Part shown: piece after piece, positions 1 through 34,911 of the stretch
Layout: each line of letters starts with the position of its first letter
Position numbering within the stretch: the stretch's first letter is position 1
Assembly: GCA_035540375.1 (NCBI GenBank)
Contig: DATLGO010000030.1
Location: 1 to 34,911 of the forward strand
Source: Candidatus Thermoplasmatota archaeon
GTDB lineage: Archaea > Thermoplasmatota > SW-10-69-26 > JACQPN01 > JAJPHT01
Length of the DNA: 34,911 nucleotides
Direction of reading: 5' to 3'
Position numbers and translations under genes: made by a program
The notes under the pieces: generated by a model
The model's input: the letters and a program-made list of their open reading frames with translations, nothing else
What the model was told of the DNA's origin: nothing
The model's database searches: none

Positions 1-21
1 CCCCACCGTTGAAGGCAACCC

Positions 22-27
22 CTAAAT
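22..27 (+). promoter_or_regulatory. TATA-like element of the first gene
   Basis: CTAAAT is centred 27.5 nt before the ATG at 52. The same spacing recurs before many other genes in the window, so this fits a leaderless transcript that begins at the start codon. Confidence 0.45.
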
Positions 28-51
28 GCGCGAACGCCCCCTCGACGACCG

Positions 52-540
52 ATGCCCGTGCGCGACGCGTTGAGCTGGGCCGTGCCCACCGTCCTCCTCG
101 GCGGCGCGGCGTGCGTGAGCTGCACGCTCACCGTCGTGGCCGCGGTGGCCGCGACCGTCGGCATCACGACCGCGCCGCTCCTCCTCGGCCTCCCGCTTGC
201 CGTGGCCCTCCCCGTCGCGGCCGCGAGCGTGGGCGGCTCCGTGCTCGCGTACCGCGCGATGAAGAACGAGGAAGTCGCGTGCGCGGTGAAGCCTGCGCGG
301 CACCCGTACCTGCGCTTCTCAAGACGCAACGCCCTCCTCGGGCTCGCGCTCGCTTTCCTCGCGGTCGCCGGCGTCGCGCTCGCCGCGAAGCTCGCGATCG
401 AGACGTTCACGACGCAGATCTACATGATCCACTGGGACACGACCGTGCCCGCGCTCGTCGCGGCGTTCGCCTGGATCGCGCACGGCGAACTCAACCGCCG
501 CGACGACGCGCGCGCATCGACGGCCCCGCCGCAAGCGTGA
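52..540 (+). CDS. Small membrane protein with a CxxC in its first helix
   Basis: The 162-residue product has about four hydrophobic segments (roughly residues 8-35, 38-62, 91-113 and 127-145). The first contains the motif CVSC, and a further Cys lies in the loop after helix two (EVACAV). This recalls small metal- or thiol-handling membrane proteins such as the MerT/MerC group, but similarity is too weak for a name. The ATG at 52 is supported by a TATA-like CTAAAT 27.5 nt upstream. The reading frame is open to the left edge, so a longer form cannot be excluded. The next gene follows 27 nt after the stop on the same strand. Function unknown. Confidence 0.7.
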   Translation: MPVRDALSWAVPTVLLGGAACVSCTLTVVAAVAATVGITTAPLLLGLPLAVALPVAAASVGGSVLAYRAMKNEEVACAVKPARHPYLRFSRRNALLGLALAFLAVAGVALAAKLAIETFTTQIYMIHWDTTVPALVAAFAWIAHGELNRRDDARASTAPPQA

Positions 541-567
541 AGCCGCCCCGCCGGCCGACCGCGGAAC

Positions 568-1029
568 ATGGCGCGTGAGCGGACGGGACGCGCGGATCGC
601 ATGCTCTGGGCCGCCGCGGGTGGACTCCTCGCGTCGATCGTCATCGGCGTCCCCATGACGATGATGGGCGCGATCGAAGACATGGTCGCGGGGCTCGTGG
701 GAAGCGACAGCCTCGCCGTCGGGTGGGCGATCCACCTCGTCGCCGGCATCGTCTTCGCCGCGCCGTTCGGCTGGCTCGTCGCGCGCGGAAGCCTCCCCGC
801 CATGGTCGGCCTCGGCCTCCTCTACGGCTTCGCGGTCGGCGTCCTCTTCGCGTGGCTCGCCGTCTGGCTCGTTCTCGGCCTCCCCCTCGTCGTCGGCGAG
901 CCGGCGATGGTCACCGACATCGCCCTTCACACCCTCTGGGGCGGCATCGTCGGCGGCGTCGCCTGGCTCGGGTACGCCCGCGCCGCCGGGGGCGAGCGCG
1001 AACGGCGGCGCGTCGGAAGGCCGGTGTGA
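568..1029 (+). CDS. Four-helix membrane protein of unknown function
   Basis: The 153-residue product starts with a short basic stretch (MARERTGRADR) and then has four hydrophobic segments covering almost the whole chain. A basic tail (GERERRRVGRPV) probably faces the cytoplasm. A conserved-looking His sits in helix two (AIHLVAG) and another in helix four (ALHTLWGG). The layout resembles small uncharacterised archaeal membrane proteins. I recognise no enzyme or transporter motif. GTGAAG at 537-542, overlapping the stop codon of the preceding gene, is about 28 nt before the ATG and may be its own promoter. The G-rich array begins 17 nt after the stop. Confidence 0.7.
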   Translation: MARERTGRADRMLWAAAGGLLASIVIGVPMTMMGAIEDMVAGLVGSDSLAVGWAIHLVAGIVFAAPFGWLVARGSLPAMVGLGLLYGFAVGVLFAWLAVWLVLGLPLVVGEPAMVTDIALHTLWGGIVGGVAWLGYARAAGGERERRRVGRPV

Positions 1030-1046
1030 CTGGAGCGAATGTCATC

Positions 1047-1331
1047 GGGACCGGGACCGGGTGTCGGGTCTCGGGACCGGGACCGGGTGTCGGGTCTCGG
1101 GACCGGGACCGGGTGTCGGGTCTCGGGACCGGGACCGGGTGCCGGGACCGGGCGTCGGGTCTCGGGACCGGGACCGGGCGTCGGGTCTCGGGACCGGGAC
1201 CGGGTGCCGGGACCGGGACCGGGCGTCGGGTCTCGGGACCGGGACCGGGTGTCGGGTGCCGGGCGACGGGACCGGGATTCGGGACCGGGCGTCGGGTCCG
1301 GGACCGGGTCCGGGACCGGGTCCGGGACCGG
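1047..1331 (+). repeat. G-rich tandem array with G-quadruplex potential
   Basis: This stretch is built from short units that each begin with GGG: GGGACC, GGGACC, GGGTGTC, GGGTCTC. The four together give a period of 26 bases, seen best in 1047-1250, with degenerate copies (GGGTCC, GGGATTC) towards the right end. Runs of three G separated by 3-4 bases recur across the whole 285 bases, the classic pattern for stacked G-quadruplexes on the + strand. All + frames can be read through as Gly/Pro/Arg/Asp low-complexity peptides, but this is a result of the repeat and not evidence for a gene. The rest of 1030-1393 holds nothing else I can identify. Confidence 0.9.
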
Positions 1332-1405
1332 TTGGTTGTCGCGTGGCGCGACGTCCGGATGATCGTTATTCCCTCTCGTTTCATTTGAGATGGGTGGGTT
1401 TTCCG

Positions 1406-1825
1406 GTGCGGCGATCGCGCGAGGGGTTCGATCACGAGCGCTTCGATGCGTACACCGTGGCGCTCGCGTTCGCGACGCTCACGCGCGAGATCACGCAGGC
1501 GTTGCCGAAAGGGCGACATTCGATCGGCGATCAGCTCGAGGGCGCGGCGGCATCCATCGTCCTCAACCTCGCCGAGGGCGCGGGCGAATTCAGCCGGCGC
1601 GAAAAGGCGAGGTTCTACCGCATCGCGCTCCGATCTGCAACGGAGGCCGCCGCCGCGCTCGACGTCGGCCACGCGCTGGGCTACGTCACGCGCGACCACC
1701 AGGACAACGGGAAGGAGAAGCTGAACCGCATCGCAGCGATGCTTCAAGCGCTCGTGCATCGAACGCGTGGCGTCGAACCCGCGCTCGACCCCTCCGCCAC
1801 GACCGACAACCTCGATGGCACTTGA
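1406..1825 (+). CDS. Four-helix-bundle protein (23S-IVS/Avd-like family)
   Basis: The 139-residue product matches the four-helix-bundle family first found in 23S rRNA intervening sequences and related to the Avd protein of diversity-generating retroelements. The typical blocks are present in order: HERFDAYTVAL near the N-terminus, GDQLEGAAASIVLNLAEGAGEF in the middle, and KARFYRIALRSATEAAAALD with LGYV after it. The frame is open back into the G-rich array, so the start is uncertain. I chose the GTG at 1406, just before the conserved HERFDAY block; GTG at 1394 is also possible. The family forms small helical oligomers and may bind nucleic acid, but its cellular role is poorly known. There is no rRNA or reverse transcriptase here, so the gene stands alone between two repeat arrays. 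Confidence 0.8.
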   Translation: MRRSREGFDHERFDAYTVALAFATLTREITQALPKGRHSIGDQLEGAAASIVLNLAEGAGEFSRREKARFYRIALRSATEAAAALDVGHALGYVTRDHQDNGKEKLNRIAAMLQALVHRTRGVEPALDPSATTDNLDGT

Positions 1826-1847
1826 CGCGACAGCTCAACGCGCGTCC

Positions 1848-2153
1848 GGTCCCGGTCCCGGTCCCGAACACGGACCCGGACCCGGACCCGGGCCCGGGCC
1901 CGGTCCCGGCGCCCGCCGCCCGGCTCCCGGTCCCGGTTCCCGGCGCCCGGCTCCCGGTCCCGGCGCCCGGTCCCGGTTCCCGGCGCCCGGTTCCCGCCGC
2001 CCGGTTCCGGCGCCCGGCTCGCGGTCCCGGCTCCCGGTCCCGGCTCCCGGTCCCGGTTCCCGGCGCCCGGTTCCCGGCGCCTGGTTCCCGGCGCCCGGCT
2101 CCCGGCGCCCGGCTCCCGGTCCCGGTTCCCGGCGCCCGGTTCCCGGCGCCCGG
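1848..2153 (-). repeat. C-rich array (G-rich on the minus strand)
   Basis: The + strand consists of repeating CCC-rich units such as GGTCCC, GGTTCCC, GGCTCCC and GGCGCCC, with a CGGACC variant near the left end. On the minus strand this gives GGG runs every 3-4 bases, so quadruplex potential lies on the strand opposite to the array at 1047-1331. The order of units is less regular than in the left array. Many units are self-complementary (GGCGCC, GGGCCC), so hairpins are also possible. The rest of 1826-2218 holds only the likely promoter of the next gene. Confidence 0.9.
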
Positions 2154-2218
2154 GAATCCAAGTCCGTCTCGCCAGGCCCGACGCCTTCTTCACGCGGCCG
2201 CGCCTTGCGCCCCGTAGG

Positions 2219-3121
2219 ATGCCCGTCGACGCGCTCCTCGTGGCCCAGGCGTTCGTGGCGTCGATCCTGGGCTTCTTCGCGCCGTGCAGCGTGGGCATGC
2301 TCCCGGCGTACGTGGGCTACCTCCTCGGCGAGTCGTCGGGCGGGGGCGCGGCGGCGCCGTCGCGCGCGCACCGGTGGGCGGGCGCGGCGGCGGTGGCGCT
2401 CGGCGGGTTGCTCGTCGCGCTGGGCCTTTTCGAGGTGCAGCGCGTGAACCTGGGCGCCGCGGCGCTGACGCTCGCGCCGCTTGCGGCGCTCGCGGGCGGC
2501 GGGGCGCTCGCGGTGACGGGATTCGTGGCGCTCGCGTCGACGCGCGCGGTGCGGGGCCTCGCGATCGGGGCGCAGGCGAGCCTGGGCGTCGTCGCGGTGC
2601 TCGTCGTCGTGGGGGCGCCCGTCGCGATCCTCGCCTCGGGCCTTCTCACGCTCGGCCGCCTCGCGGCGCTGCTTGCGGTCCTCGGCCTCGTGCTCGCGAC
2701 GCTCGGCGTCGCGACGCTCCTCGGCCGCGACCCGACCGTCCCGTTCGGCTTCGCGGCGCCGACGCGCGTGCCGCGGCCGCTTCGCGCGTTCGTGTTCGGC
2801 GTCGTGTACGGCCTCGTGAGCCTCGGGTGCAATTTCCCGCTCTTCGCGTTCCTCGTCGCCTCCGCGCTCGCGACGGGCGGCGCGGTGGACGCGTTCGCGA
2901 CGTTCGCGGTGTACGCGTTCGGCGTCGCGACGCTTCTCGTCCCGATCGCGGCCGCGGTCGCGACGGGCCGCGGCGTGGCTGTCGTGCGCGCGGCGTCGCG
3001 CCACGTGAAGACCGCGACGGGCGCGCTCCTCGTCGTGGCGGGCCTCTACATGGCGTACTACTACGGCGTCGTGCTCCTCACGGGCGGACCGCCGGCGTGG
3101 GCGTTGCGGGTGTTGGGGTGA
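2219..3121 (+). CDS. ccdA: Cytochrome c biogenesis / thiol-reductant transporter CcdA
   Basis: The 300-residue multi-helix membrane protein belongs to the CcdA/DsbD-beta family, which carries reducing equivalents from cytoplasmic thioredoxin across the membrane for cytochrome c maturation or disulfide exchange. The hallmark block FFAPCSVGMLPAYVGYLL puts the first active Cys at residue 23. The second is Cys204 in LGCNFPLFAFL, at the start of the second half, as expected for the pseudo-symmetrical fold. A run of about eight hydrophobic segments is visible. The ATG at 2219 follows the C-rich array by about 65 nt. CTTCAC at 2188-2193 may serve as TATA element. No partner thioredoxin-like protein follows directly. 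CcmF lies about 17 kb downstream. Confidence 0.9.
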   Translation: MPVDALLVAQAFVASILGFFAPCSVGMLPAYVGYLLGESSGGGAAAPSRAHRWAGAAAVALGGLLVALGLFEVQRVNLGAAALTLAPLAALAGGGALAVTGFVALASTRAVRGLAIGAQASLGVVAVLVVVGAPVAILASGLLTLGRLAALLAVLGLVLATLGVATLLGRDPTVPFGFAAPTRVPRPLRAFVFGVVYGLVSLGCNFPLFAFLVASALATGGAVDAFATFAVYAFGVATLLVPIAAAVATGRGVAVVRAASRHVKTATGALLVVAGLYMAYYYGVVLLTGGPPAWALRVLG

Positions 3122-3135
3122 TTCAATTTTTTCCA
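3121..3135 (+). terminator. Oligo-T terminator after ccdA
   Basis: A run of six T (3127-3132) comes directly after the ccdA stop codon in an otherwise GC-rich sequence. This fits the T-run terminators of archaeal RNA polymerase. The same AT-rich stretch to about 3156 may also hold the promoter of the next gene. Confidence 0.5.
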
Positions 3136-3168
3136 AAATGTTCATGCTTGACATGATTGTGTCAGCTT

Positions 3169-4401
3169 GTGCAGTACGGTCGGACGAGACCTGTCATCGC
3201 CACGCTCGCCATTCTCTTCGCCGGTTGTGTGGCGCCGCTCGCATCCGATTCTGACTCAGGGCCCTCCGTCGAGGATGGGGCTCCCAATCTTCGCGGGCCG
3301 CCTGGGCCAGCCGGTCCCGCGGGGCCACCGGGACCCCCGGGTCCGACCGGCCCTCCCGGCCCGCAGGGGTCCTCGGGTGCCGCCGGCGAGCGCGGGCCAC
3401 CTGGAGTCGAGGCCGACGCGTCGCAAGATTGGTCTCGCGGACCACTCTTCTACACGAGCATCCGCGATGCATCGACGTTCGTTGTCCATGACTCGGTCCG
3501 GGAACGGTCGTACATCTTCCGTCCCGGCGGTGTGAATCCGCCGGGGAGTCCGAGCCAGTATTTTGACATCGCCAACAACGTCTATCGGAATTATCACCCT
3601 CCGCCCGCCGACGTCGACATTCCGGGAGCCTTCGGATCGGGGGCGAGCGGCGCGTTCGACGGCAACCGGACGATCTACGTCGTTCTAGGGGGCGGGTCAA
3701 AGATGTTCTTGAAATACGACACAGGGACGCCCCATGCGGTCTTGAACGGCCCCGATGACCGGGGTATCGGCTGGACGCGCCTCGCCGACGTGCCCGTCGA
3801 GGTAGGCGAGGGAGCCGCGACGTTCATCGCCGATGCGCGCATCTTCGTCGCGCCGGGGCGTGCGACTCGCTACTGGTACGCGTTCAACATCGACACCGGC
3901 GAGTGGTCGCGCTTACCGGATTTGCCCTCGAGCGATCCGGAGGCGGGGAAGGTCGGAAACATCGTCGGCCATTTCGGGCTCACGGGCGTCGTCCTAAACG
4001 ACCGCTACATCCTCCTATCAACGCGTCATCACATCCTGAGATATGACGTCGAGACTGACGGGTGGATCGGCAACGGGTTCGGCAGCGAAACGTACACAAC
4101 ATTACGCTTCACGCTCGGCGAAGGGGCCGCCATGGTCACGGATCCAGCAACATCGACAATCTGGATCCTCCGCGGACTCCGCACGGGCCAGCTGGGCGCG
4201 ATCACAACGAGCGATGCAACGGGCTCCAACCCGCGATTCTTCTTCGTCGATACGGACGTTCCCGCTCCCGTGAGCGTGGCCGGGCCGCGCATGGTCCTGA
4301 CGGCGGCGACGGGAACAAAGGAGATCCTCGTTTGGCCCGCGGACGGGACCGGTCGGCTATGGCGGACGCCCGTGTCCGCGTTGGGTCTCGTCCCCACTTA
4401 G
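3169..4401 (+). CDS. Collagen-like lipoprotein with beta-propeller-like domain
   Basis: The 410-residue product has a short signal peptide ending in a lipobox (LFAGC, Cys20 with the GTG start at 3169), so it is probably anchored to the outer face of the membrane. Residues about 43-81 are 13 uninterrupted Gly-X-Y triplets, mostly GPP and GPA, as in collagen. The remaining 330 residues show repeating strands ending in Trp or Tyr plus Gly/Asp turns (for example [17 protein letters not shown] and [14 protein letters not shown]), typical of Kelch-like propellers. TTG at 3157 is an alternative start. Codons ending in A or T (TTA, CTA, TCA) are clearly more frequent than in the neighbours, which suggests recent acquisition. 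The ligand is unknown. Collagen triplets could make it a trimer. Confidence 0.8.
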
Positions 4402-4422
4402 CGCTCGTCGGCCCCGCCCGCC

Positions 4423-5466
4423 CTACAACCGCACCGCATACGCGTGGATGACCGCGCTCTCCGCGTCGCCAAGCGCGATGGGGATCTGCTTCCACGTCTC
4501 CGCGCGCAGGTCGCCGACGACGAAGAGGCCGGGGATGGGTTCGCCGTCCTCGCCGAGGACCTCGCAGTCCTCGGTCGAGGTCACGTACCCGTCGCGGTCG
4601 ATCGCGGCGCCGGCCTGCTTCGCGAGATCGTTCGTGACCTTGAACCACCCGAACGAGACCCACGCCTTGTCGAAGTCCTCGCGCGTGCCGTCGTCGAAGA
4701 CGAGTCGGATGCGGTCCTCCCTCTGGCCTTCGAGATTCGCGATCGTCTTGTCGATCACGGGGATGCCGAGCGCTTCCGTGTCGCGGATGAGGGCTCCGTG
4801 CCGCGCGTGGTCGTGGCCGGGTTCGCCCGTGACGCAGGCGATGCACGTCACGAGCACCGTTTCGCTCGCGCCGAAGTGGTCGCGCAGCGACTCCGCGATG
4901 CCGGCGGAGCCGCGGCCGAGGCCGAGCACCGCGACGCGCTTCCCGCGGATCGTGTGCCCGTCGCAGAGGAGGCAGTAGTCGGCGAGGCCTTTGTTCGCGT
5001 ACGGCAGGATGGCCGTGATGTCGTACGTGTTCTCGCCGATGTACGGCTGGCGGTCCACGACGCCCGTTGCGAGGACGACGGCGCGCGCCCGCGCCTCGAC
5101 CGTCTCGCCGCGGCCGTTGCGGCCGACGACGCGGTGGCCGCCGAGGCGCCACACGCCGCCCGCGCGTTCGAGCGTCGCGATCTCGACGGGCTCCTCGAAG
5201 CGCACGAAGCGGCGTCCCGCGACCTTTTCCGCGTGCGCGATCTGCGCGCGGAGGTCGTCCATGACCTTCCGTCCCGAGACGCCTTCGGGGTAGCCGGGGA
5301 TGTTGTCCATCTTCGGCACGAAGAACGCGCGGCTCGTGCGCCTGCCCTTGTCGAGCACGATCGCGGTGTGGAAGAGGAGCGCGCTCTTCAGCGCGGCCAT
5401 GAGGCCCGCGGGGCCCGCGCCCACGATCGCGAGGTCGAAGACGCCGTCGGCCGGGAGGTCGTCCAT
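4423..5466 (-). CDS. Thioredoxin-reductase-like flavoprotein
   Basis: The 347-residue product is a two-dinucleotide-domain NAD(P)/FAD oxidoreductase of the thioredoxin reductase type. The FAD site GAGPAG is at residues 16-21, and ATGVVDRQP is the second FAD-contact motif. CLLCDG (Cys165, Cys168) matches the redox-active CxxCDG of thioredoxin reductases. GLGRGSAG (about 182-189) is the pyridine-nucleotide site, and FVVGDLRAETWKQ is the C-terminal FAD motif. The likely job is passing electrons from NAD(P)H to a thioredoxin-like partner, although ferredoxin-linked variants exist and the donor cannot be read from the sequence. The ATG at 5466 is preferred; an in-frame TTG at 5478 is also open. 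It is transcribed divergently from gene A of the secreted family. Confidence 0.85.
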   Translation of the reverse strand: MDDLPADGVFDLAIVGAGPAGLMAALKSALLFHTAIVLDKGRRTSRAFFVPKMDNIPGYPEGVSGRKVMDDLRAQIAHAEKVAGRRFVRFEEPVEIATLERAGGVWRLGGHRVVGRNGRGETVEARARAVVLATGVVDRQPYIGENTYDITAILPYANKGLADYCLLCDGHTIRGKRVAVLGLGRGSAGIAESLRDHFGASETVLVTCIACVTGEPGHDHARHGALIRDTEALGIPVIDKTIANLEGQREDRIRLVFDDGTREDFDKAWVSFGWFKVTNDLAKQAGAAIDRDGYVTSTEDCEVLGEDGEPIPGLFVVGDLRAETWKQIPIALGDAESAVIHAYAVRL

Positions 5467-5554
5467 GGGGAGCCGCAAGAGGTCCGTGACGGATCATCCA
5501 ATCGCCTGCCGGGGGACCGTATTTGCCTTTACGTGGCGACGGGGACGGGAATGT

Positions 5555-5590
5555 CTTAAGGGTCGCCAGGTACCATGGGCGCTGGGAGGC
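5555..5590 (+). promoter_or_regulatory. Promoter and leader of gene A (CTTAAG ... GGAGGC)
   Basis: CTTAAG at 5555-5560 and GGAGGC at 5585-5590 precede the TTG start at 5598. The centre of CTTAAG is 40.5 nt from the start. The other three units of this family have the same arrangement, one base shorter. Confidence 0.65.
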
Positions 5591-5597
5591 TCCCCCT

Positions 5598-7325
5598 TTG
5601 AACGCCCGCACCCTGTCCGCCCTCGTCCTCGCCGCGCTCCTTCTCGGCCCCGGCTTTGCGGCGGCCAAGGTCGTCCTCCGCGCCGAATACGTGGTCGAGA
5701 CCGGCTACGAGACGGGCGAGACGAACCGGATGCTCCTCGACGCGGCGGGGCAGCGCAACTGCCTCGACGCGCCCGCGTCCCTCGAGGCGGCCGCGCGCCC
5801 CGGTTGCGCGTTCGGGCCGACGGGTGAGGCGTATCCCGCGGTCGGCATCCGGGTCCTCGACGCGATCCTCTACGGCGCAGGCCTCAGCGATCCCGTGGGC
5901 GACGCGCGCGCCATCCTCGCGGACCCCAGGGCGAACGCCTCGGCGGCCGCGAACGACGCGAAACGCGGCATGAACCCCCACCGCGCGTCGGGCGGCGTCG
6001 CCCCCGACCTCATCCTGCCGGGCCGCGGGCAGCTCTGGGCGTGGCACGGACGGTGGAACGACCTCGACGGCGACGGCGCGATCGACATCGCGACGATTCC
6101 TCTGGGCCCGCGCCCGCGCAACGAGTGGTCGCCCGACCGGCAGGCCCCGATCGTCGCCTATGTCGAGCCCGGAAGCCACCCGTCGTTCACGAACTTCCAT
6201 CGGCCCGACGAGGTCTCGCCGGACATGTACCTCGTGTGGAACGACGACGAGTTCGCGCACCATTCGGGCGGCGATGCGGGCATCCGCGTGAGCGGCAACA
6301 TCGAGGCCGCGGTGCCTTATTCGGTCCTCCTGACCGGCTCGCTTTTCGAAGTCGTGACCCTCAGCACCGTGACGGACGCCATCCTCGCGCCGAGCGCGGG
6401 CGGGAAACCGTACACCCCGCGCGAAACCTCGCTCGTGGACGTCGATCGTTACGCGGCCGCCGCGCCCGGCCCGGTCGCCGGACTCTACGCAGGCGCGCTC
6501 GCCTCGACGCTGCGTCCCTTCACCACGCCCTCTCTCGGCTATTGCCCGAACGCCTGCCGGCCCGGCCCGGTTTCCTTCGCGGACACGCCGCTCGAAGGTC
6601 CCGGCAACGCCCTCGTCGGCGCGCCGTTTGCGCCGTACCCCCAGGAATGGCGCCCGGGAAGCCTGTCGACGAACGCGGGTCGGCACGTCGAGTATCTCGC
6701 GGGCTACGAGGATTGGATCGATCTCCACCCCCGCTGGTCCCCCTTGGGGGGCGGGACCGCGACGCGCTCCTCTCCGCTTCCGGGCCGGGGCGCGGACGGC
6801 GCGATGGCGATGATGCCCGGCGTCTTCTCGGCCGAGGTGCGTCTCGGTCTCTGGCACGACCTCGACGGCGACGGCTTTGTGGGGACCGCGCGCGAAGGCG
6901 ACCCGTACCACGGCGGGAGCCGCCCCGTGGCGGACGATTACACGAACCCGCGCGGGGAGTTCTTCGGCGCGAACGCCGTCTACAAGGGATCAAGCTCCGC
7001 GGCGCTGTCGTTCGCGGTCGACCTCTTCCCCGAGACGACGTGGGGCAACGGCGTCTGGCCGCTCGACATCAATGGGCGACCCTTGAACGTCGTCACGGGC
7101 GCGGAGCCGATCCGCATCGCCGTCGCGCGCGACGAGAACGTCCCGGGTTACTACAGCGCGTGGACGACCGTCCTCATGCCGGAGGGGTCGCCCGCCTTCA
7201 CAGTCTGCACGGACGCGGTCGAGATGCTGCGGTCGATCGGAGCGGGCGAGGAGCGGCTCGTCCTGCGCGACTGCGACCGCGTCGCGGCGTGGGACGTCGA
7301 CGCGACGCTTGCGCAGACGTCCTGA
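5598..7325 (+). CDS. Secreted paired-cysteine family protein A
   Basis: First of seven tandem relatives; 575 residues. The signal peptide (MNARTLSALVLAALLLG..., cut near AAA-K) has no twin Arg or lipobox, and there is no C-terminal membrane helix, so the protein is probably released. The conserved layout is: GQRNC (Cys55) and Cys70; IRVLDA; HRASGG; LILPGRGQLWAWHG followed by the first acidic loop WNDLDGDG (Trp153); NEW; YVEPGSHP; GSLF; TSLVDVDRY; YCPNAC (Cys316, Cys320); STNAGR; WIDLHPRWSP; second loop WHDLDGDGFVG (Trp419) and DPYHGGSRP; then Cys537 and DCD at Cys559. It has six cysteines in total. The start is TTG, chosen for the GGAGGC seven bases upstream and the clean signal peptide. I recognise no known family. 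Confidence 0.92.
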   Translation: MNARTLSALVLAALLLGPGFAAAKVVLRAEYVVETGYETGETNRMLLDAAGQRNCLDAPASLEAAARPGCAFGPTGEAYPAVGIRVLDAILYGAGLSDPVGDARAILADPRANASAAANDAKRGMNPHRASGGVAPDLILPGRGQLWAWHGRWNDLDGDGAIDIATIPLGPRPRNEWSPDRQAPIVAYVEPGSHPSFTNFHRPDEVSPDMYLVWNDDEFAHHSGGDAGIRVSGNIEAAVPYSVLLTGSLFEVVTLSTVTDAILAPSAGGKPYTPRETSLVDVDRYAAAAPGPVAGLYAGALASTLRPFTTPSLGYCPNACRPGPVSFADTPLEGPGNALVGAPFAPYPQEWRPGSLSTNAGRHVEYLAGYEDWIDLHPRWSPLGGGTATRSSPLPGRGADGAMAMMPGVFSAEVRLGLWHDLDGDGFVGTAREGDPYHGGSRPVADDYTNPRGEFFGANAVYKGSSSAALSFAVDLFPETTWGNGVWPLDINGRPLNVVTGAEPIRIAVARDENVPGYYSAWTTVLMPEGSPAFTVCTDAVEMLRSIGAGEERLVLRDCDRVAAWDVDATLAQTS

Positions 7326-7341
7326 CCCGTCGCGCGGGCCT

Positions 7342-7387
7342 GGGCGACCCGCCCCTCCCGGATCGGGAACGGGTCGGGGGGTCGCCC
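7342..7387 (+). terminator. Inverted repeat after gene A
   Basis: GGGCGACCC (7342-7350) and GGGTCGCCC (7379-7387) form perfect 9-base arms around a 28-base loop that contains a smaller CCCG/CGGG hairpin. It sits between the stop of A and the promoter of B. It may be a transcript end or mRNA-stabilising structure. There is no T run, so an archaeal terminator function is uncertain. Confidence 0.4.
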
Positions 7388-7404
7388 GACGGCAGGGGGG
7401 AGCG

Positions 7405-7441
7405 CTTAAGCGATCCCAGGCCGCATGGGCGGGTCGGAGGC
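7405..7441 (+). promoter_or_regulatory. Promoter and leader of the B-C unit
   Basis: AGCGCTTAAG ends at 7410 after a purine-rich BRE-like stretch (GGGGGG). GGAGGC lies at 7436-7441, five bases before the ATG at 7447. The centre of CTTAAG is 39.5 nt from the start. The predicted transcript would begin just before GGAGGC. Confidence 0.7.
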
Positions 7442-7446
7442 TTTCC

Positions 7447-9156
7447 ATGGATGCCCGCCACGGTGCCGTGATCATCCTCGTCATGCTGCTTGCCGTCCCC
7501 GGGGCCGAGGCCGCGGCGATGACGCTTCGCGCCGAATACGCCGTCAAGACCGGTCTCGAGACCCGCGAGCGCGACCGGCTCGCGCTCGACGGGATGGGCC
7601 AGCGCAACTGCCTCGATCTTCCGGCCTCCGCCGAGGCTCCCGCGCGGGCCGGATGCGAGTTCGTTTCGACGGGCGTGGCCTATCCGCCGACGGGCATCCG
7701 CGTCCTCGACGCGGTGCTCTTCGGCGTCGGCGTGAGCGACCCCGTGGGGAGCGCGAAGGCCGTCGCCGCGAACCCGACCGGAAACGTGACGGCGCCCGTG
7801 AAGGACGCGAACCGCGGCATGAGCGCTCACCGCGCGACGGACGGCGACGCGCCCGAGGTCATCCTCCCCGGCCGCAGCCAGCTGTGGGCGTGGCATGGGC
7901 GATGGAACGACCTCGACGACGACGGCGACGTCGACGTCGCGATCTGGAACGGCGGGACCCGTCCGCGCAACGAGTGGGCGGTGGACGTGAACACGCCGCT
8001 CGTCGCGTACGTCGAGCCCGGAAGCCACCCCTCGTTCACGAACTTCCACCGGCCCGACGCGTACGCGCCCGATCTCTACCTCGTCTACGAATCCGACGAC
8101 CTCGCGCACGCGTCGGGCGGCGACGCGGGCCTCCGCGTGAGCGGCCCCACGAAGGCGGGCATCCCGTATTCCGTGATGGTCACGGGCTCGCTCTTCGAAG
8201 CCATCACGGTAGCGACCGTGAGCGATCCCATCTTCGCGCCGAGCCCCGGCGGCAAGCCGTACACGCCGCGCTCCACGTCGCTCGTGGACATCGATCGGTA
8301 TGCGGTCGGCGCGCCGGGCCCGCTCGTCCAGCTCTACAACGGCGCGCTCGCCTCCGCGCTCGCGCCGTACACGACGCCCTCCCTCGGCTACTGCCCGAAC
8401 GCGTGCCGACCGGGACCCATGTCCTTCGCGGACACGCCGCTCGAAGGTCCTGCGCACGCCGCCATGGCGGGCCTCTTCGCGCCCTACCCCAAGGAGTGGC
8501 TCGAAGGCAGCCTCTCCACGAACGCGGGCCGTCAAGAGGCGTACCGCGCGGGTTACACCGACTGGATCGATCTGCATCCGCGCTGGTCGCCTGTGGGCGG
8601 CGGGCTCGCGACGCGCTCCTCGCCGCTCGCGGGCCGCGCCGCGGACGGCGGGCAGGCGATGATGCCGGGCGTCCTCACCGTGGAGATCCGCCTCGGCCTC
8701 TGGAGCGACCTCGACGCCGACGGTTTCGTGGGCTCCGCGCGCGCCGGCGACCCGTACCACGGCGGAAGCCGGCCGATCGCGGACGACTACGAGGACACGC
8801 GCGGCGAATTCTACGGGACCTTCGCCGTCGCGCCCGGCGGTCGCACGGCGCTCGCCACCATCTCGGTGGATCTCGTCCCCGACACGGTGTGGGGAGACGG
8901 GGTCGTCCCGATCAACATGAACGGCGTGCCTGAGATGCCGGTCGAGGGCTCGCAGCCCATCCGCATCGCCGCGGCCCGCGACGAGAGCGCTCCGGGCTAC
9001 TATTCCGCCTGGTCGGGCGTGCTCATGGTCCACGGATCCCCCGCCTTCACGATCTGCACGAGCGACATCGAGATGCTCCGCGCGCTCGGCGCGAACGAGG
9101 AACGCATCCCGCTCAAGGACTGCGACCGGATTGGCGCGTGGGACGGGCGTCCATGA
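7447..9156 (+). CDS. Secreted paired-cysteine family protein B
   Basis: 569 residues, and the closest relative of A: long stretches are nearly identical (GYCPNACRPGP, SFADTPLEGP, EPGSHPSFTNFHRPD, LSTNAGR). The signal peptide is MDARHGAVIILVMLLAVPGAEA. The six cysteines fall at the same places as in A (55, 70, 316, 320, then the C-terminal CTS and DCD). The first acidic loop is WNDLDDDGDVDV, the second WSDLDADGFVGSARAGDPY. One proline-rich region before the second loop is shared with A only. The start ATG follows GGAGGC. The stop codon overlaps the start of gene C by ATGA, so B and C are surely cotranscribed. A and B look like the youngest duplication in the array. Confidence 0.92.
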   Translation: MDARHGAVIILVMLLAVPGAEAAAMTLRAEYAVKTGLETRERDRLALDGMGQRNCLDLPASAEAPARAGCEFVSTGVAYPPTGIRVLDAVLFGVGVSDPVGSAKAVAANPTGNVTAPVKDANRGMSAHRATDGDAPEVILPGRSQLWAWHGRWNDLDDDGDVDVAIWNGGTRPRNEWAVDVNTPLVAYVEPGSHPSFTNFHRPDAYAPDLYLVYESDDLAHASGGDAGLRVSGPTKAGIPYSVMVTGSLFEAITVATVSDPIFAPSPGGKPYTPRSTSLVDIDRYAVGAPGPLVQLYNGALASALAPYTTPSLGYCPNACRPGPMSFADTPLEGPAHAAMAGLFAPYPKEWLEGSLSTNAGRQEAYRAGYTDWIDLHPRWSPVGGGLATRSSPLAGRAADGGQAMMPGVLTVEIRLGLWSDLDADGFVGSARAGDPYHGGSRPIADDYEDTRGEFYGTFAVAPGGRTALATISVDLVPDTVWGDGVVPINMNGVPEMPVEGSQPIRIAAARDESAPGYYSAWSGVLMVHGSPAFTICTSDIEMLRALGANEERIPLKDCDRIGAWDGRP

Positions 9157-10868
9157 GCGCCCCGCGCGTCGCCCTCGTCGCGCTCGCGCTCCTCGCCTCG
9201 CCCGCGCTCGCGCAGGTGAGCGTGCCCGCCGACCTCGACCTCAAGGTGGGTTACGAGCGCGCGGAGCCTGGCCGCATCGAGCTCGACGCCGCGGGACAGA
9301 TGAACTGCCTCGGCCCGAACGATCCCGCGTCGCGCTGCGCGCCGGCCCCGACGGGACGCGCGCATCCCGCGACCGCGACGCTCGTTCTCGACAACGTGTA
9401 CCAGAGCGACGGCGCGACGGACCCTGCGGGTTCCGCGGCCGTCGTCCTCGTCTCGCCGTCCGAGAACGCGGACGCGCCGGTCATGGACGTCTCGCGCGGC
9501 GCCAATTGGCATCGCGCGACCGGCGGCGAGGTGCCGGACGTCATCGTGCCCGGCCGCGGGTACTTCCTCTCCTGGCACGGGCGATGGAGCGACGCGAACG
9601 GCGACGGCGTCGCGCAGGTCCGCTGGCACTCGTCGCGCGGTCCCACGGACCCGCGGCCCTCGAACGAGTGGGTTCCGGACGATACCGGCGGAATCGTGAG
9701 CTACATCGAGCCGGGCGCGCATCCCGTCGCAACGAGCCGCGTGCGCCCGGCCGAGGCGACGCCGGACCTCGTCTACCGCTACGTCGTCATCGAGATGGTC
9801 CACAAGCCCGCAGGCGACGTCGACGGCCGCGTGCTCTTCGTGGACGGTTCCCTCTTCCGCGCGATGACCGTCGAGACGGTCACGCACGCGCATCTTGCGC
9901 CGAGCCCGGACGGCCAAAAGCCCTTCACGGCGTCGACGACGTCGCTCGTGGACGTCGACCGCTACGCGGCCGTCGCTCCCGCGCCCGTCGCGGGCGCGTA
10001 CCGGGCGACCCTCGGGCCCGCCGCGGACGCGATCGGAAGCCCGAGCGTCGGGCTCTGCCCGAACGCCTGCCGCCCCGGCCCCGTGCCGCTCGGCGCGACG
10101 CCCGTCGCGGGTCCCGCCGGCGAGGTCCAGGCCGCGGTCTGGGCCCCGTATCCGCGCGAGTGGGAGGCCGGAAGCGGGTCGACCCGCGCGGGCCTCCACG
10201 AGGAGCACGTCGCGGGCTACGAGGCCTGGATCGACCTGCGGCTCTTCTACGCGGCGTGGGGCGGTCTCGCCGCGGGCGAGGCCGGGCCGCTCCCCGGACG
10301 CGGCGCCGACGGCTCGCCGAGCATGCTCCCCGGCGTCCTCGCGTGGGAGGTGTGGACGGGCGTGTGGAAGGATCTCGACGGCGACGGCCACATCGGATCC
10401 GCGAAACCCGGCGATCCCTACGAGGGCGGCACGCGGCCCATCGCGGACGACTACGCGAATCCCGTGGGCGAGTTCTTCGGCCACTGGCCGACGACTGACG
10501 CGGGCCACCTCGTGCAGACGGTGTACGTGGAGGTCCGGCCCACGACGACGTGGGGGGCCGGAGCGTTCATCCTCGCCGACGGCGCCGGCAACCCCACCTG
10601 CGAAGGCCCCGGCCTCTCGTCGACGTGCTACACCTCGGGCGCCGTGCTCCTTGCGGGGTCGACCCCCGTGAGGCTGTACGGCATCTTCGAAAGCGAGACG
10701 CCGGGTCGCTATCTCGGCCGGGCGACCCTCCTCCTCCCCGAAGGCTCGCCGGGACTCACCGCCTGCAGCCTCGCGGTCTCGCTCGAGCACGGGACGGACG
10801 GGAACCGCCGGCGCACCACGCTCGCGGACTGCGACACCCTGGCCCCCCTCGCCGACCGCGAAGAGTAG
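9153..10868 (+). CDS. Secreted paired-cysteine family protein C
   Basis: 571 residues with a short signal peptide (MSAPRVALVALALLASPALA, cut before QVS). It shares GQMNC (Cys52), Cys62, NWHRATGG, VIVPGRGYFLSWHGRWSDANGDG, YIEPGAHP, DGSLF, TSLVDVDRYA, LCPNAC, PGRGADG, WKDLDGDGHIG and DPYEGGTRPIADDY with its neighbours. It has eight cysteines, because a further pair (TCEGPGLSSTC) appears between the second loop and the C-terminal ACS/DCD pair. It begins inside the B stop codon (ATGA), so translational coupling is likely. Its own stop TAG is followed within two bases by the CTTAAG promoter of D. In the first loop Asn replaces one Asp (DANGDG), still compatible with calcium binding. Confidence 0.92.
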   Translation: MSAPRVALVALALLASPALAQVSVPADLDLKVGYERAEPGRIELDAAGQMNCLGPNDPASRCAPAPTGRAHPATATLVLDNVYQSDGATDPAGSAAVVLVSPSENADAPVMDVSRGANWHRATGGEVPDVIVPGRGYFLSWHGRWSDANGDGVAQVRWHSSRGPTDPRPSNEWVPDDTGGIVSYIEPGAHPVATSRVRPAEATPDLVYRYVVIEMVHKPAGDVDGRVLFVDGSLFRAMTVETVTHAHLAPSPDGQKPFTASTTSLVDVDRYAAVAPAPVAGAYRATLGPAADAIGSPSVGLCPNACRPGPVPLGATPVAGPAGEVQAAVWAPYPREWEAGSGSTRAGLHEEHVAGYEAWIDLRLFYAAWGGLAAGEAGPLPGRGADGSPSMLPGVLAWEVWTGVWKDLDGDGHIGSAKPGDPYEGGTRPIADDYANPVGEFFGHWPTTDAGHLVQTVYVEVRPTTTWGAGAFILADGAGNPTCEGPGLSSTCYTSGAVLLAGSTPVRLYGIFESETPGRYLGRATLLLPEGSPGLTACSLAVSLEHGTDGNRRRTTLADCDTLAPLADREE

Positions 10869-10870
10869 CG

Positions 10871-10906
10871 CTTAAGGTGTCCCACGCGGACTCGCGGCCG
10901 GGAGGC
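10871..10906 (+). promoter_or_regulatory. Promoter and leader of the D-E-F unit
   Basis: CTTAAG at 10871-10876 begins two bases after the stop of gene C. GGAGGC at 10901-10906 is six bases before the GTG at 10913. Centre-to-start spacing is 39.5 nt, the same as for units B-C and G. Confidence 0.7.
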
Positions 10907-10912
10907 TCCCTC

Positions 10913-12646
10913 GTGCACCGTGCGGTCCCGCTCCTCGTCCTCGCGCTCCTTGCGCTTTCACCCAGCCTGCCGATCGCGGCGGCGCAGGAGATCAGCGTCG
11001 TCGGCATCTCCTCCTTCTACACCCATCCCGTCCATCTCGAGGTGGACGAGCGCAACGCTCGCCAGCTCGACGCGGAGGGCCAGCGCAACTGCGCCGCCGC
11101 GGCCGAGGCCGGCGGAGGTCCCGGATGTCCGTCCGTCGTGCGGAGCAAGCGACCCTTCTCGGGCGTGCGCCTTCTCGACGCGAGCGCGATGCAGGAAGGC
11201 TCGCGCGATCCCGTGGGCGACGCCGGGACGACCGCGAACGAGCCCGGCAACTTGTTCGCCGTACCGGCGGGATTCATGCGCGGCGCCAACCCGCGGGCGG
11301 CCTCGGGCGGCGAGGCCGAGGAGATCATCCTCCCCGGCCGCTACACGCTCCGCGCATGGTACGGCGTCTGGAACGACACCAACGGCGACCGGGGCATCCG
11401 GATCGCCTTCGACGTCAACGGCCAGGCGACCCCGACGAACGAGTGGATTCCCGAGCGCGAGGCGACGCTCGTCGCGTACATCGAGCCAGGGTCGCGCCCC
11501 GGCCTCATGTCCTCGTCGCGCGGTCATGCGGACGCGCCGGACGTCACGCTCCTGCACGACTACTCGAACCATGCGCACGCCCAGGCGGGCGAAGGCTACG
11601 TCGGCATCGGCCTGAGCCCCGTCGTCTTCCTCGACGGGTCGCTCCTCCAGAGCGTGCGGACGACCACCGTCGCCGAAGCCATCCTCCAACCCGACGGCGA
11701 GCGCCCCTACACGCTCACGGACGCGTCGCTCGTCGACATCGACGTCGCGGCCGCCGCCGCGCCCGGCCCCGTCGCGGATATCTTCGGGGCGACGCTCGCG
11801 ACGCCCGTGAACGCGATCGGGAGCCCCTCCGTGGGTTCGTGTCCAGGCGAGTGCCGCATCGGGCCCTCCTTCGCGACGGGCACCGCGCTCGAGGGCCCCG
11901 TCGGCGCCCTCGCGGCCGGCCAGTACGTGCCGCCGGCGCGCGAATGGCTGCCGGGAAGCGGCGCCTCGAACGCGGGTCGGCGCGCGGAGTACAATGCGAG
12001 CTACACGCCCTGGGCGGACCTCGCGGCCGCGTGGGCCCCATGGAGCGGGTCCGCGTCGCGCTTCGCGGGTCCCGTGCCGGGCCGCGCCGCGGACGGGCGC
12101 GCCTCCGCGATGCCCGGGGTCCTGGTGTTCCACGCGTGGGTCGGTCTCTGGAAGGACCTCGACGGCGACGGCTTCGTCGGCGCTCCGGGCGAGGACCCCT
12201 ACGCGGGCGGCACGCGCCCGACGCCGGACGCCTACGCGGACCCGCGGGGCGAATTCCACGGCATCTACCCGACCTCGCCCGAAAGTCCTGCGCGCGCGTG
12301 GAACGTCGCGCTCACGCTCACGCCGGACTCCGATTGGTCGGGTGTCGTGGTGCTCGACAACTTCTACGGCTCGGTGAAGTGCGGGAACGAGATGCTCCTC
12401 GACGGCATCTTCTCGTGCCTCAAGCCCGGGCTCTGGGGCGTGCACGGCAGCGCTCCGCTGCAATTCTCCCTGCACCTGGTCGCGGCCGAGCCGGGCCGCC
12501 TCGTCTCTTCGAGCGCGCTCCTCCTGCCCACCGGCTCGCCGGGCTTCACCGCCTGCATGGCGCCCGCCTACCTCCGCCACGGCGTGAACGAGGCGGAGTG
12601 GGTCCACGACTGCGACGTCGTCGCGCGATGGGAGGGTCACCCGTGA
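10913..12646 (+). CDS. Secreted paired-cysteine family protein D
   Basis: 577 residues from a GTG start, with signal peptide VHRAVPLLVLALLALSPSLPIAAA. This is a diverged member. GQRNC (Cys60) and Cys72, YIEPGSRP, DGSLLQ, ASLVDIDV, SCPGEC, SNAGRRAEY, WKDLDGDGFVG and DPYAGGTRP are kept. The HRATGG block has become PRAASGG without the His, and the first acidic loop is WNDTNGDRGIRI, missing one Asp, so this site may be weak. The extra cysteine pair has the wide form KC...SC (KCGNEMLLDGIFSC), giving eight cysteines. The start follows GGAGGC; a longer upstream reading frame is open but has no signal peptide. The stop overlaps gene E by GTGA. Confidence 0.92.
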   Translation: MHRAVPLLVLALLALSPSLPIAAAQEISVVGISSFYTHPVHLEVDERNARQLDAEGQRNCAAAAEAGGGPGCPSVVRSKRPFSGVRLLDASAMQEGSRDPVGDAGTTANEPGNLFAVPAGFMRGANPRAASGGEAEEIILPGRYTLRAWYGVWNDTNGDRGIRIAFDVNGQATPTNEWIPEREATLVAYIEPGSRPGLMSSSRGHADAPDVTLLHDYSNHAHAQAGEGYVGIGLSPVVFLDGSLLQSVRTTTVAEAILQPDGERPYTLTDASLVDIDVAAAAAPGPVADIFGATLATPVNAIGSPSVGSCPGECRIGPSFATGTALEGPVGALAAGQYVPPAREWLPGSGASNAGRRAEYNASYTPWADLAAAWAPWSGSASRFAGPVPGRAADGRASAMPGVLVFHAWVGLWKDLDGDGFVGAPGEDPYAGGTRPTPDAYADPRGEFHGIYPTSPESPARAWNVALTLTPDSDWSGVVVLDNFYGSVKCGNEMLLDGIFSCLKPGLWGVHGSAPLQFSLHLVAAEPGRLVSSSALLLPTGSPGFTACMAPAYLRHGVNEAEWVHDCDVVARWEGHP

Positions 12647-14382
12647 CCCGACGCGTCGTCGCCCTCGTCGCGCTTCTCGCGATGACGCCCGTCGCGACGG
12701 CCATCATCGACGAGTTCGTCGCGACGTCCCCGATCGAGGCGCCGTACCGCGTCCGCCTCTCGTTCGAGGCGCGCGAGCCGCAGCGCGCCGCGCTCGCCCT
12801 CCTCGGCCAGCGCAATTGCGTGGAGGAGGCGGCCGCCGGCGGCTCCGAGGCATGCCCCTCGCGCCCGACCGGCGAGCTGTACCCGACCGTGGGCGTCCGC
12901 ATCCTCGACGCCGTCTACCATGGCGAAGGCCCGTCGGACCCCTCGAGCGGCGCCGAGAAGGCCTCCCGCGACGGCACCAATGCCACGGGCTACGTCCTCG
13001 CGGACGTCTTCCGCGGCTCGAACACGCACCGCGGCACGGACGGCGAGGCGCCCGAGGTCATCCTCCCGGGCCGCGCCGTCCTGCGCGCCTGGCACGGGTA
13101 CTGGAGCGATCTCGACGACGACGGCGACGCCGACGTGGATTGGAACGCCTGGAAGCCGAGACCCGGCAACGAGTTCGTCGGCGTGCGCGGCGAGGTCGCC
13201 TCGTACATCGACCCGGGAAGCCGCCCCACGCTCACGAGCACGTGGCGGCCCGGCGACGACGCGCCCGACGTGTTCTACCGCTTCGACATCTATTCGCAGG
13301 CCTACCAGGTGGTCGGCGAGTCCGCGCACAACGCGCACCTCGCGCCCATCGTGTTCATCGACGGATCGCTCCTGCAGACGATCGTCATCGTCACGGTCAC
13401 GGACCCCGTGTTCGCGCCCGACGGCCTCGGTCGCCCGTACACGCCGGGCGCGACGTCGCTTGCGGACGTCGATCGTTACCCCGCGGCCGCTCCCGGATCC
13501 GTCAGCGCGCTCTACGCGGCGACGCTCGCGAAGCCCGTGAACGACCTCGGCTCGCCGAGCCTCGGACTCTGCCCCGGCGGATGCGCCGTGGGTCCGTTCG
13601 CGCCGCCCGAGCCGCTCGCGGGGCCCGCCGGCGCCGCGTGGAGCCTGGGCTACGCCCGCACCCTCCCCGAATGGGACGAGGCGAGCAATTCGACGGCGGC
13701 CGGCCGGCGCGCGGATTACGTCGCGCGTCCCACGCCGTGGGTCGACCTCCGCCTCCTCACGTCGCCCGGTCCCGGTCCCGCTTCGCTCGCGGCCGGGCCT
13801 CTCGTCGGCCGCGACGCGACGGGCGCCCCGGCCCCCGCGCCGGGCTTCGTGGCGCTCGAGGTGTGGTACGGCCTGTGGCACGATCTCGACGGCGACGGCT
13901 TCATCGGCGACGCGGGGGAGGACCCTTACGCGGCGGGCGCGCGACCCTCGCCCGACGACTACGCGCAGGCCGCGGGCGAGTTCATCGGCCGCTTCCCGAC
14001 CGCCACGGCGTCGACCACGGCGGAAGTGTTCGCCGTCAAGATGGTGGCGCGGCCGCTTGCGACCTGGGGCGCCGGCGTCGGGCTTTTCGACCGGGAAGGG
14101 CTCCCCATCTGTCCGGGCCGGACGCAGCGGACGAACGTCGCCGACTGCCGCGCGAACGGCGCCCTCCACACGGGCGACAAGCCCTTGAACCTCACGGCCC
14201 TCTCGAGCATGACCGACCGCGGACGCTACCGCGGGGGACATACGCTCTTCTTCCCCGCCGGATCGCCCGGCTTCGAGGTGTGCGTCGCGGCCGTCTACCT
14301 GCGGCACGGACCGATCGAGGATCCGCGCGTGGATCGCGTCGCCGACTGTGACGTCTTCGGACGCTGGGGGGAGGCCCTGTGA
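12643..14382 (+). CDS. Secreted paired-cysteine family protein E
   Basis: 579 residues from the GTG at 12643, which overlaps the D stop as GTGA and has GGAGGGT a few bases upstream; an in-frame ATG at 12628 is less likely. The signal peptide is VTRRVVALVALLAMTPVATA. Cys59 (GQRNC), Cys71, LCPGGC, the extra pair ICPG...DC, and the C-terminal VCVA/DCDVF make eight cysteines. This protein shows the internal duplication most clearly: PGRAVLRAWHGYWSDLDDDG in the first half aligns without gaps to PGFVALEVWYGLWHDLDGDG in the second, with 11 of 20 positions identical. NEW is replaced by NEF. It is the middle gene of the D-E-F unit. Confidence 0.92.
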   Translation: MTRRVVALVALLAMTPVATAIIDEFVATSPIEAPYRVRLSFEAREPQRAALALLGQRNCVEEAAAGGSEACPSRPTGELYPTVGVRILDAVYHGEGPSDPSSGAEKASRDGTNATGYVLADVFRGSNTHRGTDGEAPEVILPGRAVLRAWHGYWSDLDDDGDADVDWNAWKPRPGNEFVGVRGEVASYIDPGSRPTLTSTWRPGDDAPDVFYRFDIYSQAYQVVGESAHNAHLAPIVFIDGSLLQTIVIVTVTDPVFAPDGLGRPYTPGATSLADVDRYPAAAPGSVSALYAATLAKPVNDLGSPSLGLCPGGCAVGPFAPPEPLAGPAGAAWSLGYARTLPEWDEASNSTAAGRRADYVARPTPWVDLRLLTSPGPGPASLAAGPLVGRDATGAPAPAPGFVALEVWYGLWHDLDGDGFIGDAGEDPYAAGARPSPDDYAQAAGEFIGRFPTATASTTAEVFAVKMVARPLATWGAGVGLFDREGLPICPGRTQRTNVADCRANGALHTGDKPLNLTALSSMTDRGRYRGGHTLFFPAGSPGFEVCVAAVYLRHGPIEDPRVDRVADCDVFGRWGEAL

Positions 14383-16127
14383 AACGCGGCGCGCTCGTCC
14401 TCGCGGCGCTGGTTCTCGTCGGGGCCGCGGCGCCCGCGGGCGCAAGCCTCCTCGACCTGCTGCGCGTGAAGCCGTGGACCGGCCCCTACACGCTCGACAT
14501 GACGGGCGAGGTGAGGGAGCCGAACCGTCTCGACCTCGACGCGGCGGGTCAGCGCAACTGTGTCGCCTCGGCCCGCGAGGGCGGGACGCCGGCGTGTCCC
14601 CCGACGGCGACGAACGCGAAGCTTCCGGTCGCGGGCGTGCTCATGCTGGACGCGACGTACTTCGCTCCCGGTCCCACCGAGCCCAAGTCCGCGGTCGAGT
14701 CGTTCGTCGAACAGCCGACGACGCAGTCGGGCATGCTCATCGCGGAGCCGACGCGGGGTACGAATCCGCACCGCGCGACGGGCGGCCTCGCGCCGGACGT
14801 CGTCTGGCCCGGCATCGGCCATTTCCGCGCGTGGTACGGTCGATGGAACGACACGGACGGGGACGGTCGCGTGCGCGTCTCCGGGGCCGCGCAGTCGAAT
14901 CCGCCGCCCGACAACGAGTGGGTCGGCGTCGCGGACGCGCCCCTCGTGGCGTTCATCGAGCCGGGTTCGCGCCCCGCGGTCACGAGCACCTCGCGCCCCG
15001 CGCCCTACGAGCCCGACATCGTGTTCGCGTATGACTTCATGAGCGCGTCCTACGCGCCCGCAGCGGACGGGTTCGCGCAGTTCGACGCTTCCCCCGTCAT
15101 CTTCCCCGACGGGTCGCTCCTGCGATCCCTCCGCAGCGTCGTCGTCTCGAACCCGGTCTTCGCGCCCAGCGAGGACGGCGCGCTGCCCATGAAGCCCCAT
15201 CCGGCTTCCTTCGTGGACATCGACGTGTACCCGGCGGCCGCGCCCGCCCCCGTGGCCCTCCTCTACGGCAGCACGCTCGCGCCCCTCGTCGACGCCTTCG
15301 GAAGTCCGAGCCTCGGCCTCTGCCCCGCGGCGTGCCGTCCCGGTCCCGAGGCCGCCGCCGGAACTCCGCTCGAGCCGCTTGCGGGCCCGGCCGCGGCCTC
15401 GCTCTACGCGGCGTACGAGATCGAGCACGCGCCGGGATCCGGCGCTTCGCGCGCGGGCCGCCACGCCGAGCATCTCGACGCCTGGGCGCCCTGGCTCGAC
15501 CTCCGCATCCTGCAGGCGGCGGGCTCGGGGCCCTTCGCGGCCCTCGCCGGGCCCCTCTCGGGGCGTACGGCGGACGGGCGGATGACCGCGCTTCCCGGGA
15601 CGCATCTGGTCATCGAGGCGTGGACCGGCGCGTGGCGGGACCTCGACGGGAACGGTCGGGTCGGACGCGCGGGGGATCCGTACGCAAGCGGCGCGCGGCC
15701 CTTCGGCGACGACTATCTCGCCTCGGGCGGGGAGTTCGTCCCCTTCCGACCCGTCTCCTCGCCTTCGAGCACCGAGACCTTGCGAAGCTTCCCGGTCCGG
15801 ATCGCGCCGGACGGGGATTGGGAAGGCGGCGTCCTCCTCCTCGACGAGCTGGGCATGCCCATCTGCGGCGGCGTCGGCTCCATGCCGGGCGCGAACTGCG
15901 CGAACGGCGTCCTCGCGACGGGCGGGACCGTGATCACGATTCCCCTTTCGCACCGGCCCACGGAGGAAGGTCGCCACGTTGCGCGCTACACGCTCTTCCT
16001 CCCGGCCGGGTCGCCGGGACTCGAGGCGTGCGCGGGCCCCGTGCACGTCCGCTACGGCGCGGGCATCTCGGCCTTCGCCGAGGACGTCTCGGACTGCGAC
16101 CGCCTCGCCCGGGTCGACGCGGTCTGA
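14379..16127 (+). CDS. Secreted paired-cysteine family protein F
   Basis: 582 residues; the GTG start overlaps the E stop (GTGA). The signal peptide is VKRGALVLAALVLVGAAAPAGA. Cys61 (GQRNC), Cys73, LCPAAC, the extra pair ICGG...NC, and ACAG/DCDRL make eight cysteines. NPHRATGG, AWYGRWNDTDGDG, NEWVG, FIEPGSRP and PDGSLL are recognisable. The second loop is WRDLDGNGRVG with the shorter GDPYASGARP after it. An RVKPWTGPY segment follows the signal peptide and resembles the start of E (SPIEAPYRV), which suggests E and F share a recent ancestor. It is the last gene of its unit, 66 nt before gene G. Confidence 0.92.
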   Translation: MKRGALVLAALVLVGAAAPAGASLLDLLRVKPWTGPYTLDMTGEVREPNRLDLDAAGQRNCVASAREGGTPACPPTATNAKLPVAGVLMLDATYFAPGPTEPKSAVESFVEQPTTQSGMLIAEPTRGTNPHRATGGLAPDVVWPGIGHFRAWYGRWNDTDGDGRVRVSGAAQSNPPPDNEWVGVADAPLVAFIEPGSRPAVTSTSRPAPYEPDIVFAYDFMSASYAPAADGFAQFDASPVIFPDGSLLRSLRSVVVSNPVFAPSEDGALPMKPHPASFVDIDVYPAAAPAPVALLYGSTLAPLVDAFGSPSLGLCPAACRPGPEAAAGTPLEPLAGPAAASLYAAYEIEHAPGSGASRAGRHAEHLDAWAPWLDLRILQAAGSGPFAALAGPLSGRTADGRMTALPGTHLVIEAWTGAWRDLDGNGRVGRAGDPYASGARPFGDDYLASGGEFVPFRPVSSPSSTETLRSFPVRIAPDGDWEGGVLLLDELGMPICGGVGSMPGANCANGVLATGGTVITIPLSHRPTEEGRHVARYTLFLPAGSPGLEACAGPVHVRYGAGISAFAEDVSDCDRLARVDAV

Positions 16128-16151
16128 CGGGTCCGACCGGTGGGGGAAGCG

Positions 16152-16187
16152 CTTAAGTGCCGCCCGACCCACTGCGGAGCCGGAGGC
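16152..16187 (+). promoter_or_regulatory. Promoter and leader of gene G
   Basis: AGCGCTTAAG ends at 16157 after GGGGGA. GGAGGC is at 16182-16187, six bases before the ATG at 16194. Centre-to-start spacing is 39.5 nt. Confidence 0.7.
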
Positions 16188-16193
16188 CTCCAG

Positions 16194-17972
16194 ATGCTTC
16201 GCCGTGTCACCATCCTTGCTGTCCTCGCCGTCCTCGTCGCCGCGCCGTTCGCGGGCGCGGCCCAGAACCCCGAGATCCGCTCGGATTACAACGTTTACAC
16301 GGACCGCGAGATCGCCGAAGGCTTCAGCACGGCGCCCCTCGGGCAAGCGAATTGCGTCGCGGAAGCCGCCCGCGGCGGCGACGCGACGTGCCCGCTCGAG
16401 AGCGTCGGAGGCGTCGGAGCGCCGAGCGTGGGCGTCCGGATGCTCGACGCGGTGTACTTCTCCGAGGGTCCGGGCGACCCCGTGGGCGACGTCGGCGCCG
16501 TGCGCCGGGACGTCGAGTCCGTGCAGAGCGGCGGCGGCACAGGGCAGAGCAACAACCACTACGTCCTCGTCGCGGACGCCCAGCGCGGCATGAACCTCCA
16601 CCGCATGACCGGCGGCGCCGTGCCCGAGGTCATCCTGCCGGGGCGCGGCTCCTTCAGCGCCTGGTATGGTTACTGGTCGGATGCGAACGGGGACCAGATC
16701 ATCCAGGTCCACTGGGCGGGGCAGCACTCCGCCGCGAAGCCCAAGATCTCGAACGAATGGAAGTCTATCCCGTCGGCCCGCATCCCGGTCTGGGTCGAGC
16801 CCGGCTCGCACCCGATGCCGACCCACATGTACCGGCCCGATGCCTTCACGCCGGACTTCTACCTGAAGTATGTCTCCTCCGAGATCGCCTACCGGTCGGA
16901 AGGCGAGAATCAGTACGTCACGCACGTCATCTTCACCGACGGCTCGCTCTTCCAGGACGCCACGGTGACCACCGTGACGAATCCGTTCCTCGCGCCGAAC
17001 GGCCAGCGTCCCTACACGACCACGTCGGAGTCGCTCGTGGACGTGGACCGCTATTCGGCGGTCGCGTCGGGGCCGGTCGCCTCGCTCTACAGGGTGCTCG
17101 TGTCCCCGTGGACGAACGAGCTCGGAAGCCCGAGCGTCGGCTACTGCCCGAACGGGTGTCGCGTCGGGCCGTTCCAGGGCGACACGGAGGCGCATGGCCC
17201 CCTGCGCATGGTCACGTCCCAGCATTACGTCGGCTACCCGCAGGAGTCCCGCCCCGGAAGCCTTTCGAGCAACGCGGGACGCGATTTCACGAACGGCTAC
17301 ATGCCGTGGGTCGACCTCCTTCCGCTCTGGTCCCCCGTCGGCGGTCACGCCGCGACGCTTTCGGGTCCGATGCCGGGCCGCAACCCCGACGGATCGCAGA
17401 CGATGCTCCCCGGCGTCCTCTCGTTCGAGCTGTTCGCCGGCGTCTGGTTCGACATCAACGAGGACGGATTCATCGGGGCGGTCCGGACCCGCGAGGACCC
17501 CTACGAGAGCGGTACGCGGCCCATCGCGGACGACTACTACAACGCCCGCGGCGAATTCTTCGGCAGCTACCTCATGCAATCCGCGACGAACGCCCTGCGG
17601 CGGAACGAGATCAAGGTCCGCCTCACGCCCCTCACCGACTGGGGAAGCGGCGTCATTCCGCTCGATGGATACGGGAATCCGTGTCTGACGCTCACGTCCC
17701 AGATTCCGACCGGGCTCCAGAAGTGCGCGACGAACGGCATGGTGGTGACGGGCACGACCCCGATCGAAGTGGCGCTCGACCTCGACAACGGCGTCGTGGG
17801 CCGCTACGGCCTCTCGGGCATGATGCTGAAACCGACCTCGGTGTTCATGCCCGCCGGCTCGCCCGGCTTCGCCGTGTGCACGCCCGACCTGCACCTGCGC
17901 TACGAGGCGGGAGGCACGGCCACGGTGGAGACCCTCAACGACTGCGACGTCATCGCGGCGCGCGTCGACTGA
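16194..17972 (+). CDS. Secreted paired-cysteine family protein G
   Basis: 592 residues, the longest and most diverged member. The signal peptide is MLRRVTILAVLAVLVAAPFAGA. GQANC (Cys54), Cys66, YCPNGC, the extra pair PCLT...KC, and VCTP/DCDV make eight cysteines. NLHRMTGG, VILPGRGSFSAWYGYWSDANGDQ, NEW, WVEPGSHPMPT, TDGSLF, ESLVDVDRY, LSSNAGR and WFDINEDGFIG are recognisable. It contains insertions, among them a Gly/Ser/Asn stretch (SGGGTGQSNNHY) before the His motif. It is more Lys/Asn-rich than the others. The start ATG follows GGAGGC. It is transcribed alone and closes the array. Confidence 0.92.
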   Translation: MLRRVTILAVLAVLVAAPFAGAAQNPEIRSDYNVYTDREIAEGFSTAPLGQANCVAEAARGGDATCPLESVGGVGAPSVGVRMLDAVYFSEGPGDPVGDVGAVRRDVESVQSGGGTGQSNNHYVLVADAQRGMNLHRMTGGAVPEVILPGRGSFSAWYGYWSDANGDQIIQVHWAGQHSAAKPKISNEWKSIPSARIPVWVEPGSHPMPTHMYRPDAFTPDFYLKYVSSEIAYRSEGENQYVTHVIFTDGSLFQDATVTTVTNPFLAPNGQRPYTTTSESLVDVDRYSAVASGPVASLYRVLVSPWTNELGSPSVGYCPNGCRVGPFQGDTEAHGPLRMVTSQHYVGYPQESRPGSLSSNAGRDFTNGYMPWVDLLPLWSPVGGHAATLSGPMPGRNPDGSQTMLPGVLSFELFAGVWFDINEDGFIGAVRTREDPYESGTRPIADDYYNARGEFFGSYLMQSATNALRRNEIKVRLTPLTDWGSGVIPLDGYGNPCLTLTSQIPTGLQKCATNGMVVTGTTPIEVALDLDNGVVGRYGLSGMMLKPTSVFMPAGSPGFAVCTPDLHLRYEAGGTATVETLNDCDVIAARVD

Positions 17973-17989
17973 GGGAATCGGCCAGAAGC

Positions 17990-17995
17990 CTCAAG
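17990..17995 (+). promoter_or_regulatory. TATA-like element of the PPOX gene
   Basis: CTCAAG is centred 27.5 nt before the ATG at 18020, so a leaderless transcript is likely. Confidence 0.45.
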
Positions 17996-18019
17996 CGGCG
18001 CCCGGCGCGAGCGGACGCC

Positions 18020-18490
18020 ATGCGCGAGATGACGCACGAGGAGGTCCGCGCCTTCATCACCGGGAACCGATTCGGCTACCTCGGCCTCGCGGACGACGGA
18101 CGCGCCTACGTCATTCCGCTCTTCTACGCGTACGACGGGCGCACGTTCTGGTTCCACGCGAACCCGGGCCTCAAGGACGAGTACATCGCCCGCACGCGCG
18201 AGGCGTGCCTCACCGTCGTCCGCGCATGGAGCGAGGACGAATGGGAGAGCGTGATCGCGAGCGGCCCGATCAGGCCTGTCGACTTCCAGGAGGAGGCGGC
18301 GCGCGCGATGGACGCGCTCATGGCGGTCCCGATGCCGCCCGCCTACGGCGTCACGGAGCACGGCGAGCCGCGCCGCGCGGGCGAGCCCGGCTTCCGCTTC
18401 CTCAAGCTCGAGCCCGAGGTCATCACGGGACGCTCGAGCGCGCGTCCCCGGAACGCCGACGCGGACCGCATCGCGACGCGCGGGATGTGA
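18020..18490 (+). CDS. Pyridoxamine 5'-phosphate oxidase family flavin protein
   Basis: The 156-residue product fits the small FMN-binding split-barrel family (PPOX class, close to the NimA-like group). The order MTHEEVRAFITGNRFGYLGLADDGRAYVIPLFYAYDGRTFWFHA is typical: an N-terminal helix, a GYLG strand, then the P-x-x-Y/F barrel strands. The members reduce or bind flavin- or F420-type substrates; which one applies here is not visible. A long open frame extends upstream into gene G, but the ATG at 18020 with its TATA-like CTCAAG is the sensible start. The gene faces the thioesterase gene, with 47 bases between the two stops. Confidence 0.8.
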   Translation: MREMTHEEVRAFITGNRFGYLGLADDGRAYVIPLFYAYDGRTFWFHANPGLKDEYIARTREACLTVVRAWSEDEWESVIASGPIRPVDFQEEAARAMDALMAVPMPPAYGVTEHGEPRRAGEPGFRFLKLEPEVITGRSSARPRNADADRIATRGM

Positions 18491-18537
18491 CCGCAAAGCC
18501 GCGCGCCCGCGATGAGCACCACCGAAGGCCCCGAACC

Positions 18538-19011
18538 CTACCTTCCCTTCTCCTCCTTCTTCCGCGCCTCGCGCCGGTTGCGCGCTTCCTCGTAGAGGCG
18601 CTTCTCCTCCTCGGTCGCGGGGACGACGCGCGGGACGGGGACGGGCCGGTGGCGCTCGTTCAGCGCGACCATCGTGAGCCACGCGGTGCCCGTGTGCACG
18701 ACCTCGGCCGTGTCCATGTCCTCCGCGGTGATGTGGACCACGACGTCCATGCTCGTGCGGCCCGTGTGCGCGAGGATCGCGTCGAGCGTGAGCACGTTGC
18801 CCACGAAGACGGCCTCGTGGAAGTCCATGCGCTCCATGCGCGCCGTGACGACGTTGCGCCGGCAGTGGCGGTGCGCGACGATGCCCGCCACCTCGTCGAC
18901 GTACTTCATGATCGCGCCGCCGTGCACGTTCCCGCTCGGGTTCGCGTCGGTCGGCATCATGAGGCGAACCATGCGCGTCCGCGTCTCGCCCATCGGGCGC
19001 TCGCCGGTCAT
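18538..19011 (-). CDS. Acyl-CoA thioesterase, hotdog fold
   Basis: The 157-residue product matches the YciA/BACH-type acyl-CoA hydrolases. MPTDANPSGNVHGGAIMKYVDEVAG contains the conserved N-x-x-G-x-V-H/F-G-G and catalytic Asp region, followed by VTARMERMDFHEAVFVGN. A charged tail (EEEKRLYEEARNRREARKKEEKGR) is the usual lysine-rich end. It probably cleaves acyl-CoA to free acid in the cytoplasm. Start codons at 19032, 19011 and 18993 are all in frame; I prefer 19011, which leaves a short leader after the TATA box at about 19055. The promoter carries a perfect palindrome, so a repressor is likely. Confidence 0.85.
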   Translation of the reverse strand: MTGERPMGETRTRMVRLMMPTDANPSGNVHGGAIMKYVDEVAGIVAHRHCRRNVVTARMERMDFHEAVFVGNVLTLDAILAHTGRTSMDVVVHITAEDMDTAEVVHTGTAWLTMVALNERHRPVPVPRVVPATEEEKRLYEEARNRREARKKEEKGR

Positions 19012-19049
19012 GCTTCCCGCAAGCGGGCTCATGCTCCTGAATCCTTCGG

Positions 19050-19070
19050 AGTCTATACTGTCGCGACAGT
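19050..19070 (-). promoter_or_regulatory. Palindromic operator with TATA box, thioesterase promoter
   Basis: ACTGTCGCGACAGT (19057-19070) is a perfect 14-base palindrome. On the minus strand it runs directly into TATAGACTC, the only good TATA-like sequence before the thioesterase. A bound dimer would cover the BRE/TATA region. The decamer GTATAGACTC recurs in the phoU-like promoter at 23482-23491. Confidence 0.5.
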
Positions 19071-19163
19071 CCGAGCGGCGGGGCCAAGGCCGCGGAAGGC
19101 GACCTCGGGCCAGGAGCCCGGGCGCGAATCCTGCCCCCGACCCAGCCTCCCATCCCGGGTTCC

Positions 19164-21695
19164 TCATTTTTCCCGCGCGACGACCGCGAGGGGCCGCGCC
19201 CGCGGCGCGCTCCGGCGCCCGGCGCGGCGCTCGAGCGCGGCCGCGGCGACGACGAGCGTCATCCCGAAGGCCATGAGCGTGAGGCCGCTCCACACGAACG
19301 TCATGAGCGGGAGGACACGCACCTCGAAGGCCGCCGCCGTCACGCGGTCGCTCGAGAAACGCTCGAACGCGCCGGGCCGCGGCTCGACCCACCCGTCGTC
19401 CGCGGTGCGGAAGCGCGCGGGGTGCACGTAGACGTCCTCGAGGAGCGTCCGCTCGACGTGCAGGCGCGCGACGTATTGGCCGATGGGCGGAAGGTGGCTC
19501 CACTCGAGCGCGACGGGGAGCGTCGCGACGCGCGCGCCGTCGCGGGCGGCGTCGAGCTCGACGGCCACGCGCTCGGTGAAGCCGACGCCTTCACGGCTCT
19601 CGACGCCGGCGAACGTGAACGTCCAGGCGCCGACGGCCACCGTCTCGCCGGGCGCGACCTCCGCGAACGCGCCCGTCGCGGCGCCGTACGTGGAGACGGC
19701 GTAGCCGAGAAGGCCGAACACGAGCGCGAGGTGCGCGAGATGCATGCCCGCGTGGCGCAGGTTCGGCAGCGCCTCCGCGAACGTCCGGGTCCCGCTCGCC
19801 GAGCGCGCGAGGAGGACGGCCGCGACGGCGGCGAGCGGGAGCGCGGGTCCGGCGAGCGCGAGCCACGGCGCGAGGCGCGCGACGCGCGGGGCGGCGCCCG
19901 CGAGCGCGAGCGCGCTTGCGACGAAGGCGGCCGCCGCGAGGCCGAAGCCGAGGAGGAAGGCGCCGAGACCGCCGAGCGCGGTCGGCGGGTTCGACCAGAA
20001 GGCCATGTTCAAGATGGCGGCCGCGAGCGCGAGCGCGCCGCCGATGTCGCGCCGCCGCGACCCGCCGGGCGCGCGCGCCGCGACGAGCATGCGGAGGAAC
20101 GCGGCGACGGCGCCCGCGGCGAGGACGGGAAGCGCGAGCGCGACGACGGCGCGGTCGGGAAACGAGGCGAAGCCCGCAAGGCCGAGCAAGAGGCCGCCCG
20201 CCGCGAGCGCGAGCGCGCCGCGTCGCCCGAGGGTGCGCGAGGCGAGCGCGACGGTGAGGACCATCACGAGCGGGATCGCGACGAACGGCGCGCGCTCGTC
20301 GAACGGCGAGCGGTCGATCGCGTTCACGACCTGGAAGTTCACGATGAACGCGACCGCCGCGGCGAGGCCGAGGAGCGCGGCCGCGGCCGCGAGGAGCGCG
20401 CGTTGCGAGAGGATGTCCGGCATCGGCGCATCGCCGTCGCGCGCGAGATGCAGCGCGATCACGGGCCCCGCGAGGATCGCGAGCGCGAGGAGCCCGACGC
20501 CCTCCGCGGGACCGAGGAGCGGGAGCGCCGCCCCGGCTTCGAAAAGCGCGCCGAGCGCGAGGCGGGGATCGACGGCGGCGACGCCCGCCGCGAGGCCGAG
20601 CGCCCCCGCGACCGCGCGCGCCGGCAGCGCGAGCGGGCCTCCGCGGGAGGCCGCGAGGACGAGCGCGGCCGCGGTCACGAGCGCGGCCGCCGCGAGAAGC
20701 GCGGCGAAGAGCGCCGTGGGCTCGCTCGTCCCGACGAGCGCGAGCGTCCGCGCGAGCGGGTCGGGGTCGAAGCGGGTCGAGGGGTCCGTGAACGCGTGCA
20801 CGGAGACCCAGAGGCCCGAACGCGTCGCGAACGAGGCGAAGAGGGTGAGCCAGAAGGCCCCCGCAAGGAGCGTCGGCGCGGCGAGCGCGAGGTCGCCGAA
20901 GCGCTCGCGCGGTTTCGCGGCGTGGAGGAAGGCGGTGAGCGCGAGCCACGGCATCAGGTTCGCCGTTTCGACGGGGTCCCACGCCCAGAAGCCCCCGAAG
21001 GAAAGCGCGTAGTACGCCCAGAGCCCGCCGAGGCCGAGGCCGACCGTCGCGACGAGCCAAGCGGGACGCGCCCACGCGAAAGCGCGGGAGATCCAGGCGC
21101 CGTCTCCCGTGAGGAGGCCCGAAACGGCCGCCCCCGCGGCGACGAGGACGAGCGCGTACCCGACGAACTGGAGCGGCGGGTGGATGATCATGAGCGGCGT
21201 CACGAGGCTCTCGGGCATGCCGCGTCCCTCGGGCACGGCGGCGGCGAGCATCGGATCCGTGGGCGCGAAGAGGCCGTGCGCCGCGAGGGCAAGCGCGAAG
21301 GCCGCGGTGACGCCGACGACGAGCGCGCGCCAGGCATGGCGGAAAGCCGGCGACCCGCGCGGCGTTCGTGCCTCGACGAGGAGCGCGGCCGCCGCCGGGA
21401 GGGCCCAGAGGAGGAGCGTGCCCTCGCCGCCGGCCCAGAGGCCCGCGAGGCGGTAGTGCGGCGGGAAGCCGACCCACGTGTGGTCCCAGACGTACGCGAT
21501 CGAGAGGTCCGCGACGACGAAGGACGCGACGAGGGTTGCGAGGGCGAGCCCGAGGAAGGCGACGTGCGCGGCGAGCGCGCGGTCCGCGAGCCTCGCAAGC
21601 CCCAAGCGCCCGAGGGCCACGCCGGTCGAGGTGGCGACGGCGACGGCGCCCGCGAGCGCGGCGAGCGCGAGGACGGCGTCCCCGGGCGCGATCAC
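19164..21695 (-). CDS. ccmF: Cytochrome c heme lyase subunit CcmF
   Basis: The 843-residue multi-helix membrane protein belongs to the CcmF/CcsA heme-handling family. The tryptophan-rich motif GGFWAWDPVETANLMPWL is the WWD-type heme-binding segment, and WAGGEGTLLLW is the other conserved CcmF block. Likely heme ligands are the His residues in IIHPPLQFVGY, in TAFLHAAK and in the C-terminal HLAHLALVFGL. It ligates heme to apocytochrome c outside the membrane. It is longer than the usual 620-680 residues because of a Leu/Ala-rich middle and an extended external C-terminal domain. The GTG at 21695 overlaps the upstream stop codon as GTGA. No CcmA, B, C, E or H gene is visible here. Confidence 0.9.
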   Translation of the reverse strand: MIAPGDAVLALAALAGAVAVATSTGVALGRLGLARLADRALAAHVAFLGLALATLVASFVVADLSIAYVWDHTWVGFPPHYRLAGLWAGGEGTLLLWALPAAAALLVEARTPRGSPAFRHAWRALVVGVTAAFALALAAHGLFAPTDPMLAAAVPEGRGMPESLVTPLMIIHPPLQFVGYALVLVAAGAAVSGLLTGDGAWISRAFAWARPAWLVATVGLGLGGLWAYYALSFGGFWAWDPVETANLMPWLALTAFLHAAKPRERFGDLALAAPTLLAGAFWLTLFASFATRSGLWVSVHAFTDPSTRFDPDPLARTLALVGTSEPTALFAALLAAAALVTAAALVLAASRGGPLALPARAVAGALGLAAGVAAVDPRLALGALFEAGAALPLLGPAEGVGLLALAILAGPVIALHLARDGDAPMPDILSQRALLAAAAALLGLAAAVAFIVNFQVVNAIDRSPFDERAPFVAIPLVMVLTVALASRTLGRRGALALAAGGLLLGLAGFASFPDRAVVALALPVLAAGAVAAFLRMLVAARAPGGSRRRDIGGALALAAAILNMAFWSNPPTALGGLGAFLLGFGLAAAAFVASALALAGAAPRVARLAPWLALAGPALPLAAVAAVLLARSASGTRTFAEALPNLRHAGMHLAHLALVFGLLGYAVSTYGAATGAFAEVAPGETVAVGAWTFTFAGVESREGVGFTERVAVELDAARDGARVATLPVALEWSHLPPIGQYVARLHVERTLLEDVYVHPARFRTADDGWVEPRPGAFERFSSDRVTAAAFEVRVLPLMTFVWSGLTLMAFGMTLVVAAAALERRAGRRSAPRARPLAVVAREK

Positions 21696-22432
21696 GCGGC
21701 GCGCCTCCCGAACGCGACGAGCGCGGCCGCGAGGGCGCCGCCGAGCGCGAGCCCGGCCGCAAGACGCGCGGCATCCACCGTCCCGACGTAGCCGCGGGGC
21801 GCGGCGTCCGCCGAGGCCGCGGAAAGCCCGTGTTCCCCTTCGAGCCGGAGAAGGGCGAGATCCACCGTCCCGCACCCGTCGCACGCGGCGGGGCCGATGC
21901 GCTCCACGAGCACCGCGCGCGCGGACTGGCGCGTCGTGCGGTCGTCGTCGAGAGCGTGCGCGGCCGACTGGAGGACGACGCCATCGGGCCCGAGGGCCAC
22001 CACGACGACGGCGAGCGAAGCGGCGTCCCGCGGCGACACGGCGAAGCGGAACGTCGTCGCCGGATGGGCGTGCGCGGCGGGCGCGGCCGCGCGCGTCGCG
22101 AAGGTCCCTCTGTCCACGAGGCGCGCCTCGAGGGTGGCGTTCGCGCCCGAGGCGACGACGCGCACCTCCACGGCTTCGGCTCCGAGAAGGGAGGAGACGT
22201 CGAGCGAAACGCCGGGGGGGCGCTCGAGCGCGCGGCGCAGCGCCGCCGCGTAGGCCTCCGCGACCGCGTCCACGCCCGCGCCGGGGACGCCCGCGACGGT
22301 TTCCGCGCGGTCGAAGACAACCCCGAGTTCCCCGGCGCCCGTTGCGACGAAGGCCGCGCGGGGCGCGGCGTTCCCGGCGAGCCCCGCGCCCGCAAGCGCG
22401 AGGAGGACCGCGAGGGTCGCGAGGCGTCGCAT
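21692..22432 (-). CDS. Membrane-anchored protein with CDGC motif, cotranscribed with ccmF
   Basis: The 246-residue product has an N-terminal signal peptide (MRRLATLAVLLALAGAGLAG), an extracellular domain of about 180 residues and one C-terminal membrane helix (AARLAAGLALGGALAAALVAFG). CDGC near residue 185 is a possible thiol-disulfide or metal site. I do not recognise the domain. It precedes ccmF with a 4-base overlap, so a role in cytochrome c maturation, such as holding or reducing the apocytochrome as CcmH does, is a reasonable guess, but the LRCxxC motif of CcmH is absent. TTTAAA at 22457-22462 is 27.5 nt upstream, giving a leaderless start. Confidence 0.75.
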   Translation of the reverse strand: MRRLATLAVLLALAGAGLAGNAAPRAAFVATGAGELGVVFDRAETVAGVPGAGVDAVAEAYAAALRRALERPPGVSLDVSSLLGAEAVEVRVVASGANATLEARLVDRGTFATRAAAPAAHAHPATTFRFAVSPRDAASLAVVVVALGPDGVVLQSAAHALDDDRTTRQSARAVLVERIGPAACDGCGTVDLALLRLEGEHGLSAASADAAPRGYVGTVDAARLAAGLALGGALAAALVAFGRRAA

Positions 22433-22456
22433 CGTCCGCGCTAGGCGACGCCGCTC

Positions 22457-22462
22457 TTTAAA
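22457..22462 (-). promoter_or_regulatory. TATA box of the ccmF unit
   Basis: TTTAAA is centred 27.5 nt before the ATG at 22432 on the minus strand. It is among the most AT-rich hexamers in the region. Confidence 0.6.
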
Positions 22463-22538
22463 CGGTTTGCGTGGTGCCGCGAAATCCCCGCCGACACGGA
22501 GGGCGCGGCGCTATGAGGCGACCGGCGCCTCGCGGCGC

Positions 22539-23414
22539 ATGCGTCGTCTCCCCGCGCGCCCGCTCGCTTTCGCCTTCGCCCTCGCGCTCCTTGCGCCCTT
22601 CGTCGCCGCGGGGACCGAGGACACGTTCGATCCGAAGGGGACGAGCCCGATCGTCGAGGGCGGAGGGCCCGGGGCGGGGTGGGTCGCCCTCGAGGTCTCG
22701 ATGGCGGCGCATCGCACGCACGTCGAGGTCGTATCGTACAACATCGCGAGCCCGGGGCACGCGGCCATCGCGGCCTACGCGCCGAACGGGCGCCTCGCGG
22801 GCATGGCGCAGGTCATCAACAACGATGGCCGCTCGGAACTCGTCGTGGACGGCGCGATCCTTGGCGACCCGCTTGTCGAGACGAGCCTCCCGTCGATCGC
22901 GAATGGGTGGGGGGCCGCCGTCCGCTTCGAATACAACAGCGTTCCCGGCCAGGAAACAGGACAGACGGCGCGGCTCGTGCTCCTCGCTTCCGGCGGGGCG
23001 CGATGGGCCTGGGCTGTGCGGAGCGCGGGCCCGGCGGACGTTGCATCCGTCGAAGGCGACGCCATCCGGGCGTACGGGACAAGCGATTTCCGTGGAGCCG
23101 CCGACGTCATCGCGGCTGCGCGGCCCGCGGGCGCGCACGTGGCCGCGGCCTCGACGCTCGAAGTCCGGGGCCATCACACGATCGTCGGCACGTTCCATGC
23201 CGGGATCCTCGCGGCCTCGCACGCCATGCGGCTCGACGTCGACGGGACCTCGACATCGTGCCACTGTAGTTTCGGGTCGGCACGCTCCGCCGGCGGGTTT
23301 GCCCCGGGGGCGACGCACGTTTTCCACCTCACGGGCGGAGGCGCGGGGATGGGGAACATGCACCAGGTGTTCGTCGCCGCCGCCGACGTCCCGATCCCCT
23401 GGGGCTCCGGCTAA
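22539..23414 (+). CDS. Secreted protein of unknown function
   Basis: The 291-residue product begins with a signal peptide (MRRLPARPLAFAFALALLAPFVAAG). The rest is Gly/Ala/Val-rich, predicted mostly beta strand, with a single CHC motif near residue 245 (TSTSCHCSFGSA), which could bind metal or form a disulfide. No C-terminal anchor is seen. It shows none of the GQxNC, EPGSxP or DLDGDG signatures of the seven-gene family, so I do not group it there. CTATGA at 22511-22516, about 25 nt before the ATG, may be its TATA element. It is divergent from the ccmF unit. No function can be assigned. Confidence 0.75.
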   Translation: MRRLPARPLAFAFALALLAPFVAAGTEDTFDPKGTSPIVEGGGPGAGWVALEVSMAAHRTHVEVVSYNIASPGHAAIAAYAPNGRLAGMAQVINNDGRSELVVDGAILGDPLVETSLPSIANGWGAAVRFEYNSVPGQETGQTARLVLLASGGARWAWAVRSAGPADVASVEGDAIRAYGTSDFRGAADVIAAARPAGAHVAAASTLEVRGHHTIVGTFHAGILAASHAMRLDVDGTSTSCHCSFGSARSAGGFAPGATHVFHLTGGGAGMGNMHQVFVAAADVPIPWGSG

Positions 23415-23460
23415 AAGCTTGTATGCCCCTCTGGGCCCTTGTTCGTAGATTCAGCCTCAT

Positions 23461-23489
23461 GTCTATATATGAAATCGTGAGGTATAGAC
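23461..23489 (+). promoter_or_regulatory. Promoter with inverted repeat, phoU-like gene
   Basis: CTATATAT (23463-23470) is centred 27.5 nt before the GTG at 23494. GTCTATA (23461-23467) and TATAGAC (23483-23489) are perfect 7-base inverted arms. One covers the TATA box and the other sits just before the transcript start, a layout suited to repression, possibly by the gene's own AbrB-like domain. Confidence 0.55.
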
Positions 23490-23493
23490 TCTC

Positions 23494-24576
23494 GTGGAGT
23501 CCCGCAAGGTCCAGAAGGTTGGCGCCTCGACGCTGAGCGTATCGCTCCCGAAGGAGTGGGCGGAGGCGAACGGGCTGCGCAAGGGCGACATCGTGCTCTT
23601 CGAGCCCTTGAAGGACGGAACGCTCCGCGTCATGCCGAGCCGCGTGGGCGAAGCCGAGCGCGGACCCGCGCAGATCGAATATGTCGTGAACGCGGACCTC
23701 TGCGACGAGGTCGGGATGCTCGGCCGCGTGGTCGTGGGCAACTACGTGATTGGCCGCAACCACCTGCGCATCAAGTCGAAGTCGCGCATCCGCAGCGAGC
23801 ACATCCAGGAGGTCCGGAGCGCGGTGAGCAAGCTCATGGGCCTCGGCATCATGATGGAGACGCCCGACGAGATCGAGCTCCAGTGCTCGATCGACGCGGC
23901 GCGCTTCCCGATGGAGACCGTCATCAAGCGGCTCTACACCATCGGGGCGACGATGCAGCGCGAGGCGATCGAGGCCCTCGAGAAGAAGGACAAGAGCCTC
24001 GCCGAGGACGCGGTGGGCCGCGAGGACGAGGCGGACATGATCTACTGGCTCGCGTTGAGGCTCCTCCTCAGCGCGCAGGCCGACCCGTCGCTCGCCGAGA
24101 AGATCGGGATCCATGATTCGCTCCCCATCGTGGGCAACCGTCTCATCGCGAAGAATCTCGAGCACGTCGCGGACTACGCGGACAACATCGCGCGGAACGC
24201 GGTCAAGATCCTCGACTCGGGCCGGGCGCTCGACCCCGCCGTCGTCCGACGTCTTCGAAAAACGAGCGACACGAGCGCGCAGATCGTGGCGGACGCGCTC
24301 GCCTCCATCTTCGTGCACGACATGCACCTCGCGAACAAGGCCATCGAGGCGAAGGCCCGCGTCGAGGCGAGCGAGGAGGATCTCCTGAGGGAGATCGTGG
24401 ACGCCTCCGACGATCCCGCCCAGGTCGCAAGCCTCCGCGCGATCCTCTGGAGCCTGCGCCGCATCGCCGAATACGGCTCGGAGATCGCCGTCATCGGCAT
24501 CAACCGGTACCTCGAGCGGAGCTCCGCCCTCTGCCGCCCCGTGGACGAGAAGGAGCCGCGGTCGCGGCGGGGATGA
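23494..24576 (+). CDS. PhoU family regulator with AbrB-type N-terminus
   Basis: The 360-residue product has an N-terminal SpoVT/AbrB-like DNA-binding domain (about 1-50: KVQKVGASTLSVSLPKEWAE, LRKGDIVLFEP) fused to PhoU-type helical bundles (about 110-330). RREDEADMIYWLA-type and ENVADYADNIA-type blocks appear here as GREDEADMIYWLALR and LEHVADYADNIARNAV, with the metal-binding Asp/Glu residues of PhoU proteins. This fusion is typical of archaea, where it is thought to control phosphate uptake. No pst genes are in the window, so the target is unknown. The start GTG sits directly at the predicted transcript start. Confidence 0.88.
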   Translation: MESRKVQKVGASTLSVSLPKEWAEANGLRKGDIVLFEPLKDGTLRVMPSRVGEAERGPAQIEYVVNADLCDEVGMLGRVVVGNYVIGRNHLRIKSKSRIRSEHIQEVRSAVSKLMGLGIMMETPDEIELQCSIDAARFPMETVIKRLYTIGATMQREAIEALEKKDKSLAEDAVGREDEADMIYWLALRLLLSAQADPSLAEKIGIHDSLPIVGNRLIAKNLEHVADYADNIARNAVKILDSGRALDPAVVRRLRKTSDTSAQIVADALASIFVHDMHLANKAIEAKARVEASEEDLLREIVDASDDPAQVASLRAILWSLRRIAEYGSEIAVIGINRYLERSSALCRPVDEKEPRSRRG

Positions 24577-24601
24577 CCCGGGGCGACGTGTGCTAGAAGT
24601 C

Positions 24602-24607
24602 CTTTAG
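24602..24607 (+). promoter_or_regulatory. TATA-like element of the subtilase gene
   Basis: CTTTAG is centred 27.5 nt before the ATG at 24632, which supports that start over the in-frame ATG at 24614. Confidence 0.45.
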
Positions 24608-24631
24608 AAGGGGATGGCGGGTCCGGAGGCC

Positions 24632-26074
24632 ATGCGCATCGCCTCCGCCCTGGCCCTCGCGGCCGCCTTCATCGCCGCCGCCTTCGCGGGCTGCATCGGC
24701 ACGAACGACGCCCCGTCCCAGGACCCCGTAGACCCGGCGACGACCGACGCGGCGAAGCCGCGCGTGGTCATCGCCGTCATCGACACGGGCATGAATCTCT
24801 TCCACGAGGAGTATCGCCGCGCCGGCTTCGAGCCGCCCGCGTACCTCCCCGCGGACGCGACCGTCGTGCGCCTCGACTTCGACGCCGCGGACTTCGAGCC
24901 CGCGGTCGCGAAGAACCGCGCCGCGCTCGACGCGCTCGAGGCGAAGAAGCTCTACACCTTCCCCGGCACGAAGGTCGTGGGCGCCATCTCGTTCCGCTCC
25001 GAGAAGCTGGACGGCTGGCCCCTCATCCTCGACAAGCCGAAGAGCTACACGCACGGCACGATGACGACGAGCCGCGCGGCCGGCAACACGATCGCGATCG
25101 GCGGCGCGGACGACGTGGACCTCGTGATCGTCCAGGGCTTCTCGCCCGAAGCGGTGGCGTGGGCCGCGGACCAGCCGTGGATCGACATCATCTCGATCTC
25201 CGCGGGCATCAGCCCCTACAGCATCGTCCCGCTCGTGCCGAACCTTCTCGACAATGGCGGCATCGAGGCGTACGTCAAGGCGAGCCATGCGAAGCCCTTC
25301 TTCGCCTCGACCGGCAACGGCGTGGGGAACATGGGTCTTCTCGGCTTCCCTTCGTGGCTGCGCGGCACGTCCGGCGTTCCGGACGCGATCAGCGTCGGCG
25401 CGAACGACAACGACAAGATGTCGCACTGGCACAACCAGGACCCCTACATCTCCGCGGACGGCTGCGACAACCCGGCCGCGAGCGCCTCGTCCACCGCGAA
25501 GATCGCCGACACGGGCGGCGGCACGTCGAGCGCCACGCCCTTCAGCGCGGGCGGCGGCGCCAAGATGCTCCTCGAGGCGCGCCGCATCCTCGGCCACACC
25601 GCGGTCGGCGCCGTCGTCGATTCGACGCTCACCCTCCCCTCGGGCGCGTGGGACTCGCTCCGCAAGGCCGACGAATCCGTCGTCCTCGCGCGCGCGGACG
25701 GCAACGCGACGCTCCCGGCCGCGGGCCCGCTCGCGGACGGCGTCTTCACGCTGCGCGAGTTCAAGGACGTGCTCTACCACACGGCCCTCGCGAAGCCCAC
25801 GAACGACCCGAGCGACGGCCGCGCCTGCGGCGCCGAGCCCGCGGGCGGCGTCGTCCCCGGCGACGCGATCCCGGAGGACGCCCGCTTCGCCTGGCAGGGC
25901 TACGGCGAGGTCAACCACCTCTCCATCGAAGCGGCGGTCAAGGTCCTCGCGGGAGAGTCCGAGCTTCCGAAGCGCCCCGGCGCAGACCGCGAGTACGCCC
26001 GCGTCCACGCGATCAAGTCGGGGGTCGTGACGGGCCCGCTCGCGGACGTTCCCGCGCCGCTCGCCCTTCAGTAG
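24632..26074 (+). CDS. Subtilisin-like (S8) serine protease lipoprotein
   Basis: The 480-residue product has a lipoprotein signal peptide (FAGC, Cys21) and so is probably tethered outside the cell. The S8 catalytic triad can be read directly: Asp51 in AVIDTGMN, His141 in YTHGTMTTSRAAGN, and Ser299 in GGTSSATP. The oxyanion-hole Asn is Asn229 in ASTGNGVGN. SISAGI is the usual substrate-strand block. There is no clear propeptide; the mature chain enters the catalytic domain almost at once. The His lies about 90 residues after the Asp, a wide spacing that marks an insertion. The start at 24632 is chosen from the TATA spacing and signal peptide. It converges on the ABC transporter operon, overlapping its last gene by 7 bases. 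Confidence 0.88.
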   Translation: MRIASALALAAAFIAAAFAGCIGTNDAPSQDPVDPATTDAAKPRVVIAVIDTGMNLFHEEYRRAGFEPPAYLPADATVVRLDFDAADFEPAVAKNRAALDALEAKKLYTFPGTKVVGAISFRSEKLDGWPLILDKPKSYTHGTMTTSRAAGNTIAIGGADDVDLVIVQGFSPEAVAWAADQPWIDIISISAGISPYSIVPLVPNLLDNGGIEAYVKASHAKPFFASTGNGVGNMGLLGFPSWLRGTSGVPDAISVGANDNDKMSHWHNQDPYISADGCDNPAASASSTAKIADTGGGTSSATPFSAGGGAKMLLEARRILGHTAVGAVVDSTLTLPSGAWDSLRKADESVVLARADGNATLPAAGPLADGVFTLREFKDVLYHTALAKPTNDPSDGRACGAEPAGGVVPGDAIPEDARFAWQGYGEVNHLSIEAAVKVLAGESELPKRPGADREYARVHAIKSGVVTGPLADVPAPLALQ

Positions 26075-26907
26075 CGGCCGAGCTTGCCGGAGGCGAGCGC
26101 GCGCCGCTCCATGATCCGGAACGCCGTGTAGCCGACCGCCATGTGGGCGGCGCCCGTGAGCGCGAGCATCGTGAACGGACCCGCGAGCTCCGCGAAGCCG
26201 AGGCCGAGGAGGAGCGCGCCGCGCGCCACCTCGATGCCATGCGTCAGCGGGAAGGCCATGCTGACGACCTGCGCCCAGCCCGGAAGCGCGGAGATCGGGA
26301 ACATCATGCCCGAAAGCAGGATCACGATCGGCGCGAGGAGGATCGCGAGCGCGAACGGCTGCTTCCAGATGAGGCCCGCCGCGGCCATGAGGAAGCCGAA
26401 GCCCTGGAGCGCGAAGAGCGTGAGGACGAGGCCCGCGAGCGCGACGAGGACGCTCGAGGGCGTGAGGACGAGCGAGACGAACATCGCCCCGACGGCGACG
26501 ACGATGGCGGTGTCGAGGAGCATCGCCGTGAGGCCCGCAAGCGTCTTCGAGAACATCCAGACGAAGCGGTTCATCGGCGTGAGCGCGACGAGGTCCCACG
26601 TCCCCGCGCTTTCCTCCTCATAGACCGCGTTCCCGCCGCCTTCGAGCGCGGTCTGCGCGAGCCCGTTGAACGCAAGCCCGAGGAGCACGAACGCCAGGTA
26701 GTCCGGATAGCCGGTGGCTTCGAGGAAGCGCGGCGGCGTGCCGCCTCCCGCGACGATGCGGGCGATGACCCACGCGGAGGCAAAAAGCATGAAGGGGCCG
26801 ATGAGCTCCGCGACGAGCCAGCCCGCCCACGTGTAGAACCGGAACTGGCTCTTGAGGTTCAGGACGTAGGTCCCGCGGAACGTCCGCGCGTAGGTCTCAA
26901 TAGACAT
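26068..26907 (-). CDS. ABC-2 type exporter permease
   Basis: The 279-residue product has six hydrophobic segments and the ABC-2 membrane fold. YEEESAGTWDLVALTPMNRFVWMFSK is the conserved cytoplasmic loop (E-x-x-x-G-T-x-x-x-L/I-x-x-x-P) seen in this class, and PISALPGWAQVVSMAFPLTHGIEVARG is the conserved block before the last helices. It overlaps the upstream permease by 11 bases and should form a heterodimer with it. Substrate unknown: lipid, polysaccharide and drug exporters all look like this. Confidence 0.88.
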   Translation of the reverse strand: MSIETYARTFRGTYVLNLKSQFRFYTWAGWLVAELIGPFMLFASAWVIARIVAGGGTPPRFLEATGYPDYLAFVLLGLAFNGLAQTALEGGGNAVYEEESAGTWDLVALTPMNRFVWMFSKTLAGLTAMLLDTAIVVAVGAMFVSLVLTPSSVLVALAGLVLTLFALQGFGFLMAAAGLIWKQPFALAILLAPIVILLSGMMFPISALPGWAQVVSMAFPLTHGIEVARGALLLGLGFAELAGPFTMLALTGAAHMAVGYTAFRIMERRALASGKLGRY

Positions 26908-27730
26908 GGAGCGTCCCCCGCCTCTTCGCCTCCTTCTCCATGCGGCCGATGAGATACGCTCCGATCGCGAAGAACACGACGGTCGAGAGGGCGAGCGCGA
27001 GAAGCTCGCCCGAGACGGCGGCGATGTCGCCCCCGGCGAGGAAGACGCGTCTCACGGCCGCGATGCCGTACGTCACTGGAATGGCGAAGCTCGCGTATTG
27101 GATCTGGGTCGGGAGCGCGCTTACGGGAAACTGCACGCCCGCGAGGAAGCGGATCGGCGCCTGCACCGCGGAGGAGAGGGGACCCGCGGAGCGCGTGAGG
27201 AGGTAGAAGCCCGAGAAGAACACGCCGAGGGCGACCATCGCAAGGAGCGCGAGGAGGACGGCGAGGAGCGCGGCTTCCGGGTGCGCGACGGTGAAGCGGG
27301 CGTCGAACGCGAACATCGCGATGACCATCGCAAGGAGGACCGTCCAACCGGAGTCGAGCAGACCGTAGACGCTCTCGCCGAGGATGAACGCGACGCGCGA
27401 GGTCGGCGCGAGCATGACGATCTCGAGCGTGCCGTACCAGCGCTCGCGCTGGATGGCCATGCCGCCTCGCCAGTTCATGCCGAGGAAGAACGAGAAGAGC
27501 GTCTGCCCGAGGATGAGGAAGCCGGTGAAGCCGGTCGTGCCGGCGGCTTCGGCGAACGCCTCGGCGATGCGCGCGGGGTCGGCGACGCCCGTGTAGGCGT
27601 ACACGGCGATCGCGACCCAGACGAGGGGCGACAGGAGCCGTTGCAGGAGCCACGTCGGATAGGTGATCGAAAGGCGCCAGTTCTTGTAAAGCGCCGCGCG
27701 GATCGAACGGCCCCACGCGGTCGTCGTCAT
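26897..27730 (-). CDS. ABC-2 type exporter permease
   Basis: The 277-residue product is related to the downstream permease. It carries the loop QRERWYGTLEIVMLAPTSR and the block PVSALPTQIQYASFAIPVTYGI before the final helices, with six hydrophobic segments in all. The ATG at 27730 overlaps the stop of the ATPase gene (ATGA), and its 3' end overlaps the next permease by 11 bases, so the three are one transcription unit with tight translational coupling. Confidence 0.88.
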   Translation of the reverse strand: MTTTAWGRSIRAALYKNWRLSITYPTWLLQRLLSPLVWVAIAVYAYTGVADPARIAEAFAEAAGTTGFTGFLILGQTLFSFFLGMNWRGGMAIQRERWYGTLEIVMLAPTSRVAFILGESVYGLLDSGWTVLLAMVIAMFAFDARFTVAHPEAALLAVLLALLAMVALGVFFSGFYLLTRSAGPLSSAVQAPIRFLAGVQFPVSALPTQIQYASFAIPVTYGIAAVRRVFLAGGDIAAVSGELLALALSTVVFFAIGAYLIGRMEKEAKRRGTLHVY

Positions 27731-28767
27731 TCCAGGGTCTCCCCCGTGGCCCGCACGAACGCGTCCTCGAGCGTGGGCCGGTCGATGCGGTACTCGATGA
27801 GCGAGGCGCCCGCGCGCTTCACCGTCTCCGCGACCGCGGCCGCGAGCCCGTTCTCGGTCGCACCCTCCACGGGGAGGAGGCGGAACCGCGAAACGCCGCG
27901 CGCGGGATCGTGTCCCGCCTCCGTCGCGCGGGCGACGCCCGGCACCTCGCCCAGGCGCGCCGCGAGGGCGTCGCCGGCGCGCGCCACCTCGACGACGAGC
28001 GCGTGCGCGCCGCCATAGCGCTCCTTGAGCTCCGTGGGCGTGCCGACCGCGAGGATGCGGCCGCGGCTCATGATGGCGACGCGGTCCGAGAGCTGGTCGG
28101 CCTCGTACATGTAGTGCGTCGTGAGGACGACGGTCTTGCCATGCTTCGTGGTCAGATCCTTGACGAGGGCGCGGACGCTTCGCGCCGCGTGGGGGTCGAG
28201 CCCGATGGACGGCTCGTCGAGGAGGAGCACGTCGGGGTCGTTGAGGAGGCCGCGCGCGACGTGCAGCCGCTGCTTCATCCCCTTCGAATAGTTCTCGACG
28301 CGCTCATCGGCGCGGTCGGCGAGGTCCACGACGTCGAGCAGCGCGTCGATGCGACGGCGGGCGTCCTTCGCCGGCATGTCGTAGAGCTGGCTGAAGTACC
28401 AGAGGTTCTCGCGTCCCGTGAGGCGCCAGTACAGCGCGCGCTCGCCGCCGAGCACGACCCCGACCTTCCGCCGCACCGCGTCGGCGTCCTTCACGACGTC
28501 GAGGCCCGCGACCTCCGCGGTTCCCGAGGATGGAAGAAGGAGCGTGGAGAGGAGCTTCACGAGCGTGGTCTTTCCCGCGCCGTTCGGGCCGAGGAGGCCG
28601 AAGAACTCGCCGCGCGCGACCTCGAGGTCGACGTGGTCCACGGCGGTGATGGTCCCCTTCGGAGGTCCGCGACCCACGAGGCGCTTGATCGCGGCGCCCA
28701 TGCCCTGCTCGGGCTTGCGGTCGAACGTGCGGACGAGGGCCTGCGCCCGGATCGCGGGTTCCGGCAC
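27727..28767 (-). CDS. ABC exporter ATP-binding protein
   Basis: The 346-residue product has Walker A GPNGAGKTT (about 60-68), a signature written YSKGMKQRLHVARGL, Walker B VLLLDEPSIGLDP and the H-loop TTHYMYEA. The DNA-binding-like QGMGAAIKRLVGRGPPK stretch before the nucleotide fold and the roughly 80-residue C-terminal extension resemble the DrrA/NodI-type ATPases of ABC-2 exporters. A GTG start at 28767 is used, with CTCAAG (28797-28792, minus strand) centred 27.5 nt upstream. First gene of the three-gene operon. Confidence 0.9.
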   Translation of the reverse strand: MPEPAIRAQALVRTFDRKPEQGMGAAIKRLVGRGPPKGTITAVDHVDLEVARGEFFGLLGPNGAGKTTLVKLLSTLLLPSSGTAEVAGLDVVKDADAVRRKVGVVLGGERALYWRLTGRENLWYFSQLYDMPAKDARRRIDALLDVVDLADRADERVENYSKGMKQRLHVARGLLNDPDVLLLDEPSIGLDPHAARSVRALVKDLTTKHGKTVVLTTHYMYEADQLSDRVAIMSRGRILAVGTPTELKERYGGAHALVVEVARAGDALAARLGEVPGVARATEAGHDPARGVSRFRLLPVEGATENGLAAAVAETVKRAGASLIEYRIDRPTLEDAFVRATGETLE

Positions 28768-28791
28768 GCGCGGGCGAACGGGCTCGGGCTT

Positions 28792-28797
28792 CTTGAG
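28792..28797 (-). promoter_or_regulatory. TATA-like element of the ABC operon
   Basis: CTCAAG on the minus strand is centred 27.5 nt before the GTG at 28767. The same hexamer, at the same distance, precedes the PPOX gene. Confidence 0.45.
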
Positions 28798-28804
28798 TCT
28801 GTCC

Positions 28805-28963
28805 TCAGCGGGACCGCGGTTCCTTCGCGCGCGGCGGCGGCGCGCTCAGGCTCGTGAGGTCGCGTTCGGCTTCCTTCGCGAGGCGCTCGGCCTCGTTGAG
28901 GTGGTCCACGTCGGGCTCGCCCTCGAGGCGACCGTCGCGCTTCGTGACGTGGCGCGTGGGCAT
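28805..28963 (-). CDS. Small charged protein, 52 residues
   Basis: A short frame encodes MPTRHVTKRDGRLEGEPDVD and then a helical, Glu/Ala/Arg-rich stretch (LNEAERLAKEAERDL) with a basic Pro-rich end. It is too small for a confident family. Support for a real gene: the ATG at 28963 has a TTGAAG hexamer (28993-28988, minus strand) centred exactly 27.5 nt upstream, the spacing seen for leaderless genes here, and the frame fills most of the gap between the CoA ligase and the ABC operon. The promoter would overlap the ligase stop codon. Function unknown. Confidence 0.55.
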   Translation of the reverse strand: MPTRHVTKRDGRLEGEPDVDHLNEAERLAKEAERDLTSLSAPPPRAKEPRSR

Positions 28964-28989
28964 GCTCCACGCTCGCGCGCGCGGACGCT

Positions 28990-30948
28990 TCAACCTTCCG
29001 TGACCCGCCGGATCTCGTCGAGGGCCTGCGGGTTCGCGAGCGCCGTGAGGTCGCCCGCTTCGCGACCTGTCGCGCGCGCCCTGACGGCCCGCCGGAGGAT
29101 CTTCGCGTTGCGCGTGCGCGGCAGATCGCGCACCGGATGGATGCCCGCGGGCCTGAACGGTTTCCCGAGCGCCTCCGCGACCGCCTTCGCGAGCTTGGCC
29201 TCCACCTCGGGCGTCGCGGAGACGCCCGGCTTGAGGATGACGTACGCATGCACGCTCTCGCCCTTCACCGGGTCGGGAACGCCGATCGCGGCCGCCTCGA
29301 CGACGAGACCCGTGTCGACGAGGATGCTCTCCACCTCGGCGGGTCCGACGCGTTTTCCGGCGATCTTGATCGTGTCGTCGCTCCTGCCGTGCAGATACCA
29401 GTTGCCCTCCGCGTCGATCGAGGCGAAGTCGCCGTGGTACCAGAGACCGGGCCAGCGCGACCAGTACGTCTCGATGAAGCGCTCGGGGTCCTTCCAGAGC
29501 CCGCGCGTCATGCCCGGCCACGGACGCTTCGCGACGAGCTCGCCCACGGTGCCGCGGGGAACCGGGTTTCCGGCATCGTCGACGACGTCGACCGCCATGC
29601 CGAGCGCGGGGTGGCCGAGGCTCGTGGGCCTGAGGGGCGTGAGCGGCGTCGGGGACAGGAAGCAGGCGCCGACCTCGGTCCCGCCCGAGAGGTTGATGAT
29701 GGGGCAGCGCTCGCCGCCGATCTCCCTGAAGGTCCAGAGCCACGGCTCGGGGTTCCAGGGCTCGCCGGTGGAGGCGAGGATGCGCAGCGACGAGAGGTCG
29801 TGCTCCCGCGGCGGCTCGTCGCCGTGCTTCATGAGGCTGCGGATGAGCGTGGGCGAGATGCCGAGGATGGTGACGCCGTGGCGCTCGACGAGCGACCACA
29901 GGCGGTCGGGCGCGGGCCAGTCCGGGGAGCCCTCGTACAGCAGCACCGTGCCGCCGAGCGCGAGGCCGCCGACGATCTCCCACGGCCCCATGATCCAGCC
30001 CATGTCCGTGAACCAGAACAGGATGTCGTCCTCGCGCAGATCGACCTGGTGCGCGACCTCCTGCGCGACCTTCACCATGAACCCGCCGTGGACGTGCACG
30101 GAGCCCTTCGGTCGGCCCGTCGTGCCGCTCGTGTAGATGACCATCCATGGGTCCTCGGCATCCATCGGCTCGGTGGCGCGGAGGGTCCCGGCGGAAGCGA
30201 CGGCCTCGGCCCAGTCCACGTCCCGCTCGTCGTGCCACGGCACGGCCGCGAGCTCGCCGAGGCGGCGATGCACGACGACCGTCGCGACCGAGGGCACGCG
30301 GTTGACGGCCTCGTCCGCGATCTCCTTCATGAGAACGGGGTCGCCGCGCCGGAGGAACCCGTCGGCCGTGACGAGCGCCTTCGCGTCCGCGTCCTTCAGG
30401 CGCTTCTCGATCGCGTCCGCGCCGAAGCCCGAGAAGAGCGGGACGAAGATGCCGCCCACCTTCGCGATCGCGAGGAGCGCCGCGGCCGCCTCGGGGATCA
30501 TCGGCATGTAGACGCCGACCGCGTCGCCCTTCCCGATGCCGCGCGCGCGAAGGACGTTCGCGAGGCCGTCCACGAGGACCGAGAGATCGCGGTACGAGAG
30601 CTTCCGCACCTCGCCGTTCTCGCCTTCCCAGACGATCGCGAGCTTGTTGCGGCGCGGGCCCGTCGCGTGCCGATCCACGCAGTTGAGCGCGATGTTCGTG
30701 CGACCGCCGACGAACCACTTCGCCCACATGACGCCCGCGGACTCGTCCACGACGTCCTTGTAGGGCTCGTACCAGTCGAAGCCGAGGTCGCGCTCGACCT
30801 CGCCCCAGAACCAGGCGACGTCCCCCTGGGAGCGCGCGAGCAGGTCCTCGTAGCGCTTCGCGCCGACGCGCCGCATGAATCGGGCGACGTTCGCCTCGGC
30901 CGCGATCTCGGGCGTGGGCCGCCACACGATCCCCGCGGGGTCCGCCAT
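28990..30948 (-). CDS. Acetyl/acyl-CoA synthetase (AMP-forming)
   Basis: The 652-residue product belongs to the adenylate-forming CoA ligases, with the closest layout to acetyl-CoA synthetase. The motifs are: ARFMRRVGAKRYEDLLARS at the N-terminus; A3 phosphate loop YTSGTTGRPKGS; FTDMGWIMGPWE; STGEPWNP; NLSGGTEVG; WYHGDFASIDAEGNWYLHGRSDDTIKIAGKRVGPAEVES with the hinge Asp; and the catalytic Lys region PRTRNAKILRR. The acid specificity cannot be fixed by eye; acetate, propionate or a branched acid are all possible. The ATG at 30948 is supported by CTTGAAG about 28 nt upstream. TTG at 30978 lies in the promoter element and is unlikely. Confidence 0.9.
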   Translation of the reverse strand: MADPAGIVWRPTPEIAAEANVARFMRRVGAKRYEDLLARSQGDVAWFWGEVERDLGFDWYEPYKDVVDESAGVMWAKWFVGGRTNIALNCVDRHATGPRRNKLAIVWEGENGEVRKLSYRDLSVLVDGLANVLRARGIGKGDAVGVYMPMIPEAAAALLAIAKVGGIFVPLFSGFGADAIEKRLKDADAKALVTADGFLRRGDPVLMKEIADEAVNRVPSVATVVVHRRLGELAAVPWHDERDVDWAEAVASAGTLRATEPMDAEDPWMVIYTSGTTGRPKGSVHVHGGFMVKVAQEVAHQVDLREDDILFWFTDMGWIMGPWEIVGGLALGGTVLLYEGSPDWPAPDRLWSLVERHGVTILGISPTLIRSLMKHGDEPPREHDLSSLRILASTGEPWNPEPWLWTFREIGGERCPIINLSGGTEVGACFLSPTPLTPLRPTSLGHPALGMAVDVVDDAGNPVPRGTVGELVAKRPWPGMTRGLWKDPERFIETYWSRWPGLWYHGDFASIDAEGNWYLHGRSDDTIKIAGKRVGPAEVESILVDTGLVVEAAAIGVPDPVKGESVHAYVILKPGVSATPEVEAKLAKAVAEALGKPFRPAGIHPVRDLPRTRNAKILRRAVRARATGREAGDLTALANPQALDEIRRVTEG

Positions 30949-30972
30949 CGCGCGGGGAAGGCGAGGGGCGAC

Positions 30973-30979
30973 CTTCAAG
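30973..30979 (-). promoter_or_regulatory. TATA-like element of the CoA ligase gene
   Basis: CTTGAAG on the minus strand is centred 28 nt before the ATG at 30948. Confidence 0.4.
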
Positions 30980-31007
30980 CCTCCGTATCGACGGCCGCGC
31001 CAATGGG

Positions 31008-31013
31008 CTCATA
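31008..31013 (+). promoter_or_regulatory. TATA-like element of the ThiS/MoaD-like gene
   Basis: CTCATA is centred 27.5 nt before the ATG at 31038. Confidence 0.4.
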
Positions 31014-31037
31014 CCAAGGCAGATTGCAGCCACATGC

Positions 31038-31349
31038 ATGCCGGTCGTCCGCTTCTCCCCCGAGTTCGGCGACGCCCTCGGCGCGCTCGAGGCCCTCGAG
31101 GTCGAGGTCTTCGGCGACACGGTCGGCGAATGCCTGCGCCTCGCGGGCGTGCGCCTCGGCGCGTCCGACGTGGTCGAGCACGCCTTCGAGGGCCGCGGGG
31201 AGTTCGCGACGCTCGCGCGGGACGTCGCGGTCGTCGTGAACGGCCTGCGCGTGCGCGACGCCGACGACGTCGTTTCTCCCGGGGCGATCGTCGAGGTGTC
31301 GCCCCTCGGCGCCGGCCCCCGGCGGCCCGAGGCCCCGGAAGGTTCATGA
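31038..31349 (+). CDS. ThiS/MoaD-like beta-grasp protein
   Basis: The 103-residue product has the layout of small sulfur carriers of the ubiquitin fold: VEVFGDTVGECLRLAG, then VVVNGLRVRDADDVVSPGAIVEVSPLGAG. In MoaD, ThiS and archaeal SAMPs the chain ends in Gly-Gly directly after this last strand. Here the strand is followed by GAG and ten more residues (PRRPEAPEGS), so no terminal diglycine exists. Either it is trimmed to expose a carrier end, or it is not a sulfur carrier. The ATG at 31038 is supported by CTCATA 27.5 nt upstream. Its stop codon lies in an ATGA that opens a different frame. Confidence 0.7.
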   Translation: MPVVRFSPEFGDALGALEALEVEVFGDTVGECLRLAGVRLGASDVVEHAFEGRGEFATLARDVAVVVNGLRVRDADDVVSPGAIVEVSPLGAGPRRPEAPEGS

Positions 31350-31383
31350 CGGGGCCCGGCTTCTTGGCGCCCGGTGGTCTGAG

Positions 31384-31626
31384 CTGCTCCAGAAGCTCAA
31401 GTCCCGTCACCCGATCGACATCCCGGACCCGTGGCGCCGCACCGTCATCCTCGTCGGCGTCATCACGGCGATCGCGGGCCTCTTCCTCGCCCTCCCCCTC
31501 GGCGCGAACCTGTGGTACGGCTTCGGCGGCCTCACGCCCCACCTCGGGACCGTCATCGCGGTCGCGATCGGGCTCGGCTCGCTCGGCGTCTCGATGGCCG
31601 TCCTGACGCTGTTCGCGCGCTACTGA
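31384..31626 (+). CDS. Two-helix membrane protein lacking a standard start codon
   Basis: This frame encodes LLQKLKSRHPIDIPDPWRR, a first hydrophobic segment (TVILVGVITAIAGLFLALPL), a short loop (GANLWYGFGGLTPHLG) and a second segment (TVIAVAIGLGSLGVSMAVLTLF) ending ARY. Nearly every third codon position is G or C, so it is clearly coding. There is no ATG, GTG or TTG in frame ahead of it; CTG at 31384 is the first near-start. The ATG at 31346, which overlaps the previous stop as ATGA like other gene pairs here, is in the neighbouring frame and would need a one-base shift. I cannot say whether this is a CTG start, a sequence error or a frameshift. Function unknown. Confidence 0.6.
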   Translation: MLQKLKSRHPIDIPDPWRRTVILVGVITAIAGLFLALPLGANLWYGFGGLTPHLGTVIAVAIGLGSLGVSMAVLTLFARY

Positions 31627-31663
31627 GCGCGGGTTCGATCGTTCGAGGCGCGTTCCCGCCATC

Positions 31664-31669
31664 TTTATG
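31664..31669 (+). promoter_or_regulatory. TATA-like element of the Toprim gene
   Basis: TTTATG lies 36.5 nt (centre) before the TTG at 31703, which leaves a short leader of about nine bases. Confidence 0.4.
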
Positions 31670-31702
31670 CCGTTTCCCGCACCAGGGGAAACCTGAGCGG
31701 AT

Positions 31703-32161
31703 TTGCCCACCCTCGAACGGGAGCGCTTCGACCGTCTCCTCGCGGTCCTCGACGAGCTCGTGGACGCGAACACGGACGCGCCCATCCTCGTGGAAGGCCC
31801 GCGCGACGTGGCGGCCCTGCGCGCCCTCGGGTGCGCGGGCGTCGTGACGGCCGTCAACCGCGGCGTGAGCCTCGTCTCGCTCTGCGAGTCCGTCGCTGCG
31901 GCCGCGCCGCGCCGCGTCATCCTTCTCACGGACTGGGATCGTCGGGGCGAACGCCTCGTCGAGGACCTGTCCAGGCTCCTTTTCGCGAACGGCGCCCGCG
32001 TCGACCGGGCCTATCGCGATCGGATCCGCTCGAACCTGGACACGGGTGTGAACGACGTCGAAGCCCTGTCGGCCTACGTCGGGACGCGCGTCGACGCCTA
32101 TTTCGGCCTCACGCTCGCCGAGCGGCGCGGGGGCGTCGCGCCGCGTCACATCTCCCTGTAA
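31703..32161 (+). CDS. Small archaeal Toprim-domain protein
   Basis: The 152-residue product is a stand-alone Toprim domain of the kind common in archaea (UPF0292-like). The catalytic Glu31 and Asp35 stand in ILVEGPRDVAALRALG, and Asp77 and Asp79 in VILLTDWDRRGE, which together bind Mg2+. Toprim enzymes cleave or join phosphodiester bonds or act in RNA/DNA processing; the role of this subgroup is unclear. A TTG start is used, with no better codon in frame before an upstream stop. The 3' end overlaps the convergent epimerase gene by 16 bases. Confidence 0.85.
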   Translation: MPTLERERFDRLLAVLDELVDANTDAPILVEGPRDVAALRALGCAGVVTAVNRGVSLVSLCESVAAAAPRRVILLTDWDRRGERLVEDLSRLLFANGARVDRAYRDRIRSNLDTGVNDVEALSAYVGTRVDAYFGLTLAERRGGVAPRHISL

Positions 32162-33126
32162 TCCGGGAGATCCCGGCGAAGGTTACCCCAGAGATCCGGG
32201 CTCCACCCGAGGGCCTGTCGGGCCCGCGAGGCGTCGTAGGTCATGGGGATGGAGAGGCCCCGGAGGAGCTCTCCCGAGACGGGCGGCGTCCGGCCGGCCG
32301 CGTTGTAGGCGCGCTCCACGAGCGTCGCGCCCGCGCGCAGGAGACCCGCGGGGACGAGCGCCTTCGGGGGCTTCGCGCCCGCGAGCTTCGCGAAACGCGC
32401 GAAGAACTCCGAGGTCGGCATGTTGTCGCTCACGAGGAGGAACGGTCCGCGCGCGGGACCCGCCGCCATCGCGAGCGTGGCCTCGACGACGTCGCGCACG
32501 TGCACCCACCCCTTCGTCGCGTCGCCCGCGAGGCCGACCGGAACGCGCCCGCGCGCGGCGGCGGCGAGGAGCGGGTCGAACGCGCTGCCCACGCCGACGA
32601 CGAGGCCCGGCATCGGGAGCGCGATCTGGAGGTCCGGATACTCGAGCGCGATCGCATGCGCCGCCCGCTTCGTCTCCTCGTAGAGGGAGATCGGCGCGCG
32701 GTCCGTCCGCGTCTCCTCGGTCATGACGCCCGGCGCGCGGCCGAGCGCCGCGATGGACGACACGTGGATCGCCTTCCGGGCGCCCGCCGCGCGCGCCGCG
32801 TCGAGGACGTGCCGCGTGGCGTCCACGTTGGTCGCGCGGAAAAGGGACCGCTTCCTGCGCGGGATGCCGTAGCCCACCCAGGCCGCGCCGTGGATCACGA
32901 TGTCCTGCCGCTCGATGACGATCGATCGGGGGTCGGTGACGCTTCCCTCGTGCACCGCGACGCCCTTGAGCGCGAGCACCTTCGCGCGCTCGGACGGCCG
33001 GGCGAGGGCGGTGACCTCCGCGCCCTCCGCGAGGAGCGCGTCGACGAGGTGGCCGCCGATGAAGCCTGTCGCGCCCGTGACGTACACGCGGCGCCCCGCG
33101 AATCGGCCGGGGAGGGGATCGCTCAC
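32146..33126 (-). CDS. NAD-dependent epimerase/dehydratase
   Basis: The 326-residue product is an extended short-chain dehydrogenase. The nucleotide motif TGATGFIGGH is at about residues 17-26. HVSSIAALG holds the catalytic Ser, and LYEETKRAAH gives Tyr and Lys of the YxxxK pair. KGWVHVRDVVEATLA is the conserved HVDD-type block. Substrates in this family are nucleotide sugars, sterols or other alcohols; none can be chosen here. The GTG at 33126 is the start, with TTTTCA on the minus strand about 27 nt upstream. The 3' end overlaps the Toprim gene. Confidence 0.88.
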   Translation of the reverse strand: MSDPLPGRFAGRRVYVTGATGFIGGHLVDALLAEGAEVTALARPSERAKVLALKGVAVHEGSVTDPRSIVIERQDIVIHGAAWVGYGIPRRKRSLFRATNVDATRHVLDAARAAGARKAIHVSSIAALGRAPGVMTEETRTDRAPISLYEETKRAAHAIALEYPDLQIALPMPGLVVGVGSAFDPLLAAAARGRVPVGLAGDATKGWVHVRDVVEATLAMAAGPARGPFLLVSDNMPTSEFFARFAKLAGAKPPKALVPAGLLRAGATLVERAYNAAGRTPPVSGELLRGLSIPMTYDASRARQALGWSPDLWGNLRRDLPDYREM

Positions 33127-33160
33127 GGCCCGCGAACGCCCCCTGTGCTGAAAACGCTTC

Positions 33161-33772
33161 TCAACGCCTCGGACCGACGGCGACGAGGGCCTGGTCCCCC
33201 TGGTAGCCGAGGGCGGCCTCGAGATCCTTCGCGTTGAGCGTGGCGCGGGCCGCGGTGTCGTGGAGCGGGTCGTGCACGACGTAGCCGCGGTGCGAGCGCT
33301 CGCCCACGACGACCCAATGCGGGATGTCCTTTTCGTCCTCGCTGAAGTGGCCCGTGTCGGTGAGGATGATGGGGACCTCGCCCGCGTCGAGCGCGCGGTC
33401 GACGTCCGCGAGCGCGACGGGTCGCACCTCTTCGCGGATGCCCGCCGCGAGGGTGCGGGCGCGAAGGTCGTCCCAGATGCGGCCGAGCGCGTCCTGCCAC
33501 GGCCCCACGTACATCCGCGCGCGGATGCGGGCCTCGAACGGCGGGTTGGTCGAGGAGACGACGAGCCGCGTCGAGAATCCGCGTCGCCACGCGGCGAGCG
33601 CGAGGCCGTGCGGCATCGTCGCGGGCACGGCCCCGATGGTCGCCTCGCGCCAGAGGTCCACCTCGAGCTCGAAGCTGTGCGGGGTCGCCGCGTCCTGGGC
33701 CTTCAGCGCCATGAGAAGGCAGGCGGGACCGCACGAGAAGTCGAGCGTCTGCTTGTAGAAAGGGACGTCCAC
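33161..33772 (-). CDS. C39-like cysteine peptidase domain protein
   Basis: The 203-residue product has the papain-like C39 arrangement: Gln8 and Cys14 (KQTLDFSCGPACLLMAL), His152 (DIPHWVVVGE) and Asp168 (VVHDPLHD). It lacks a transporter domain and a signal peptide, so it probably acts in the cytoplasm as a peptidase or a peptidase-like transferase, as in DUF3335-type proteins. The GTG at 33772 is predicted to be leaderless and lies inside a palindrome. It is 42 bases downstream of the secreted protein gene on the same strand. Confidence 0.8.
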   Translation of the reverse strand: MDVPFYKQTLDFSCGPACLLMALKAQDAATPHSFELEVDLWREATIGAVPATMPHGLALAAWRRGFSTRLVVSSTNPPFEARIRARMYVGPWQDALGRIWDDLRARTLAAGIREEVRPVALADVDRALDAGEVPIILTDTGHFSEDEKDIPHWVVVGERSHRGYVVHDPLHDTAARATLNAKDLEAALGYQGDQALVAVGPRR

Positions 33773-33802
33773 GGGGCCCCGAGGGCCCCGTGGGTAGAAA
33801 AC
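33770..33802 (-). promoter_or_regulatory. Promoter with GC-rich palindrome at the C39 start
   Basis: CACGGGGCCC (33770-33779) and GGGCCCCGTG (33783-33792) are perfect 10-base arms around CGA. On the minus strand a TATA-like TTTTCTA lies at 33801-33795, about 26 nt before the GTG at 33772. The palindrome thus spans from TATA to the start codon, either an operator or a hairpin that ends the upstream transcript. Confidence 0.5.
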
Positions 33803-33814
33803 AGGTCCGGCCGC

Positions 33815-34489
33815 CTACACGAGCGTGACCGAGTAGTCGGACGGGTGCGTGACCTCGTCGACCGTGAGGCCCGCGTACGTCATCATCGTCTCAGCGAAGG
33901 GGCCTCGGTGTTGCTGGGACCCCTTGAGGACCTCGTTCGAGCGGAAGACCTGGTCGGCCACCTTCGCCGGCGCGAACACCGAGCCCTGGCGCATCATCGT
34001 GTAGGGGACGGTCCACGTGATCGTCGAGCTTCCGGGGTCGAAGCGGACGGTGACGTCGTCGAGGTAGTACCGGTGCGCGTGTCCGGTGTGAAGCCATGCA
34101 TACGTGCCCGGCTCGCTGGGGATGTGCGGGGATTCGCGCGGCATGCCGAGGTAGCGGGCGTTCGGCAGGCCCCGGTGGGACGTCTCCCGGAGGTAGACTT
34201 CCGCGTGGAGGTCGATGTCCGCGGCGCTTGCATGCGAGCGGTACAGGCGCACCGCGACGTGGTAGTAATCCAGGTTGTGCGCCACGGGATCGGGCTGGGA
34301 CAGGTCTCGGACGGCCGCGGTGACCGTGATCGCCTGACCATTGCTCGTGATCCAGACGCCGAGGATGTCGAGCGGGCCGAGGTCGGCATCCGCCGGGTCT
34401 TCGACGACCCGCGGCGGCGCCGCGAGGACGGTCGGAAGGAGCACGAGCGCGGTGGTCGCGACGCAAAATGTAGCCTTGAGTCTCATCAT
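33815..34489 (-). CDS. Secreted protein of unknown function
   Basis: The 224-residue product starts with a signal peptide (MMRLKATFCVATTALVLLPTVLAAP). The mature part has no Cys and no anchor. It looks like a beta sandwich: alternating strands such as LGVWITSNGQAITVTAAVRDL, HVAVRLYRS, and TVRFDPGSSTITWTVPYTMM. Similar folds occur in secreted carbohydrate- or metal-linked proteins, but no motif gives a function. It is not clearly related to the seven-gene family. Start codons at 34489 and 34486 are adjacent. GGGAG just upstream may be a ribosome site, and CTATAT at 34540-34535 is the TATA box. Confidence 0.75.
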   Translation of the reverse strand: MMRLKATFCVATTALVLLPTVLAAPPRVVEDPADADLGPLDILGVWITSNGQAITVTAAVRDLSQPDPVAHNLDYYHVAVRLYRSHASAADIDLHAEVYLRETSHRGLPNARYLGMPRESPHIPSEPGTYAWLHTGHAHRYYLDDVTVRFDPGSSTITWTVPYTMMRQGSVFAPAKVADQVFRSNEVLKGSQQHRGPFAETMMTYAGLTVDEVTHPSDYSVTLV

Positions 34490-34534
34490 TTCCAGTCTCC
34501 CAGGGGCCGGGACCCCGGATCGGGACGGGTCGGG

Positions 34535-34540
34535 ATATAG
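34535..34540 (-). promoter_or_regulatory. TATA box of the secreted protein gene
   Basis: CTATAT on the minus strand is centred 48.5 nt before the ATG at 34489. This leaves a leader of about 20 nt with GGGAG, unlike the leaderless genes nearby. Confidence 0.5.
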
Positions 34541-34584
34541 AAGGCCTTTTCGCGCTTCGAGAATGAGACTTCAATAACCGGCCT

Positions 34585-34881
34585 TCAGGCCGAGGCGACC
34601 TTGAACACCGGGTCGAGGATCCCGCGCCGCTTGCAGGAGGGACATTTCGAGGGCGCCTTGGGCTCCTCGCTCGCGAAGATGAACCCGCAGGCGTCGCACC
34701 GCGCGGGGACCATGAAGAGGCGCTCCTCCGCGTGCCGGAGCGACATCTGGAGGTGCCGGAGGTCCGCAAGAAGCGTCGAGCGGTCGATCTCGAAGATGTC
34801 TTCGATCTCCCGCAGGGCAAAACCCTCTTCGCGGCTGCCGAGAAGCTCCCTCAGCCGCAATCGGCGGGTCTTCATGGCCAC
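34585..34881 (-). CDS. HTH and zinc-ribbon transcriptional regulator
   Basis: The 98-residue product has a winged-helix-type N-terminus (LRELLGSREEGFALREIEDIFEIDRSTLLADLRHL) and a C-terminal zinc ribbon with CDAC and CPSC, 14 residues apart, as in archaeal predicted regulators that fuse an HTH to a Zn ribbon. It probably binds DNA in the cytoplasm. The GTG at 34881 fits the TATA-like CCTATG at 34910-34905; the ATG at 34875 is the alternative. An inverted repeat lies between the two, so autoregulation is likely. The gene faces left, before the secreted protein gene. Confidence 0.85.
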   Translation of the reverse strand: MAMKTRRLRLRELLGSREEGFALREIEDIFEIDRSTLLADLRHLQMSLRHAEERLFMVPARCDACGFIFASEEPKAPSKCPSCKRRGILDPVFKVASA

Positions 34882-34887
34882 CCCAGG

Positions 34888-34904
34888 GTTCGACCTCCTC
34901 GAAC
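34888..34904 (-). promoter_or_regulatory. Inverted repeat in the regulator's promoter
   Basis: GTTCGA (34888-34893) and TCGAAC (34899-34904) are perfect 6-base arms with a 5-base spacer. They lie between the TATA-like sequence and the start codon of the HTH/zinc-ribbon gene. Confidence 0.45.
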
Positions 34905-34911
34905 ATAGGCG

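Follow-up and report, generated by a model that had tools for sequence, protein, structure and literature searches.

Expanded families of secreted proteins are known in prokaryotes, among them DUF1559 of Planctomycetes, PE/PPE, and the SusD-like proteins, and in adhesins, SdrD_B-like modules form Ca2+-binding beta-sandwiches. The Dx[DN]xDG proteins present another facet of secreted calcium binding: they carry EF-hand-like loops outside EF-hands, as in dockerin and the FG-GAP/integrin blades, and the motif, regarded as mostly convergent, shows a strong bias toward proteins that are secreted or located in the periplasm or at the surface (Rigden et al. 2011, PMC3123361). The locus described here, which lies in a window of 34,911 nucleotides (the whole stretch of DNA analyzed) from a Candidatus Thermoplasmatota archaeon, encodes members of a protein family that, as judged from sequence, is characterized by export signals, motif duplication, paired cysteines, acidic sites, expansion, diversification, and taxonomic restriction.

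A tandem array of exported paralogues

Seven tandem, co-oriented, and partly overlapping ORFs, A to G, occupy positions 5598-17972 of the + strand in an operon-like run and encode products of 569-592 aa, with D and E at ~577-579 aa under the starts adopted here. Paralogue A (5598..7325; 575 aa, signal peptide at ~1-23) is followed by B (7447..9156; 569 aa), the nearest relative of which is A itself (65% identity, dN/dS ~0.41), and by C (9153..10868; 571 aa), whose start overlaps the stop of B. The start codon of D (10913..12646; ~577 aa) is uncertain, with an alternative at 10877; E (12643..14382; 579 aa) and F (14379..16127; 582 aa) overlap the stops of D and E, respectively, and G (16194..17972; 592 aa) has an alternative GTG start at 16140. 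The overlaps at the B/C, D/E, and E/F junctions are of 4 nt each, and throughout the array, codon-position GC favors the reading frames of A-G over overlapping ORFs.

The seven proteins align over their full length, with 37-65% identity of B-G to A and ~85-90 invariant columns, and a profile built from the seven rows recovered A-G from their own genome with E-values of 1e-250 to 1e-260 and paralogues left out of the profile with E-values of 1e-178 and weaker. Chance similarity among the family members is excluded. The ORFs, codon-position GC, alignment, and profile E-values thus bear out the proposal, made in an earlier note on this DNA, of seven adjacent secreted paralogues of 569-592 residues. 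The common motif order given there is covered by the invariant columns, with the qualification that HRATGG, RxLDA, and NEW are not exactly conserved and carry substitutions in some copies (VLDN in C, PRAASGG in D, NEF in E). In the tree of the family, A-G fall into a single clade (SH-aLRT 99), which also includes one copy from another contig, so that the array expanded mainly by local duplication.

Most members of the family contain two copies of a core motif, PGxxxFxAWxGxWxDx[DN]xDG, ~265 residues apart. In the array, all on the + strand, these copies map to 6012..6092 and 6810..6887 in A, 7861..7941 and 8659..8739 in B, 9543..9623 and 10323..10403 in C, 11327..11407 and 12113..12181 in D, 13060..13125 and 13837..13914 in E, and 14802..14879 and 15591..15671 in F. 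In G, the first copy (16632..16712; PGxxxFxAWYGxWxDxNGD) and the second (17403..17477; PGxxxFExxxGxWxDxNxDGFIG) would supply the Ca2+-type loops of modules 1 and 2, respectively.

A signal peptide is clear in all seven proteins, and signal peptides of the Sec type are present in nearly all members of the family with an intact N terminus. At the C terminus of A-G, neither an anchor nor a transmembrane segment was observed, and the earlier note likewise describes A-G as lacking C-terminal helices. Its statement that lipoboxes are lacking is true of A-G (0/7) and does not extend to the whole family, given that ~16 of the ~80 paralogues, all outside the window, carry one (LAGC, VAGC, or AAGC, for example); the cell accordingly has both anchored and unanchored forms. 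On the tree, the distribution of the lipobox requires several changes, which are clustered in one part. The family would thus be exported via Sec, with a subset anchored to lipid and the remainder either set free or retained at the surface by non-covalent contacts, which retains the release or assembly outside the cell suggested earlier and adds to it the lipid-anchored forms found elsewhere in the family. The mature proteins are acidic (pI 4.3-4.9), in contrast to most other products of the window. The neighborhood of the array consists of housekeeping and transport genes, and no tRNA or Rfam element was found within the window. The SSU and LSU rRNA of the assembly have archaeal models as their best clan matches, which supports the archaeal origin of the DNA that had been surmised.

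Expansion, divergence, and distribution of the family

In the window's own assembly, the seven-row profile yielded 85 matching stretches, which resolve into 81 ORFs or ~80 genes on 38 contigs; in total, these span ~132 kb, equal to 4.2% of the 3.13-Mb assembly. The single 12-kb locus to which the earlier note assigned the family is present, and it is one of many: further arrays, of 2-7 copies each, were found on contigs 70, 39, 63, 50, 4, 29, and others. An unannotated family that takes up ~4% of a 3-Mb archaeal genome represents a large blind spot in our view of archaeal surfaces.

The copies are highly diverged. Pairwise identity among 60 full-length members has a median of 35%, a 5-95% range of 31-40%, and a maximum of 65%; the tree radiates in a star-like manner into long tips (median end branch, 0.98 changes per column); and the closest pairs show dN/dS of 0.41-0.55 at dS of 0.6-0.8, as estimated by a counting method, with dS probably underestimated at the GC content of this genome. 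The spread of identities, the long-tipped tree, and the dN/dS of the closest pairs jointly indicate that the copies are old, divergent, and still constrained, that is, the family genes are under constraint yet fast-evolving. The dN/dS of the close pairs is high, and a few copies are truncated or frame-shifted, as could be expected if duplication were largely neutral and retention weak, such that only a few copies matter. Most copies are intact, however, and the retention of the signal peptide, motifs, and paired cysteines at 35% identity calls for long-term selection; we consider the neutral scenario very improbable. Lineage-specific expansion, fast divergence, and the distinct set in each relative (see below) could also be the signature of variable surface or decoy proteins shaped by conflict with viruses, predators, or neighbors, via antigenic or receptor variation. 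Against such an origin, to which we assign little likelihood, neither recent, near-identical copies nor recombination cassettes were seen among the ~80 members, none of the 70 members searched matched PADLOC defense models, and no homologues of the family were detected in viral contigs, plasmids, or phages. Clustering of the neighbor genes revealed no partner gene recurring beside the copies, which leaves the family without a functional context.

Within the order, only two further genomes were found to contain full-length relatives, G001, with ~10 members, mostly in one array, and G003, with ~8 members, several of which are fragments at contig ends; comparison of the profile of the window genome's family with that of the G001/G003 set gave an unambiguous match (99.9%, E=1e-34 over 485 columns). 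Samples of the phylum comprising 390 genomes contained no further carrier of the full-length family, and of two genome-contig profile scans, one returned no match and the other only contigs matching G003 (JAIVGT01). A search with a short profile restricted to the core motif reached further: each of the five genomes of the order gave matches (135, 14, 9, 6, and 1), and 189 genomes sampled from elsewhere in the phylum, two of them from the same class, gave none. Because this profile contained rows from G000, G001, G003, and G004, the matches in these four genomes are partly built in; G002, which was left out of it, still matched (E=1.2e-4), through a single exported protein with EPN, GVWRDCNED, and DVDD. 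In the sister genus G004, a separate secreted family of ~9 proteins is present, with the core motif as the only common feature; an initial match in G004, which HMMER did not recover at the locus, is attributable to this G004-specific family. The numbers of genes with the core motif in the five related genomes, 1, ~8, 9, ~10, and ~80, form a natural series for the study of the drivers of secreted-family expansion in archaea, and the order-specific motif is searchable in metaproteomes at once.

No member could be assigned to a described family. At E<=0.05, 0/70 members matched any Pfam family, SdrD_B and the known S-layer domains included, and 0/70 matched NCBIfam at E<=0.01; when A-G were compared with Pfam/NCBIfam at E<=1, nothing rose above sub-threshold noise, none of the seven matched PHROG, and in a profile search against the PDB, no sequence matched significantly. 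Matches to RskA and integrin in profile searches (E 0.016-0.19) were treated as chance. Literature searches found no description of the family. The proteins, as far as these profiles can tell, would belong to none of the named families tested, as had been suspected at the outset, whereas large exported paralogous families as such are already known elsewhere. The profile search of genomes that was suggested at that time recovered tandem arrays without an annotated family, with the carriers, among the genomes sampled, confined to the order.

Chain architecture and the nature of the fold

The order of elements along the chain is signal peptide, ExxE, GQxNC...C (disulfide 1), LDA, a variable stretch, PGxxxFxAWxGxWxDx[DN]xDG, NEW, and EPGxxP; then PD, DGSL, DVDRY, CPxxC (disulfide 2), WxDL, and PGxxxFExWxGxWxDxDxDGxxG; and finally DPYxGGxRP, GEF, WGxGV, C...C (disulfide 3), and PxGSxGFxxC...DCD (disulfide 4). 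Heme binding of the CxxCH type was rejected, the CPxxC motif not being followed by His. The four cysteine pairs are either both present or both absent in 59/60 (54-66), 59/60 (318-322), 58/60 (497-511), and 60/60 members (562-584); such joint gain and loss, as expected for an exported protein, argues for four disulfides. Once the protein is exported, up to four such bonds would keep its fold locked.

Duplication of the core motif is supported by hhalign (95%, E=3e-8), with probabilities of at most 1.1% in 30 column-shuffled controls. Across the 70 members, 80 instances of Dx[DN]xDG were counted, compared to 1.6 expected in shuffles, with at least one instance in 60/70, and in the light of this motif (PMC3123361), Ca2+ binding appears likely. 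A near-invariant Glu follows each loop (188 and 454 in the numbering of G), and each half of the protein ends in DxD (283/285 and 583/585). The correspondence of the Glu and DxD between the halves is our reading of the sequence, the wider alignment of the halves beyond the motif being weak. Under this reading, each mature chain would contain two beta-rich core motifs, in which the Dx[DN]xDG loop, the downstream Glu, and the terminal DxD probably bind Ca2+. The ~20 conserved acidic positions, the large size, and secretion would also suit secreted enzymes, such as hydrolases, the expansion of which could have been driven by diversification of substrates. Many of the conserved acids, however, belong to the repeated metal-type motifs, no His or Lys is conserved in the 70-member set, a single Ser (251) is, and no enzyme family was matched, all of which makes enzymes distinctly unlikely.

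Two AlphaFold runs, with models built from the window's seven sequences only, gave mean pLDDT of 49 and 46, without a confident model of the N-terminal half. Fair confidence was limited to approximately the last 220 residues, a run of beta strands that is beta-rich in both models and in which the core motif is positioned at the end of a long strand. Foldseek comparison of the two models with the PDB retrieved no match below E=0.001; the best matches (E 0.011 and 0.035, to different targets) were not accepted.

Four loops (85-150, 221-250, 374-407, and 483-520) vary in both sequence and length, whereas the motif segments are nearly fixed in length. The core thus could be a rigid scaffold that displays strongly variable loops, and it is this arrangement that suggests a binding repertoire as the role of ~80 divergent paralogues. 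Variable loops also arise where they are simply unconstrained. Export, acidity, richness in disulfides, Ca2+-type motifs, the very large number of copies, and lipid anchoring of some would also be in place in a structural coat, in which the paralogues would build an S-layer-like or extracellular matrix that depends on Ca2+ and varies in composition. A lattice needs conserved contact surfaces, however, and one uniform lattice is difficult to reconcile with a median identity of 35% and indel-rich loops; A-G, in addition, showed no anchoring segment at the C terminus. We regard the coat as unlikely. Taken together, the conserved core, the indel-rich loops, and the low identity seem to favor a diversified binding set over a uniform matrix. 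The "matrix, filament or binding layer" envisaged earlier is not borne out in this form, no data favoring a filament, and that interpretation as a whole is only partly supported.

A putative binding repertoire and its known counterparts

The explanation that we place first, ahead of a coat or matrix and then enzymes, with a confidence that falls somewhat short of even, is that these order-specific, exported, disulfide-locked, and probably Ca2+-stabilized beta-rich proteins comprise a diversified repertoire for binding at the surface or outside the cell. Their fold may be beta-sandwich-like, and we infer ligand binding and diversity of ligands; the roles could be adhesin-like or receptor-like, with glycans, peptides, minerals, or other cells among the conceivable ligands. 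A bolder proposition, which is tentative and on the whole doubtful, is that the fold and function are both undescribed, with ~80 copies of order-restricted, internally duplicated, Ca2+-clamped secreted proteins making up a combinatorial surface or recognition system. If so, archaea would have in this system an equivalent of the large families of variable surface proteins known from bacteria and eukaryotes.

The putative repertoire resembles several known systems, each in a different respect. With the Dx[DN]xDG calcium-loop proteins, it shares the linear motif, the secreted or surface bias, and acidic ligands further along the chain; here, in contrast, the motif is embedded in PGxxxFxAWxGxW and duplicated ~265 aa apart, and for A-G, the FG-GAP/integrin blade (PF13517) scored at best 13.8 bits against a cut-off of 26.9 (FG-GAP_3, E=0.09). 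The SdrD_B-like adhesin modules have a similarly worded D-x-N-x-DG motif in a secreted adhesive setting, but the present family differs in its cysteine pairs and PGxxxFxAW context and has no significant fold match. Closer at hand, the G004 family has a signal peptide, an EP motif, GVWxDCNxDGYVG, and DVDCY (hhalign 80-91%, E=1e-5 to 1e-6, 32-33 columns), although the alignment is confined to the core motif, each chain has one copy of it, and the cysteine pattern is different. Finally, the DUF1559, PE/PPE, and SusD-like families show no sequence relationship to these proteins in the Pfam/NCBIfam scans, and our family differs from them in having no recurrent linked gene, but they share with it the presence of dozens of divergent exported paralogues in one genome.

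Predicted lipoprotein and peptidase genes in the window

Upstream of the seven-gene array, a predicted lipoprotein is encoded on the + strand (3157-4401), in which a collagen-like Gly-Pro-Pro repeat, matching PF01391 above the cut-off, is followed by kelch-like repeats, a combination that is unusual for an archaeon. A subtilase (PF00082; 24614-26074, + strand) with the lipobox FAGC lies close to the array and is a possible surface protease, and a DUF3335 peptidase C39-like protein (PF11814) is encoded on the - strand close to the window end (33161-33772).

Other neighbours of the array

The - strand gene at 19164-21695 encodes a cytochrome c assembly protein (PF01578), and the product of 2219-3121 (+ strand), which has no Pfam match, was recognised by eye as a CcdA-like membrane protein; both are possibly relevant to extracytoplasmic thiol chemistry. 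Within 1045-2153, two arrays built of short, GC-rich tandem repeats (1045-1331 and 1846-2153) flank a gene for a four-helix-bundle protein of the 23S rRNA intervening-sequence family (PF05635; 1406-1825). The window also encodes a PhoU-domain regulator (23494-24576); at locus L097 of G003, a genome of the same order, a family member adjoins a PiT phosphate transporter (PF01384), and PhoU-like genes were recognised there by eye.

Arrays in related genomes

In G001, another genome of the order, the family array is flanked by large proteins (L091, 600-2843; L092, 10496-13756) that contain bacterial Ig-like and carbohydrate-binding module domains. The sister-genus genome G004 carries a separate expanded family of about nine cysteine-rich secreted proteins (L123-L130); neither of the two members tested had a Pfam match, and the sole feature that this family has in common with that of the window is the motif GxWxDCNxDGYVG.
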